From the NCBI GenBank assembly GCA_000999175.1, contig LCJJ01000003.1, positions 1 through 51,941 on the forward strand: 51,941 bases of DNA, written 5' to 3'. Shown here in pieces: positions 1-51,941 of the stretch (its first letter is position 1; each line of letters starts with the position of its first letter). Under the pieces are notes generated by a model. That model was not told the origin of the DNA. It searched no databases and was given only the letters and a program-made list of their open reading frames with translations. Both the position numbers and the translations under genes were made by a program. The DNA is from Parcubacteria group bacterium GW2011_GWB1_44_7 (lineage in GTDB: Bacteria > Patescibacteria > Paceibacteria > UBA9973 > DSPV01).

Positions 1-214
1 CCATGAAGAGGCCCGAGTCGCGCCGGTCCTTCGCCCACCGGGACAGTTCATCGTTGCCGTCCGTGATCTCGTCGTAGACGGCACGAATCGAGTAGACAAC
101 CCCTGCTGCACACATACGGTCGATCCAGTCCCAGAACCCAGGCACGATGTCGAACGCATACGGCCCGTTTTTCGCCTCCATCAGGACATTCGCATCGAGG
201 CAATAGCGCGCCAC
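1..214 (-). CDS. DUF4411 family PIN-like protein, C-terminus off the window edge
   Basis: The reverse strand from a GTG at 214 reads a 71-residue fragment beginning ARYCLDANVLMEAKN. It continues with a GFWDWIDR segment and a VYDEITDGNDELSRWAK segment. This is the N-terminal pattern of DUF4411, a PIN-like family: an early Asp (LDANV) followed by conserved acidic residues. Such proteins are often encoded beside ImmA/IrrE-type metallopeptidases as a toxin-antitoxin-like pair, and that is the arrangement here, with the ImmA gene just upstream (its stop is at 221-223). Base composition is clearly GC-rich, unlike the rest of the window beyond ~870. The 3' part lies outside the window. Function as an RNase toxin is family inference only. 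Confidence 0.75.
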   Translation of the reverse strand, partial: MARYCLDANVLMEAKNGPYAFDIVPGFWDWIDRMCAAGVVYSIRAVYDEITDGNDELSRWAKDRRDSGLFM

Positions 215-220
215 CCAAGA

Positions 221-844
221 CTACCTGCGGCCCGTACTTGAGGCGAGCCGTGCAAGGGTAGCTGGCTTGACCTCCAGGACCGCCGCAGCCTCCCGGTACA
301 GCGACCTTCCTTCGCTCACAGATTCCAGAACCGCGTCCACGAGCAGACGGCTGTTGCGAGCAATCAGGTTGGAGGCAAAGCTGCCGCCACTGCCAGAGCG
401 ACGCTCGCGCAGGCGGCTCTTCTCCTCCTCGATCTGCGCGAAGAACTGAGAGCGCGAAAGGCGATCCAACTCGAAAGCGCGGCGGAGCACGACTACGGTG
501 CTCACGTAGTATTGCCGAGCCAGCGCTTGCACTCTCTCGCTCAGGTCGCCGCTATGGCTGTCCCAGTCGGGCAGGAAGTCCGCGGCAGGCACAAGCAACT
601 CCGCGGCGACCCGGTCGCAGAACCGTTCAAGATCACCGTACGCGTCGGTGTCGGCTGCCTCCCCGCTGAGGTCCGACACGCCGCTCTGCCCCATCCAGAT
701 GTGCGCAGCTTCGTGAGCGAGAGTGAAGATCCGTGCAGCGACCGCATCGCGCGCATTGACGAATACCAGAGGTGCCACGGGATCGCTGATAGCGAATCCG
801 CGGAACTCGTTGACGTCGAGGGTCCGCCGCGTATTGGCGCCCAC
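221..844 (-). CDS. ImmA/IrrE family metallo-endopeptidase, 5' end lost at a chimeric junction
   Basis: A 207-residue reading frame shows the ImmA/IrrE (COG2856) zinc-peptidase signature FTLAHEAAHIW (HExxH), followed by an acidic stretch and LERFCDRVAAELLVPAADF, the usual third-ligand helix. Members of this branch normally carry an N-terminal XRE-type helix-turn-helix and are about 370 residues long. Here the frame stays open upstream of the GTG at 844 for a few family-like residues (RSGVVGAN) and then runs into a PfkB kinase gene. The N-terminal half is therefore missing at the junction, not at a natural start. The stop lies 6 bases before the DUF4411 start, which implies an operon. Composition is GC-rich. 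In its original genome it probably cleaved a repressor or antitoxin; that is inferred from the family. Confidence 0.8.
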   Translation of the reverse strand: MGANTRRTLDVNEFRGFAISDPVAPLVFVNARDAVAARIFTLAHEAAHIWMGQSGVSDLSGEAADTDAYGDLERFCDRVAAELLVPAADFLPDWDSHSGDLSERVQALARQYYVSTVVVLRRAFELDRLSRSQFFAQIEEEKSRLRERRSGSGGSFASNLIARNSRLLVDAVLESVSEGRSLYREAAAVLEVKPATLARLASSTGRR

Positions 845-870
845 AACGCCGCTTCGGACGGTGTTGCGCC
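833..870. other. Junction between GC-rich foreign DNA and the AT-rich chromosome
   Basis: Two genes are broken at the same place. On the minus strand the PfkB kinase reads well up to TLGATPSEA and then turns into non-kinase sequence. In another frame of the same strand the ImmA gene reads well from about RSGVVGAN onward. A short stretch (~833-865) is plausible in both genes, which suggests a join across microhomology. Base composition changes sharply at this point. Loss of both ends at one point is what an assembly or library chimera gives; a real insertion would normally leave the other half of the kinase nearby. Confidence 0.75.
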
Positions 871-1716
871 AAGTGTCAAGGCAGTAACAAAAGTCGCAGT
901 ATATGCGTCGCCGGCGCCGGTGCGTTCTATTGGCGAGCGCGAGTCCGGATAATTGGGCATAAAGAAAATTCCGTCTTCAAAGCCGAAGTAAGCGCCGCTG
1001 GCGCCGGCGGTAACAATCACATTTTTCGCGCCCAAATTGCGTAATTGCCTGACTGCCTCTGCGCCGTCTTCGCTGATTTTCAAAAGTTTTTTGGCTTCTT
1101 CTCGATTACAAGCAAAAACTTCCGCTCGGTGAATAAAGGGCGCGTTTTTTTCCAATCCTAAGGTAAATTGAAAAGTGCCGGGTTGAAAGGCGAGCCGAAC
1201 ATCGGGATTGTTCTCCAGATATTTCAAAATTTCTTGATGATATTTTTCCGAATTGGCGCCAATGGAACTTAAGTAAATCCATTTTGGTTTATTGAAAATT
1301 GGCAAGACCCGTTCATAAGGCTCATGCCTGACCAAAATTGTCCGCTCATCTTCATACCATAAAACATAATTGAAATTAGTCGCAGCGTTTTTGTGAATAT
1401 TGGCGTAATCGGTAGAAATTTTTTCCTTGTTTAGCGTAGCAAGACAATCCTTGCCGTTTTTATCATCGCCAAGATTAGTAACAACGGCAACAGAAAGCCC
1501 TAGTCGGGCGGCAGCGATGGCAGCATTAGAAGCGTTACCGGTAGCGTAGATAATTTTCCCGGAACGATAAGGAATTTTTTGACCGAAAGCCACGCATAAT
1601 TCGCAACCCTCGCGGTCCAAATTACAATGAACCGAAGCGTTTTCCAAACGGATGAAAGCGTCAATGGTAATGTCGCCAATCGCCAAAAAATCTATGGATT
1701 TTTTATTAAAAAACAT
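860..1716 (-). CDS. PfkB/ribokinase-family carbohydrate kinase, 3' end truncated
   Basis: ATP-dependent kinase of the PfkB (ribokinase/adenosine kinase) family. The N-terminus DFLAIGDITIDAF is followed by the substrate-binding glycine/asparagine motif ATGNASNAAIAAARLG and by the catalytic signature RTGAGDAYTATFV near residues 266-278, whose GAGD Asp is the catalytic base. Two Cys pairs near residues 31-41 are unusual but not diagnostic. About 285 residues are native; the last ~30 expected residues are replaced by GC-rich sequence at the junction, so the apparent 391-residue frame ending at 541 is a false fusion. The ATG at 1716 lies 2 bases after the dehydrogenase stop. With the dehydrogenase and aldolase it forms a three-gene operon reading right to left, which suggests sugar or sugar-phosphate metabolism. 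The substrate cannot be named. Confidence 0.85.
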
Positions 1717-1718
1717 TT

Positions 1719-2690
1719 TTAAATACCAACTTCATTTGGCGGTTTTTGCTCGTCAAAAAAAGCAATTAAATTTTCCGCCGCTTTTTTCGCCATATCATTT
1801 CTGGTTTCCGCCGTTGCCGAAGCGATATGCGGAGTCAAAACGACATTGGGCAAATTTTTCAAACCCTCGGCTAAAACTGGTTCGTTTTCAAAAACATCCA
1901 GCGCCGCGCCTCTAATAATATCCTTTTTTAGGCCATCAACCAAGGCGACTTCATCTATCACCGAACCGCGGGAAGTGTTGATAAGATAAGCGGTTTTTTT
2001 CATCATTGCTAATCGTTCAGCATTAATCAAATGTTTGGTGGTTGGTAAAAGGGGCACATGTAGACTAATCACATCCGCTTGTTTTAAAACTTCATTCAGT
2101 GAGGGCAGAAAATTTGCGCCCGTTTCTTTTTCCATTTTTTTATTGCGAACAATATCGTGATAAATAATTTTCATACCAAAACCCCGCGCTGATTTTTTAG
2201 CCACTGCCGCGCCAATCCGGCCGGCGCCCAGAATGCCCAGAGTTTTTCCCAGCAAATCAACGCCCCACAACAGCATCGGGTCCCAACCTTGATATTTTTC
2301 GTTGCGAACAAAAGCGTCGCCTTCCACAACTCGGCGAGTTAAAGCGAGCAAAAGAGCCAGAGTGTGTTCGGCAACGCTTTCGGTTGAAGCGCCCGGCGTA
2401 TTAGTTATTGCCACTCCGCGTTTTTTTGCCTCAATAATGTCAATGTTATCAAAACCGACGGCGTAATTGGCAAAAATTTTTGTCGCAGGCGTTGTAGTGA
2501 AAACTTCAATGTCAATTCGGTCAGTCAGTAGACAAAGCACGCCGTCATAACTTCCGCCGCCGAGAATTTTAAGCAATTCTGTTTTTGGCAACAATTCGCT
2601 TTTGTCCCGCCATTCAACATCATGCCCTTTATCCTTAAGCATTTTGACGCAGATCTCCGGAATTTTATGGGTAATGAAAATTTTCGCCAT
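1719..2690 (-). CDS. D-isomer-specific 2-hydroxyacid dehydrogenase (glyoxylate/hydroxypyruvate reductase-like)
   Basis: NAD(P)-dependent oxidoreductase of 323 residues, the usual length for this family. The Rossmann motif GAGRIG is at residues 155-160 within GKTLGILGAGRIGAAVAKK. The catalytic triad is visible: Arg in INTSRG (241), Glu in DVFENEP (270) and His in LTPHIAS (288). The N-terminal substrate domain (residues 1-95) ends in NYAVGFDNID, as in GyaR/SerA-type enzymes. There is no C-terminal ACT domain, so it is not a full regulated phosphoglycerate dehydrogenase. The ATG overlaps the aldolase stop by one base (TAATG), so the two are probably translationally coupled. The likely reaction is reduction of a 2-oxoacid such as glyoxylate or hydroxypyruvate; the exact substrate is not resolvable. 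Confidence 0.9.
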   Translation of the reverse strand: MAKIFITHKIPEICVKMLKDKGHDVEWRDKSELLPKTELLKILGGGSYDGVLCLLTDRIDIEVFTTTPATKIFANYAVGFDNIDIIEAKKRGVAITNTPGASTESVAEHTLALLLALTRRVVEGDAFVRNEKYQGWDPMLLWGVDLLGKTLGILGAGRIGAAVAKKSARGFGMKIIYHDIVRNKKMEKETGANFLPSLNEVLKQADVISLHVPLLPTTKHLINAERLAMMKKTAYLINTSRGSVIDEVALVDGLKKDIIRGAALDVFENEPVLAEGLKNLPNVVLTPHIASATAETRNDMAKKAAENLIAFFDEQKPPNEVGI

Positions 2691-3556
2691 TAAATTTTAT
2701 TAAAAATCTTAAGTTTTTCTTCTACGACTTTTTGTACCGCCTTGAGCGGTTCTTTCAGATACTTGTAAGGCGCGACTTCTTCTGGATTTTCTTGAAGCGA
2801 TTTTTGGAGCGCTTGGCGATAGGCAACGCGTAATTCGGTGTTGATGTGGACAATCGTTACGCCAGCGGCAATCGCCGCTTGAAATTCTTCCGGCGCGCTG
2901 CCCGAACCGCCGTGGAGAACGAGGGGGATATTCACAGCTTCGCTGATTTCTTTTATGCGCCCAATATGAAGCGCCGGATTTTTGGCATTGCGCAACATGC
3001 CGTGGATGTTGCCGATGGCCGGAGCCAGCAAATCCACGCCGGTTTCCGCCACAAATTTTTTGGCATCAATCGGTTTGGTCAGCATTTCTTCGGTTAAAGC
3101 GGCGCCAACCGGAAGCACATCGTGGATTTTTGACGATTTGCCTATGAAACCGATTTCGCCTTCGGTGACAATTTCCGAATTTTTCTGCCGGGCATATTCA
3201 ACACATTGTTTGGTAATTTTAATATTTTCCGCCAATGGCAATTCACTGCCGTCAAACATTGCCGCGTCAAAACCGGCGTCAATCGCTTCTTTGTATCGTT
3301 CAAAACTGGAAACATGGTCGGCATTGATGAAAATAGGAAAATCAAATTGGTCGCGTAAACTTTTGACCAGGGCCACCGCTTGCCTAACGCCGACAAAATC
3401 TCGTTCGCCGTCGGACAAACCGATAATCACCGGCGTTGCGATATTTTGGGCGGCGTGAAAAATTCCCCAAAGCGTTTCCAAATTGGAAATATTGAAATGG
3501 CCGACGGCGACTTTTTTTGCTCTCGCTTCTGTCAGGCGCTCTCGCAGCGTTTTCAT
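2690..3556 (-). CDS. fba: Class II fructose-bisphosphate/ketose-bisphosphate aldolase
   Basis: Zinc-dependent class II aldolase of 288 residues, first gene of the leftward operon. The Asp-His pair of the active site is in INADHVSSFE (D80, H81). The segment FDGSELPLAENI and the metal-binding TEGEIGFIG follow, then GNIHG and LHGGSGS with further zinc-ligand histidines, and VHINTELRVAYR near the C-terminus (phosphate binding). It would cleave a ketose-1,6-bisphosphate such as fructose 1,6-bisphosphate to glyceraldehyde 3-phosphate and dihydroxyacetone phosphate; tagatose or other ketose bisphosphates are possible because the subfamilies are close. It is transcribed divergently from ileS, and an extended -10 (TGCTACAAT on the minus strand) ends only 6 bases before its ATG. 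Confidence 0.9.
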   Translation of the reverse strand: MKTLRERLTEARAKKVAVGHFNISNLETLWGIFHAAQNIATPVIIGLSDGERDFVGVRQAVALVKSLRDQFDFPIFINADHVSSFERYKEAIDAGFDAAMFDGSELPLAENIKITKQCVEYARQKNSEIVTEGEIGFIGKSSKIHDVLPVGAALTEEMLTKPIDAKKFVAETGVDLLAPAIGNIHGMLRNAKNPALHIGRIKEISEAVNIPLVLHGGSGSAPEEFQAAIAAGVTIVHINTELRVAYRQALQKSLQENPEEVAPYKYLKEPLKAVQKVVEEKLKIFNKI

Positions 3557-3562
3557 AATAAC

Positions 3563-3602
3563 ATTGTAGCATATTCAGATTTCTCCACAAAAATGCTAGA
3601 AT
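3563..3602. promoter_or_regulatory. Divergent extended -10 promoters for fba (-) and ileS (+)
   Basis: Minus strand: TGCTACAAT, with TACAAT at 3568-3563, 6 bases before the fba ATG. Plus strand: TGCTAGAAT, with TAGAAT at 3597-3602, 3 bases before the ATG at 3606 and 9 before the in-frame ATG at 3612. Both spacings put the transcription start at or beside the start codon, so both mRNAs would be leaderless. If so, ileS more likely starts at 3612. Neither has a clear -35. Confidence 0.55.
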
Positions 3603-3605
3603 TGA

Positions 3606-6600
3606 ATGGCGATGGATGAAGAAAAAACAAACAGGTCAAAATCAGCCGAGCGGGAGGAAAAAATTCTCAAGTTCTGGCAAGATAATAAAATTTTTGAAAA
3701 ATCGGTTAAAAAATCGGCGCCACAAGGCGAATTCACTTTTTACGATGGGCCGCCGTTTGCCAGCGGCACGCCCCATTATGGTCATTTGTTGGCCGGTACA
3801 ATTAAAGATGCCGTGCCGCGTTTTTGGACTATGCGCGGCTTTCGGGTTTCGCGTCGTTGGGGTTGGGATTGCCACGGTTTGCCGGTGGAAAATTTGGTGG
3901 AAAAAGAATTGGGTTTAAAATCGAAAAAGGAGATAGAAAATTACGGCGTGGAAAAATTTAACGCCACCGCTCGCGAAAGCGTTTTGCGTTATGCTGATAT
4001 TTGGCGCGAACAGATTCCGCGTTTCGGCCGATTTGTGGATATGACTGACGATTACCGAACGATGGACGCTAATTATACCGAGAGCGTTTGGTGGGCATTC
4101 AAGAAACTTCACGACAAAGGTTTGATTTACGAAGGTTTCAAATCAATGCATCTTTGTCCGCATTGCGGCACCACGCTTTCCAATTTTGAAGTAGCGCAGG
4201 GATACAGAGACATAAACGATATATCCGTTTATGTAAAATTTAAATTATTAATTTCTAATTCCCAAAGGGATGAAAAAACTTTTCTGTTGGCGTGGACAAC
4301 TACTCCCTGGACATTACCCGGGAATGTCGCCTTGGCGATAGGAAAAAATATTGACTATGTAAAAGTCCAAGTTGGGGAAGAAAAATTGATTTTGGCGAAA
4401 GCGCGACTGGCGGTTTTGAAGCGGGCATATAAAATTTTGGAGGAATTTAAGGGAGAAAAATTAGTCGGATTTTCATACCAACCGCTTTTTGATTACTATC
4501 AAGGTTTGACCTTGGGGTCAGAGAAAGGTCAAACCTTAAAGAACAAAGAGAACGGCTGGAAAATTTACGCCGCTGATTTTGTGACGACCGAAAATGGCAC
4601 CGGCCTTGTTCATATTGCGCCGGCTTTCGGCGAAGACGATTTGTGCTTGGGTGAAAAAGAAAAACTGCCATTCGTTCAGCATGTTGGTCTTGATGGCAAA
4701 TTTAAGAAAGAAGTTTCTGATTTTGTCGGTATGGATGTGAAGCCGAAAGACGACCCAACTCGCGCTGACGTCGCTGTTCTGAAATTTCTAGCCGCCAAGA
4801 ATTTACTTTTTGCCAAAGAAAAAATCACTCATTCTTATCCGCATTGTTGGCGTTGCGAATCGCCGCTTCTAAATTACGCCGCTTCATCTTGGTTCGTGAA
4901 AGTTACGGTTCTTAAGGATAAATTGATTGCCGAGAATAAAAAAATTCATTGGGTGCCGAAAACGATAGGTAAGTTTCGTTTCGGCAATTGGCTAGCCGAA
5001 GCGCGCGATTGGGCGATTTCCCGTTCGCGTTTTTGGGGCGCGCCCTTGCCAGTTTGGCGTTGCGAAAAATGCGGCAAGTTGGAAATTATCGGTTCGGTGG
5101 AAAATATCAAAAAACATTTAAAGCCGCGCAATCGTTATTTTGTAATGCGCCACGGCGAAGCGGAAAATAATATCGCTAAAATTTTGAGCACCAAACCGGA
5201 AAATCCCCATCATCTTACAGAAAAAGGGAAGGGGCAAGTCCGCGCCGCCGCAGAGATTTTAAAAAAAGAAAAAATTGATTTAATTTATGTTTCACCGTTT
5301 GTCCGAACACAAGAAAGCGCTGAGATTGTCCGCGAAGCACTCGGGCTTAAAAAGGAACAAGTGATAATCGATAAGCGGCTGTCCGAGATTTCTGCTCATG
5401 ACTTCAACGGCAAACCGGTATCAGAATTTCAATTAGCTTTTTCTTCTTTGGCCGAACGATTTTCAAAACAAGCCGGCGGCGAAAATTATCGCGAGATAAA
5501 AAATAGAGTCGGGAAGTTTTTATATGAAATTGATACTGATAATTCCGGCAAAAATATCTTGGTTGTTAGTCATGAAGCGCCAATTTGGCTTTTAACCTGC
5601 GCCGCCGCTGGTCTATCAGAAAAACTGGCAATAACTACTTATCCGAGCGACTTTAACAAAAACGATTTTTTGCAAAATGCGGAAATCAAAAGTTTTGATT
5701 TTGTGCCTTTGCCGCGCGACAAAAATTTTGAGTTGAATTTACACCGACCATTCATTGACTCAATAGAATTTGATTGCGCTTGCGGTGGAACAATGCGGCG
5801 AGTGCCAGAGGTTTTTGATTGCTGGTTTGAAAGCGGTTCAATGCCTTTCGCCGAGTGGCATTATCCTTTTGAAAATTTAGAAATCTTTAATCCCAAGCCC
5901 GGGTTATTTCAAAAACCAAAAAGATTTCCAGCCGATTTTATCGCCGAAGGTTTGGACCAAACACGCGGCTGGTTTTATTCAATGCTTGTTCTCGGCGTGG
6001 CGCTATTTGGCAAAGCTCCATACAAAAATGTGATCGTGAACGGTTTGGTGTTGGCCGAAGATGGCCGAAAAATGTCCAAGAGTTTGAAAAATTATCCCGA
6101 ACTTCTGCCCATGCTTGAAAAATATGGCGCTGACGCCATCCGTTTTTACCTTTTGTCATCACCGGCGGTTAGAGCCGAGGACGCGAGGTTTTCCGAAAAG
6201 GGCGTGGATGAAGTGGCAAAAAAAATTATCGGTCGACTAGATAATGTTTTGGCTTTTTATTTGTTGTATGCCGATAAAAATCAAACCAACAATTTACAAC
6301 CCCGCCTCGCCGTCAGGCAGGCAACAACCAACAACATTTTAGACGAGTGGATTTTGGCGCGTTTGAACCAACTTATTGGTGAAGTAACAACGGCAATGGA
6401 AAATTACGAATTGGACAAAGCAACAAGGCCGATTGCCGACTTTGCAGACGATTTATCAACTTGGTATTTGCGTCGTTCCCGCGAACGGATAAAAAGAATA
6501 ATTAATAACGAATTAAGAATTAAGGAAGAAGCAAAAAGTGCCCTAGAAACTTTACGATTTGTTTTGTTGGAATTGGCCAAAGTAATGGCGCCATTTACGC

Positions 6601-7190
6601 CATTCTTTGCGGAGTATCTTTATCAAACATTAAATGATGCTAATATCCGAATGGATATTAATGATGAGAATGTAAAAAGTGTCCATTTGGAAGAATGGTC
6701 CAAAGTAGAGTCAAAAGTTGAAAGCCAAAAGTCAAAAGTTTTGGAAGAGATGGTGGAAGTTCGGCGAATTGTTTCATTGGCTTTGGAAGCGCGGGCGAAA
6801 GCGAATATCAAAGTTCGCCAGCCTCTACGAAAACTCAAAATTAAAAGCCTAAAACTCAAAACTAAAACTGAAATTTTAAAACTTATTCTTGAAGAGGTGA
6901 ATGTGAAGGAGATTGAATTTGATGACAAAATTGGGAGTGAAGTGGAATTAGACATGAACATTACGACCGAATTAAAAAAAGAAGGCGATTATCGCGAATT
7001 AGTTCGGCAAATTCAGGAATTGCGAAAAGAAAAAGGATTTCAACCAGGTCAATTGGCAACATTAGCCACATCGGCTCAAATTGCCGCCACTGGTCTGCTC
7101 CAAGAATTTGAAATTGACTTGAAACGCACGGCTTCGGTGGAAAAAATTAACCACGGCGTTTTGTCGGCTGAAGACTTTGAGTTGCGATAA
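3606..7190 (+). CDS. ileS: Isoleucyl-tRNA synthetase (type 2) with an inserted histidine-phosphatase domain
   Basis: Class I synthetase that charges tRNA-Ile. The HIGH motif appears as PHYGH near residue 58, KMSKS is present in EDGRKMSKSLKNYPE near residue 820, and there are two CxxC zinc sites (CPHCG, CEKCG). The HYGHLLAGTIKD and CGGTMRRVPEVFDCWFESG segments are those of the eukaryote-like type 2 IleRS. Between the CEKCG zinc site and LNLHRP (about residues 505-705) lies an extra ~200-residue block with the marks of a histidine phosphatase/phosphoglycerate mutase: FVMRHGEAENN (RHG), YVSPFVRTQESAEIV and VVSHEAP (second catalytic His). The 1194-residue length exceeds the usual ~1040 because of this insert. 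A 13-bp inverted repeat at 4501-4537 and a GC-rich repeat at 6301-6321 also sit in the frame. The start could be 3606 or 3612. Confidence 0.95.
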   Translation: MAMDEEKTNRSKSAEREEKILKFWQDNKIFEKSVKKSAPQGEFTFYDGPPFASGTPHYGHLLAGTIKDAVPRFWTMRGFRVSRRWGWDCHGLPVENLVEKELGLKSKKEIENYGVEKFNATARESVLRYADIWREQIPRFGRFVDMTDDYRTMDANYTESVWWAFKKLHDKGLIYEGFKSMHLCPHCGTTLSNFEVAQGYRDINDISVYVKFKLLISNSQRDEKTFLLAWTTTPWTLPGNVALAIGKNIDYVKVQVGEEKLILAKARLAVLKRAYKILEEFKGEKLVGFSYQPLFDYYQGLTLGSEKGQTLKNKENGWKIYAADFVTTENGTGLVHIAPAFGEDDLCLGEKEKLPFVQHVGLDGKFKKEVSDFVGMDVKPKDDPTRADVAVLKFLAAKNLLFAKEKITHSYPHCWRCESPLLNYAASSWFVKVTVLKDKLIAENKKIHWVPKTIGKFRFGNWLAEARDWAISRSRFWGAPLPVWRCEKCGKLEIIGSVENIKKHLKPRNRYFVMRHGEAENNIAKILSTKPENPHHLTEKGKGQVRAAAEILKKEKIDLIYVSPFVRTQESAEIVREALGLKKEQVIIDKRLSEISAHDFNGKPVSEFQLAFSSLAERFSKQAGGENYREIKNRVGKFLYEIDTDNSGKNILVVSHEAPIWLLTCAAAGLSEKLAITTYPSDFNKNDFLQNAEIKSFDFVPLPRDKNFELNLHRPFIDSIEFDCACGGTMRRVPEVFDCWFESGSMPFAEWHYPFENLEIFNPKPGLFQKPKRFPADFIAEGLDQTRGWFYSMLVLGVALFGKAPYKNVIVNGLVLAEDGRKMSKSLKNYPELLPMLEKYGADAIRFYLLSSPAVRAEDARFSEKGVDEVAKKIIGRLDNVLAFYLLYADKNQTNNLQPRLAVRQATTNNILDEWILARLNQLIGEVTTAMENYELDKATRPIADFADDLSTWYLRRSRERIKRIINNELRIKEEAKSALETLRFVLLELAKVMAPFTPFFAEYLYQTLNDANIRMDINDENVKSVHLEEWSKVESKVESQKSKVLEEMVEVRRIVSLALEARAKANIKVRQPLRKLKIKSLKLKTKTEILKLILEEVNVKEIEFDDKIGSEVELDMNITTELKKEGDYRELVRQIQELRKEKGFQPGQLATLATSAQIAATGLLQEFEIDLKRTASVEKINHGVLSAEDFELR

Positions 7191-7204
7191 TTTATTTAGT
7201 ATCT

Positions 7205-7210
7205 TATGAT
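7205..7210 (+). promoter_or_regulatory. -10 box of mreB
   Basis: TATGAT ends 6 bases before the mreB ATG at 7217, in the 26-base gap after ileS. This predicts transcription from the start codon itself. No convincing -35 is visible. Confidence 0.4.
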
Positions 7211-7216
7211 TGCCGC

Positions 7217-8230
7217 ATGAGTTTTTTTTCTCCCAAATTGGGCATTGATTTAGGCACGACCAATACTTTGGTTTTTGTGCCTGGGCGGGGCATTGTTTTG
7301 AACGAGCCGTCAGTGGTGGCAATTGCCAACGATGTTCACAAAATTCTCGCTGTCGGAGGCGAAGCGAAAAAAATGATTGGCCGAACGCCCGAATCCATTA
7401 CCGCTTATCGGCCGTTGAAAGACGGAGTAATTGCCGACTACCGCATTACCGAAGCGATGCTTCGTTATTTCATCAACAAAGCGCTTGGCAAATGGAACAT
7501 TTTCAAACCGGAAGTGATGGTGTCGGTGCCGGCCGGCATTACTTCCACCGAACGGCGGGCGGTAGTGGAAGCGACCATTAATGCTGGCGCTCGGAATGCT
7601 TATGTGGTCAAAGAGCCGGTGTTGGCCGCTATTGGCGCCGGCATTCCCATTCATGAGCCGGTCGGTCATATGGTAGTTGATATCGGCGGCGGAACAATTG
7701 ATGTGGCGGTAATTTCTTTGGGCGGCATCGTTTCTTCCAACTCGGTCAAATGCGCCGGCGACCGGCTGGATGCCGCCATCGCTGATTACATTAAAAAAAC
7801 TTTTAATTTGGTGATTGGCGATAAAATGGCCGAGACGATAAAAATTGAAATCGGCTCAGCGGTGCCGGTGGAAGAAGAATTAGCTATCAACATTAAAGGC
7901 AGGGATTTCGTTACCGGTTTGCCGCGAACCACAGAAATAAAAACCAATGAAATCGTTCGAGCGATTGCCCGTGAATTAAGAGAAATGATTAAAGCCATTC
8001 GTGATGTTTTACAGGAAACGCCGCCGGAATTGGCGGCTGATATTATTGACCGCGGCGTGATTATGACCGGCGGTTCATCGCAGTTACGAAATTTTCCAGA
8101 ATTGGTTTTGCGTCGCACCGGCGTTAAGGCGGTTTTAGCCAAAGACCCGATTTTCTGCGTCGCCAAAGGCACCGGTATCGCTCTTGAACATTTGAACACT
8201 TACAAAAAAAGCATTATCGCCAAGCGGTAG
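7217..8230 (+). CDS. mreB: Rod shape-determining protein MreB
   Basis: Bacterial actin homologue of 337 residues, full length for MreB. The N-terminal phosphate-1 loop reads GIDLGTTNTLVFVPGRG, the phosphate-2 loop VVDIGGGTIDVAVISLGG (near residue 155), and the adenosine-binding region GVIMTGGSSQLRNFPELV is near residue 275. The segment NEPSVVAI after the first loop is also typical. It polymerises on the inner face of the membrane and guides peptidoglycan synthesis, consistent with the many cell-wall genes elsewhere in the window. mreC/mreD do not follow; holB starts 6 bases after the stop. Confidence 0.97.
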   Translation: MSFFSPKLGIDLGTTNTLVFVPGRGIVLNEPSVVAIANDVHKILAVGGEAKKMIGRTPESITAYRPLKDGVIADYRITEAMLRYFINKALGKWNIFKPEVMVSVPAGITSTERRAVVEATINAGARNAYVVKEPVLAAIGAGIPIHEPVGHMVVDIGGGTIDVAVISLGGIVSSNSVKCAGDRLDAAIADYIKKTFNLVIGDKMAETIKIEIGSAVPVEEELAINIKGRDFVTGLPRTTEIKTNEIVRAIARELREMIKAIRDVLQETPPELAADIIDRGVIMTGGSSQLRNFPELVLRRTGVKAVLAKDPIFCVAKGTGIALEHLNTYKKSIIAKR

Positions 8231-8236
8231 TGAAAA

Positions 8237-8944
8237 ATGTCTTTTTCGGGCAAGCTTTTTATGGACTTTTTAAAAAATTTGAGTGTTAGCGAACTGCATC
8301 ATGCTTATTTAGTAACAGGGGAGCGGCGGGCGACACATTTGGCGTTGAATCGTTTTTTTGAAAATGAATTGAAATTAAAAATTCAAGGCAATCAAGATTT
8401 TCTTTTTGCCGAGCACGACACTTTTACCATTGATGAAGCCCGAATGCTCAAGAATTGGCAAAGCAAACGGCCGGCGAGCGGCGAACGAAAATTTTTCGTA
8501 TTAGCGCTGAACGGCGCCACCCACGAAGCCCAGAATTCTTTGCTAAAAGTATTGGAAGAACCGACTGCCGGCACTCATTTCTTTTTAATTGCGCCCACGG
8601 CCGACCTTTTTTTACCGACCGTTCGGTCGCGTTTATTTATCGTAAAATTTAACGATGAAAGCAAAAAAAGCGAGACACCATTGGTGGAAAAATTTCTGAA
8701 ATCAAAAATCGGCGAACGATTAACTTTCGCCAAATTGTTCGCCGATGAAATCGCCGACGGCAAAAAAACTAAAACCGACATTGTAAAATTTTTGGACGCC
8801 ATTGAATTGGCCTTGAGAGACAAACCTTTCGTCGAAGCCGCCGTTTTTAAAGAATTGCTCCAAGCCAAAATTTTTCTGCGCGGCCGCACGCCGGCGGTAA
8901 AAATGATTTTAGAAAATCTGTCTCTACTTTTGCCAACAATTTAA
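8237..8944 (+). CDS. holB: DNA polymerase III delta-prime-like subunit
   Basis: Clamp-loader family protein of 235 residues, shorter than typical bacterial delta-prime (~330), as expected for a reduced genome. The N-terminus HHAYLVTGE is the usual delta-prime opening, but the following loop lacks a P-loop GKT, so ATP binding is unlikely. The segment GATHEAQNSLLKVLEEPTAGT and the following LPTVRSRL (in place of the SRC motif) are strongly diagnostic. It would form part of the clamp-loader complex that places the sliding clamp on DNA. The ATG at 8237 is 6 bases after mreB; an in-frame ATG at 8261 (MDFLKNLSVSELHHAY) is equally plausible. tRNA-Ser follows on the opposite strand. Confidence 0.85.
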   Translation: MSFSGKLFMDFLKNLSVSELHHAYLVTGERRATHLALNRFFENELKLKIQGNQDFLFAEHDTFTIDEARMLKNWQSKRPASGERKFFVLALNGATHEAQNSLLKVLEEPTAGTHFFLIAPTADLFLPTVRSRLFIVKFNDESKKSETPLVEKFLKSKIGERLTFAKLFADEIADGKKTKTDIVKFLDAIELALRDKPFVEAAVFKELLQAKIFLRGRTPAVKMILENLSLLLPTI

Positions 8945-8962
8945 TTTTAAAAACGCAAAAAC

Positions 8963-9048
8963 GGAAGGGGTGGGATTCGAACCCACGGAGAGCTTGCGCC
9001 CTCACAGCATTTCGAGTGCTGCGCTTTAGACCACTCAGCCACCCTTCC
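8963..9048 (-). tRNA. tRNA-Ser (CGA anticodon)
   Basis: On the minus strand this 86-base element folds as a class II tRNA with a long variable arm. The acceptor stem begins GGAAGGG and pairs with the 3' CCCTTCC-type end. The anticodon loop CTCGAAA sits in a CAGCA/TGCTG stem and gives anticodon CGA (codon UCG, Ser). The T arm contains GTTCGAATCC. No 3' CCA is encoded. It lies between holB and a plus-strand tRNA-Glu. Confidence 0.95.
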
Positions 9049-9147
9049 AATAGAACGATAGCAATTTTTTGAGTTTTTTTCAAAAAATGATATAGTTTTT
9101 ATGCTCCACAATTTTGCATTTTGATTTTTTAATTTTTCATTATCTAT

Positions 9148-9222
9148 GGCCCCATCGTCTAGTCTGGTCTAGGACGTGAGCTTTTCAAGCTTAAAACCCG
9201 GGTTCGAATCCCGGTGGGGTCA
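9148..9222 (+). tRNA. tRNA-Glu (TTC anticodon)
   Basis: A 75-base cloverleaf. The acceptor stem GGCCCCA pairs with TGGGGTC (one G-T pair), with discriminator A at 9222. The D arm is GTC/GAC, the anticodon loop TTTTCAA gives TTC (codon GAA, Glu), and the T arm is CCGGGTTCGAATCCCGG. CCA is not encoded. Confidence 0.95.
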
Positions 9223-9268
9223 AACTTCTTTTTGCTTTGGCGATAATTTTGTTATACAATGCCAACGA

Positions 9269-10822
9269 ATGAAATCGTATTTTTTTAGACTTTCTAAGAC
9301 TAAAAAGTGGCTTTTAGCGGGCGGTTTTTTCATTGTCGTTTTGGCGGCCTATTTTTTATTTTTCCGGGGCAATGGCAATGGTTATGATTTGGCAACGGTC
9401 GTTCGGCAGAATTTGACGGAAGAAGTTTCTATTACCGGCAATGTTAAGGCGGCCGAGAGCGTGAGTTTATCTTTTGAGCGGGCCGGCCGAGTCAGCGCGG
9501 TTTATGCCGAGGCCGGCGCTCGGGTGGCGGCCGGACAAATTATCGCCGCCCTGAATGCCACCGATGAAATTTTGGCGCTTCAGCAGACCGAAGCCAATTT
9601 GGCGGCGGAAGAAGCGGCTTTGGCGGAACTTACGCGCGGTTCTCGGTCGGAAGACATTGTCATTGCTCGGACGAAAGTGGCCAATGCCGAAAAATCTCTG
9701 GCTGATGCCCGCCAATCTCTGCGCGATTATTTGAGTGACGCTTACACTAAATCTAACAACGCTATCGGTGTCTATATTGACCAATTTTTTAATAACCCAA
9801 AAACCGTCAATGCCCAGCTTAATATTATCGTTACCGACAATCAACTGAAGACTTCTTTGGATACCGGTCGTCAGTTGCTGGAAGGTAATTTTATCGCTTG
9901 GCAGAATCTGTTAACCAATTTAAATGATAACGATTTACTGGCCTCGGTCAATCAAGCGGAAAATTACCTGACGGTGCTCCGTGATTTTTTGGAAAAAATG
10001 GCATCAGCGGTTAACGCTTTGTCGCCGACTTCTTCGCTCACTTTGGCAACCGTTACCACTTACCGTTCCGATGTGTCTACCGCTCGAACGGCAATTAATA
10101 CCGCTATTACTAATTTGATTGCCGCCAAGCAAAGCGCTCGCGATGCCGAATCAAGTTTAGCCTTGCAACAAGCGCAGTTAGCCTTGACGCTTGCCGGCAC
10201 GACGCCGGAAGCATTGGCTGCGGAGGAAGCTAAAGTGGCGGTTGCGGCAGCGGCGGTGGCGATTAAAAAACATGCTGTTAATCAAAGCTATCTTTACGCG
10301 CCTTTTGCCGGCGTGGTGGCAAAACAAGACGCTAAAGTCGGACAAGTGGTGGGGACTTTATATACTATCGGCACTTTAAATTCCGAAGGCGCTTTAATTA
10401 TTGAAGCCAATGTGCCGGAAGCTGATATTAGCCGGATTGCCGTTGGCGGCAAGGCCGGAGTTGATTTAGACGCTTTTCCCGGCAAAAAATTTGAAGCCAA
10501 AGTTGTAAAAATTGCTCCGGGCGAAATAGTGATTGAAGGCGTGCCGACTTACAAAGTAACTTTTAATTTTCAAACGCCGATAGATTTTGCCAAATCAGGA
10601 ATGACGGCGAATATTTCAGCGATTGTGGTTGAAAAAATCGGCGTCTTGGCCGTTCCGACGCGGGCGATTGATTTCCGCACCGATGGCGCCTTTGTCAAAG
10701 TGCTGGCCAACGGTCAGATTATTGACAGAAAAATTATCATCGGCGCCCGTTCCAGCGACGGTTTGATGGAAATTCTGGACGGTTTAACCGAAAGCGAGCA
10801 AATCCTTCTAAACTGGCGCTAA
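9269..10822 (+). CDS. HlyD/MacA-type membrane fusion protein (export adaptor)
   Basis: Protein of 517 residues with one N-terminal membrane helix (about residues 13-33, WLLAGGFFIVVLAAYFLFF). A biotinyl-lipoyl-like half motif follows (AESVSLSFERAGRVSAVYAEAGARVAAGQIIAALN), then a long Ala/Gln-rich coiled-coil hairpin (about 95-340), the second lipoyl half (YAPFAGVVAKQDAKVGQVV), and beta-barrel domains ending in VPTRAIDF. This is the periplasmic-adaptor architecture that partners MacB-type ABC exporters. The matching ATPase and permease lie at 17886-19952, so the operon appears split by the DGR. The start at 9269 is chosen because it gives the membrane helix directly, and TACAAT (9255-9260) ends 8 bases before it. 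The longer frame from 9176 would run through tRNA-Glu. Confidence 0.88.
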   Translation: MKSYFFRLSKTKKWLLAGGFFIVVLAAYFLFFRGNGNGYDLATVVRQNLTEEVSITGNVKAAESVSLSFERAGRVSAVYAEAGARVAAGQIIAALNATDEILALQQTEANLAAEEAALAELTRGSRSEDIVIARTKVANAEKSLADARQSLRDYLSDAYTKSNNAIGVYIDQFFNNPKTVNAQLNIIVTDNQLKTSLDTGRQLLEGNFIAWQNLLTNLNDNDLLASVNQAENYLTVLRDFLEKMASAVNALSPTSSLTLATVTTYRSDVSTARTAINTAITNLIAAKQSARDAESSLALQQAQLALTLAGTTPEALAAEEAKVAVAAAAVAIKKHAVNQSYLYAPFAGVVAKQDAKVGQVVGTLYTIGTLNSEGALIIEANVPEADISRIAVGGKAGVDLDAFPGKKFEAKVVKIAPGEIVIEGVPTYKVTFNFQTPIDFAKSGMTANISAIVVEKIGVLAVPTRAIDFRTDGAFVKVLANGQIIDRKIIIGARSSDGLMEILDGLTESEQILLNWR

Positions 10823-10868
10823 ATTTGAAATAAAAAAGGCGAAATGGTAAATTTAATCTATCAAACTT

Positions 10869-13800
10869 ATGGCCAAATCAGAACAAATCAAAAACGAGGA
10901 AATAAATTACGCCGAAAAAGGCGCCGAGCATATAAAGCTTCAAGAGCAATTTGCCGAACGGGCCGGCGAGCCGTATTGGCGCGATAAACAGAAGAGGATA
11001 GAACTTTCCGGTTATAGAGCGAAAGAGGCGGAAATTATTCGGCAAAAAATTGCCAAGTTGGATGAATTGCTAACCGGCGTTGATTGGCAAGCTGAAGACG
11101 CTCGCAAAAAACTGGAAGAGAACTTTGGCGTCAGAGAAAAAATTGAAAAAGAAGAAAAAGCTTTTACCGAAATTCAAAAACTGATGAACGAATTGGCCGC
11201 GAGAGAAAACGAATTAGTGAGGGAGAATTTTGATGTCCGGAGAGAAAGACAGGGTTTGATTGATGAAATAGACAGGGAAGTGTTGGCGGAAAATGAATTA
11301 GCGTTGAGAAAAATTACCGAGCAGCGCGAATCGCTTTTCAAAAATCCCGAGACCGTCCTGTTGGCGCGAATGGCGGAACTAGCCCGTTATCAAACGGAGT
11401 TGAGTAGCGACAATTTTGCCGTTACGCCGTCAAGGAAAGAAGAAATCCGCTGGATAGAAAGGAAAATTGAAGAAGGCCAGCCGATATTTTTGGAGGGACC
11501 GACGGGCACCGGAAAAACCGAGTTGGCGAAAAATGCCACCCGCGAGCTTTACGGCGACAAAGTTCAGGATTTAGATTTGGTTATTCGTTGCGCCCCGAAA
11601 ACCGGTCCGGCTGACATTTTCGGCAAAATTTTACTTCGTTCAAAAGAGGGCACCGAGACCTATTTTCAGCCCGGCAAATTTACTGTGGCGGTGGATAATG
11701 GCGTGCCAGTAATTTTTGACGAAATCAACAATATGGAATCCTCCCAGCGGCTCGGTCTTAAAGAATTTTATAACACTAAACCGGGCAATGCGGTCAGTTT
11801 ACAGGAAGACAGCGGCAGGGCCCATACGGCGCAAAAAGGTTTTACCATAATTGCCACCGCTAATTTGAAGGGTGAAAAACATAAATCCCGCGAGGAATTG
11901 GACACTGCAGAAACCAGAGTTTTCGCCATGCGCCACATTGATTATATGCCTCGCGAAGAACTTTATGACCTTTGTTTGGCGTCAATGATGGGCAGGGAAG
12001 GTCAAGTTTGGGCCGTTCGCAAAGAAATCGCCGAAAGTTTGAAAAATCTTTGCGATGCCGCCGAGGAAATTCAGGACGCTTACAATGGTAATATTGGTGC
12101 TCATTACAACACTCGGTTTCAAACGGAGGCGACCAAAGCTGGAACCAAAGTTGAAGATAAAAATCTTAAAAATGAAAAAAGTTACGGTCTGGTCGGCTCT
12201 AAAGCTAAAAAAGGTTTGGATAAGGCGGTTTTAGACCCCGGCCAAGTAATACAGCTGGCAAAGAGCTATCAAGGTAAAGTCGGCGTTTCTTTGAAATCCC
12301 ATTTGGAGGAAGGTTTGATGGAATTTGTAAGAAAAGGCGATTATCCAGAAAGTGACCGCGATTTAATGATTCGGATTTTTCTTACCAAAGGTTTTTTTGA
12401 GGGCGTTAAGGCGGCTGATTTTGGCTTAAAAACTTTGGATGACGCTCAAATTACAGCTTTGTCCGGCGGTGGTAAAAAAGAAAAACCGGCCAGCAAGCAA
12501 TCAAAAGTCCTATCCTTAAAAGAAGTGGCTAGTATTGACCCATACGAACGATATCAAGCGTTGGTCGAAGAATTGGCCAGTGATTTTTTGAGTCAGGCGC
12601 CACCAATTTCGTCCGAAAGAGGTAAAAGATGGGAAAAGCAACCCGAGAAAATTTCCGCTGAATTTGAAAATCCGATTGATGGCAAAAAAGAAACGATTGA
12701 AATCAATTTTGAAACCGCACTCAAACGGTGGAATGATTTTTTCACGGAAAACAAAGTGGATTTGCCTCCAGATTTTGAAAAAATTGCTCGCGCTATTTGG
12801 AATCAGAATTACGAAAAAATCAAGGAGTCAATAGAAAACCTTGGCTATGACGGCATACTGGTAATTCCCGGCAATCTTAACTTGCCAGATTTTCATCAAA
12901 AGATGTCCCAGGGATATAATCCAACTTTGGAATCGGATAATTTTAAGAAAGGTGGTTCTTGGGCTGGCATCAAAAGCCGCGGCGCCGATAAACCAAGAAT
13001 TGTTCTTTATCACGAGAAAAATACCAAAGAATTGGACGACAATCCAATAACTAAAGCAATGCTAGGCAAAGATTTGATGATAGTAACCGGACTTTCCCAA
13101 GAAGAATTAGAAAAAGCCATCATTGCCGGCGAGCTATTAAAGGGCAAAGTAAGGATTAACAGTGAAGAGTTTGTTTTTGACGGTTTATCGGTTGAGGACT
13201 ATTTAGCAATTCAAGCCGAATACTTTAAGCGGACTGATAAGCACTTGGATGAAAAAAACTATACCCGACTCATTGGCAGTACCAGCGGGTGCCTTGTCCC
13301 CGAGCTCGATTGGGGTCCGGACTATGGCCGGCTCCGTGCCTATGCCCGTGGGCCCGACTTTGCGCATGACAGTTTGGCGCCTCGCCCCGCCGCAGTTTTT
13401 AATTTGGTCTCGGAAATTAGCGATTTTTCTGAATTTAGTTTTAATATTTCTTCCGAATTTGAAAATCTTGACGGTAAAAAAGAGAAAATTGAATTTGATT
13501 TTGAAAAAGAAACGAGACACTGGGCGAAATTTTACGAAAATCACAAAATTGGTTTTCCGCCAGATTTTGCCGAACAAGTAACCGATGTGCTGGGACGCAA
13601 TCGCGTGGAAATGGAAAAATCAATTGAAAAAATGGGTTATGATAAAGTCATAATTGTTCCGCCCGGTCTTGATGCTGCTATCCTTCATAAAAAAATAACA
13701 GAAGGATATGTTGAAACCGCTCAATGGAATTCCTTTAAAAACGCTGGCGGTTTTGGGGGAATTACGACGCCAAATGCCGATAAATTAAGAATCGTTTTAG

Positions 13801-14225
13801 TTCATGAAAAAAACGCTCAAAACAATAATGGCCACCCCATCTTAAAAGAGTTGAGAGGAAAATCTGTAACAAAACTCGCCGGTTTGGCCGGTCTTACCAA
13901 AGAAAAAGTTCAAGAACTTTTGGATAGCGGAGGAGAAATCTTCATGCAAGCGGAAATCAAAGGTCGCACCTTCAATTTCAACGGTCTTGATGTTCTTGCT
14001 TATCTCATTTGGCAAAAAGATTATTGCGAACGAAACAGCGGCCAACACATAGATGAAAACAGTTGGTCGGCTTTATCCGGTAGTTCAATTGGTAAAACAA
14101 CGGCAGGGTGCCTTGTCCCCGAGCTCCGTTGGCATCCGGGCCCTGGCCGGCTCAATGCCATTGCCCCTGAGCCCGACCATGCGTATGGCGATTTGGCGCC
14201 TCGTCCCGCCGCAGTTTTTGTTTGA
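10869..14225 (+). CDS. MoxR-like AAA+ ATPase with two tandem DGR-variable modules (DGR target)
   Basis: Protein of 1118 residues. Residues ~1-175 are charged and coiled-coil-like. An AAA+ domain follows, with Walker A GPTGTGKT (210-217), Walker B VIFDEIN (281-287) and sensor-1 IIATAN (328-333), of the MoxR type that remodels proteins together with vWA partners. The C-terminal half is a tandem duplication: modules at about 595-850 and 857-1118 share EFEN.DGKKE.IE, an LPPDF/FPPDF segment, ADK.RIVL.HEKN and a variable end. Each module ends in a variable repeat (residues ~806-844 and ~1080-1117) bounded by constant GCLVPEL and LAPRPAAVF. A C-type-lectin-like fold is plausible for the ends but not demonstrable here. 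TAATCT (10854-10859) lies 9 bases before the ATG. It is the target diversified by the neighbouring RT; the natural ligand is unknown. Confidence 0.92.
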   Translation: MAKSEQIKNEEINYAEKGAEHIKLQEQFAERAGEPYWRDKQKRIELSGYRAKEAEIIRQKIAKLDELLTGVDWQAEDARKKLEENFGVREKIEKEEKAFTEIQKLMNELAARENELVRENFDVRRERQGLIDEIDREVLAENELALRKITEQRESLFKNPETVLLARMAELARYQTELSSDNFAVTPSRKEEIRWIERKIEEGQPIFLEGPTGTGKTELAKNATRELYGDKVQDLDLVIRCAPKTGPADIFGKILLRSKEGTETYFQPGKFTVAVDNGVPVIFDEINNMESSQRLGLKEFYNTKPGNAVSLQEDSGRAHTAQKGFTIIATANLKGEKHKSREELDTAETRVFAMRHIDYMPREELYDLCLASMMGREGQVWAVRKEIAESLKNLCDAAEEIQDAYNGNIGAHYNTRFQTEATKAGTKVEDKNLKNEKSYGLVGSKAKKGLDKAVLDPGQVIQLAKSYQGKVGVSLKSHLEEGLMEFVRKGDYPESDRDLMIRIFLTKGFFEGVKAADFGLKTLDDAQITALSGGGKKEKPASKQSKVLSLKEVASIDPYERYQALVEELASDFLSQAPPISSERGKRWEKQPEKISAEFENPIDGKKETIEINFETALKRWNDFFTENKVDLPPDFEKIARAIWNQNYEKIKESIENLGYDGILVIPGNLNLPDFHQKMSQGYNPTLESDNFKKGGSWAGIKSRGADKPRIVLYHEKNTKELDDNPITKAMLGKDLMIVTGLSQEELEKAIIAGELLKGKVRINSEEFVFDGLSVEDYLAIQAEYFKRTDKHLDEKNYTRLIGSTSGCLVPELDWGPDYGRLRAYARGPDFAHDSLAPRPAAVFNLVSEISDFSEFSFNISSEFENLDGKKEKIEFDFEKETRHWAKFYENHKIGFPPDFAEQVTDVLGRNRVEMEKSIEKMGYDKVIIVPPGLDAAILHKKITEGYVETAQWNSFKNAGGFGGITTPNADKLRIVLVHEKNAQNNNGHPILKELRGKSVTKLAGLAGLTKEKVQELLDSGGEIFMQAEIKGRTFNFNGLDVLAYLIWQKDYCERNSGQHIDENSWSALSGSSIGKTTAGCLVPELRWHPGPGRLNAIAPEPDHAYGDLAPRPAAVFV
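13285..13399 (+). repeat. DGR variable repeat 1 (VR1), internal
   Basis: A 115-base segment aligning without gaps to the template repeat at 14463-14577. All 14 mismatches fall on template adenines; for example template AAT codons are read here as GAT, GGT, TAT, CGT, CAT and AGT. The last 26 bases, ending GCCGCAGTTTT, are identical to the template and would serve as the initiation-of-mutagenic-homology site. It encodes residues ~806-844, inside the protein and not at its end, which is unusual for a VR. Confidence 0.95.
14106..14218 (+). repeat. DGR variable repeat 2 (VR2), C-terminal
   Basis: A 113-base segment aligning without gaps to 14465-14577. Of 14 differences, 13 are at template adenines and one is a C-to-T (CGC to CGT, silent) in the constant 3' part. 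It encodes the last residues of the target protein, two codons before the stop. Confidence 0.95.
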
Positions 14226-14462
14226 TTTAGTATCGGAATTTAGAGTTTTTTGATTTTAAATTTAGTTTTGTTTTTTCGGCTAGTAGACCATGGTTAATGC
14301 CAGCTGGTTGCCGAAAACGTCAGCCGGTCAAAAGACCTTAACAAAGTTAGAACCGGGCCAGGCGGTAAAAATAAACTGCAGTCGCTTTTTGGGCCGCAGT
14401 GGCGGCTTAATAAATTTTATTGTTCCTACGGTTGCCTTGGATAAAAAGCGGCTAATTGCGGG
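14226..14462 (+). other. Non-coding stretch upstream of the template repeat
   Basis: No convincing gene. The first ~50 bases (14219-14270) resemble the linker that follows VR1 (TCGGAA, then AATTTAGTTTT) but lie beyond the target stop, so they look like a decayed copy of that linker. Further on there is a GC-rich hairpin (GCCGC at 14393-14397 with GCGGC at 14402-14406). The region probably forms the 5' part of the template RNA; a short open frame from 14290 runs into the repeat and is not credible as a gene. Confidence 0.5.
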
Positions 14463-14577
14463 GCGGGTGCCTTGTCCCCGAGCTCAATTGGAATCCGGAC
14501 AATGGCCGGCTCAATGCCAATGCCAATGAGCCCGACAATGCGAATGACAATTTGGCGCCTCGCCCCGCCGCAGTTTT
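14463..14577 (+). repeat. DGR template repeat (TR)
   Basis: A 115-base repeat with nine AAT codons in the VR frame, the classic design for adenine mutagenesis because AAT can become many codons but no stop. It contains 24 adenines in the 113-base core. Its 3' end matches the VRs exactly up to GCAGTTTT and then diverges (C in place of T). It ends exactly where the stop codon of the opposite-strand avd gene begins. Confidence 0.95.
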
Positions 14578-14954
14578 CAAGAATGAGCGCGACAGAATCT
14601 TAGCCAGCCGCCGGTCATTTTTCCCAGTTCCAACAGTTGTTTTTCTGTGCCGAGATATTTCGAAAATTCAATAAATTTTGCCCCCAGAGCTAGACGGAAA
14701 ATGATTTTCAAGACATCTATTTTCGCGCCAAGGCGAATCAGATAATTTTCCCTTTCATATTTGGTGGCGATATTGGCGGAGACGGCTAACTCTATACTTT
14801 CCAAAATCAATCTCTCAATTTTTTCGCCCAAGCTGTATCTTTCGTGTTTGGGGAAAGAGCGAATGGCTTGGCGGGCGTTTTCGTAGAGCATTGATAAATG
14901 ATAAATTATTGGCGTTTCTTGGAATGAATCTTTATTTGGTTTTTCTTTTTCCAT
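14577..14954 (-). CDS. avd: Avd-like DGR accessory protein (four-helix bundle)
   Basis: A 125-residue, all-helical, basic protein of the Avd/S23-like four-helix-bundle family. The segments LSMLYENARQAIRSFPKHERYSLGEKIERL, LGAKIDVLKIIFRLALGAKFI and LELGKMTGGWLRFCR are typical, and the length is close to that of the well-studied phage Avd. In DGRs Avd binds the reverse transcriptase and template RNA and is required for mutagenic cDNA synthesis. It lies on the minus strand, facing the template repeat at its 3' end, and its ATG (14954-14952) shares the bases CATG with the RT start on the plus strand. Opposite orientation and shared start region mean that a transcript covering TR and RT would be antisense to avd. 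Confidence 0.85.
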   Translation of the reverse strand: MEKEKPNKDSFQETPIIYHLSMLYENARQAIRSFPKHERYSLGEKIERLILESIELAVSANIATKYERENYLIRLGAKIDVLKIIFRLALGAKFIEFSKYLGTEKQLLELGKMTGGWLRFCRAHS

Positions 14955-15945
14955 GAATTTTAATAAATTATTTTCTCCTGATAATTTGTTTAAGGCGTGG
15001 TTTATTTATCGGCGGGGAAAGACAAAAAAGTTCGAGGTAATCGCTTTTGAAAGAAATATTGAACGAGAATTGTTTTTGCTTTCTGAAAATATTATTTCTG
15101 GTTCCTACCGCCATGGCGTCTATGATAGATTTTCAGTGCAGGATGTTAAAAAGCGAGAGATTAACACCGCTTCAATTAGAGACAAAATTATTCATCAGGT
15201 GATTCATTGTTTTTTGACGGAAGTATACGAAAAAACTTTCTCGGAACATTCTTTTTCTTCCAGGGTGGGCAAAGGAACGGACAAAGCAGTTGATAAATTA
15301 TCTTTTTTCTTGCGAAGCGAAAGAAACTGGCATTACGGCAAATGTTTTGCCTTAAAATGCGATATCAAGAAATATTTTGATAATATTAACCATAACATTC
15401 TTATCGGTTTAATCCGTCGCAAAATCATTGATAAAAAGACAATGGCTATTATTGAGGAAATTATTAGAAGTTTTGAAAGAGAAAAAAATAAGGGGTTGCC
15501 ATTAGGTAATGTGACCAGTCAGATTTTCGCTAACATTTACCTAAACGAGTTGGATTGTTTTGTTGAAAAAGATTTCAAAATAAGAAAATATATCAGATAT
15601 AACGATGATTTTGTGATTGTGGACAGTAACAAAAAAACTTTAGAGTCATTGAAAGGTATCGTCAGAAAATTTTTGAAGCAAAAATTGCAACTGGATACGC
15701 CGAAAAATAAAACGGTAATAAGAAAATTTGACTGGGGAATTGAATTTTTGGGCCGGATTATTTTGCCCAACGCAGTGATTTTGCGTTCAAAAACCAAAAC
15801 AAAAATTCTTAGGAATCTTTCCAAAGAAAACAAAAATTCTTACCTTGGCTTGCTGGTCAACCTTAATGAATTTAAATTCAGCAGAAAATTGTTGACGAAA
15901 TTAACGCTGGCGGATTGGGATAAATTTGATATGATGACAGCATGA
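14953..15945 (+). CDS. DGR-type reverse transcriptase
   Basis: A 330-residue reverse transcriptase without maturase or endonuclease domain, the size expected of a DGR RT. Visible motifs: YRHGVYDRFSV.D.KKREI near residues 52-70, KCDIKKYFDNI with the first catalytic Asp (137), GLPLGNVTSQIFANIYLNELD (181-201, the DGR-characteristic form of motif 4 with SQ), and YNDD (216-219) with the two catalytic Asp residues. YNDD is a variant of the more usual YxDD forms. It should copy the template RNA with errors at adenines. The ATG at 14953 overlaps the avd start, and the stop overlaps the vWA start (ATGA at 15942-15945). Confidence 0.95.
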   Translation: MNFNKLFSPDNLFKAWFIYRRGKTKKFEVIAFERNIERELFLLSENIISGSYRHGVYDRFSVQDVKKREINTASIRDKIIHQVIHCFLTEVYEKTFSEHSFSSRVGKGTDKAVDKLSFFLRSERNWHYGKCFALKCDIKKYFDNINHNILIGLIRRKIIDKKTMAIIEEIIRSFEREKNKGLPLGNVTSQIFANIYLNELDCFVEKDFKIRKYIRYNDDFVIVDSNKKTLESLKGIVRKFLKQKLQLDTPKNKTVIRKFDWGIEFLGRIILPNAVILRSKTKTKILRNLSKENKNSYLGLLVNLNEFKFSRKLLTKLTLADWDKFDMMTA

Positions 15946-17879
15946 AAGAAGGATTAGAAAGTGAAGCAATCGCTACGGCGGTTGCCCAAGAACAAACGGA
16001 TTTTTTTGAAAAGAACGGCGCCTTTTTTGCTTCTTATGCCGGCGATTCTTCTTTGGAAATAAAACAGAGCCCCCAAGGGCTAGGAACTTTTGCCATAGAT
16101 TTGGAAAAAGGTGTGATGTATGCCGAACCGAATTTTTGGGAACAAGCGGGAGGTTTTGGAGAAAGCGACAAAGTTTTTGCCACCCTGCATGAATTTGAAC
16201 ATTTCAAAGAAATGATGGAAATGATAAACAAAAAAGGGGGATTAGCAAAATTTAAAAAGCATTTAGATAAATTTAAAAAAAGAAAAAGGTTTTCAATTCT
16301 TGATAATTGCGTGGATGACATAAAAATGAATCGTTCGGTAATCGGTCGAGCGAGCGCCCTGGATGAAACCAGAAATCGTTTGTATGAGAAAAGATTATTT
16401 CCTGAAGATGATTTGTCTAAAGCGCCGAAGCATCTTCAATTTTCCCAAGCGCTTTTGCGCGAAGCAATGTTGCCCAACAGACAAACCGTCGTTTCATCCG
16501 ATATCCGGACGGAAGTTGAAAGGATTAAAAATATAAAAAGCGGCGGGATTTCGCTGATGGATTTTATAACCGCTCCCAATACGCCGATGGAAACGCGATT
16601 GAAACTCCAAGAGAGATTTTTGGAACCGGTGATGGAAAAGTTTTTTAAGGAGGATGCGGCACAAAAGAAAAAAGAGAAAGAAGAAGGTGAAGGAGATTCA
16701 GGAAATGGTGAAGGTGAAGACGGAGAAGAAGGAGAGGGAGAAAGTGAAAAAGAAGAAAAAGACAAGAAAAATAATAAACCCCAAAAGAGTAAAAAGAGTA
16801 GCAAAAACAAACCAGAAAATTCTGAAGATTATTTTAAAAACGAATACGAAGAGTGGGATAAAAAAAATCCACCAACTTTGCCAATGGCAGAAATTGAAAA
16901 GGCACTAAAAGAACATGAAAAAGCAAAAAAAGAAGAAAAAACGCCAGCGGAGTTGGCAGAGGAAGTTTATGCTAAAGCTGAAGGAATTACTGCTGAAGAA
17001 TTGCGGGAATATCGTAAGTTTTTAGAAAACTTGGAAGAAATCAAAAATCCTGAGACCGATGAGTCGGTAGTTGAGGAAATCCGGACAATTTTTAAAAAAA
17101 TTATCGCTGAAAGAAAGAAAAAAACCTTGAGGAGTAAGTTGCCGGCGGAAGAGGGGGAAATTCTGGCCTTTCCGGCCCAAGCCCATATTGCGGTAGAGAG
17201 TGGAAATTTTGAGCCGAGGGTTTGGGAGACGGTTGATTGGAAAGATAAACCAAAAGAGCTATTCGGCGAATTTGATGTGACCATTGTCTGTGACCGGAGT
17301 GGTTCTATGGAACGGCCGTCAAGCAAAAAAATTGAACAACGCAAGGCGGCGGCACTGGTAATGGAAGCGCTCAAAGAATTTTCTGACGAATTGGGTGAAG
17401 AAAAGCCGTATTTGGAGTTTGACCTCAATGTCCGTTCGGAGATTTGGACTTTCGGCGATGATAAGCAAGTGGAAATGCTTAAACCGCTTGATAAAAACCT
17501 GACCGAAAAACAAAGAGTTCTGGTCTACAAAACTTTGGAAAATACCCCCGGTGATAGCACTAAGGATTTTTCGGCTTTGGAAAAAATTAGAGATGGGGTG
17601 CCGGCGGGGGACTGGGCTAAAATTCAAAAAAGAAAACTAAAAAAATTAGTGATTGTTTTGACCGATGGCGATAGCGATAACCCCAGCGCAGTGCAAGGAC
17701 TCTTAAGAGAATTTAGAGAGAAAGGAATGGTAGTGATTGGTGTGGGAATCACTGCCGAAGGGGCAAGCGCCAAAACGACTTACGCGCCGGATGGTATGGT
17801 TTGCGAAAAAGTTGAGGACTTGGCGGGGGTTTTAGGAAACTTATTGAGCAAGCATATAAAGGAATTAAATACCGGTTAA
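15942..17879 (+). CDS. vWA-domain protein with N-terminal HExxH (DUF2201-like) region, MoxR partner
   Basis: A 645-residue protein in three parts. The N-terminal ~200 residues contain LHEFEHF (HExxH at 83-87) and, about 35 residues on, DNCVDDIKMNR, a spacing reminiscent of the metallopeptidase-like region found N-terminal to vWA in MoxR partners. Residues ~235-300 are a highly charged Glu/Lys/Gly linker. The C-terminal vWA domain (about 440-640) has the MIDAS motif CDRSGSM, a distal Thr in GDSTKDF, and LTDGDSDNP. Such vWA proteins work with MoxR ATPases in metal-dependent remodelling or protein capture. It overlaps the RT stop by ATGA, indicating coupled translation. Whether the HExxH is catalytic is unknown. 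The partner is very probably the ATPase at 10869. Confidence 0.85.
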   Translation: MKEGLESEAIATAVAQEQTDFFEKNGAFFASYAGDSSLEIKQSPQGLGTFAIDLEKGVMYAEPNFWEQAGGFGESDKVFATLHEFEHFKEMMEMINKKGGLAKFKKHLDKFKKRKRFSILDNCVDDIKMNRSVIGRASALDETRNRLYEKRLFPEDDLSKAPKHLQFSQALLREAMLPNRQTVVSSDIRTEVERIKNIKSGGISLMDFITAPNTPMETRLKLQERFLEPVMEKFFKEDAAQKKKEKEEGEGDSGNGEGEDGEEGEGESEKEEKDKKNNKPQKSKKSSKNKPENSEDYFKNEYEEWDKKNPPTLPMAEIEKALKEHEKAKKEEKTPAELAEEVYAKAEGITAEELREYRKFLENLEEIKNPETDESVVEEIRTIFKKIIAERKKKTLRSKLPAEEGEILAFPAQAHIAVESGNFEPRVWETVDWKDKPKELFGEFDVTIVCDRSGSMERPSSKKIEQRKAAALVMEALKEFSDELGEEKPYLEFDLNVRSEIWTFGDDKQVEMLKPLDKNLTEKQRVLVYKTLENTPGDSTKDFSALEKIRDGVPAGDWAKIQKRKLKKLVIVLTDGDSDNPSAVQGLLREFREKGMVVIGVGITAEGASAKTTYAPDGMVCEKVEDLAGVLGNLLSKHIKELNTG

Positions 17880-17885
17880 TTTTTT

Positions 17886-18602
17886 ATGGCGCTGATTGAA
17901 ATCAAAAAGCTCGGCAAGATTTACGACGGCGGCGAGAATGAAACCCGCGCTCTTTCCGGCGTTGATTTGACGATTGAACGAGGCGATTTTGTGGCGGTGA
18001 TGGGGCCGTCGGGTTCCGGCAAATCCACCCTGCTTCACATCTTGGGTTTTTTGGACGATTATACTTTCGGCCAATATTTTTTTGACGGCAAAGAAATTGG
18101 TAAGTATCTGCCGGACGAAGTGGCGAGATTGCGCAATCAAAAATTCGGTTTTGTTTTTCAAGCGTTTAATTTGTTGCCTCGGACCAATGTTTTAGAAAAT
18201 GTGAAAATGCCGTTGGTTTATTCTGATGTGCCGGAAAAGGCCTGGGATAATTTAGCGCGACAAGCGATTGAAGCGGTTGGTTTGACTCATCGGGCCGAAC
18301 ACGAGCCGTCGCAGCTTTCCGGCGGAGAAAAACAGAGAGTGGCGATTGCCCGGGCCCTGGTCAATAATCCGGAAGTGATTTTTGCCGACGAACCGACCGG
18401 CAATTTAGATTCCAAATCGGGCCAAGCGGTGATGGATATTATCTGGCAACTTAACATTAAACAGAAAAAAACGATTATTCTAATCACTCACGAAACCTAC
18501 ACCGCCGAACATGCCCGCCGCATCATTCGTTTATTGGATGGGGAAATAGAAAGCGTTCAATTGGTCGCCAATCGCCGCGGCGAAGGCGATTTTGAAAAAT
18601 AA
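17886..18602 (+). CDS. MacB/LolD-type ABC transporter ATP-binding protein
   Basis: A 238-residue ABC ATPase. Walker A is GPSGSGKST (about residues 39-47), the Q-loop [18 protein letters not shown] is followed by the ABC signature [19 protein letters not shown], Walker B is [13 protein letters not shown], and ILITHE is the H-loop. This pattern, with NLLPR and EPTGNLD, is that of the MacB/LolD/FtsE export subfamily. It starts 6 bases after the vWA stop. It would energise the permease at 18711 and act with the HlyD-type adaptor at 9269, now 7 kb upstream because of the DGR cassette. Confidence 0.93.
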
Positions 18603-18612
18603 AATGATTATA

Positions 18613-18702
18613 GATTAAGAAATAGCGTCGCAAGCAAGCTTTTTACGAGGTGGGGCAAGGGCTGGTCAGTAAAAAGCTTGCTAAGAAAGACATTTCTTAA
18701 TC
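18613..18702. repeat. 90-base imperfect inverted repeat between ABC ATPase and permease genes
   Basis: Two pairs of arms nest: an outer 11-bp pair (18613-18623 with 18692-18702) and an inner 14-bp pair (18633-18646 with 18669-18682), both perfect, separated by 9-base internal loops on each side. The top loop is 22 bases. It could be a processing or attenuation hairpin between operon genes, or a small non-autonomous palindromic element. It lacks a terminal T-run of the usual kind. Confidence 0.7.
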
Positions 18703-18710
18703 CAAATAAT

Positions 18711-19952
18711 ATGTTTGTGAAATATAGTTTAAAAACAGCAGCTAAAGGTTTGCGGACCAATCGGAGCCGTTCATTTTTAACGATTTTGGGAATTGTTATT
18801 GGCATTACCGCCATTATGCTCGTAATGTCTCTGGGTCGCGGCGCTCAAGATTTGATTTTGAATCAGATTCAAAGCATCGGTTCCAAAACTATTGCCGTTA
18901 TTCCCGGCCGGCAACCGACGGGGATTTCCGATTCATTGTCGTCTTTTTCCGATTCTCTTAAGAATAAAGATGTGGAAGATTTACAGAAAAAATCCAATGT
19001 ACCCCATTTAACGAGAATTATGCCAATTGTTTTTGGTCCAGTGGTTGCCACTAAAGGCAATAAAGTTCACCAAACGACGGTTTTCGGCGTTAATAATTTT
19101 TTTGCCGAGATTTACAATATCTATCCGTCGGATGGTCGCTTGTTTACGGACGAAGAAGTCACTTCCAAATCCGCTGTGGTCATTATCGGCTCTAAAGTCA
19201 AGAACGAATTATTTGATTACGGTGAGCCGGTATTAGGTCAAAAAATCAGAGTGAAAAATCAAAGTTTGCGGATTGTCGGCGTTTTGCCCAACAAGGGCCA
19301 GTTTTCTTTTATCAGTTTTGATGACGCTTTGATTATGCCTTATACCACCGCCCAGCAATATATTTTCGGCATTAAATATTTCAATCGGTTGGTGATTGAG
19401 GCTGACTCTGAAATCAATGTGGTAGCGACTGTTGCCGATATTGAAACCACCTTGCGCAACAATCATCACATTGCCGACCCCGATAAGGATGATTTTTTCG
19501 TAGAAACCCAAGCTCAAGCGATGGCGCTGGTTAGCGCCATTACTAATGCTTTAACTTTGTTTCTGGCGGCGGTGGCGGCCATTTCCCTGATTGTCGGCGG
19601 GGTGGGGATTATGAATATTATGCTGGTATCAGTGACCGAACGGACGCGAGAAATCGGTTTACGCAAAGCCGTCGGCGCCACTAATCGCAATATCCTGACG
19701 CAATTTCTTTTGGAATCGGTGATGCTGACAAGTATCGGCGGAATTATCGGCATTGTTCTTGGCACCGGTTTATCGTTTGTCATTTCGCTGATTTTGTCAA
19801 AATTTGTCGGCTTGAACTGGGTTTTTACTTTTCCTCTTATGGCGGTTTTTCTCGGGCTTGGCGTTTCCGGCGCCGTCGGTTTGGTCTTCGGCATTTATCC
19901 GGCTCGCCAAGCATCGCTCAAAAGCCCGATGGAAGCCTTGCGGTATGAGTAA
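18711..19952 (+). CDS. MacB-like ABC transporter permease (FtsX-domain)
   Basis: A 413-residue membrane protein with the MacB/FtsX layout. One N-terminal helix (SFLTILGIVIGITAIMLVMSLGRG) is followed by a ~220-residue external MacB-PCD-like domain and three C-terminal helices (ALTLFLAAVAAISLIVGG, FLLESVMLTSIGGIIGIVLG, FPLMAVFLGLGVSGAVGLVFG). The motif MNIMLVSVTERTREIGLRKAVGAT and the end YPARQASLKSPMEALRYE are strongly diagnostic. It should export a peptide, lipid or small molecule with the ATPase at 17886; the substrate is unknown. The start at 18711 (MFVKYSLKTAAKGLRTNRSR) fits the family; the longer frame from 18678 would begin inside the inverted repeat. Confidence 0.93.
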   Translation: MFVKYSLKTAAKGLRTNRSRSFLTILGIVIGITAIMLVMSLGRGAQDLILNQIQSIGSKTIAVIPGRQPTGISDSLSSFSDSLKNKDVEDLQKKSNVPHLTRIMPIVFGPVVATKGNKVHQTTVFGVNNFFAEIYNIYPSDGRLFTDEEVTSKSAVVIIGSKVKNELFDYGEPVLGQKIRVKNQSLRIVGVLPNKGQFSFISFDDALIMPYTTAQQYIFGIKYFNRLVIEADSEINVVATVADIETTLRNNHHIADPDKDDFFVETQAQAMALVSAITNALTLFLAAVAAISLIVGGVGIMNIMLVSVTERTREIGLRKAVGATNRNILTQFLLESVMLTSIGGIIGIVLGTGLSFVISLILSKFVGLNWVFTFPLMAVFLGLGVSGAVGLVFGIYPARQASLKSPMEALRYE

Positions 19953-19991
19953 ATTTTTTCCGTATTCTTATTCGCATTCTTGTTTTAGACC

Positions 19992-20027
19992 TACACTAAC
20001 CATCAGCGATCGCTGAAAGTTAGTGTA
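19992..20027. terminator. Hairpin downstream of the ABC permease
   Basis: Outer arms TACACTAAC (19992-20000) and GTTAGTGTA (20019-20027) enclose the perfect palindrome CAGCGATCGCTG (20004-20015). There is no T-run after it, so it may be an RNA end-protecting hairpin and not an intrinsic terminator. It separates the export operon from frr. Confidence 0.45.
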
Positions 20028-20060
20028 AGTGAAAAAATCACGAGAAAGCAGGGCAAACAT

Positions 20061-20088
20061 TTGTGTTTCCGGTTAATTTTGGTAAGAT
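20061..20088 (+). promoter_or_regulatory. Promoter of frr (TTGTGT-16-TAAGAT)
   Basis: TTGTGT (20061-20066) and TAAGAT (20083-20088) are separated by 16 bases, and TAAGAT ends 7 bases before the ATG at 20096. This predicts a leaderless frr mRNA and supports the shorter start. Confidence 0.5.
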
Positions 20089-20095
20089 AATAACA

Positions 20096-20647
20096 ATGAC
20101 TTACGATTTTTCTAATTTCAAAAAAAGAACGAAGGAAATTGACGAGCATTTAAAAAAGGAATTTGCCGGCATTCGGACTGGCCGGGCGGCGCCGGCAATT
20201 TTGGACGGCGTTTCGGTGGAATCCTACGGTGCCAAATTGTCCCTTAAAGAATTGGGCAGTATCACAGTGGAAGACGCGCGAACTCTGAAAATTTCACCCT
20301 GGGACGCGAGCCAAGCAAAAAATATTGAGAAGGCCATCGCCACTGCCAATCTTGATTTGTCAGTATCGATTGGCGACACCGGCATTCGGGTATTTTTTCC
20401 GGAATTAACCGCCGAGCGCCGCGAGGCGATTTTGAAAGTGGCGAAAGAAAAATTGGAACAAACCAAAGTAACATTGCGCCAAGAACGCGACCACATTTGG
20501 AAAGATATTCAGGAAAAAGAAAAAACCGGCGGTATGGGCGAAGACGAAAAATTCCGATTGAAAAATGAATTGCAAAAGGAAGTAGACAGTGCCAATAAAA
20601 ACTTTGACGAACATTTTGGCAAAAAAGAGAAAGAAATAAAAAGTTAA
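20096..20647 (+). CDS. frr: Ribosome recycling factor
   Basis: A 183-residue protein matching ribosome recycling factor over its full length. Features are the N-terminal helix FKKRTKEIDEHLKKEFAGIRTGRAAPAILD, the beta domain VESYGAKLSLKELGSITVEDARTLKISPWD, and the two long C-terminal helices including FPELTAERREAILKVAKEKLEQTKVTLRQERD. It splits post-termination ribosomes together with EF-G. The start at 20096 (MTYDFSNFKKR) fits the family length; the extra 11 codons from 20063 would overlap the predicted promoter. Confidence 0.97.
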   Translation: MTYDFSNFKKRTKEIDEHLKKEFAGIRTGRAAPAILDGVSVESYGAKLSLKELGSITVEDARTLKISPWDASQAKNIEKAIATANLDLSVSIGDTGIRVFFPELTAERREAILKVAKEKLEQTKVTLRQERDHIWKDIQEKEKTGGMGEDEKFRLKNELQKEVDSANKNFDEHFGKKEKEIKS

Positions 20648-20674
20648 AAATTAAGTTAAAAATGAACTTTGTTT

Positions 20675-20680
20675 TATAAT
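20675..20680 (+). promoter_or_regulatory. -10 box upstream of the Bro-N gene
   Basis: A consensus TATAAT in the 66-base AT-rich gap after frr. It would give a leader of about 26 bases before the ATG at 20714. No clear -35. Confidence 0.35.
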
Positions 20681-20713
20681 TTTATTTATCAACTTTATTA
20701 ATTAAAAACAAAA

Positions 20714-21520
20714 ATGCCGAGTGACACAAAAATCGCTTTGTTTAAGGGTAAACAAATCAGGAAAATTCTTCATCAAAAAGAGTGGTGGTTTTCCGTAGTC
20801 GATGTGTGCGCGGTGCTTACGGAGAGTGTTGATGCCGGTGCGTATTGGAGAAAACTCAAACAGCGTCTTAAGGAGGAAGGAAGCGAGGTCGTGACATTTT
20901 GTCACGACCTGAAATTACTTGCTACCGACGGAAAGTATTATGAAACCGATTGCGCTAACACCGAAGGTATTTTTCGCATCATTCAATCTGTCCCATCGCC
21001 CAAAGCCGAGCCGTTTAAGAGGTGGCTGGCGCGGGTGGGTTACGAGCGAGTCCAGGAAATTGAAAATCCGGAATTGGCCACCAAACGAACTAGAACTCTT
21101 TACAAACTCAAGGGCTATTCCGATAGCTGGATTGAAAAACGAATGCGTGGCATCGCTATTCGTGAAGAATTAACCGATGAGTGGCAAAAACGAGGGGTGG
21201 CCAGACAGAGGGACTATGAAATTTTAACCGCCGAAATTTCCAAAGCGACTTTTGGCGTTGTCCCGAGTCAATACAAAAAATTAAAAGGTTTGAAACGAGA
21301 AAATTTGCGTGACCATATTAATGACTTGGAGTTGATTTTTACAATGCTCGGCGAACGCGCCACAACTGAAATTCATCGCGACGAGAATTCGCAAGGCATC
21401 CCAAAATTGAAAGCTGACGCCAAAACCGGTGGTGGTATTGCTGGTGGGGCGAGAAAGCAATTGGAAAAGCGTCTTGGTCGGACGATTATTTCAAAAAAGA
21501 ATTTCCGGCTTCTAAAATGA
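20714..21520 (+). CDS. Bro-N domain protein (phage antirepressor-like)
   Basis: A 268-residue protein whose N-terminal ~110 residues match the BRO/antirepressor domain: IRKILHQKEWWFSVVDVCAVLTES, then YWRKLKQRLKEEG, then YYETDCANTEGIFRIIQSVPSPKAEPFKRWLARVGYERVQEIENPEL. The C-terminal part (about 115-268) is basic and carries SDSWIEKRMRGIAIREELTDEWQKRGV; I recognise no separate domain there. Bro-N proteins bind DNA and are typical of phages, but chromosomal copies are common in CPR genomes. It sits between frr and rseP and its stop overlaps the rseP ATG (ATGA, 21517-21520), so it is co-translated with a core gene. The host function is unknown. Confidence 0.85.
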   Translation: MPSDTKIALFKGKQIRKILHQKEWWFSVVDVCAVLTESVDAGAYWRKLKQRLKEEGSEVVTFCHDLKLLATDGKYYETDCANTEGIFRIIQSVPSPKAEPFKRWLARVGYERVQEIENPELATKRTRTLYKLKGYSDSWIEKRMRGIAIREELTDEWQKRGVARQRDYEILTAEISKATFGVVPSQYKKLKGLKRENLRDHINDLELIFTMLGERATTEIHRDENSQGIPKLKADAKTGGGIAGGARKQLEKRLGRTIISKKNFRLLK

Positions 21521-22617
21521 ACTTTGTTTTATTCATCATCGTGCTGGGGGTGCTGATTTTTGTCCACGAACTAGGGCATTTTTTGGTTGCCAAAAAATGC
21601 GGCATGCGGGTGGATGAGTTCGGGCTCGGTTTCCCGCCCCGAGTTTTCGGAAAAAAAATCGGCGAAACAATATATTCTCTCAATTGGATTCCTTTCGGCG
21701 GTTTCGTCAAAATTTTTGGCGAAAATCCGTCGGCTAGTTCCGAGACCGAAAGTTTGTTAATGGATGAAGAAAAGAGTTTCAGCAAAAAAAATCGCGGTTT
21801 ACAAACCGCCGTGCTGATGGCCGGTGTAACCTTTAATGTTATTTTCGCTTGGTTATTGATAGCAATCAGTTTTGTTTCGGGTTTTCCGGCGCCAGTCGGC
21901 TATTATCAAGGGGTGACGGTGGAAACACCGCAATTGATTTTAACTCAAGTGCTGATTAATTCTCCGGCCGCCAAGGTTGGTTTGCAAACTGGCGATGTGA
22001 TTGTGGCAATTAGCGTTGGTTCGAGTTCATTGACCGACCTGAATGCCGAAACCGTTTCTGATTTTATGAATCAACATCAAGACAAGGAAGTTAAAATTAA
22101 TTACGAACGGGGCGGGAAAAAAACTGAAGTTAAAGTTATTCCAATTGTCGGCATTGTCGCCGAGCGGGCGGCGATTGGCGTCGGTTTAGATTTAATCGGC
22201 ACGGTGAAGTTGCCATTTTTCCGAGCTCTTTGGGAAAGCGCCAAGACCACCGGCGAATTGTTGGTGGAAATTACCAAAGGCATCGGCAAATTTTTCTACG
22301 ACGCCTTCACTTTTCAAGCCAATTTTTCCGAAGTAACCGGGCCGATTGGTATCGCCGGCTTAGTCGGAGCGGCGGCGCGTTTGGGCTTTGCCAATCTGCT
22401 GGGTTTTACCGCTTTTATTTCGCTCAATTTGGCGGTGATTAATCTTTTGCCTATTCCGGCGCTGGACGGCGGCCGACTGTTGTTTGTCGCCGTGGAATCA
22501 ATTCGTCGTCGGTCGCTTAATCCTAAGATTGTCAATTATCTAAACGGCCTTGGTTTTGCTCTGCTTTTAATTTTGATGCTAGTCATCACTTATAAAGACA
22601 TAATTAAATTATTTTGA
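21517..22617 (+). CDS. rseP: RseP-type site-2 intramembrane zinc metalloprotease
   Basis: A 366-residue membrane protease. The first helix carries the zinc motif HELGH (17-21) in LIFVHELGHFLVAKK, followed by DEFGLGFPPR and GGFVKIFGE. A single PDZ domain lies at about 130-205 (LINSPAAKVGLQTGDVIVAI). The second active-site segment NLLPIPALDGGRLLFVAVE supplies the Asp ligand, and a final helix closes the protein. RseP cleaves transmembrane anti-sigma factors or leftover signal peptides. It overlaps the upstream Bro-N gene (ATGA) and the downstream phosphomannomutase fragment by 4 bases, so all three look like one operon. Confidence 0.95.
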   Translation: MNFVLFIIVLGVLIFVHELGHFLVAKKCGMRVDEFGLGFPPRVFGKKIGETIYSLNWIPFGGFVKIFGENPSASSETESLLMDEEKSFSKKNRGLQTAVLMAGVTFNVIFAWLLIAISFVSGFPAPVGYYQGVTVETPQLILTQVLINSPAAKVGLQTGDVIVAISVGSSSLTDLNAETVSDFMNQHQDKEVKINYERGGKKTEVKVIPIVGIVAERAAIGVGLDLIGTVKLPFFRALWESAKTTGELLVEITKGIGKFFYDAFTFQANFSEVTGPIGIAGLVGAAARLGFANLLGFTAFISLNLAVINLLPIPALDGGRLLFVAVESIRRRSLNPKIVNYLNGLGFALLLILMLVITYKDIIKLF

Positions 22618-23015
22618 TGGCGGAAATTTTTCGAGCCAATGATATTCGCGGTTTTTATCCCTCGGAAATCAATAAAGAGCTGGCTTTCAAGGTCGGCGAA
22701 GCGCTGGCTAATGTTTTGGCTGATGGTATCGTCGTTATTGCTCATGACGCTCGCCGCGGCGCCAAAATTTTAACCGAGGCTTTGGCTGAAGGTTTTTGGC
22801 GCGGTTGGAAAGAAAAGAAAAAAGTTCATGATGTAAAAATCATCGGTCTTGCGACTACGCCGATGTTTTATTTTTTCGTCAATCGTTTCAAAGCCAGCGG
22901 CGGCGTAATGGTAACCGCTTCGCACAATCCACCGGAATACAACGGTTTCAAAATTGTCAAAGAAGGCGCCGCGGTTTTAAGTCCGGCTATTATTAAAGAA
23001 TTCATTAGAAATTAG
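22614..23015 (+). pseudogene. Phosphomannomutase/phosphoglucomutase, N-terminal part ending at tandem stops
   Basis: This 133-residue frame is domain I of an alpha-D-phosphohexomutase. It opens with IFRANDIRGFYP and carries the catalytic phosphoserine loop VTASHNPPEYNGFK. It stops at TAG TAA (23013-23018), and the same frame then resumes with the rest of the enzyme at 23031. Together the two parts have the normal ~440-residue length and nothing essential is missing. The stops lie between 9-bp inverted arms (22999-23007 and 23029-23037), suggesting a small palindromic insertion. Either the gene is broken or two polypeptides assemble into an enzyme. The ATG overlaps the rseP stop. Confidence 0.8.
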
Positions 23016-23030
23016 TAATTCACAGATATA

Positions 23031-23930
23031 ATGAATTATTTTAAAATTTATGCCGATTTTTTGAAAAAGTTTTTACAGGTCAAACGGCCGTTGTTCGTCG
23101 TGTTGGACGCTTTCAATGGCGCCAGCGGTATCGTGGCTACGGAAATTTTTTCTGATTACCCATTAATTCAACTTATTTGTCTCAACAATTTACCCGATGG
23201 CGATTTTCCGGCTCACGGTCCGAATCCTTTGTTGGCCGGCGCGCTCAAAGAACTTTGCCAAAAAGTTGTTAAACAAAAAGCTGATTTGGGTATAGCTCTT
23301 GATGCCGACGGCGACCGAGCGTTATTTGTGGACAATCTTGGCCGCTCAGTGCCGGCTTATGTCATTGCTTGTTTAATTTTTCAAAATCGCCGACCCCCTT
23401 TTGTGGTGGATGAGCCGCTTTTCAAAATTTTACAACAGCTTAAAGTAATTGATTTAAAGAATATTATTCTTTCACGAGTTGGTTACGCTTTTATTCGGGC
23501 GGTAATGCGTCAATCAAACTCTTCCAGTACCGCCGAATACTCCGGCCATTATTGTTTTGAAGAAACCTTTCAAGCCGATTCAGCACTGTTTACTCTCATT
23601 CAAGTGCTGAATAATTTGTCGGCGCAAAAACAGACTTTGGCGGAATTTTACGACAGTTTGCCGCCGTTTACCGTGGATATGGAAAATTTTAAATTCAAAG
23701 AAGAAACCGATTGGCTGGCGATTAGAAAGAAATTTGTCGGTTATTTTAGCGGTAAAGCCAAAGAAATTGCCGAACGCGACGGCTTAACTTTTGATTTTGG
23801 CGAAAGCTGGCTTAATGTTCGATTGTCTAATAATGAGCCATTGCTTCGTTTTACCGCCGGCGCGAAGACTCCCAACATTGTTGCTAGACTTTTGAAGGAG
23901 TGTGGGCAAATAGCATTACAAATTCGTTGA
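23031..23930 (+). pseudogene. Phosphomannomutase/phosphoglucomutase, C-terminal part in the same frame
   Basis: This 299-residue frame continues the mutase: domain II (PLFVVLDAFNGASGIVA), the metal-binding loop DADGDR near residue 96, the sugar-binding loop AEYSGHYCFEE (normally GEESGH-like), and the domain IV phosphate-binding end NVRLSNNEPLLRFTAGA. It begins with an in-frame ATG 12 bases after the second stop, without an obvious ribosome-binding site, so restart efficiency is uncertain. The intact enzyme would interconvert hexose 6- and 1-phosphates for sugar-nucleotide synthesis. All downstream motifs are conserved, which argues for recent interruption or continued use. Confidence 0.8.
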
Positions 23931-23954
23931 AGTAAAAGTTTTCCACAGGAAAAT

Positions 23955-23982
23955 TTGACAAAAAGATTGTGTATGGTAAGAT
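23955..23982 (+). promoter_or_regulatory. Near-consensus sigma-70 promoter (TTGACA-16-TAAGAT)
   Basis: TTGACA at 23955-23960 and TAAGAT at 23977-23982 with a 16-base spacer. No coding frame follows; a terminator ends about 85 bases downstream, so it appears to drive a short RNA. Confidence 0.7.
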
Positions 23983-23988
23983 GCCAGC

Positions 23989-24066
23989 GTGAGTGTGGCT
24001 AATAAAAGTTAGCCCAAAAAACGAATGTCTGCGTAAGCCCCGCCGAAAGGCGGGGTTTGCGTTTTT
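23989..24066 (+). ncRNA. Candidate small RNA, ~78 nt, with own promoter and terminator
   Basis: It is bounded by the promoter at 23955-23982 and a strong intrinsic terminator: CCCCGCC (24038-24044), loop GAAA, GGCGGGG (24049-24055), then a T-run at 24062-24066. The stem extends further with 24031-24037. An upstream hairpin GGCTAA/TTAGCC (23997-24002, 24009-24014) is also present. No credible open frame lies inside. I do not recognise it as a known RNA family; it could also act as an attenuated leader for the cell-wall genes downstream. Confidence 0.6.
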
Positions 24067-24099
24067 ACGCTCATTTTATACAATATCTTTGTTGTCTTC

Positions 24100-24167
24100 A
24101 AAAGTGACCGGCGGTTGCACTCACATAAGACATTAGTTTTGGAGCTAGCACTCCGCCGGTCACTTTT
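24100..24167. repeat. 15-bp perfect inverted repeat upstream of murB
   Basis: The arms AAAAGTGACCGGCGG (24100-24114) and CCGCCGGTCACTTTT (24153-24167) are perfect complements with a 38-base loop. The right arm ends 9 bases before the murB ATG, so a folded RNA could affect murB expression, or it may be a small palindromic element. Confidence 0.65.
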
Positions 24168-24176
24168 GGGGATAAT

Positions 24177-25211
24177 ATGAAAATTTCAGAAAATGTTTCT
24201 CTTAAAGAATTGACGACTTTTAAAGTGGGCGGCCGCGCTCGATATTTTTGCGCGGCCAAGAATTTGGAAGAAGTGGCGGAGGCAATGAACTTTGCCAAGA
24301 AAAACAAATTGCCGATTTTTATTCTGGGCGGCGGTTCTAATATTTTGGTTTCTAGTAACGGTTTTTCTGGTTTGGTTGTGAAGATGGATATTCCGGGCGT
24401 GGAATTTTTTGAAAAAACCGGCGATAAGGTGGAAGTCATTGCCGGCGCCGGCGAAAATTGGGACGATTTAGTGCGCTTAACGGTGGAAAAAAATTTTCAC
24501 GGTTTGGAAAACCTGTCATTGATTCCCGGTTCGGTTGGCGCCGCGTCGGTTCAAAACATTGGTGCTTACGGCGTCGAAGTTGCCAGCGTGATTTCTTTCG
24601 TTGAGATTTTTGATTGGCGAATTTCGGAAGTAAAAATTTTGAAAAAAAATGCTTGCCAATTTAGTTATCGCGACAGTATTTTCAAAAAGCCGTCCGGCAA
24701 AAATTTTATCATTACTCGCGTTGGTTTTTTATTGAAGAAATTGAACAAAAAAGAACCGTTTAAAACCGATTATCCCGATGTTCAAGAATTTCTGAAGCGG
24801 AAAAAAATTTCGGCGCCAACCATTAAAGATATCAGACAAATGATTGTGGAAATTCGGACGAAAAAATTGCCGAATCTCATTAAAGTTGGAACGGCCGGTT
24901 CGTTTTTCAAGAATCCGATTATCACTAACGCCCAGTTTACAAAACTTAAGTCCCTGTTTCCCGATTTGCCCGGTGTGGTTATGGGCAAGAACAAAGTAAA
25001 AGTTTTTTTGGCTTGGGTTTTGGACAAAGTCTGCGATTTGAGAGGTTTTTCAATCGGCAAAGTTGGGCTTCACGAGAAACAACCGTTGGTTGTCGTCAAT
25101 TACGGCGGAGCGACAGCGGAAGAAATAAAATCATTTACCGAAAAAATCGCCGCTATAGTCAAAGAAAAAACTGGACTGGCAATTGAGCGAGAAGTGGAGT
25201 ATGTTGGTTGA
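24177..25211 (+). CDS. murB: UDP-N-acetylenolpyruvoylglucosamine reductase MurB
   Basis: A 344-residue FAD enzyme reducing UDP-GlcNAc-enolpyruvate to UDP-MurNAc in peptidoglycan precursor synthesis. The N-terminus NVSLKELTTFKVGGRARYF is typical, the FAD loop reads FILGGGSNILVSSNGFSG, the segment IPGSVGAASVQNIGAYG follows, and SYRDSIFK marks the substrate-side tyrosine. GTAGSFFKNP contains the proton-donor Ser, and the C-terminal Glu is in EREVEYVG. The ATG at 24177 gives the family start. murD begins one base after its stop, so murB-murD-murC form an operon. Confidence 0.96.
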   Translation: MKISENVSLKELTTFKVGGRARYFCAAKNLEEVAEAMNFAKKNKLPIFILGGGSNILVSSNGFSGLVVKMDIPGVEFFEKTGDKVEVIAGAGENWDDLVRLTVEKNFHGLENLSLIPGSVGAASVQNIGAYGVEVASVISFVEIFDWRISEVKILKKNACQFSYRDSIFKKPSGKNFIITRVGFLLKKLNKKEPFKTDYPDVQEFLKRKKISAPTIKDIRQMIVEIRTKKLPNLIKVGTAGSFFKNPIITNAQFTKLKSLFPDLPGVVMGKNKVKVFLAWVLDKVCDLRGFSIGKVGLHEKQPLVVVNYGGATAEEIKSFTEKIAAIVKEKTGLAIEREVEYVG

Positions 25212-25212
25212 T

Positions 25213-26655
25213 ATGAAAGATTGTTGGAAATTTTTCAAAGGCAAAAAGATTACCCAGATGGGCCTGGGGCTTTTGGGTCGCGGGGTGGGGGACGCGGCGT
25301 TTTTGGCGAAATGCTTGTCCGCCGATGAGGCGGACGGGGCTAATGTTTTGGTAACGGATTTGAAATCAAAAAAAGAGCTTGCTCCGTCTTTGAAAAAGTT
25401 AAAAAAATATAAAAACATTAAGTATGTTTTGGACAGACATCGGTTGGCGGATTTCAGAAATTGTGATTTTGTACTCAAGGCGGCGGGCGTGCCGCTTGAT
25501 TCGCCTTATATTGCCGAGGCGAAGAAACACGGTATTCCGATTGAAATGGACGCCTCGCTTTTTTTTAAGCTAATGCCCAAAGGTGTGACTTTTATCGGCG
25601 TGACTGGAACGCGCGGTAAAACTACAACCGTTCATTTGATTTATGAAATTTTAAAAAGGTTGAACCTTAAAGATAAGAAAGGTTCAACCTTTCTGGCGGG
25701 CAATATTAAAGACACGGCGACTTTGCCGCTTTTGGAAAAAGTCGGGCTGGGTGATTTTGTCGTTGCCGAACTTGATTCGTGGCAGTTGCAGGGATTCGGT
25801 GATTCCAAAGTTTCGCCTCATATCAGCGTGTTTACAACTTTTTTGCCGGACCATATGAATTACTACGCTGGTTCGATGAAAAAATATTTTCAGGATAAGG
25901 CAAGTATTTTTAAATATCAGAAAAAAGGCAATGTTTTAATTTTGGGAGAACAGGTTGAAAATATTATAAGGCGAAACCTTGCCGGGCAAGGTTTCGCCTT
26001 TAAGAATTTAAAAAGCACGACGATTATTACTAACGCAGAAGATTTGCCAACCGGCTGGAAGCTAAAAATCCCTGGCGAGCACAATCGCTACAATGTCGCT
26101 TGCGCCCTCGCTGTCGCTCGGGCGCTCGAAATTCCTGATGAGATTTCCAAAAAAGCAATAGAAAATTTCAAAGGAGTTCCCGGCCGCCTAGAACTTATTC
26201 GCGTTGTTCGCGGCGTGAAGATTTACAATGATACTTGCGCTACTACGCAGGATGCGACCATTGCGGCACTTCATGCTCTTAATAATTCCTCCTTTGAAAA
26301 ACGGAAAATTATTTTAATTTTGGGCGGCACGGACAAAGGGCTTGATATGAGCAAACTGGTGGCGGAAATCCCAAAGCATTGCAAAGCGGTTATTCTCCTT
26401 AAAGAAACTGGCACCGACAAACTTCTTTCTGAATTTCCCTATCTTAAATCCCCCGTAATAAAGGGGGTGCCCGAGTCGGCGAGGGTGGGGGCTATCATTA
26501 AAGAAACCCTGAAGGAATGCGTGAAAGAAGCAATGAAGATTGCCCAAAAAGGAGACATAGTGCTCTTTTCACCTGCGTTTGCCTCATTCGGAAAATGGTT
26601 CAAAAACGAGTATGATAGAGGAGAACAGTTTGAAAAATTAGTTAAAGGTCTATAA
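25213..26655 (+). CDS. murD: UDP-N-acetylmuramoylalanine-D-glutamate ligase MurD
   Basis: Mur ligase of about 480 residues that adds D-Glu to UDP-MurNAc-Ala. The N-terminal Rossmann segment is ITQMGLGLLGRGVGDAAFLAK, the P-loop FIGVTGTRGKTTTVHLIYEIL, the central-domain motif ELDSWQLQGF, and the C-terminal-domain segment YNDTCATTQDATIAALHAL with ILGGTDKGLDM. The reading frame carries several perfect short inverted repeats (25317-25335, 25655-25692, 25968-26000) in places where the family shows no conserved sequence, which suggests small palindromic inserts tolerated in frame. The start at 25213 avoids overlap with murB; 25201 and 25183 are alternatives. Confidence 0.93.
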   Translation: MKDCWKFFKGKKITQMGLGLLGRGVGDAAFLAKCLSADEADGANVLVTDLKSKKELAPSLKKLKKYKNIKYVLDRHRLADFRNCDFVLKAAGVPLDSPYIAEAKKHGIPIEMDASLFFKLMPKGVTFIGVTGTRGKTTTVHLIYEILKRLNLKDKKGSTFLAGNIKDTATLPLLEKVGLGDFVVAELDSWQLQGFGDSKVSPHISVFTTFLPDHMNYYAGSMKKYFQDKASIFKYQKKGNVLILGEQVENIIRRNLAGQGFAFKNLKSTTIITNAEDLPTGWKLKIPGEHNRYNVACALAVARALEIPDEISKKAIENFKGVPGRLELIRVVRGVKIYNDTCATTQDATIAALHALNNSSFEKRKIILILGGTDKGLDMSKLVAEIPKHCKAVILLKETGTDKLLSEFPYLKSPVIKGVPESARVGAIIKETLKECVKEAMKIAQKGDIVLFSPAFASFGKWFKNEYDRGEQFEKLVKGL

Positions 26656-26665
26656 AGTTTGTAAA

Positions 26666-28015
26666 GTGAAAAATGTAAATTTTAGAAAAACAAAAACCAT
26701 ATATTTTATTGGTATCGGCGGAATCGGAATCTCGGCCGTTGCGCGGATGTTTTTGTTGGAAGGGAAAAAAGTCAGCGGGTCGGATGTGGCGGAGGGCGAG
26801 GTAACGGAAGGATTGCAAAAAGTCGGCGCAAAGATTTTTATCGGCCAGCGGGCGGAAAATGTGCCAGCCAAGTGCGATTTGGTAATTTATACTATTGCTG
26901 TGCCGCCGGATAATCCGGAGTTTGCCGAGGCCAAGCGGCGAGGGATTTCTATGATGAGCTACCCGGAAGCGTTGGGCGAGATTTCTCGCGATAAATTTAC
27001 CATCGCGGTTTCCGGCACCCACGGCAAGACCACGACGACGGCGATGATTGCCAAGATTTTGGTGGATGCTGAATTGGACCCGACGGTGATTGTCGGCTCC
27101 TTTATAAATTTATGTACAAAATCTGTAGACATCAGATGTCCACAGAACTGTAGACATCAGATGTCTACAGAACGGACGAATTTTATTTCTGGGCGAGGAA
27201 AGTATTTTGTTGTGGAAGCGTGCGAGTATCGGCGGTCGTTTTTGCATTTGTCGCCGAGAGTTTTGGTGCTCACCAACATTGACGCCGACCATCTTGATTA
27301 TTACAAAGATATGAACGATATTATTTCCGCGTTCAACGAACTGGCGACCAAAGTGCCGAAAAGCGGTTTTGTTGTGACAGACGCAAAAAATAGAAATATC
27401 AAATTAGCGTTAAAGAATGTTAAAAGCAAAATTTCTGACTACAAACAGCAAACTACTTCCTACCGGCTTAAAATTCCCGGCCAGCACAATATCTTGAACG
27501 CTCAAGCGGCTTTAGCGGTGTCTAAGATTTTAGGCATTGAAGAAAAGTCGGCCATCAGGTCTTTGGAGAATTTTTCCGGCACCTGGCGGCGGTTTGAATA
27601 TCGCGGGAAAGCGAAAAATGGCGCACTGGTTTATGACGACTACGGCCATCACCCAACTGAAATTGAGGCGACTCTTGCCGGCGCCCGCGAGCTCTTTCCG
27701 AAACAAAAAATTGTCGTCGTGTTTCAACCCCACCTCTACAGTCGGACCAAAGACCACCTCAAAGCATTTGGCAAATGTTTTAAAGATGCCAATGAGGTAA
27801 TTCTATTGCCGATTTATCCGGCTCGCGAGAAAAATCCGGGCAACATAAATTCCGAAATGGTTGTTGCCGAAATCAAAAAAAATAACCAACCAACTTTTTT
27901 TGCTAAAGATTTTGCCGATGCCGCGAGCCGCGCGGTATCGCTCACTAAAGCGGGCGATTTAATTCTTACGCTCGGCGCTGGAGAAACCAATAAGGTAGCA
28001 GATATGTTGGTTTAA
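26666..28015 (+). CDS. murC: UDP-N-acetylmuramate-L-alanine ligase MurC
   Basis: A 449-residue ligase that adds L-Ala to UDP-MurNAc. It starts at a GTG 10 bases after murD. The N-terminal nucleotide fold is FIGIGGIGISAVARMFLLEGKKVSGSD, the P-loop SGTHGKTTTTAMIAKIL, the metal site VEACEYRRSF, and the C-terminal segment YDDYGHHPTEIEATLAGAREL is characteristic. Two tandem 25-base palindromic units (27123-27147 and 27148-27172) encode a small in-frame insert just before the EACEY motif. The operon order murB-murD-murC is compact and all three act in cytoplasmic peptidoglycan precursor synthesis. Confidence 0.95.
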   Translation: MKNVNFRKTKTIYFIGIGGIGISAVARMFLLEGKKVSGSDVAEGEVTEGLQKVGAKIFIGQRAENVPAKCDLVIYTIAVPPDNPEFAEAKRRGISMMSYPEALGEISRDKFTIAVSGTHGKTTTTAMIAKILVDAELDPTVIVGSFINLCTKSVDIRCPQNCRHQMSTERTNFISGRGKYFVVEACEYRRSFLHLSPRVLVLTNIDADHLDYYKDMNDIISAFNELATKVPKSGFVVTDAKNRNIKLALKNVKSKISDYKQQTTSYRLKIPGQHNILNAQAALAVSKILGIEEKSAIRSLENFSGTWRRFEYRGKAKNGALVYDDYGHHPTEIEATLAGARELFPKQKIVVVFQPHLYSRTKDHLKAFGKCFKDANEVILLPIYPAREKNPGNINSEMVVAEIKKNNQPTFFAKDFADAASRAVSLTKAGDLILTLGAGETNKVADMLV

Positions 28016-28050
28016 GATGAATTACCAATGATTGTTTCGGGCAAATGAAA

Positions 28051-28077
28051 GCCCCAACGTGTTTGGCACGATGGGGC
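28051..28077. terminator. Terminator between murC and a convergent gene
   Basis: GCCCCAACGTG and CACGATGGGGC pair around a TTTGG loop with one internal mismatch. On the minus strand the stem is followed by TTTCATTT, so it fits best as the terminator of the minus-strand gene at 28081-28419; it may also stop murC transcription. Confidence 0.6.
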
Positions 28078-28080
28078 GCG

Positions 28081-28419
28081 TTACTTCATGATTTTGACTT
28101 CTTCTCCGGTAATTTTTGTCGGAATGACAAGATATTCCCTTTTGCCTTTATTGTCAATCTCGATGCGGGCTTTTCCTTTCAGATGAAACTCAAGCACTCG
28201 TGTTTCAGCTGATTTGATGGGTGATGGTCTTCGGCCAATCATTTCCGCCAATCGACGGAAACCAATGCCAATCCACTTGATTTGATGTTTTTCAACATCT
28301 TGGGGATCTAAGTACACCTCGCTTAGCAAGCCGCAGAATTGACAATAAGGATTGTCTATCTTGATCGGGCCGCGCAGAAATTCACAGAGAAGTTCCATCG
28401 TCAGCGGTACAGTAGTCAT
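28081..28419 (-). CDS. Hypothetical protein, 112 aa
   Basis: I do not recognise a family. The protein has one CxxC (YCQFCG, near residues 25-30) that might bind a metal with other residues, a basic middle (GFRRLAEMIGRRPSPIKSAETR) and a beta-rich end (VLEFHLKGKARIEIDNKGKREYLVIPTKI). No membrane helix. It is convergent with murC and divergent from the small membrane gene at 28484. On the minus strand an extended -10 (TGATATACT, with TATACT at 28455-28450) lies about 30 bases upstream of its ATG, and a terminator follows directly, so it looks like a single-gene transcription unit. An in-frame ATG eight codons in (MELLCEF) is an alternative start. Confidence 0.6.
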   Translation of the reverse strand: MTTVPLTMELLCEFLRGPIKIDNPYCQFCGLLSEVYLDPQDVEKHQIKWIGIGFRRLAEMIGRRPSPIKSAETRVLEFHLKGKARIEIDNKGKREYLVIPTKITGEEVKIMK

Positions 28420-28449
28420 AATTTTTGGTTTGGAACTTTGCCAATTCGC

Positions 28450-28474
28450 AGTATATCACAAGCTGGGATATAAT
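28450..28474. promoter_or_regulatory. Divergent promoters for 28081-28419 (-) and 28484 (+)
   Basis: Plus strand: TATAAT at 28469-28474 ends 9 bases before the ATG at 28484. Minus strand: TGATATACT, with TATACT at 28455-28450. The two -10 regions lie about 15 bases apart, so the polymerases would compete for the same site. Confidence 0.5.
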
Positions 28475-28483
28475 ACATTTGTC

Positions 28484-28693
28484 ATGTTCAAACCCAAAAC
28501 AATTTTAATCCTCGGTGTTTGGTTAATCTTGATTTCTTTTCTTGGCGTGCCGGCGGCTTGGCGCACTTTTTTACTCTACGCGACCGGTTTTATTTTAATT
28601 GCCGATTATTTTTTAAGAAAGAAATCAGCCGCGCCGGCGGAAGAAAATAATGAAGCGAGCGGCGTGAATTTTACGGACAATGGCAAACAATAA
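28484..28693 (+). CDS. Small membrane protein, 69 aa, two predicted helices
   Basis: Two hydrophobic segments (TILILGVWLILISFLGVPAAW and FLLYATGFILIADYFL) separated by a short Arg-containing turn, then a charged tail. No family recognised; small two-helix proteins are common in CPR genomes. The start at 28484 is supported by TATAAT placed 9 bases upstream; the longer frame from 28352 would cross the divergent promoter. Its end overlaps the DUF4015 gene by 14 bases, so the two are probably co-expressed. Confidence 0.6.
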   Translation: MFKPKTILILGVWLILISFLGVPAAWRTFLLYATGFILIADYFLRKKSAAPAEENNEASGVNFTDNGKQ

Positions 28694-29822
28694 AGAAGCG
28701 TTTATTTTGGCGGTTTTGGTTTTTGTTTTAGCGAGCGGGTTCGCCGCTTTTTATTTTGTTTTGCCTGATTATCATCAAATTAATTGGACTAACGCCCAAA
28801 AACCCATTGCCACTTCGACGATTGTCCATCTAAAAACCCCATCGCCCCTGAAAGCCATTTATTTGACCAGTTGGACGGCCGGTTCAATCGCTCGACGGGG
28901 AAAACTGATTGACTTGATTGATGCCACCGAACTTAATGCCGTCGTCATAGACATTAAGGATTATACCGGCCGGATTTCGTTTTTGACTGATAATCCTGAA
29001 TTACAGGCACTCGGTTCAGCAAAAAAAATTGTTCCCGACATCGCGGCGTTGCTTAAAGAATTGCACGATAAAAATATTTATGTCATCGGTCGGATTGCCG
29101 TTTTCCAAGACCTTTATTTGGTCGGCAAACATCACGAATGGGCGGTAACAAAAGACAGCGAGCGTTCGGCGGTTTGGCAAGACCATAAGGGCTTAACTTG
29201 GTTGGATGCCGGCGCCCGCGGTGTTTGGGATTATATTGTTTTGTTGGCCAAAGAATCTTACGCTCTTGGTTTTGATGAATTGAATTTTGATTACATCCGT
29301 TTTCCCTCCGACGGCAACATGAATGATATTTATTATCCTTGGAGCTACGGTTACGAGAAACCGGAAGTTTTGCGCGAATTTTTTTCTTACTTACATGATA
29401 ATTTAAAAATAACCGGCGCGATTTTGTCGGCTGATTTGTTTGGCATGACGACGATTAACACCGATGATTTAAATATCGGCCAGATTTTGGAAGTGACTTT
29501 GCCGTATTTTGATTTCATCGCGCCGATGGTTTATCCGTCGCATTACCCGCCGACTTTTATCGGACTCGGCAATCCGGCGGCTGAACCTTACAAAGTGGTT
29601 CGTTATTCATTGAATGCGGCTTATCAACGTTCGTCCACCACGCCGCAAAAAATTAGGCCGTGGCTTCAGGATTTTAATTTGGGCGCGGTTTACACGGCGG
29701 CGATGGTGCGAGAACAAATTCAAGCGACTTACGATGCCGGTTTTGATAGTTGGATGTTGTGGAACGCGGCTAATCGTTACACTCCCGCGGCGCTTTTGGG
29801 CGATGCGGTGTTAGCAAATTGA
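28680..29822 (+). CDS. DUF4015-type putative glycoside hydrolase, membrane-anchored
   Basis: A 380-residue protein with an N-terminal signal-anchor helix (AFILAVLVFVLASGFAAFYFVL). The remainder is a TIM-barrel-like DUF4015 domain. Recognisable segments are KAIYLTSWTAGS, LNAVVIDIKDYTGRISF, YVIGRIAVFQD, GFDELNFDYIRFPSDG, SADLFGMTT, DFIAPMVYPSHYPP and GFDSWMLWNAANRY. The Asp/Glu residues in DELNFDYIRFP are candidates for catalysis. The family is proposed to act on polysaccharides at the cell surface; the substrate is unknown. It overlaps the upstream small membrane gene. Confidence 0.87.
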   Translation: MANNKEAFILAVLVFVLASGFAAFYFVLPDYHQINWTNAQKPIATSTIVHLKTPSPLKAIYLTSWTAGSIARRGKLIDLIDATELNAVVIDIKDYTGRISFLTDNPELQALGSAKKIVPDIAALLKELHDKNIYVIGRIAVFQDLYLVGKHHEWAVTKDSERSAVWQDHKGLTWLDAGARGVWDYIVLLAKESYALGFDELNFDYIRFPSDGNMNDIYYPWSYGYEKPEVLREFFSYLHDNLKITGAILSADLFGMTTINTDDLNIGQILEVTLPYFDFIAPMVYPSHYPPTFIGLGNPAAEPYKVVRYSLNAAYQRSSTTPQKIRPWLQDFNLGAVYTAAMVREQIQATYDAGFDSWMLWNAANRYTPAALLGDAVLAN

Positions 29823-29825
29823 TTA

Positions 29826-29834
29826 TGGTATAAT
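29826..29834 (+). promoter_or_regulatory. Extended -10 (TGGTATAAT) of the methyltransferase gene
   Basis: The box overlaps the first in-frame ATG (29833) and ends 7 bases before the next in-frame ATG at 29842. This favours 29842 as the real, leaderless start. Confidence 0.55.
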
Positions 29835-29841
29835 GTATGAT

Positions 29842-30666
29842 ATGAATGGATATTCACCAACAAAAATTAATGATCTGGATTTGAAAAATTGGAAAAATTA
29901 CCAAGATATTCTTACAGATAGCTTGTGGTTGATAGGTAACCGAGATAATTCCGGTGCTCATAATAATAAGTATCACGGCAATTTCATTCCGCAAATTCCC
30001 AATCAATTGATGCGCCGGTTTACCAAAAAGGGCGATGTAGTATTAGATGCTTTTTTAGGAAATGGCACGACACTTATTGAATCAAAGAGATTGGGACGAC
30101 ACGGAATAGGTATTGAACTTTTACCTGATATTGCGCGTTCGGCAATGCAAAATATAAACAGCGAACTCCCAAATGGAAAAAGTGTATTTACCGAAGTTAT
30201 AGTCGCAGACAGCACAATACAAGAAGCGCGGGAAAGAGTTTTGGAAATCCTTGAGAAAAATGGTAAAAGGAAAATCCATTTAATTGTTTTACATCCGCCA
30301 TATCACGACATTATAAAATTCAGTGATAGAAAAGAAGACTTGAGTAACACCGCCACAGTTGATGAATTTTCAAAAAAATTCGGTGATGTCATAGAAAATT
30401 TTGTCGGTTTATTAGATAGGAATAGATATCTAGCTATCGTAATTGGTGATAAGTATACGAATAGCGAGTGGGTACCGCTAGGTTTTTATCTCATGCAGGA
30501 AACATTAAAACGCGGACAAGGCTTGAAGTTGAAGAGCATTTTAGTCAAAAATATGGTGAACAATCGGGCAAAATTAAACCAAGAAAACCTATGGCGTTAC
30601 CGTGCGTTGGTTGGAGGTTTTTATATTTTTCGGCACGAATATATTTTAATCTTTAAAAAATCATAA
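29842..30666 (+). CDS. DNA methyltransferase (N6-adenine/N4-cytosine type)
   Basis: An amino-methyltransferase of about 274 residues. The SAM-binding motif I is VVLDAFLGNGTTLIESKRLGRHGIGIEL, preceded by NQLMRRFTKKGD. The catalytic motif IV appears as HPPYHDI (usually [DNS]PPY), and a later IVIGDKYTNSEW strand fits motif VI. Motif I precedes motif IV. The next gene, starting at the base after its stop, looks like the cognate restriction enzyme, so the pair would form a type II restriction-modification system. A longer start at 29833 is possible, but the promoter overlaps it. Confidence 0.85.
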   Translation: MNGYSPTKINDLDLKNWKNYQDILTDSLWLIGNRDNSGAHNNKYHGNFIPQIPNQLMRRFTKKGDVVLDAFLGNGTTLIESKRLGRHGIGIELLPDIARSAMQNINSELPNGKSVFTEVIVADSTIQEARERVLEILEKNGKRKIHLIVLHPPYHDIIKFSDRKEDLSNTATVDEFSKKFGDVIENFVGLLDRNRYLAIVIGDKYTNSEWVPLGFYLMQETLKRGQGLKLKSILVKNMVNNRAKLNQENLWRYRALVGGFYIFRHEYILIFKKS

Positions 30667-31448
30667 ATGCTTGTTAGCGAAAAAGAATTAACGAATTTGA
30701 AATTGAAGTCGGTAAAATCCGATGACCTTAAAGAGTTTGCTTTAAGTTTCAACATAAAACACAAAGGGACCGCCGGTGAATTAATTAAAAAACTGATAGA
30801 TTTATCACCGGATAAGATTGACTCCTTCATCAGAAGAAAATATCAATTGCGAGTTAAAAATCGACAGAAATTAATATCTGACGCCGAACTTATCAAAGAG
30901 GTCAATAAAGTGAAGGGAATAAATTGGGGTGTTGTACAGGGGCAATTAGACCAAAAAATCCAAAGTGAATATGTCAGGAAATTTTATCGGTACGAGGAAT
31001 TAATTAGTGGCGTTAAGGACAGACTTTACGACGAGATAACCTCTTATGTTATAGCTACTTGGTATAATCACTGGACAACGGTTTTAATAGAAGATCATAT
31101 TGGTTTGCATCCGAGAGTTATTCCGACGCTAAAGAATAATTTTGGCGTTGATATCTTCTTTGACAAACAAGCTTTTGATTTAAAGACGACTTACTTGCCG
31201 CGGGGGTATTCAATTGATGAAGCAATAAAAAATCCTCATGTGGGGCAGACAATCGTTTGTTTGTGATTTTTGCGGACAAGAATAATTTAGATCAGAGCTG
31301 GAAACTTAAGAGGAATTTTGATTTTGTTTTTGAAAAAATTGATGATTTTTTTAATGACACAACCGTTTCGAAAAAGGACGAAATAGTTTTCACTTTTAAA
31401 AACAAAACTTACACGACGACATCGAAAGTTTTGTTGATAGTAAAATAA
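30667..31448 (+). pseudogene. Type II restriction endonuclease with N-terminal SAP-like domain, frameshifted
   Basis: The first frame (30667-31266, 199 residues) opens with a SAP-like DNA-binding helix pair (SDDLKEFALSFNIKHKGTAGELIKKLI). It continues into a nuclease core FGVDIFFDKQAFDLKTTYLP, a PD-(D/E)xK-type D...DxK arrangement, and stops just after GQTIVCL. A second frame (31257-31448) continues sensibly as FVIFADKNNLDQSWKLKRNFDFVFEKIDDF. One extra T near 31258-31263, in a GTTTGTTTG run, would restore a single ~260-residue protein. Homopolymer error, a real loss-of-function mutation or recoding cannot be told apart here. It follows a methyltransferase directly. A dead nuclease with a live methyltransferase is a common end state. 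Confidence 0.7.
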
Positions 31449-31543
31449 TCAACGATTAAATGGAACTGCAATTAATAAAATTTTGTTGCGGAACATCGTT
31501 TTGAACTTTACCCTAATTTATCTCTGGTTATACTTAAAACATC

Positions 31544-31816
31544 ATGGAAAATCTTTTAGCGGCGGTGCCGCCATCAGTGACGGATATCATAAACAAAATT
31601 GAAGACAATGTCGTCGATCCGATTTTGGTTCTGCTTTTTGCTATTGCTTTTCTAGTTTTTATCTGGGGAGTTTTCACCTATGTTGTCCATGCCGACGACC
31701 CGACTAAAAGAAGCGAGGGCGGCAAAGGAATGATTTACGGCGTCATTGGAATGTTCATAATGTTTTCGGTTTTCGGCATCATCAACTTGATTGCCTCAAC
31801 GGTGCAGGGACTATAA
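31544..31816 (+). CDS. Small two-helix membrane protein, VirB2/TrbC-pilin-like
   Basis: A 90-residue protein with two hydrophobic helices (PILVLLFAIAFLVFIWGVFTYV and GMIYGVIGMFIMFSVFGIINLIAS) joined by a polar loop HADDPTKRSEGGK. This layout is widespread in Parcubacteria-like genomes and resembles type IV secretion pilin subunits, but the similarity is architectural only. TATACT (31529-31534) ends 9 bases before the ATG. No secretion genes are adjacent, so the role is uncertain. Confidence 0.6.
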   Translation: MENLLAAVPPSVTDIINKIEDNVVDPILVLLFAIAFLVFIWGVFTYVVHADDPTKRSEGGKGMIYGVIGMFIMFSVFGIINLIASTVQGL

Positions 31817-31861
31817 ATAGCTTCACTAGCTTCAAGGTAGTTTCAAAGTAGCTTCATTAGC

Positions 31862-31901
31862 TTTTGCTCTAACTTTTGCTATCGCTGGAATTAGAGCAAA
31901 A
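31862..31901. terminator. Hairpin downstream of the pilin-like gene
   Basis: TTTTGCTCTAA (31862-31872) pairs perfectly with TTAGAGCAAAA (31891-31901). The preceding 40 bases contain repeated TAGCTTCA-like units. It probably ends the upstream transcript, although there is no clear T-run. Confidence 0.45.
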
Positions 31902-31956
31902 TGAATTTTCGATTTTTTTGTTTAATTTATTTCAGGTTTTCTTTGCGTTCAGAATA

Positions 31957-31965
31957 TGCTAAAAT
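31957..31965 (+). promoter_or_regulatory. Extended -10 (TGCTAAAAT) of gyrA
   Basis: TAAAAT ends 8 bases before the gyrA ATG at 31974, consistent with a leaderless message. Confidence 0.5.
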
Positions 31966-31973
31966 AGCAGTGT

Positions 31974-34400
31974 ATGGCAAAGGAAAAACAAGCTGCCGGT
32001 TCGGCGGACAAGCCAATAGCACCCATAGCAGACGAGCGCGGTGTCGTTTTGCGAAATATCAGTACCGAAATGAAAGAGTCCTATTTGGACTACGCTATGT
32101 CGGTGATAACTATGCGCGCTTTGCCCGACACGCGCGATGGTTTGAAGCCGGTTCATCGGCGGATTTTGTTCGCGATGCAGGAAATGGGCTTGAACTCGTC
32201 GGCGCACGGCGATGCGGCCGTCTATGAGTCGCTGGTGAAAATGACTCAGTCGTTTTCTTTGCGTTACCCCTTGGCTATCGGCCAAGGCAACTGGGGTTCC
32301 ATTGACGGCGATTCAGCTGCCGCGATGAGATACACCGAGACGAAAATGTCCCGTCTTTCCGGTGAAATGTTGCGCGATTTGGAAAAAGATACGGTGGATT
32401 GGCGAGCCAATTACGATAGTACCAAAAAAGAACCGGTGGTTATGCCGGCCGCTTTTCCCAATTTAATTTTGAACGGCACGCTCGGTATTGCCGTTGGTAT
32501 GGCTTCTAACATTCCGCCGCATAATTTGCGTGAAGTTTGCGGCGCGGTTATCCATTTGATTGACAACAAAGGAGCAACCACCGAAGATTTACTCCAATTC
32601 ATCAAAGGGCCGGATTTTCCGACCGGCGGCGTGGCTTATGGCGAAAAAGATATTCATCACGCTTACGGCAATGGTAAGGGCGGAGTGGTGGTGCGGGGCG
32701 AAGCGGAAATTACAGAAACAAAGGCGGGCGCTTTTCAAATTATTATCACTTCCATTCCTTATCGCGTCAATAAGGCTGATTTGATTGAAAACATCGCTAA
32801 TTTGGTGCGAGAGAAAAAATTGGAAGGCATCAAGGCCCTGCGGGACGAGTCGGCCAAAGATTTGCGAATTGCTATTGATTTGAAACAAGGCGGCCACCCG
32901 CAGGCGATTTTGAATTATCTTTACAAACACACCCAACTGGAAGACGCCTTTCATTTCAATATGGTGGCATTGCAAGACGGCGTGCCTCAAACCTTATCGC
33001 TCAAATCTTTGCTGGAGGATTTCATCAAGCATCGCCAAACGGTAGTGCGTCGCCGGACTGAATTTGATTTACGGAAAGCGGAAGAGCGCGAACACATTTT
33101 GCGCGGTCTGAAAAATGCTCTTGACCACATTGACCGGATTATCAAATTGATTCGCGCCGCCAAAGATGTGCCCTCGGCCCACACCGATTTGAAGAAAGAG
33201 TTTAAATTCTCCGATTTACAAGCCACGGCCATTTTGGAAATGAAACTCCAAAAATTGGCCGGCTTGGAACGTCAGAAAATTGAAGATGAACTTAAGGCGG
33301 TGATAGAGTTGATTAAAAATCTGAAAGAATTGCTCGGCAGCCCCAAGAAAATTTTAGACGTCATCAAAAACGAATTGAAAGAAATTTCGGAAAAATACGG
33401 TGACGACCGATTAACTAAAATTGTCAAACACGAAGCTAAAACTTTTTCTTTGGAAGATACCATTCCCGACGAGGAAAGTGTTTTGGTTTTGACGACGGGC
33501 GGTTATGTCAAACGGACCGACCCGAGCGAGTATCGCAAGCAGAAACGAGGCGGTATCGGGGTGGTGGATTTGGACACCAAAGAAGAAGATTTTGTTTCTA
33601 TTTTCTTAACCGCTTCCACTCACAGCGATTTGTTGTTTTTTACCGACAAAGGCAAGGTTTATCAAATAAAAATGTATGAGATTCCCGAAGGCAAACGCGC
33701 CACCAAAGGCAAATCCATCATGAATTTTTTGTCATTGGCGGCGGATGAAAAAGTTACTTCCATTTTGCCGATACCCAAAGAATTGAAAAAATCGGCGCTG
33801 GCGACGCTTTTGCTGACTAAAAACGGCACAGCGAAAAAAGTGGACGCCGCCAGTTTTCACGATGTTCGCCGTTCGGGCATTATTGCCATTCGATTGGATG
33901 CGGGCGACGCCTTGCAAGCGGTTTTTTTCGTTGACAAGGGCGACCAAGTGATTGCCGCCAGCGCTAAAGGTCAATCAATTCGCTTCAAAGAGTCCGATAT
34001 TAGAGTTATGGGCCGGGCGGCCGGCGGAGTGCGGGCGATGCGTTTAGGCAAAAGCGATACGATTGTTGGCGCCGACATTATCAAAAAAGATGCAATTAAT
34101 CCGCGCTTTTTGGTGGTAATGGAAAATGGCTACGGCAAAACTACCGCTTTGAAAGAATACAAAGTTCAAAAGCGCGGCGGTTCGGGCATCAAGACGGCGA
34201 AAATCACCGCCAAGACCGGCGCTTTAATGGCGGCGAAAGTGGTAACTGACGCCGAAGAAGAATTAGTGGCGATTTCCAAAAAGAGCCAAGTGATAAGAGT
34301 GGATATCAAAGAAATTTCCGCGCTTGGCCGGCAGACGCAAGGCGTGCGGATTATGAAATTGCGCGAAGGCGATAGTATAGCTTCGCTGGTGTGCCTATGA
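31974..34400 (+). CDS. gyrA: DNA gyrase subunit A with an 18-residue gap in the DNA-binding region
   Basis: An 808-residue type IIA topoisomerase subunit. The N-terminal segment [32 protein letters not shown] is canonical, the catalytic tyrosine is Y120 in AAAMRYTE, and the C-terminal domain shows beta-pinwheel repeats and a GyrA-box-like QKRGGSGI. With GyrB it introduces negative supercoils. The segment that should read roughly KxRKSAxVVGxVxGKYHP between GLNSSA and [10 protein letters not shown] is absent: 5 residues stand where about 23 are normal, a loss of 18 codons in frame at ~32204. This is the helix that contacts the gate DNA segment, so the loss is surprising; an assembly error is a simple alternative. 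gyrB is not nearby. Confidence 0.95.
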
Positions 34401-34503
34401 TAAAATTAAAAACGCAAAGCGCAAAACTAAAATTTAAAATAAAAAATTTTAAGATTTAAGATATGGTTTTAAGTTTTTCACTTTCAGTTTTGAATTTACA
34501 TCA

Positions 34504-35433
34504 ATGTTTTGGACCAAAATTAAAAGAGTAATTCGCTGGAGTTTCGCTAGTTTTTGGCGCAACGGCTTTGTGTCGTTGGCGGCGGTGGCGGTAATGACTG
34601 TCACTTTGTTTGTCATCGGTTCGCTGATTTTTACCGGCGCATTGTTGCGAACTTCCATTGAAGCGCTCAAAGACAAAGTGGACATCAATGTTTATTTCGT
34701 CACTTCGGCGCCGGAAGAAGAAATTTTATCTTTGAAAAAATCACTGGAGATCTTGCCGGAAGTGGCTAAAGTGGAATATGTTTCTCGCGAACAAGCGCTG
34801 ACGGATTTCAAAGAGCGCCACCAAAACGACCAACTGACTTTACAGTCACTTGGAGAATTGGATGATAATCCGTTGGGCGCGGCCCTGAATATTAAAGCTA
34901 AGGACGCCACTAATTACGAAAGCATCGCTAAGTTTTTGGACCAAAACGGCCGATTAATCGGTGACGGCAAAGCGCCGATTATTGACAAAGTAAATTATTA
35001 TCAGAATAAAATCGCCATAGACAAATTAATCAGAGTAACCAATTCTGCCCAGACGCTCGGTTTGTTTGTGATTTTATTTTTCGCCGTGGTGTCGGTGCTC
35101 ATCACTTACAATACTATTCGCTTGACGATTTTTATTTCTCGCGACGAGGTGTCGGTGATGCGTTTAATGGGCGCGAGCAGTCGCTACATCAGCGCCCGTT
35201 TTCTTTTACAAGCCGCCCTCTATGGCGTTGTCGCCGCGATTGTCGCGCTATCGGTTTTTTATCCGACGACTTACTGGCTTGGCCCCAAAACTGCCGACTT
35301 TTTCTTCGGCGTTAACGTTTTTCGTTATTATTTGGACAATTTTCCGCAAATCTTTTTGCTCATTTTCGGTTCCGGTATTGTTCTCGGCGTCGTTTCCAGT
35401 TTTTTGGCGGTCCGAAGGTATTTGAATGCGTAA
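34504..35433 (+). CDS. ftsX: FtsX-like cell-division permease
   Basis: A 309-residue membrane protein with the FtsX layout. A basic cytoplasmic start is followed by one helix (FVSLAAVAVMTVTLFVIGSLIF), an external domain (KVDINVYFVTSAPEEEI ... VEYVSREQALTDFKERH), and three C-terminal helices. The cytoplasmic motif SRDEVSVMRLMGASSRYISARFLLQ is diagnostic. FtsX with the ATPase FtsE activates peptidoglycan hydrolases at the septum. No ftsE is adjacent in this window. Confidence 0.9.
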   Translation: MFWTKIKRVIRWSFASFWRNGFVSLAAVAVMTVTLFVIGSLIFTGALLRTSIEALKDKVDINVYFVTSAPEEEILSLKKSLEILPEVAKVEYVSREQALTDFKERHQNDQLTLQSLGELDDNPLGAALNIKAKDATNYESIAKFLDQNGRLIGDGKAPIIDKVNYYQNKIAIDKLIRVTNSAQTLGLFVILFFAVVSVLITYNTIRLTIFISRDEVSVMRLMGASSRYISARFLLQAALYGVVAAIVALSVFYPTTYWLGPKTADFFFGVNVFRYYLDNFPQIFLLIFGSGIVLGVVSSFLAVRRYLNA

Positions 35434-35441
35434 ATAAATTG

Positions 35442-35450
35442 TGATATTCT
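35442..35450 (+). promoter_or_regulatory. Extended -10 (TGATATTCT) of hicBA
   Basis: TATTCT (35445-35450) ends 7 bases before the ATG at 35458, giving a predicted leaderless hicB message. Confidence 0.5.
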
Positions 35451-35457
35451 CAAAGGT

Positions 35458-35715
35458 ATGAAAATGCGGAAAATGAAAAAATTAATAATCAGAGGCGCGG
35501 ACAAGTTTCCAGTGATTGTTGAAAGAGATGAAGACGGTTTTTATGTCGTGGAATGCCCACTTTTTTCTGGTTGCTATAGTCAAGGCAAAACGCTTGATGA
35601 GGCACTCAAAAATATCAAAGAGGTGATTGAACTTTGTTTGGAGGAAAAAGCCAACAAAGAGTTTGTCAAAAGTTATAGGCCGTTGGAATTGAGCTTTCAC
35701 ACCATATCGGTTTAA
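35458..35715 (+). CDS. hicB: HicB-like antitoxin
   Basis: An 85-residue protein with the HicB partial RNase-H-like fold: FPVIVERDEDGFYVVECPLFSGCYSQGKTLDEALKNIKEVIELCLEE. The pattern of a short beta hairpin followed by D-EA--N---AI matches the family. It lacks an obvious C-terminal DNA-binding domain. It precedes the HicA toxin gene by 11 bases and would bind and neutralise it; antitoxin-first order is a known variant for HicBA. Confidence 0.88.
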   Translation: MKMRKMKKLIIRGADKFPVIVERDEDGFYVVECPLFSGCYSQGKTLDEALKNIKEVIELCLEEKANKEFVKSYRPLELSFHTISV

Positions 35716-35726
35716 GCCAAAGCCCC

Positions 35727-35951
35727 ATGCCGAAAATTCCGATTTTAAGTGGCGATATTATCGTAAAAGTTCTTGAAAAAATCGGCTATTTCCGAACGCG
35801 CCAGCGTGGCAGCCATATTAGATTAAAACACGAAACACGCCGCTCGGTGACAGTGCCGGTTTACAAAACCATCGGTAAGGGTTTGTTGCGCAAGATTCTC
35901 CGTGACGGTGAGCTGACGGTTGAGGAATTTGTTTCTTTAATGGGGAAGTAG
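35727..35951 (+). CDS. hicA: HicA-like mRNA interferase toxin
   Basis: A 74-residue double-stranded-RNA-binding-like toxin. The sequence ILSGDIIVKVLEKIGYFRTRQRGSHIRLKH contains the catalytic His of GSHIRL, and VTVPVYKTIGKGLLRKILRDGELTVEEFVSLM completes the HicA fold. It would cleave mRNA when HicB is degraded. It is co-directional with hicB and followed by a hairpin at 35970-35993. Confidence 0.9.
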   Translation: MPKIPILSGDIIVKVLEKIGYFRTRQRGSHIRLKHETRRSVTVPVYKTIGKGLLRKILRDGELTVEEFVSLMGK

Positions 35952-35969
35952 AAAAATTTTTAATAAAAA

Positions 35970-35993
35970 AAGCGAGGCATCTGCGCCTCGCTT
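35970..35993 (-). terminator. Strong hairpin terminator, best used from the minus strand
   Basis: AAGCGAGGC pairs with GCCTCGCTT. On the minus strand the stem is followed by a run of seven T, so it terminates leftward transcription from the promoter at 36213-36240; it may also close hicBA. Confidence 0.75.
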
Positions 35994-36017
35994 GATGAAG
36001 AAACGAATCCGGTGAAA

Positions 36018-36186
36018 TCAATCTGGTGGTCGAGTGCCCCCCACCGTAGCAATCAAGAACAAGCAGTCGGGCTTGACTTGTAAAACTCCGGTTCCTTTTT
36101 CTTTCCTCCGCGTCTCTTCCAATTTCCAGATGCGCTGCCTAATTTCGGCTATGACCCGGTGGATTTGTACAGAAGTGTAATTTCAT
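36018..36186 (-). pseudogene. Candidate small protein (about 55 aa) with a one-base frameshift at its start
   Basis: The 330-base space between hicA and pyrG holds a complete leftward unit: promoter (36240-36213), an AAGGA site (36195-36191), ATG at 36186-36184 and a terminator at 35993-35970. The ATG frame stops after 15 codons. Removing one A from the AAA directly after the ATG opens a 54-codon frame reading MNYTSVQIHRVIAEIRQ, with a later WKLEETRRKEKG segment and ending GGTRPPD at 36018. The shifted product is a basic helical protein of unknown function. It may be a small gene with an A-run indel or a structured RNA instead. Confidence 0.4.
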
Positions 36187-36212
36187 GTATTCCTTTCTTT
36201 TCTCTGCCAATC

Positions 36213-36240
36213 ATATTAAACACTGCCAGAGCTATGTCAA
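36213..36240 (-). promoter_or_regulatory. Leftward promoter (TTGACA-16-TAATAT)
   Basis: On the minus strand TTGACA (36240-36235) and TAATAT (36218-36213) are spaced by 16 bases. It reads toward the candidate small gene at 36186 and away from pyrG. Confidence 0.6.
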
Positions 36241-36282
36241 GGTATATTGTCGGTGGCGGATTTGGTAAGATTGTTTTATAAA

Positions 36283-38019
36283 ATGGCAAAAGCTAAACGG
36301 CACAAATATATTTTTGTTATTGGCGGGGTGATGAGTGGCGTTGGAAAAGGCGTCGCCACTTCAGCCATCGGTAAAATTTTGCAAGCCAAAGGTTTTTCGG
36401 TTAATCCGGTCAAGATTGACCCATATCTTAATGTGGATGCCGGCACCATGAACCCCACCGAACACGGTGAGGTTTTTGTTTTGGATTCGGGTATGGAATG
36501 CGACCAGGATATGGGCAATTACGAAAGGTTTATGGAGGTGGATTTGGGTAGCGAGGATTACATTACCAGCGGTATGGTCTACAAACAGGTGATTGAAAAA
36601 GAACGGACGCTCGGTTACAAAGGCAAATGCGTGGAAGCTATTCCTCACATTACTGATGAAATTCGCCGGCGGATTGAGCTCGCCGCCGAGAAAAGCAACT
36701 CGGACATTTCCTTGATTGAAATTGGCGGGACGGTGGGTGACTATCAGAATATTATGTTTATTGAGGCGGCGCGGGTGATGAAATTAAAAAATCCGGGCGA
36801 TGTCCTGTTTATTTTGGTAACCTTTTTGCCGATTCCCAACAAAATCGGCGAAATGAAAACCAAACCGACTCAAAATGCCGTTCGTCAACTTAATTCTTAC
36901 GGTGTTCAACCGGACATTATTATTGCTCGGAGCGAAATAGCATTGGACGCCAAACGCAAAGAAAAAATCGCCATTTGGTGCAATGTGCCGGCCGAAGCGG
37001 TCGTTTCGGCGCCGGATATTGAAAGTATATACGAAGTGCCGTTGAATTTTGAGCGCGATAATATAAGCGTTTTGCTTTTGGAACGATTGGGCTTGAAATC
37101 GCGAAAGCGCAAAGACAATTTGGCAAAATGGCGAAACTTCGTGTCGCGGGTGAAAAATCCAAAGGCTGAAGTTAAAGTGGCGATTGTCGGTAAATACTTT
37201 GACAGTGGTGATTTCGTTTTATCCGACGCTTATATTTCCGTGATTGAAGCCATTAAACATTCGGCGGCGAAACTCAATGTTAAAGTGAATTTAACTTGGC
37301 TCAACGCCAAAAGATTTTCCGCCCAAGGCGGACCCGCCTCGGGTGGGGAAACTGGCGAAGAAAAAATAGAATCATTGAAAAATTACGCCGGTGTGATTGT
37401 GCCGGGCGGTTTTGGTGAGAGCGGCATTGAAGGCAAATTGGTGGTGATTAAATTTTGTCGGGAAAATAAAATCCCATATCTCGGTTTGTGTTATGGTATG
37501 CAATTGATGTGTGTGGAATTCGCACGCAATGTTTTGAAATTGAAAGATGCCAATACCACAGAAATCAATCCCGAAACAAACGCGCCAGTGATTGATATTA
37601 TGCCGGATCAAAAGAAAAAATTAGCCGAGGGTAATTACGGCGGTTCAATGCGGCTAGGCGCTTATCCGGCTCACCTTTTTCAGGGTACCATTGCGTATGG
37701 GGCTTATTCCGACTCTTCAGGCTATAAGTTAGAAGCTAAAAGCTACCTACCCGACGGCAAGGCGGGTAAGCTGATTAGTGAAAGACACAGGCACCGCTAT
37801 GAAATTAATCCGGAATACATTGAAAAATTAGAACAAGGCGGTTTGATTTTTTCGGGTAAATCGCCCGACGATAAATTGATGGAAATAGCCGAACTTCCAC
37901 GCAAGGTTCACCCCTTTTTCCTCGGCACCCAGTTTCACCCAGAATTCAAATCGCGCCCGCTCTCGCCCCATCCGCTTTTCACCGAATTTTTGAAAGTTTG
38001 CGTCAAACAGGGAAAGTAA
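36283..38019 (+). CDS. pyrG: CTP synthase
   Basis: A 578-residue enzyme converting UTP to CTP with glutamine. The synthetase domain opens with YIFVIGGVMSGVGKGVATSAIGKIL and carries DPYLNVDAGTMNP and HGEVFVLDSGMECDQDMGNYERF. The glutaminase domain has the GFGESGIEGK oxyanion region, the nucleophile Cys in YLGLCYGMQ, and the His/Glu pair in TQFHPEFKS. Two short GC-rich inserts (around 37326-37345 and 37741-37771) add residues at non-conserved places, the second just before ISERHRHRYE. TGGTAAGAT (TAAGAT at 36266-36271) lies 11 bases before the ATG; the longer frame from 36247 would include it. Confidence 0.97.
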   Translation: MAKAKRHKYIFVIGGVMSGVGKGVATSAIGKILQAKGFSVNPVKIDPYLNVDAGTMNPTEHGEVFVLDSGMECDQDMGNYERFMEVDLGSEDYITSGMVYKQVIEKERTLGYKGKCVEAIPHITDEIRRRIELAAEKSNSDISLIEIGGTVGDYQNIMFIEAARVMKLKNPGDVLFILVTFLPIPNKIGEMKTKPTQNAVRQLNSYGVQPDIIIARSEIALDAKRKEKIAIWCNVPAEAVVSAPDIESIYEVPLNFERDNISVLLLERLGLKSRKRKDNLAKWRNFVSRVKNPKAEVKVAIVGKYFDSGDFVLSDAYISVIEAIKHSAAKLNVKVNLTWLNAKRFSAQGGPASGGETGEEKIESLKNYAGVIVPGGFGESGIEGKLVVIKFCRENKIPYLGLCYGMQLMCVEFARNVLKLKDANTTEINPETNAPVIDIMPDQKKKLAEGNYGGSMRLGAYPAHLFQGTIAYGAYSDSSGYKLEAKSYLPDGKAGKLISERHRHRYEINPEYIEKLEQGGLIFSGKSPDDKLMEIAELPRKVHPFFLGTQFHPEFKSRPLSPHPLFTEFLKVCVKQGK

Positions 38020-38027
38020 TTTTTGTC

Positions 38028-38055
38028 TTGACCAATGTGATTTTGGTGCTAATGT
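38028..38055 (+). promoter_or_regulatory. Promoter TTGACC-16-TAATGT with extended -10
   Basis: TTGACC at 38028-38033, TGC then TAATGT at 38050-38055, spacer 16 bases. It gives a leader of about 28 bases before the ATG at 38090. Confidence 0.6.
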
Positions 38056-38089
38056 TTGGGGAGAAAAATCAATCTGGAAAAGCAAGATT

Positions 38090-38356
38090 ATGAAAAGAAA
38101 AAAACGTCGGTGTGTCTGGCTGGTGGAACCGCTTCATCCGAATACCAATTCTTACATCGCCGAAAGATTGGCAGAAAGAAAATACGCCAATGAATGTTGC
38201 GGTGTTCAGTGTGCTGACAAAATGTTGCGGGATTTCTGGGAAATACCAAATTTTCATTTTGTCAGTCTTTTGATTCAAGCAGGCAAAATAATTCCTTTGC
38301 CGTTTAATCTTTGGCGGCAGATTGGTAATGGTTTGCCAAAACCTTGGCTGTTTTGA
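38090..38356 (+). CDS. Hypothetical basic protein, 88 aa
   Basis: Not recognised. The start is strongly basic (MKRKKRRC). The middle ERLAERKYANECCGVQCADKML contains a cluster of three Cys residues, and the C-terminus is rich in Pro, Leu and Trp (IIPLPFNLWRQIGNGLPKPWLF). It has its own promoter and a strong terminator (38378-38408), which supports it as a genuine single-gene unit. No function can be given. Confidence 0.5.
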   Translation: MKRKKRRCVWLVEPLHPNTNSYIAERLAERKYANECCGVQCADKMLRDFWEIPNFHFVSLLIQAGKIIPLPFNLWRQIGNGLPKPWLF

Positions 38357-38377
38357 ACAAGATTATCCACGTTGTGG

Positions 38378-38408
38378 GGGTCGGGAGCATATCTCTCGAC
38401 CCTTTTTT
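38378..38408 (+). terminator. Intrinsic terminator
   Basis: GGGTCG (38378-38383) pairs with CGACCC (38397-38402), extended by GAG/CTC inside, followed by six T residues. It ends the 38090 unit. Confidence 0.8.
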
Positions 38409-38447
38409 GTGTCATAAAATCTTTATTTTAAGCCATATTTTTACCTA

Positions 38448-38476
38448 TTGACAAAGATTGTGTTTCTTGCTAATCT
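38448..38476 (+). promoter_or_regulatory. Consensus promoter TTGACA-17-TAATCT
   Basis: TTGACA at 38448-38453, 17-base spacer, TAATCT at 38471-38476. The transcript would start near 38483 and have a leader of about 150 bases before the gene at 38636. Confidence 0.75.
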
Positions 38477-38496
38477 TATGGCAGAAAATTTGAGTC

Positions 38497-38589
38497 ATGA
38501 CGGCTATTGTTGTCGGGGTGACCTCAAATGAAAAGCAAAGGCACTCGCTGCCGACCATAAAGTGCGAGCTGTTTGGCGAGACTTGCTAG
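38497..38589 (+). CDS. Possible 30-codon leader ORF
   Basis: An ATG-started frame of 30 codons (MTAIVVGVTSNEKQRHSL at its start) lies in the long leader between the consensus promoter and the gene at 38636. No ribosome-binding site is evident and no family is recognised. It may be a leader peptide or chance. Confidence 0.2.
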   Translation: MTAIVVGVTSNEKQRHSLPTIKCELFGETC

Positions 38590-38635
38590 TCACAAGTTTG
38601 CCGCAACAGTGGAAAAAGCGGGAGGAGAGATTGGA

Positions 38636-38950
38636 ATGTATCATTCATTCCTTTTTTCTGATCAGTCGTTTTCTCTTGTCGCGGTGGATGGGGGAAAAAG
38701 CCTCTTGTCTTGCCCGCTGAACCTCGCGGGGGATCACGGTCTCCTTGTCCGGCCTACGGACAATGGGAAATTCCGGCTTGTGGGTGGAGCGGTAATCGCT
38801 CTACGCAAGTTGAATGATCGGGTCATTGAGGTGGCGGAGGGTCATGACATGGATGTCGTCAACGGGCATTTTAACCCCACCACCTTTTCGGCGGTCGAGG
38901 ATGTGGCTCTGGAAGTTCGGGGAATGTTTGAGGTAATTGATAGCCTCTAA
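38636..38950 (+). CDS. Hypothetical protein, 104 aa
   Basis: Not recognised. The frame MYHSFLFSDQSFSLVAVDGG is preceded by a strong Shine-Dalgarno site (GGAGGAGAG, 38621-38629), rare in this window, so the ATG at 38636 is preferred over the TTG at 38573. It looks like a small soluble beta-rich protein with HGLLVRPTDNGKFRLVGGAVIAL. The base composition is somewhat more GC-rich than its neighbours. It has a consensus promoter, a long leader and two hairpins after the stop, so it is an independently controlled unit. Confidence 0.55.
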   Translation: MYHSFLFSDQSFSLVAVDGGKSLLSCPLNLAGDHGLLVRPTDNGKFRLVGGAVIALRKLNDRVIEVAEGHDMDVVNGHFNPTTFSAVEDVALEVRGMFEVIDSL

Positions 38951-38961
38951 CTTCCAGCGAT

Positions 38962-39027
38962 CGGAGAAATGATTTCTCCGAGTTGTATTTTCACGACAGC
39001 CACCAAAGGATTGGTGGTTGTTTTTTT
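38962..39027 (+). terminator. Two hairpins, the second an intrinsic terminator
   Basis: CGGAGAAAT/ATTTCTCCG (38962-38970, 38972-38980) is followed by CCACCAA/TTGGTGG (39000-39006, 39011-39017) with a T-rich tract (39018-39027). Confidence 0.7.
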
Positions 39028-39028
39028 A

Positions 39029-39037
39029 TGTTAAAAT
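39029..39037 (+). promoter_or_regulatory. Extended -10 (TGTTAAAAT) of the EamA transporter gene
   Basis: TAAAAT (39032-39037) ends 6 bases before the ATG at 39044, immediately after the preceding terminator. The scpB gene has the identical nine-base box at the same distance. Confidence 0.6.
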
Positions 39038-39043
39038 ATCGCA

Positions 39044-39919
39044 ATGAGCGTATCAGTTGGAATCGGTTTAGCTTTTGTGGCGATGCTCTGCTGGGGCTTT
39101 GGGGATTTTTTAATTCAACGTTCCACCAGAAAAATCGGTGATTGGGAAACGCTTTTTGCCATAACTGGTTTTGGCACGATTATTTTATTGCCGTTTGTTT
39201 GGCGAGACATTCTCCCGCTTATTTTTGGCGACTCAAAAACGCTGGCGATACTCTTGGGCGGCGCGGTGATTCTATTTATCGCTGCTCTTTTGGATTTTGA
39301 GGCCTTGAAAAGAGGAAAGCTGGCAGTGGTGGAGCCGATTTGGTCTTTTGAAGTGCCGGCGGCGGCTTTGCTGGCGTTTTTTGTTTTGAAAGAGGGGATT
39401 GATGCTTTACAAATCGCGGTCATAGCGACTTTAGTGTTTGGTTTGATTTTGGTTTCATTCAGAGAGAAGTATTCAATCAAGAAGTTTTTTGTGGAAAAAG
39501 GGGTCTTAATCGCTTTTTTCGCCGCTTTTATCATGGGCGCGGCAAACTTTTTTTACGGTTGGGGAGCGAGGATTTCGGACCCCTTGATGGTTAATTTTGT
39601 TGTTAATTTGTTTGTCACTTGCGCGACTGGTTTGTATTTAGTGATTAAGGGCAAATTCGGAAAAATGCTCAATGATTTGTTTTTGTTTCGCGGGATTATT
39701 TTGCCGATGTCTATTCTTGATAATGCGGCGTGGATAGCATTTGCTTTTGCTATGAGTTTGGCGCCGATTGCTGTGGCGGTGGCATTGTCAGAAAGTTACA
39801 TTATAGTGGCTGTAATTTTAGGACTTTTAGTAAACCGCGAAAAACTTCAGTGGCATCAGAAAATTGGTCTTGTGGCCGCCTTAGCCAGTGTTTTAATTTT
39901 AGCCGCCATTACTGTTTAA
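39044..39919 (+). CDS. EamA/DMT-superfamily transporter
   Basis: A 291-residue protein with about ten hydrophobic helices in two EamA repeats. The first repeat begins GLAFVAMLCWGFGDFLIQRSTRK and ends in LAVVEPIWSFEVPAAALLAFFVLKEGIDALQ. The second ends in MSLAPIAVAVALSESYIIVAVILGLLVNREKLQWHQKIGLVAALASVLILA. The paired Pro/Glu motifs in helices 4 and 9 are typical of drug/metabolite exporters. The substrate is unknown. It is expressed from its own -10 directly upstream. Confidence 0.88.
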   Translation: MSVSVGIGLAFVAMLCWGFGDFLIQRSTRKIGDWETLFAITGFGTIILLPFVWRDILPLIFGDSKTLAILLGGAVILFIAALLDFEALKRGKLAVVEPIWSFEVPAAALLAFFVLKEGIDALQIAVIATLVFGLILVSFREKYSIKKFFVEKGVLIAFFAAFIMGAANFFYGWGARISDPLMVNFVVNLFVTCATGLYLVIKGKFGKMLNDLFLFRGIILPMSILDNAAWIAFAFAMSLAPIAVAVALSESYIIVAVILGLLVNREKLQWHQKIGLVAALASVLILAAITV

Positions 39920-39957
39920 ATAACCTAAATCTTTTTTTATTTTGTTTTTCTTTTTCG

Positions 39958-39966
39958 TGTTAAAAT
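39958..39966 (+). promoter_or_regulatory. Extended -10 (TGTTAAAAT) of scpB
   Basis: TAAAAT (39961-39966) ends 6 bases before the scpB ATG, predicting a leaderless mRNA. Confidence 0.6.
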
Positions 39967-39972
39967 GGCTAA

Positions 39973-40506
39973 ATGGATTTAGCGGCGAAAATTGAGGCGA
40001 TTATTTTTTGGAAAGGCGAGCCGGTTTCTCTGAAACGGCTGGCTTTTTGGTTGAGTGTGACGAAGGAAGAAGTGGAAACGGCGCTAGATATTTTGGAAGA
40101 AAAACTTGCCGAACGAGGCGTGGCGCTTTTACGAAAAGACGATGAAGTGGCATTGGGCACGGCGCCGGCTTTGGCTGAATTGATGGCAACTTTAACTAAA
40201 GAAGAATTAACCGGCGAACTTTCAAAGGCCAGCTTGGAGACCTTAACGATAATTCTTTATCGCGGGCCAGTAAGCAAACAAGAAATTGATTATATTCGTG
40301 GTGTTAATGCCGGCTATATTTTGCGAAACTTGCTGATTCGCGGTTTGGTAGAGCGTCTGGAAAATCCTACCGCTCGGCGCGCCTACCTTTACAAACCAAC
40401 CTTTGAACTCTTATCATATATGGGCATCAAACGATTGGAGGATTTACCCGATTACGAAGCGGTTAAGGAAGAAATAAAAAATGGAGAATTATCAAGCGAA
40501 AACTAA
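39973..40506 (+). CDS. scpB: Segregation and condensation protein B
   Basis: A 177-residue protein with two winged-helix domains typical of ScpB. The N-terminus reads LAAKIEAIIFWKGEPVSLKRLAFWLSVTKEEVETALDILEEKL, and the second half has SKASLETLTIILYRGPVSKQEIDYIRGVNAGYILRNLLIRGLVE, the most conserved ScpB segment. It forms the SMC-ScpAB complex in chromosome segregation. scpA is not adjacent. The last codons overlap the carboxypeptidase gene by 26 bases. Confidence 0.95.
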   Translation: MDLAAKIEAIIFWKGEPVSLKRLAFWLSVTKEEVETALDILEEKLAERGVALLRKDDEVALGTAPALAELMATLTKEELTGELSKASLETLTIILYRGPVSKQEIDYIRGVNAGYILRNLLIRGLVERLENPTARRAYLYKPTFELLSYMGIKRLEDLPDYEAVKEEIKNGELSSEN

Positions 40507-41479
40507 TTGGTGGTCAAAAATTTACCGAGGAATTTCACTGGCTTTTCCGTTTGTTTTGCTTTCCGCCGTCGCGGCGCTCGTTTTAACGAATTTAAATTTT
40601 ACGGCCATTGGGCCGACACTATTAACAAAATTGCCGGCGCCGCCTTTGCCGCCCGCACCAAATCATTTTGATGGCATGGATTTAGAAGCCAAAGCGGCTA
40701 TTGTTTTTGATTTGCTGGAAAATAAAATTATTTATTCGCTGAACGGCGAGGAGCAATTGCCCTTAGCATCGCTGGCGAAAATTATGACCGCGGTTGTAGT
40801 TCGGGAAATTTTACCCACATACGCTACGGTTACAATCGATAGTGATTCTATTAAAAAGGAAGGTGATAGTGGTTTACGAGTTGGTGAAAAATGGGCGGCG
40901 CGCGATCTTTTGGATTTCACTTTGCTGGTTTCTTCCAACGACGGCGCCGCGTCTTTGGCGGCTGCTGCCGGTTTGGCGGCTGTTGGCGCCGGACAGAACA
41001 CTGAAGAAACGGTGGCCGACGCTATCATTCGGGAAAATGATTTTATTGCCAAGATGAACGAAAAAGCTCGTTCGCTTGGTCTCGTTCAAACCTATTTTCT
41101 CAACGAAACCGGTTTGGATTTTCAGCCGAATTTGAGCGGCGGTTACGGTTCGGCGCGGGATGTGGCGACCTTGCTGGCTTACGCCGCAACCAAATATCCG
41201 GATTTATTTGAAGCCACTCGCCAGCCGGTGTTTAAAGTTTCACCGCTGGACGGTAAAAGTCGGACGGCGAAAAATACTAATGAAGCGGTAGCAGAAATTC
41301 CCGGTTTACTTGCTTCTAAAACCGGTTACACTGATTTAGCCGGCGGCAACCTGGCGGTATTGATGGATGCCGGTTTGGGACACTTGATAGCAATTGTGGT
41401 TTTGGGTTCCAGCGAGCAAGGTCGATTCGCCGATGTGGAAAAATTGGCGTCCACCACGATTAGTTTTTTAAATGATTAA
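40481..41479 (+). CDS. Serine-type D-Ala-D-Ala carboxypeptidase (penicillin-binding protein)
   Basis: A 332-residue enzyme with a signal-anchor helix (ISLAFPFVLLSAVAALVLTN) and the three active-site motifs of the S11 family: SLAK (SxxK) in LPLASLAKIMTAVV, SSN (SxN) in LLVSSNDGAASLA, and KTG in LLASKTGYTDLAGGN. The order and spacing match DacA/PBP5-like peptidoglycan-trimming enzymes. It acts outside the membrane on pentapeptide side chains. The start overlaps the end of scpB, so they are probably co-transcribed. Confidence 0.93.
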   Translation: MENYQAKTNWWSKIYRGISLAFPFVLLSAVAALVLTNLNFTAIGPTLLTKLPAPPLPPAPNHFDGMDLEAKAAIVFDLLENKIIYSLNGEEQLPLASLAKIMTAVVVREILPTYATVTIDSDSIKKEGDSGLRVGEKWAARDLLDFTLLVSSNDGAASLAAAAGLAAVGAGQNTEETVADAIIRENDFIAKMNEKARSLGLVQTYFLNETGLDFQPNLSGGYGSARDVATLLAYAATKYPDLFEATRQPVFKVSPLDGKSRTAKNTNEAVAEIPGLLASKTGYTDLAGGNLAVLMDAGLGHLIAIVVLGSSEQGRFADVEKLASTTISFLND

Positions 41480-41498
41480 TGATTACGAAATAGCTTCA

Positions 41499-41589
41499 AG
41501 AACAAAATTTTAAAAATTCCTTAACCCCAAATTACTCGCTTCGCTCGTAATTTGGCACGCCCCCACCTAGAATTTTTAAAATTTGTTCT
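41499..41589. repeat. 91-base palindromic element between the carboxypeptidase gene and mraY
   Basis: Outer arms at 41499-41519 and 41570-41589 are complementary over 20 bp with a single one-base bulge. Inner arms CCAAATTAC (41527-41535) and GTAATTTGG (41547-41555) nest inside, with a CGCTTCGCTCG centre. The size and nesting resemble the element at 18613-18702. It could be a terminator or a small non-autonomous palindrome. Confidence 0.65.
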
Positions 41590-41610
41590 TTCCGCCATTT
41601 TACCAATTTT

Positions 41611-42681
41611 ATGATAATAGACATTGTAAAAGTTTTTTTGCCCGCCGCCGTTGCCTTTTTCATCGGTATTGTTTTGACGCCTCTGTGGACTAATTTTCTT
41701 TATCGTCGACAAATGTGGAAAAAGAAAGCCGGCAAAATTGATTTAGACGGTAAAGAAACGAAAATTTTTAACGAACTTCACAAAGACCGAGAAATAAACA
41801 CACCTCGCATGGGTGGCGTCATTATTTGGTTTTCCGCCGCTTTGACGATGTTGTTGTTTTGGCTTTTGGCGAAAATATTTCCGGGCGACATCAGCACCAA
41901 AATTGATTTTATGAGCCGCAATCAAACTTGGATTCCCTTATTTACTCTATTATTGGGCGGATTGATCGGCTTGGTGGACGATTGGTTGGAAATCAGAGGC
42001 AATGGTTCTCATATTGCCGGCGGTTTATCGCTTAAAAAGCGTTTGATTTTAGTTTCTTTAATCGCTTTGGCCGCCGCTTTTTGGTTTTATTTCAAATTAG
42101 ACGTTGCCGCCATTGGTCTGCCTTATATCGGCGATTTCCAAATCGGTTGGCTGTTCATTCCATTATTTGTATTAGTCATTCTCGGACTTTATTCCGGCGG
42201 AATAATTGACGGCATTGACGGTTTGGCTGGCGGTGTTTTTGCGGCGATGTTTTCCGCTTACGCTATTATCGCTTTTCAACAAAATCAGATTAACTTGGCG
42301 GCTTTTTGCGCTGTTCTCGTCGGCGGCATTTTAGCTTTTCTTTGGTTCAACATTCCGCCCGCTCGTTTTTATATGTCGGAAACCGGCACCATGGGCTTAA
42401 CCATTACTTTGGGCGTGGTCGCTTTTATGACCGACGCACTCGGCGAAGGGCGCGGTTTAATCGCTCTGCCGATTGTCGCTTTGCCTTTAGTAGCTACCAC
42501 TTTGTCTACCATTATCCAAGTTTTGTCCAAAAAATATCGCGGCAAAAAAGTTTTTCTGGTCGCGCCCATTCACCATCATTTTGAAGCGCTTGGTTGGCCG
42601 CCTTACAAAGTGACGATGCGTTTCTGGATTTTGAGCGTCGTTTTCGCCATCCTCGGCGCCATTGTCGCTCTGTTGCGGTAA
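41611..42681 (+). CDS. mraY: Phospho-N-acetylmuramoyl-pentapeptide transferase MraY
   Basis: A 356-residue polytopic membrane enzyme making lipid I from UDP-MurNAc-pentapeptide and undecaprenyl phosphate. Key segments are NELHKDREINTPRMGGVIIW, GLIGLVDDWLEIRGN (Asp pair), YSGGIIDGIDGLAGGVF and VAPIHHHFEALGWPPYKVTMRFW (the HHH motif). In most genomes mraY is followed by murD/ftsW/murG; here ftsW and murG follow only after a 7-kb restriction-modification island. Confidence 0.96.
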   Translation: MIIDIVKVFLPAAVAFFIGIVLTPLWTNFLYRRQMWKKKAGKIDLDGKETKIFNELHKDREINTPRMGGVIIWFSAALTMLLFWLLAKIFPGDISTKIDFMSRNQTWIPLFTLLLGGLIGLVDDWLEIRGNGSHIAGGLSLKKRLILVSLIALAAAFWFYFKLDVAAIGLPYIGDFQIGWLFIPLFVLVILGLYSGGIIDGIDGLAGGVFAAMFSAYAIIAFQQNQINLAAFCAVLVGGILAFLWFNIPPARFYMSETGTMGLTITLGVVAFMTDALGEGRGLIALPIVALPLVATTLSTIIQVLSKKYRGKKVFLVAPIHHHFEALGWPPYKVTMRFWILSVVFAILGAIVALLR

Positions 42682-42692
42682 GTTCTCGGAAG

Positions 42693-42726
42693 AAGGCCTC
42701 GCCTTGGGCTGCAAAGGCGAGGCCTT
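42693..42726 (+). terminator. Intrinsic terminator after mraY
   Basis: AAGGCCTCGCCTT (42693-42705) and AAGGCGAGGCCTT (42714-42726) form a perfect 13-bp stem with an 8-base loop, followed by TATTTCTT. Confidence 0.8.
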
Positions 42727-42758
42727 TATTTCTTAAACTTCAAAAACCGCACCAAAGG

Positions 42759-42767
42759 TGGTAGGAT
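42759..42767 (+). promoter_or_regulatory. Extended -10 (TGGTAGGAT) of the first NYN gene
   Basis: TAGGAT (42762-42767) ends 13 bases before the ATG at 42781. The same nine-base box stands in front of the type III mod gene. Confidence 0.4.
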
Positions 42768-42780
42768 TATTAAAAATTCT

Positions 42781-43397
42781 ATGAAGAAACCCGAGAATAA
42801 TTTTGCTTATGTGGACGGTGCCAATCTGCACAAAGGTATAGCCGAGCTTGGTTGGCGTTTAGATTATAGAAAATTTCGAGTGTGGCTTTTGGAAAAATAC
42901 GGAGTCAGCAAGGCCTACATATTTCTCGGTTTTATTCCTATAAGCTTGGTTGGCGTTTAGATTATAGAAAATTTCGAGTGTGGCTTTTGGAAAAATACGG
43001 AGTCAGCAAGGCCTACATATTTCTCGGTTTTATTCCTATAAATACTAATTTATATCGTGACCTTCAGAATTGGGGCTATACTGTTGTTTTTAAACCAACC
43101 GTTCCAGATGGATATGGGGAGATAAAAGGAAATTGCGACGCCGAAATGGTTTTACAGACAGTGTCCGATATGTATGAAAAATTTTTTAATAAAGCCGTAT
43201 TGGTTACCGGAGACGGCGATTTTGCTTGTCTTGTAAATTTTCTCAAGGATAGAAAGAGGTTTGAAATTGTATTGAGCCCAAATTCTCAAAAAGCATCGAT
43301 CTTGCTCAAAAAAGCCGCCCCGGAGAACATTGTCTTTCTTGAAAGGTTCAAAAATCGTCTTGAATATACAAAAGGTGATAAAGGCAACCATAAATGA
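42781..43397 (+). pseudogene. NYN-domain (LabA-like PIN) protein broken by a 98-bp tandem duplication
   Basis: From the ATG at 42781 the protein opens FAYVDGANLHKGIAELGWRLDYRKF, the NYN/LabA nuclease start with its Asp. After PI it hits a TAG inside the second copy of a duplicated segment. Removing one copy (98 bases, not a multiple of 3) restores a continuous ~170-residue protein with GNCDAEMVLQTVSDMYE, VLVTGDGDFACLVNFLKD (the conserved Asp pair) and VLSPNSQKASILLKKAA. NYN proteins are metal-dependent RNases of the PIN-like fold. The two copies are identical, so the change is recent or an assembly artefact. A terminator overlaps its stop. Confidence 0.85.
42845..43040 (+). repeat. 98-bp perfect tandem duplication
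   Basis: Copy 1 is 42845-42942 and copy 2 is 42943-43040; I find no difference between them. The unit begins AGCTTGGTTGGCG and ends TTTTATTCCTATA. It lies wholly inside the NYN gene and shifts its frame. Confidence 0.95.
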
Positions 43398-43438
43398 AAA
43401 AGCCCCGCTGCGGGACGGAACCCGCATGGGAGCTTTTT
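43397..43438 (+). terminator. Terminator after the first NYN gene
   Basis: AAAAAGC (43397-43403) pairs with GCTTTTT (43432-43438), with inner CCC/GGG and GCGGG/CCCGC pairs and one bulge. It overlaps the NYN stop codon. The next 160 bases up to the mod gene hold no convincing gene. Confidence 0.65.
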
Positions 43439-43582
43439 CGTAGTGATGTCAGCATTCTAGCAAGTCACAATCAAAAGTCAAGATTAGGTGGGGATAAAAA
43501 TAATCGGACAGCATCTTCAAAAACCTCGCCAAAAGTTGAGGAGTTTTGGCAACGAAACACTGAGGACGTCAGTCCGAATGTG

Positions 43583-43591
43583 TGGTAGGAT
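43583..43591 (+). promoter_or_regulatory. Extended -10 (TGGTAGGAT) of the mod gene
   Basis: TAGGAT (43586-43591) ends 8 bases before the ATG at 43600, consistent with a leaderless mod message. Confidence 0.5.
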
Positions 43592-43599
43592 TTTAGGTA

Positions 43600-45417
43600 A
43601 TGGCGAAGAAAATAAGTTACGATAATTGGTCCAAAGAGGAACTCATAAAAGAATTGAGCCGTATTAAGGAAACGAAATACGGGCTTGTTTGGCATAGAGA
43701 TTTGACGGAGGAAAAAATTGATGTGCTTATCAATCCGGACGCGAGAACGCCGAGCGAAATGTTTCCGAACGAAATGGCCGGCAAGCCGTTTCCGGTTTTG
43801 AAAGAAGTAAAGAGTAAGGAAATCAAAACCGACAAATCAAAGCCGGTAAATTTGCTGATTGAGGGCGACAATTATCACTCGCTTGCGGTTTTGAATTTTA
43901 CGCACGAGGAAGCGATTGACCTCATTTACATTGACCCGCCATACAATACAGGCAATAACGATTTTATTTATAACGACAAATATGTTGATAAGGAAGACGG
44001 ATACAGGCACAGTAAATGGCTGGCTTTTATGGAAAAACGCCTAAAGTTGGCGAAAAAATTACTTAAAGAATCAGGAGTTATTTTTATCAGCATTGGTGAT
44101 GATGAATTCGCGCAATTAAAACTCCTCCTTGATGACCCCGGACTTTTTACGGAAAATAATTTTGTCGCGTGTATTCCAAGAGTGGCAAAGACAGCGAGTA
44201 ATAAAGGAAAACATTTCGCCCCGTCTGTTGATTATATTTTGGTTTATGCAAAAAACATAGAAGCTCTCGAGTTGTTCAAAGATGAAGTGGACTCGTCATT
44301 ATATAAAAAGAAAGACGAAAAAGGATTTTATCGAGACGATGTTGCTCTCTATCAATCAGCTCTGGATTCACGACCGAATCAACGATATTTTATAAAATGT
44401 CCGGACGGCTCTCTCGTTATTCCTCCCGGAGATGTGATGCCAGACGAAAAGAAAGACGCCTCATTTGTTAAGCCGAAGTCAGAAAATGATAAAGTCTGGC
44501 GTTGGTCGTATTCTACCTATCTTGAGAAGAAAGACATACTTGTTTATAAAGAAACAAAAAATTCTCCCTTGCTTGATCAAAACGGCAATCAAGCAAAGTG
44601 GAATATCTATACAAAAAGTTATTTGTCAGACAGACAGGAAACTGGAACTGTTCCTAGAAATTTTTTGGATCAGTTTATAAACAGACAGGGCGCTGATTTT
44701 CTTAAAACGATGGATATATCTTTTGATTATTCAAAACCTGTAGAGTTGATTAAATATCTCATTAAGATAACCGATAAGAAAAATGACATCACGGTCTTGG
44801 ATTTTATGGCTGGTTCTGGAACAACCGGACAAGCAGTTTTGGAATTAAATAACGAAGATGGCGGAACTCGGAATTTTATTCTTGGCACAAATAATGAACT
44901 TAACGGATTCAAAAAAGAACTAGAAGTTAAAGGTTTTAGTAAAAAAGAGATTGAAGAGCGGGGAATTTGTCGACGAATTACTTATCCTCGTCTTGAAAAA
45001 ATAATAAAGGGTTACAAAAATACAAAGGGTGAAAATATCGCAGGACTTGGGGGAAATTTGAAATACTACACTTGCGATTTTGTGGAAGCCGAGCCGTCCG
45101 ACAAAAACAAGCGAAAACTTGTAAGCAAGTCAACGGAAATGCTTTGTATTCACGAAAGTGCTTTTGAACTTGTGCAAGACAAAGACGAATTTAAGATTTT
45201 TAAAAATTCTGGTAAACATCTCGGCATTATTTTCCATGAGGATGCGATTGACGACTACAAAAAAGCGATTAAAAAAATGAACGGCCGATTCAACACCTAT
45301 GTCTTTTCAATGACCGACGACCCGCATAAAGCTGATTTTGCCGATATGGAAGATAAAGTAAAGCTTTGCGCCATTCCCGAAGTGATTTTGAAAGTTTATC
45401 GGGAGATTTTTAAGTAA
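43600..45417 (+). CDS. mod: Type III restriction-modification methyltransferase (Mod)
   Basis: A 605-residue beta-class N6-adenine methyltransferase. Motif IV is LIYIDPPYNTGNNDFIYND (near residues 108-126) and precedes motif I, ITVLDFMAGSGTTGQAVLEL (near residue 400), the beta-class order of type III Mod proteins. The segment VNLLIEGDNYHSLAVLNFTHE before motif IV and the long variable middle (target recognition) also match. With Res it recognises an asymmetric site and methylates one strand. It is followed at 10 bases by an AlbA_2-domain gene and then by res, all on the same strand. Confidence 0.95.
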   Translation: MAKKISYDNWSKEELIKELSRIKETKYGLVWHRDLTEEKIDVLINPDARTPSEMFPNEMAGKPFPVLKEVKSKEIKTDKSKPVNLLIEGDNYHSLAVLNFTHEEAIDLIYIDPPYNTGNNDFIYNDKYVDKEDGYRHSKWLAFMEKRLKLAKKLLKESGVIFISIGDDEFAQLKLLLDDPGLFTENNFVACIPRVAKTASNKGKHFAPSVDYILVYAKNIEALELFKDEVDSSLYKKKDEKGFYRDDVALYQSALDSRPNQRYFIKCPDGSLVIPPGDVMPDEKKDASFVKPKSENDKVWRWSYSTYLEKKDILVYKETKNSPLLDQNGNQAKWNIYTKSYLSDRQETGTVPRNFLDQFINRQGADFLKTMDISFDYSKPVELIKYLIKITDKKNDITVLDFMAGSGTTGQAVLELNNEDGGTRNFILGTNNELNGFKKELEVKGFSKKEIEERGICRRITYPRLEKIIKGYKNTKGENIAGLGGNLKYYTCDFVEAEPSDKNKRKLVSKSTEMLCIHESAFELVQDKDEFKIFKNSGKHLGIIFHEDAIDDYKKAIKKMNGRFNTYVFSMTDDPHKADFADMEDKVKLCAIPEVILKVYREIFK

Positions 45418-45426
45418 AGTTTATCT

Positions 45427-46887
45427 ATGAAACAAGCCGAATTAGAAAAATTAGTAAGCGAATTGGTAAAAATTCCAAATGAGACCGAATGGGTTGAGTT
45501 TAAGCTCAACAATTCTAATCCTGAAGAAATAGGAAAAGACATTTCTGCACTATCAAATGGCGCGGCCCTTCATGAAAAAGATCGTGCTTACATAATATTT
45601 GGAATTGATAATAAAACACACGCCATTGTTGGAACAACATTTAAGCCGAGGATGGCAAAAAAGGGTGGCGAAGAGTTGGAATCATGGTTATCTCACCTAC
45701 TTGAACCAAGAGTCAATTTTTTGATATTTGAATTTGAATACCAAACTAAACCTGTTGTTATTTTTGAGATATGTGCGACAGTCGATCGCCCGGTGTCTTT
45801 TAGTGGCGAAGCATACATTCGTGTTGGCAGTTATACTAAGCTACTAAAAAACTATTCTGAAAAAGAGCGTCGCATTTGGAATAATCCTCGGCACCGCTCT
45901 TTTGAGGGTGAAGTTGCCTCCTTACGAATTTCTGCCGATAAGGTACTCACGCTGTTAGATTATCCTTCTTATTTTGAATTGACTAAGCAGCCATTACCGA
46001 ATAGCCGTGATGTAATTCTGGAAAAATTGACACAGGACAAACTTATAGAAAAGGAACAGAGTAGTTTTTATTCAATAAAAAATCTAGGGGCCTTGCTTTT
46101 CGCAAAGAATTTACAGGAATTTGAGACATTACGAAACAATACTGTACGAGTTATTGAATATGTTGGTGAGGATAGGACACAAACTATAAGAGAACAAGAG
46201 GGCAAAATGGGCTATGCTCCAAGTTTCCAACGGCTTATTGATTACATTAACAGCAAGCTTCCATCTAATGAAATGATTCAGGATGCATTAAGAGTGGAAA
46301 AGAAAATTTATCCAGAAATCGCCATACGAGAATTAGTTGCTAATGCGTTAATCCATCAAGATTTTCTTGAACATGGCAATGGTCCGATGATTGAGATATT
46401 TAAAAATAGACTAGAAATCACCAACAAAGGAGTCCCTCTTATTAGCACTGATCGGTTTATTGATAGTGCTCCGCAAGCTCGCAACGAGAAGACCGCATCT
46501 TTTATGCGGCGTGTAGGTATTTGCGAACAAAGAGGCAGTGGTATTGATAAGGTCGTTGGTTCCATTGAGGTATATCAACTGCCAGCTCCAGATTTTGCGG
46601 TAGCTGATAAATCTACTAAGGCGGTTTTATACGCACCCAGAAAATTAACTAAGATGGGAAAGAGAGATAAGATTCGTGCTTGCTATCAGCATTGTTGTAT
46701 AAAATATGTTGCGAATGATTTTATGGACAATGCGAGTTTGCGTAAGCGTTTTAATATTAAAGATAGTAATTATCCGGCCGCATCAAAAATTATTAGGGAT
46801 ACTATTGAATCATTTCTTATTAAGCCTCGGGATACTGGACCCAAACATTCACGTAAATTCGCCAAATACTCACCATTTTGGGCATAG
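45427..46887 (+). CDS. AlbA_2 (Schlafen-like) domain protein with ATPase-like C-terminal domain
   Basis: A 486-residue protein of the COG2865 type. The N-terminal AlbA_2 domain reads ETEWVEFKLNNSNPEEIGKDISALSNGAALHEKDRAYIIFGIDN, with SFSGEAYIRVGSYTKLL ending it. A GHKL/HATPase-like C-terminal region follows (IAIRELVANALIHQDF, LEITNKGVPLI, RRVGICEQRGSGIDKVVG). Such proteins are annotated as putative regulators or helicases and are frequent in defence islands. Its place inside the mod-res operon suggests a regulatory or effector role in restriction. It is clearly more AT-rich than neighbouring core genes. Confidence 0.88.
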   Translation: MKQAELEKLVSELVKIPNETEWVEFKLNNSNPEEIGKDISALSNGAALHEKDRAYIIFGIDNKTHAIVGTTFKPRMAKKGGEELESWLSHLLEPRVNFLIFEFEYQTKPVVIFEICATVDRPVSFSGEAYIRVGSYTKLLKNYSEKERRIWNNPRHRSFEGEVASLRISADKVLTLLDYPSYFELTKQPLPNSRDVILEKLTQDKLIEKEQSSFYSIKNLGALLFAKNLQEFETLRNNTVRVIEYVGEDRTQTIREQEGKMGYAPSFQRLIDYINSKLPSNEMIQDALRVEKKIYPEIAIRELVANALIHQDFLEHGNGPMIEIFKNRLEITNKGVPLISTDRFIDSAPQARNEKTASFMRRVGICEQRGSGIDKVVGSIEVYQLPAPDFAVADKSTKAVLYAPRKLTKMGKRDKIRACYQHCCIKYVANDFMDNASLRKRFNIKDSNYPAASKIIRDTIESFLIKPRDTGPKHSRKFAKYSPFWA

Positions 46888-46971
46888 TTTTATGTAATCG
46901 TTATGAGAGGTTTAATCAATTTTAGATAAAAAACCGTTGTTTTATAAGGATTCTTATGTAATTAGAATAAT

Positions 46972-49242
46972 ATGTGGATAGATTTTAAAAATTATCAAGA
47001 AGAGGCGATTGACGGTTTGCGAGACAAAGCAAACAACTTGCTCCAAAAAGACGGGAGCAAGATTCTGGTATTTAAAGCGCCGACCGGTTCGGGCAAAACA
47101 TTGATGATGGCCGAATGGATGATGCGATTTTGCGACCCGTATTCACGAACGGACGGAAAAACTTTTGCTTTCATTTGGATTGCCGTCAATAAATTGCACG
47201 ACCAAAGCCACGATACTTTGAAGAAATTTTACGCGCCGAAAGGAGCGGGCTTACGATGTTCGTATTTCCACGAGCTTGACAACCGGCGAATCAGAAAAAA
47301 CGAGATTTTGTTTCTCAATTGGGCCAGTATAAACAACGAGGACAAAGTAATTGTGCGGGCAAACGAACGGGATAATAATCTTTCCGCCGTTATTGAACGC
47401 ACGAAAGACGAAGGCCGGACCATAATTTTGATAATAGATGAAAGCCACCATACCGCCAAAAGTGAGAATTCAATGGCTTTGGTGAAAAACATTGACCCGA
47501 AATTGACGATTGAAGTTTCCGCCACCCCGCAGATTGCCGAACTTGATGAAAAGGTGACGGTTGAAATTGAGGATGTTAGAGCGGAAGAAATGATAAAAAA
47601 GGAAATTGTTATCAACCCGGGTTTTGAGGATTATGTGATAGATAAAAGAAAAAAAGACCAAACAGCCGATGAGTTGGTTTTGAAAGCGGCGCTTACAAAG
47701 CGGCTTGAACTCAAAAAGAAATTGGAAAAAGAAGGTTCGGGAGTTAATCCACTTTTACTTATTCAATTGCCGGATACGAAACAGGGAATGCCAGACAAGC
47801 GCGAGGAAGTGGAAAATTTGCTCGGGAGATACGGTTATGACCGCAAGAATGGAAGAATGGCCGTGTATCTGTCCGAAAAAGACAACAAAGTTAATCTGGT
47901 GAATATTGAGAAAAATGAAAATGATGTTGATGTCTTAATATTTAAGCAGGCAATCGCGCTCGGCTGGGATTGTCCGCGCGCCGCAATTTTGGTTTTGTTT
48001 CGGCAGTGGCGAGATGAAACAATGACTTTTTCAATTCAAACACTCGGGCGAATTATGAGAATGCCGGAGCAGAAACATTACAAAGACGATAAGCTTAATA
48101 TCGCACATCTTTTTACAAGTTTGCCGGATATCAATACAAGGATTATTGAAGGAGCGTCGTCGGGCATTCGACCGCTTACGAGTTATCGGCGGAAAGATTA
48201 TAAAGATGTTGACCTTGTTTCTTATCACGGAAAACGATTCAGAGAGGAAACCCGACTGTCTTCGGACTTTTTGCCGATTTTTCTTGAAGCTGGAAAAGAG
48301 ATGGGGCTTCCAAAAAAGGTCTCTTTTAAGTTTAAACCAGTTAATACAAAGGTGATTAAAGATGTGTCTGTGAAAAATGCGGATATGGCGATTGGGAATA
48401 TAAAAGCGCCGACATTCAATATACCTAAAACAGAAGGGGAGTTGCAGTTTGCTTTTGATATGTTTGTCAGGGGCAATCTCGGGACATTTTCTCCGGAGGA
48501 ACGATCAATTAAAAGGATAAATGATTCGATTTACAGCGTTTTTGGCGCTAGGCGAAATGAGGATGATTGGCCGATGATTCAGGCGGCGGTTCTTTCAGAC
48601 GAGGCGCTAAAACAGAGGGTTATAAATACTATTAACTTGGCGTTGGAACGCTATAAAGAAGTTGTCGGTAAAGGCAAGAAAGAGGTTATAAAAAACGAAG
48701 GGCTGTGGAATGTGCCGAAAGCTGTTAATTATGAAAAAATTTTTGTAAAAATGGATTATAAAAAATCCATAATGCAACCGTATTATGCGTGGTTGCGAGA
48801 TGGAGAAACCGGAAAATCATTTGAGGACAGCGATATTGAAAATGAATTTGTAAAATATCTGGAAAAAGCAAAGCAAGTCGTTTGGTGGTTTAAAAATGGA
48901 AAGCAAGACGAATCATATTTTGCCGTGCCCTATGTTGAAAACAGACAAGAAAAGCTGTTTTATCTTGATTTTGTTGTAATGCTAAACGACGGACGAATTG
49001 GTTTGTTTGACACGAAAGGTGGGATTTATGCCAAAACCGCTAAGGAACGCGCCGAAGGATTATCCTCTTACATTCAAAAAGAAAACAAGAAAGATGAAAA
49101 ATTATTTGGCGGGATTGTCTTGAAAGATAAGAATAGTTGGAAATACAACGATAAGGAAAGATACGAATACAATCCAAATAATTTGAAAGATTGGGAATTT
49201 TTGGATTTGAATCAGGAAATAAAAATTGTTGAAAATAATTAA
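46972..49242 (+). CDS. res: Type III restriction enzyme subunit (Res), helicase-nuclease
   Basis: A 756-residue superfamily 2 helicase with C-terminal nuclease. Walker A is APTGSGKT (36-43), motif II ILIIDESHHTAKS is near residue 155, motif III is EVSATPQ, and motif VI FSIQTLGRIMRMPEQKH is near residue 360. The C-terminal PD-(D/E)xK nuclease appears as LFYLDFVVMLNDGRIGLFDTKGG (near residues 664-687). It is somewhat shorter than classical EcoP15I-type Res (~970). With Mod it would translocate and cleave unmodified foreign DNA. It starts after an 84-base gap and is followed by the second NYN gene at 32 bases. Confidence 0.93.
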   Translation: MWIDFKNYQEEAIDGLRDKANNLLQKDGSKILVFKAPTGSGKTLMMAEWMMRFCDPYSRTDGKTFAFIWIAVNKLHDQSHDTLKKFYAPKGAGLRCSYFHELDNRRIRKNEILFLNWASINNEDKVIVRANERDNNLSAVIERTKDEGRTIILIIDESHHTAKSENSMALVKNIDPKLTIEVSATPQIAELDEKVTVEIEDVRAEEMIKKEIVINPGFEDYVIDKRKKDQTADELVLKAALTKRLELKKKLEKEGSGVNPLLLIQLPDTKQGMPDKREEVENLLGRYGYDRKNGRMAVYLSEKDNKVNLVNIEKNENDVDVLIFKQAIALGWDCPRAAILVLFRQWRDETMTFSIQTLGRIMRMPEQKHYKDDKLNIAHLFTSLPDINTRIIEGASSGIRPLTSYRRKDYKDVDLVSYHGKRFREETRLSSDFLPIFLEAGKEMGLPKKVSFKFKPVNTKVIKDVSVKNADMAIGNIKAPTFNIPKTEGELQFAFDMFVRGNLGTFSPEERSIKRINDSIYSVFGARRNEDDWPMIQAAVLSDEALKQRVINTINLALERYKEVVGKGKKEVIKNEGLWNVPKAVNYEKIFVKMDYKKSIMQPYYAWLRDGETGKSFEDSDIENEFVKYLEKAKQVVWWFKNGKQDESYFAVPYVENRQEKLFYLDFVVMLNDGRIGLFDTKGGIYAKTAKERAEGLSSYIQKENKKDEKLFGGIVLKDKNSWKYNDKERYEYNPNNLKDWEFLDLNQEIKIVENN

Positions 49243-49274
49243 AACTATGAAAATAATCTTAAAAAAATCAGCAT

Positions 49275-49916
49275 ATGAATGAATACGAATCAAAACTAAA
49301 AGATGTGATAAAAGGCAGGGTGGTTGTTTATATTGACGCGGCCAATCTTGAGCGGTCAGTCAAAGATATGTTTGTGCGACCGGATGATGTTCCAGACAAT
49401 TTGAAAAATCTGCCGACAGATACTTTATGTTGGTCGGTTGATTATAAAAAACTTAACGAGTTTTTTAGGAATCTGGGCAATTTTCAAGGAGTCAGGTTTT
49501 ATACAGCCGAATTTGATAGTGAAGGTCATCATAAATTTAGGTATTTTTTGGATAAAGGATTAAAGTTTAAACTTATTACAAAACCAATCAAAGAATATGG
49601 AGACCACACGATAAACGCCCCGCACCGCAAGGCGAATTTTGACGTTGAAATCGCCGTTGATTCTACATTTTCAATGAAAGATTTTGATACGCTGATTCTT
49701 TTTTCTGGAGATTGCGATTTTGATTATTTAATCAAGTTTTTGCGCGGAAATGAAAAAGTGGTAATAGGGTTTTCTAGGTCAGGTCATGTAGCAAAGGAAT
49801 TACCGCCGGCATTGTCGCATTATTTTGATATAGCAAACTTTAGGACAAATCTTTTACAGGTTGGCGTCAGAAAAGCAAAGAGCCCCGAGCCTTTCGGCCC
49901 GGGACCCCGCAATTGA
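49275..49916 (+). CDS. NYN-domain (LabA-like PIN) protein
   Basis: A 213-residue protein with the NYN pattern: VVVYIDAANLERSVKDMF (first Asp), GVRFYTAEFD, HRKANFDVEIAVDSTF (Asp of the K-x-x-D-V motif) and DTLILFSGDCDFDYLIKFLRG (the SGDxDF acidic motif). All likely metal-binding acidic residues are present, so it is probably an active RNase-like nuclease. It is the intact counterpart of the broken NYN gene on the other side of the type III system. The last residues (SPEPFGPGPRN) are encoded by a GC-rich hairpin around 49882-49907, so the C-terminus may have been formed by a terminator-like palindrome. Confidence 0.88.
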   Translation: MNEYESKLKDVIKGRVVVYIDAANLERSVKDMFVRPDDVPDNLKNLPTDTLCWSVDYKKLNEFFRNLGNFQGVRFYTAEFDSEGHHKFRYFLDKGLKFKLITKPIKEYGDHTINAPHRKANFDVEIAVDSTFSMKDFDTLILFSGDCDFDYLIKFLRGNEKVVIGFSRSGHVAKELPPALSHYFDIANFRTNLLQVGVRKAKSPEPFGPGPRN

Positions 49917-49999
49917 TATCATTTGGCACTACTGCCAGATGTGCTTACAGGTTATCAAATGGCAACCAAGAAGTCAATGAAACTGGGGATAACAATAAA

Positions 50000-51094
50000 A
50001 TGAAAAAAGTTGATAAGATATTTTTGATTATTGTCGGGTTGCTGGTTGCCGCCGGCCTTTTGATTTTTTTGTCGGCGGCGATGGGATTATTGGTCAGGGA
50101 AAGCGGCGCTAGTTTCGGTTCAGTGGCTTTGAAGCAAATTTTCTTCGGTTTATTGCCCGGTTTGCTTTTGCTATGGGGCGCTTCTAAAATTCCGTTGATT
50201 TATTTACGGCGATACGCTTTGTATATTTTTATTTTTTCATTAGTGATAACGGCTTTGGTTTTCATTCCCGGTATTGGTGTGGCATACAAAGGAGCGCATC
50301 GGTGGATTTTAATTTTCGGCCAATCGTTTCAGCCGTCCGAACTTTTAAAAATCGGTTTTGTAATTTACTTCGCCGCTTGGCTGTCCGGTTTTAGGGTGCG
50401 CGCCGCCGAATTCAAATATGGTCTACTGCCTCTGGTGATTTTGTTAACAATAATCGGCGTTTTGATTCTTAATCAGCCGGACACCGATACATTTTTGGTA
50501 TTTTTCGCTACCGGTTTTGTGATGTATTTAGCTGGCGGCGGAAAGTGGCGACAGGCCATCCTGCTTTTTTTTGCCGCAGTTTTGCTTGTTGCGGTGTTGG
50601 CTTTTTCAAATAATTATGTAATGAAGCGTTTCCAGACATTTTTTAATCCTAACGCCGACCCGACGGGCGCCAGTTATCAGATTCATCAATCGCTTATTGC
50701 CATCGGTTCCGGCGGTTTGACCGGCCGCGGTTTTGGCCAAAGCATTAGGAAATTTAGTTATTTGCCGGAGCCGATGGGCGATTCTATTTTCGCTGTGGTC
50801 GGCGAAGAATTCGGTTTTGTCGGCGGCGCTCTTTTAGTTTTGCTTTTTACCGCTTTTGCTTGGCGCGGACTTTGGATTGCCAATCGGGCTCCCGACACCT
50901 TTACCAGTTTAATGGTTGTCGGTATTGTAGTGATGATTGTATCTCAATCATTTATTAACATGGCGGCGATGCTCAATATCATACCGCTTTCCGGCACGGC
51001 GCTGTTGTTTATCAGCAAAGGCGGCACAACATTGTTGTTTGCTCTCGCCGAAGTCGGCATGATTTTAGGCGTCTCCCGACATATCCGGAAATAG
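50000..51094 (+). CDS. ftsW: FtsW/RodA-family lipid II polymerase
   Basis: A 364-residue SEDS-family membrane protein with about ten helices. Diagnostic segments are GAHRWILIFGQSFQPSELLKIGFVIYFAAWL, LILNQPDTDTFLVFFATGFVMYLAGG, YQIHQSLIAIGSGGLTGRGFGQSIRKFSYLPEPMGDSIFAVVGEEFGFVGG, and the end ALAEVGMILGVSRH. It polymerises glycan strands at the septum; position next to murG favours FtsW over RodA. The start at 50000 (MKKVDKIFLIIVGLL) fits; the longer frame from 49913 would begin inside the upstream NYN gene. Confidence 0.94.
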   Translation: MKKVDKIFLIIVGLLVAAGLLIFLSAAMGLLVRESGASFGSVALKQIFFGLLPGLLLLWGASKIPLIYLRRYALYIFIFSLVITALVFIPGIGVAYKGAHRWILIFGQSFQPSELLKIGFVIYFAAWLSGFRVRAAEFKYGLLPLVILLTIIGVLILNQPDTDTFLVFFATGFVMYLAGGGKWRQAILLFFAAVLLVAVLAFSNNYVMKRFQTFFNPNADPTGASYQIHQSLIAIGSGGLTGRGFGQSIRKFSYLPEPMGDSIFAVVGEEFGFVGGALLVLLFTAFAWRGLWIANRAPDTFTSLMVVGIVVMIVSQSFINMAAMLNIIPLSGTALLFISKGGTTLLFALAEVGMILGVSRHIRK

Positions 51095-51118
51095 TTTTAT
51101 GATATTATTATAAGTATT

Positions 51119-51941
51119 ATGAAAATACTTTTAACAGGCGGGGGAAGCGGCGGGCATTTTTATCCGATAATCGCGGTGGCGGAAGCGATTCGCAAACTGG
51201 TTCGAGTGGAAAAACTAATCGCGCCGGAATTGTATTTTATGTCTGATTTCCCCCGTGACGAAAAATTGCTTTATGAGAATGAAATAATTTTCAAACAAGT
51301 CAGTGCCGGCAAAATCCGCCGCTATTTTTCTTTGTTAAATTTTACTGATTTGTTCAAGACATTTTTCGGCGCGTTCAAAGCGATTGCCGTCGTCTACGGC
51401 ATTTACCCTGATGTGATTTTCGGCAAGGGCGGTTACGCCAGTTTTCCGGCGCTTTTGGCGGCGAGAATTTTCGGGATTCCGGTAATTATTCACGAATCCG
51501 ATTCTGTGCCCGGCAAAGTTAATTTGTGGGCGGGCAAGTTTGCCGTCAAAGTTGCCGTATCTTATCCGGAAGCGGCACGCTACTTTTCGGCTGACAAAGT
51601 CGCCTATGTCGGTAATCCAATCAGAGAAAGCATTAAGAGTCCGGCAACGGAAGGCGTTCGGGAATATTTTAACTTTACGGCTGATTTGCCGGTGGTGCTC
51701 ATTATCGGCGGTTCGCTGGGCGCGGAATTGATTAATGATATTGTGCTCGGGGCTTTGCCGACGCTTTTACAAAAGTATCAAATTATTCATCAAACCGGCA
51801 AGAAGCAGTTTGCTTTGGCTAAGGAAACTGCCGGGGTGGCGCTCGGTGAAAATAGTCCGTTACTGGCGCGTTATAAAGTTTACGAATATTTGGATGATTT
51901 GCCACTGAAAATGGCCGCCGGCGCGGCTGACGCGGTTGTCA
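51119..51941 (+). CDS. murG: UDP-N-acetylglucosamine transferase MurG, 3' end off the window
   Basis: About 274 residues of a GT28 glycosyltransferase that converts lipid I to lipid II. The N-terminal glycine-rich loop is ILLTGGGSGGHFYPIIAVAEAI; GIYPDVIFGKGGYASFPALLAA, PVIIHESDSVPGKVNL and VAYVGNPIRESI follow, and the C-terminal domain opens PVVLIIGGSLGAELIND. The frame is open at the end of the window, so the C-terminus is missing. TATTAT (51106-51111) ends 7 bases before the ATG. It follows ftsW by 24 bases as in many dcw clusters. Confidence 0.95.
   Translation, partial: MKILLTGGGSGGHFYPIIAVAEAIRKLVRVEKLIAPELYFMSDFPRDEKLLYENEIIFKQVSAGKIRRYFSLLNFTDLFKTFFGAFKAIAVVYGIYPDVIFGKGGYASFPALLAARIFGIPVIIHESDSVPGKVNLWAGKFAVKVAVSYPEAARYFSADKVAYVGNPIRESIKSPATEGVREYFNFTADLPVVLIIGGSLGAELINDIVLGALPTLLQKYQIIHQTGKKQFALAKETAGVALGENSPLLARYKVYEYLDDLPLKMAAGAADAVV

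Follow-up and report, generated by a model that had tools for sequence, protein, structure and literature searches.

A diversity-generating retroelement that likely rewrites the tips of a AAA+ motor, and the putative vWA-hydrolase partner that recurs beside it in Patescibacteria

Why would a diversity-generating retroelement (DGR) be directed at an ATPase, and what would a vWA protein do in the same unit? These questions are raised by a locus in a 51,941-nucleotide stretch of DNA (the window) from Parcubacteria group bacterium GW2011_GWB1_44_7 (contig LCJJ01000003.1). DGRs are unusually abundant in CPR bacteria. A 2021 survey, as far as its available text goes, left open the role of those CPR targets that are domain-poor and apparently not membrane proteins (PMC8144416). 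An earlier note on this DNA proposed that the DGR diversifies a MoxR-like AAA+ ATPase with a vWA partner in the same unit, forming a remodelling or defence machine and not a simple adhesin. The coordinates and counts that it gave for the variable repeats (VRs) and the template repeat (TR) were reproduced here, and the reverse transcriptase (RT), the Avd gene and the vWA/HExxH gene are present (Table 1). Its Avd-like gene is indeed present between the template and the vWA gene, to which we add that it lies on the minus strand. The vWA open reading frame starts inside the RT stop codon (ATGA overlap), and the window genes keep the Walker motifs, MIDAS and HExxH intact.

Table 1. Features of the DGR module, in positions of the window
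Feature	Position	Strand	Evidence
AAA+ ATPase (motor), DGR target, 1118 aa, two tandem variable C-terminal tips	10869..14225	+	PF07728 AAA_5; midasin, NorQ by profile
AAA+ core, motor residues 206-344, Walker A GPTGTGKT, Walker B VIFDEI	11484..11900	+	
Tip domain 1, motor residues 595-851, VR1 at its end	12651..13422	+	42% identity to tip 2; A4 HMM
Tip domain 2, motor residues 862-1118, VR2 at its end	13452..14222	+	
VR1	13285..13399	+	mismatches to template 14/14 at A
VR2	14106..14218	+	mismatches to template 13/14 at A
TR, nine AAT codons in the target's frame	14463..14577	+	
Avd accessory gene, antisense, head-to-head with RT	14577..14954	-	PF22296
DGR RT, 330 aa	14953..15945	+	PF00078 3.4e-22
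vWA (MIDAS) partner, N-terminal HExxH domain, 645 aa	15942..17879	+	
HEFEH motif, partner residues 83-87	16188..16202	+	HExxH in 117/120 homologues among the matches listed
MIDAS motif DRSGS, partner residues 451-455	17292..17306	+	DxSxS in 120/120 homologues among the matches listed

The DGR at this locus is genuine. All mismatches between VR1 and the TR over 115 nt fall on template adenines, of which there are 24 (hypergeometric p 5.5e-12), and so do all except one of the mismatches of VR2 over 113 nt (24 adenines; hypergeometric p 8e-10). When VR2 is read in the 115-nt frame of VR1, it shows three non-A differences, of which two lie at the 5' edge. Each VR has 13 or 14 of the 24 template adenines changed, against 0 of the 91 other bases in VR1 and 3 of 91 in VR2, and the AAT codons of the TR are altered in nine of nine cases in VR1 and in eight of nine in VR2. 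Recomputing the adenine-linked differences and the nine AAT codons reported by the earlier note gave the same values. Moreover, A-biased TR/VR pairs are also present in 10 of 17 related loci. The RT and Avd genes are above the Pfam cut-offs, the latter as bAvd (54.7 bits against a cut-off of 40, 1.7e-14), while its match to NCBIfam NF033474 (67.5 bits) lies under the cut-off of 80. In the RT tree, the window RT clusters with those of loci L008 and L009 (SH-aLRT 99). It also matches the general RT model of PADLOC (1e-52) and many DRT models; however, given the TR/VR evidence, a DRT reading was set aside and the enzyme was read as a DGR RT. A 79-aa open reading frame overlapping the template matched no Pfam family, and Rfam found nothing at gathering score over positions 10000-19000.

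Since the TR matches both tips of the motor and differs from them almost solely at adenines, the retroelement likely rewrites the tips and likely goes on doing so. Proteins P0001 and P0006, which are 90% identical, differ at 18 of the 18 AAT-codon residues (positions taken from the window template), against a background of 13 of 56 other VR positions and 81 of 1044 positions outside the VRs. Similarly, P0014 and P0015 differ at 14 of 35 positions in a tail picked by eye and at 60 of 778 elsewhere. The earlier note had named an absence of adenine-linked variation across strains as evidence against its reading; instead, changes between close relatives cluster on the template AAT codons. The VRs lie in the AAA+ gene itself, and the note's claim that the DGR diversifies a MoxR-clade AAA+ protein is supported.

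What kind of motor carries these tips? The MoxR clade has been defined to include dynein/midasin, MoxR and the chelatases (PMC7159879, in its available portion), and 'MoxR-like' is right at this level: the Pfam match is to PF07728 (AAA_5, dynein-related; 41.5 bits, cut-off 22), and the best solved relatives of the motor family profile are midasin (2.6e-43) and NorQ (5.1e-11). As a family name it needs some qualification, the Pfam family being AAA_5, with AAA_3 under the cut-off. A genome scan with the single protein P0001 found no relatives, and a plasmid scan with it matched three haloarchaeal plasmids, through the AAA part alone. The tips are related to free-standing DGR targets (A4 HMM, best 3.6e-12). 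Their AF2 model is poor (pLDDT 52.4), and the CLec fold, compared by profile, gave no match; PDB profiles matched the tip non-significantly or in implausible ways, hhalign against an FGE-sulfatase set of three sequences gave no match, and PHROGs matched only weakly.

The partner matches PF00092 above the Pfam cut-off. NorQD (rank 1) and Rea1 come at the top when its model is searched with Foldseek, and Rea1/MDN1 stand out with VIA-align, so that its C-terminal half is predicted to have the fold of the Rea1/midasin MIDAS domain and of NorD. The well-kept HExxH motif of the N-terminal half is a putative protein-cutting site, for which neither Pfam nor NCBIfam gave a peptidase family match. In a sister branch (L055, L088 and L107), the partner carries a PF01841 transglutaminase-like domain, with the vWA part kept.

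The partner could be thought a mere passenger, the DGR being an ordinary one and the vWA gene a hitch-hiker with no part in the work of the tips. Two loci would fit this idea: L007, where the sequence examined shows a vWA-family gene but neither RT nor ATPase, and L054, whose ATPase-vWA pair lacks tip, VR and RT. However, L054 also suggests that ATPase and vWA are partners even where there is no DGR, and vWA co-factors are described as general for MoxR-clade AAA+ proteins (PMC7159879, as far as seen). Furthermore, the linkage is kept in divergent loci: RT and Avd occur in 13 of the 17 genome loci of the vWA family, and two gene orders are seen, ATPase-TR-Avd-RT-vWA and vWA-ATPase-TR-Avd-RT (L013, L014). 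Homologous loci in which the vWA gene is never linked to the DGR, which would have refuted the earlier note by its own terms, are thus not the case. Starting from the RT, a AAA-VR target was detected in 3 of 57 loci, all three with a vWA-family gene, against 0 of the other 54 by the vWA-family profile; one of these 54, L083, has a AAA gene, ends resembling the tips, and a vWA gene like CobT. The partner proposed for this unit is thus a recurrent one and no chance neighbour, and we regard the passenger idea as very improbable. The RT tree needs eight label changes. Well-supported branches force three of these, and the coupling was thus probably gained or lost repeatedly. Because the motor gene recurs beside the partner gene across Patescibacteria, the two likely form one diversifying machine.

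We put at about one in two the probability that the DGR rewrites the tips of a MoxR/midasin-clade ATPase which, with its HExxH-vWA protein, forms a diversifying machine for remodelling or proteolysis, with variable foreign proteins inside the cell as its likely target. The ATPase ring would display several variable tips, and a tip that fits a target would recruit it. Powered by ATP and aided by the MIDAS protein as its co-factor, the ring would then remodel the target. The partner's hydrolase half, zincin-like in the window and transglutaminase-like in the sister branch, would cut or modify it, or would itself be switched on by this event. Such a machine may serve in defence or sensing. It is tempting to speculate further that the DGR continually renews the tips with which a midasin/NorQD-like unfoldase would grip its clients, and that this unfoldase feeds an exchangeable hydrolase on its MIDAS partner. 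Patescibacteria would in this way evolve, within a population, new specificities for degrading or modifying proteins that intrude; this adaptive proteolysis is a tentative idea. If the hydrolase does act on the tip-bound protein, this would be a hypermutable protein-degradation system. The pairing connects DGRs with protein-remodelling machines of a family already known and gives one class of CPR DGR targets a testable biochemical role.

Alternatively, the tips might only bind a ligand as antigen sensors, with the AAA+ ring relaying the signal and the vWA-hydrolase acting on its own cell (dormancy or death), as proposed for the DGR/MoxR systems of multicellular bacteria. The parts are much like those in the accessible sections of PMC10907252 and PMC7159879. 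The branches also differ in the hydrolase half of the partner but share its vWA part, and effector displacement in a kept context is one mark of conflict systems according to PMC7159879. In addition, an AbiEii-type toxin gene adjoins L015, and a related open reading frame adjoins L107. However, what we have of PMC7159879 places the variable domain mostly on the vWA protein and makes a third component definitional, whereas here the motor carries it and no third gene is widespread among the open reading frames of at least 100 aa that flank 18 module loci within 4 kb, contig ends cutting some of these loci short; the VMAP model was run on the Pfam-searched proteins. In the available part of PMC10907252, such systems are associated with multicellular bacteria, and the morphology of CPR is described as undetermined. 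We consider the sensor unlikely.

The machine could also assemble or export variable tips for binding to a host or neighbouring cell, a kind of role commonly proposed for CPR DGRs; host attachment is put forward in PMC10221324, in the part available. The module does sit between a HlyD-type gene (9176-10822) and MacB-type ABC genes (17886-19952), and free-standing tip proteins accompany several modules. Yet neither motor nor partner showed a membrane span in a hydropathy scan: their peaks were 0.82 and 0.89, whereas two membrane-protein controls reached 2.34 and 2.56. This speaks, as the earlier note had it, against a simple adhesin. Nor is the transporter link general: among the related loci compared, MacB genes were matched only in L003 (about 7 kb from the module) and weakly in L054, with a further ABC-type match in L107. 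A surface role is, in our estimation, quite unlikely.

How does the remodelling machine that we favour compare with known ones? Midasin (Rea1/MDN1) is a single, giant chain of eukaryotes that contains several AAA modules and acts in ribosome assembly; the window module is like it in the profile match of the motor and in the structural match of the MIDAS part of the partner. NorQD/CbbQO pairs likewise join a MoxR-clade AAA+ protein, matching our motor in sequence, to a vWA partner, and lead the Foldseek ranking for the partner; their client is, as far as is known, fixed, and we know of no variable tips or DGR among them. As for CobS/CobT cobaltochelatase-type pairs, which to our knowledge also lack variable tips, the motor matches a PHROG named porphyrin biosynthesis (4.9e-16) and the L083 partner matches CobT_C (5.2e-17), whereas the window partner has no CobT match in Pfam.

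An ATPase-fused DGR target is not in itself new. The available text of PMC10907252 gives AAA-fused targets as the commonest CPR architecture and cites Paul et al. 2017 for AAA ATPases fused to a CLec domain, which share with our locus a DGR in CPR and a variable C-terminal domain on a AAA ATPase. A vWA-hydrolase partner is not mentioned in that text; Paul et al. 2017, which lay outside our search scope, may describe part of the module, and the literature searched contained no description of a vWA/MoxR partner of CPR DGRs. DGR/MoxR/vWA conflict systems have also been reported in cyanobacteria and proteobacteria (PMC7159879, seen in part). These VMAP ternary systems combine in one locus a MoxR-clade AAA+ protein, a vWA protein and a DGR-diversified recognition domain, with peptidase domains around (PMC7159879 and PMC10907252, as far as available). 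In the portions seen they carry the variable domain mostly on the vWA protein, along with VMAP or a similar third gene; in contrast, the window module has its VRs in the AAA+ gene, a hydrolase-like domain on the vWA protein and no widely recurring third gene. What is new is a recurrent two-gene module of AAA-tip and vWA-hydrolase, with the variation on the motor and the hydrolase swapped between branches.

Regarding the surroundings of the module, phage records (query P0004) and IMG/VR (P0004 family alignment) gave no matches and thus no sign of a phage home. Ten neighbouring genes were scanned in the window and include HlyD, MacB, MreB and others. Across the related loci, the most widely shared flanking family is a serine recombinase, present at three.

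In the window, the two C-terminal domains of the AAA+ protein share 42% identity, and each terminates in a variable repeat matching the template. The adenine bias claimed for both repeats by the earlier note was recovered at the same coordinates, with a template adenine being the site of 14/14 differences in VR1 and 13/14 in VR2. The template holds nine AAT codons, and in the 115-nt frame 14/14 VR1 differences and 14/16 VR2 differences lie at codon positions 1 and 2. Moreover, RT and the vWA gene overlap at the RT stop, and Avd is antisense to RT. This antisense arrangement was also seen in 13/13 vWA-family loci with both genes (L001-L016) and in 53 of the 54 such RT loci among L057-L113, the exception being L108.

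Features of the window and of related loci
Locus	Feature	Position	Remark
Window	Class I tRNA synthetase	3606-7190	PF00300 (8e-33, residues 512-672)
Window	HlyD-type gene	9176-10822	gap to module 46 bases
Window	AAA+ gene, DGR target	10869-14225	two tandem C-terminal domains
Window	VR1	13285-13399	
Window	VR2	14106-14218	
Window	Template	14463-14577	
Window	Avd and RT	14577-15945	head-to-head starts
Window	MacB-type ABC genes	17886-19952	gap to module 6 bases
Window	Bro-N domain protein	20714-21520	
L055	vWA partner, transglutaminase-like	6624-9260	
L088	vWA partner, transglutaminase-like	1167-3680	
L107	vWA partner, transglutaminase-like	15292-18081	
L015	ORF beside module	12420-13133	related to L107 ORF
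L107	ORF beside module	18156-18797	related to L015 ORF

P0006, which is 90% identical to the window protein, differs from it at 18/18 template-AAT-codon positions, 13/56 other VR positions and 81/1044 positions outside the VRs; because other VR positions also differ, its template is suggested not to be identical to the window's. In the more distant P0008, VR (31/74) and non-VR (425/1004) positions differ at equal rates, as expected once the rest of the protein has diverged.

Of the 7994 candidates scored against the vWA partner (P0004), 234 passed at E 1e-3, the best 120 of these being listed. RT and Avd were present by tblastn in 13/17 vWA-family genome loci, which show two gene orders, and A-biased repeats in 10/17; a PF07728 gene passed the cut-off within the examined stretch in eight (L003, L004, L006, L011, L013, L014, L015, L016). 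In three of the four RT-less loci (L002, L012, L017), the contig ends close to or within the vWA gene. The fourth, L007, is a possible and perhaps genuine exception to the RT linkage, and its two upstream genes encode a peptidoglycan-binding protein and a CNNM/CBS protein.

In an even draw of the phylum (379 genomes), the vWA profile matched five genomes at E 1e-40, two already known from an earlier scan, while RT matched 110 at E 1e-20. Two others of these five, G192 and G195, align over the vWA half only. In the G195 genome (~1.1 Mb), DGR RTs occur at five or more distinct loci (L056, L061, L074, L075, L076). An A-biased VR was found in 49/57 RT-anchored stretches and an AAA target in three (L059, L088, L107), all three with a vWA-family gene; the same profile found none in the other 54. 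Among these, L083 combines AAA and tip-like ORFs with a vWA gene recognised through Pfam CobT_C; no VR was detected in it. The vWA search also led to two more DGR-bearing modules, L055 and L056, the former with its RT divided between two ORFs and the latter with VRs in free-standing tip proteins instead of the ATPase. In L054, an ATPase and a vWA gene occur with no tip, VR or RT, and therefore an AAA-vWA pair can stand by itself.

The MreB of the window shares 82% and 77% identity with those of the L008 and L012 genomes, whereas all 189 matches in plasmid-collection records fall below 60%. Together with the Patescibacteria labels of the loci compared, this places the window in Patescibacteria, and of the 17 loci L008 represents the closest lineage. 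Its RT is likewise nearest to those of L008 and L009. Flanked by HlyD- and MacB-type genes, the module gives the impression of an insertion into an efflux operon; such flanking is not general in the other loci compared. The window also encodes a tRNA synthetase (Pfam I/L/M/V type) with an internal histidine phosphatase domain, and a protein of the Bro-N family, which is common in viruses and mobile elements.

In its account of the association with multicellularity, PMC7159879 excluded CPR from the test. The finding in PMC10907252 of no conflict-system domains concerns clade 5F (CPR/DPANN); in contrast, PMC8144416 describes CPR clade 2 targets as typically without recognisable domains. The window shares the AAA-tip with CPR DGR targets and the vWA partner with conflict systems, here in a two-gene form, and its module fits between the two. 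We infer that the module encodes a diversifying remodeller of AAA+/MIDAS type that works in the cytosol and includes a putative hydrolase. Its clients would most likely be foreign proteins, on which remodeller and hydrolase would act in the cytosol.

In the vWA partners of L055, L088 and L107, a transglutaminase-like domain replaces HExxH. Large serine recombinases of one family lie in the flanks of three modules (L056, L059 and L088, the last assigned by similarity only), a hint of module mobility. Finally, the L015 ORF beside the module is an AbiEii-type toxin nucleotidyltransferase.
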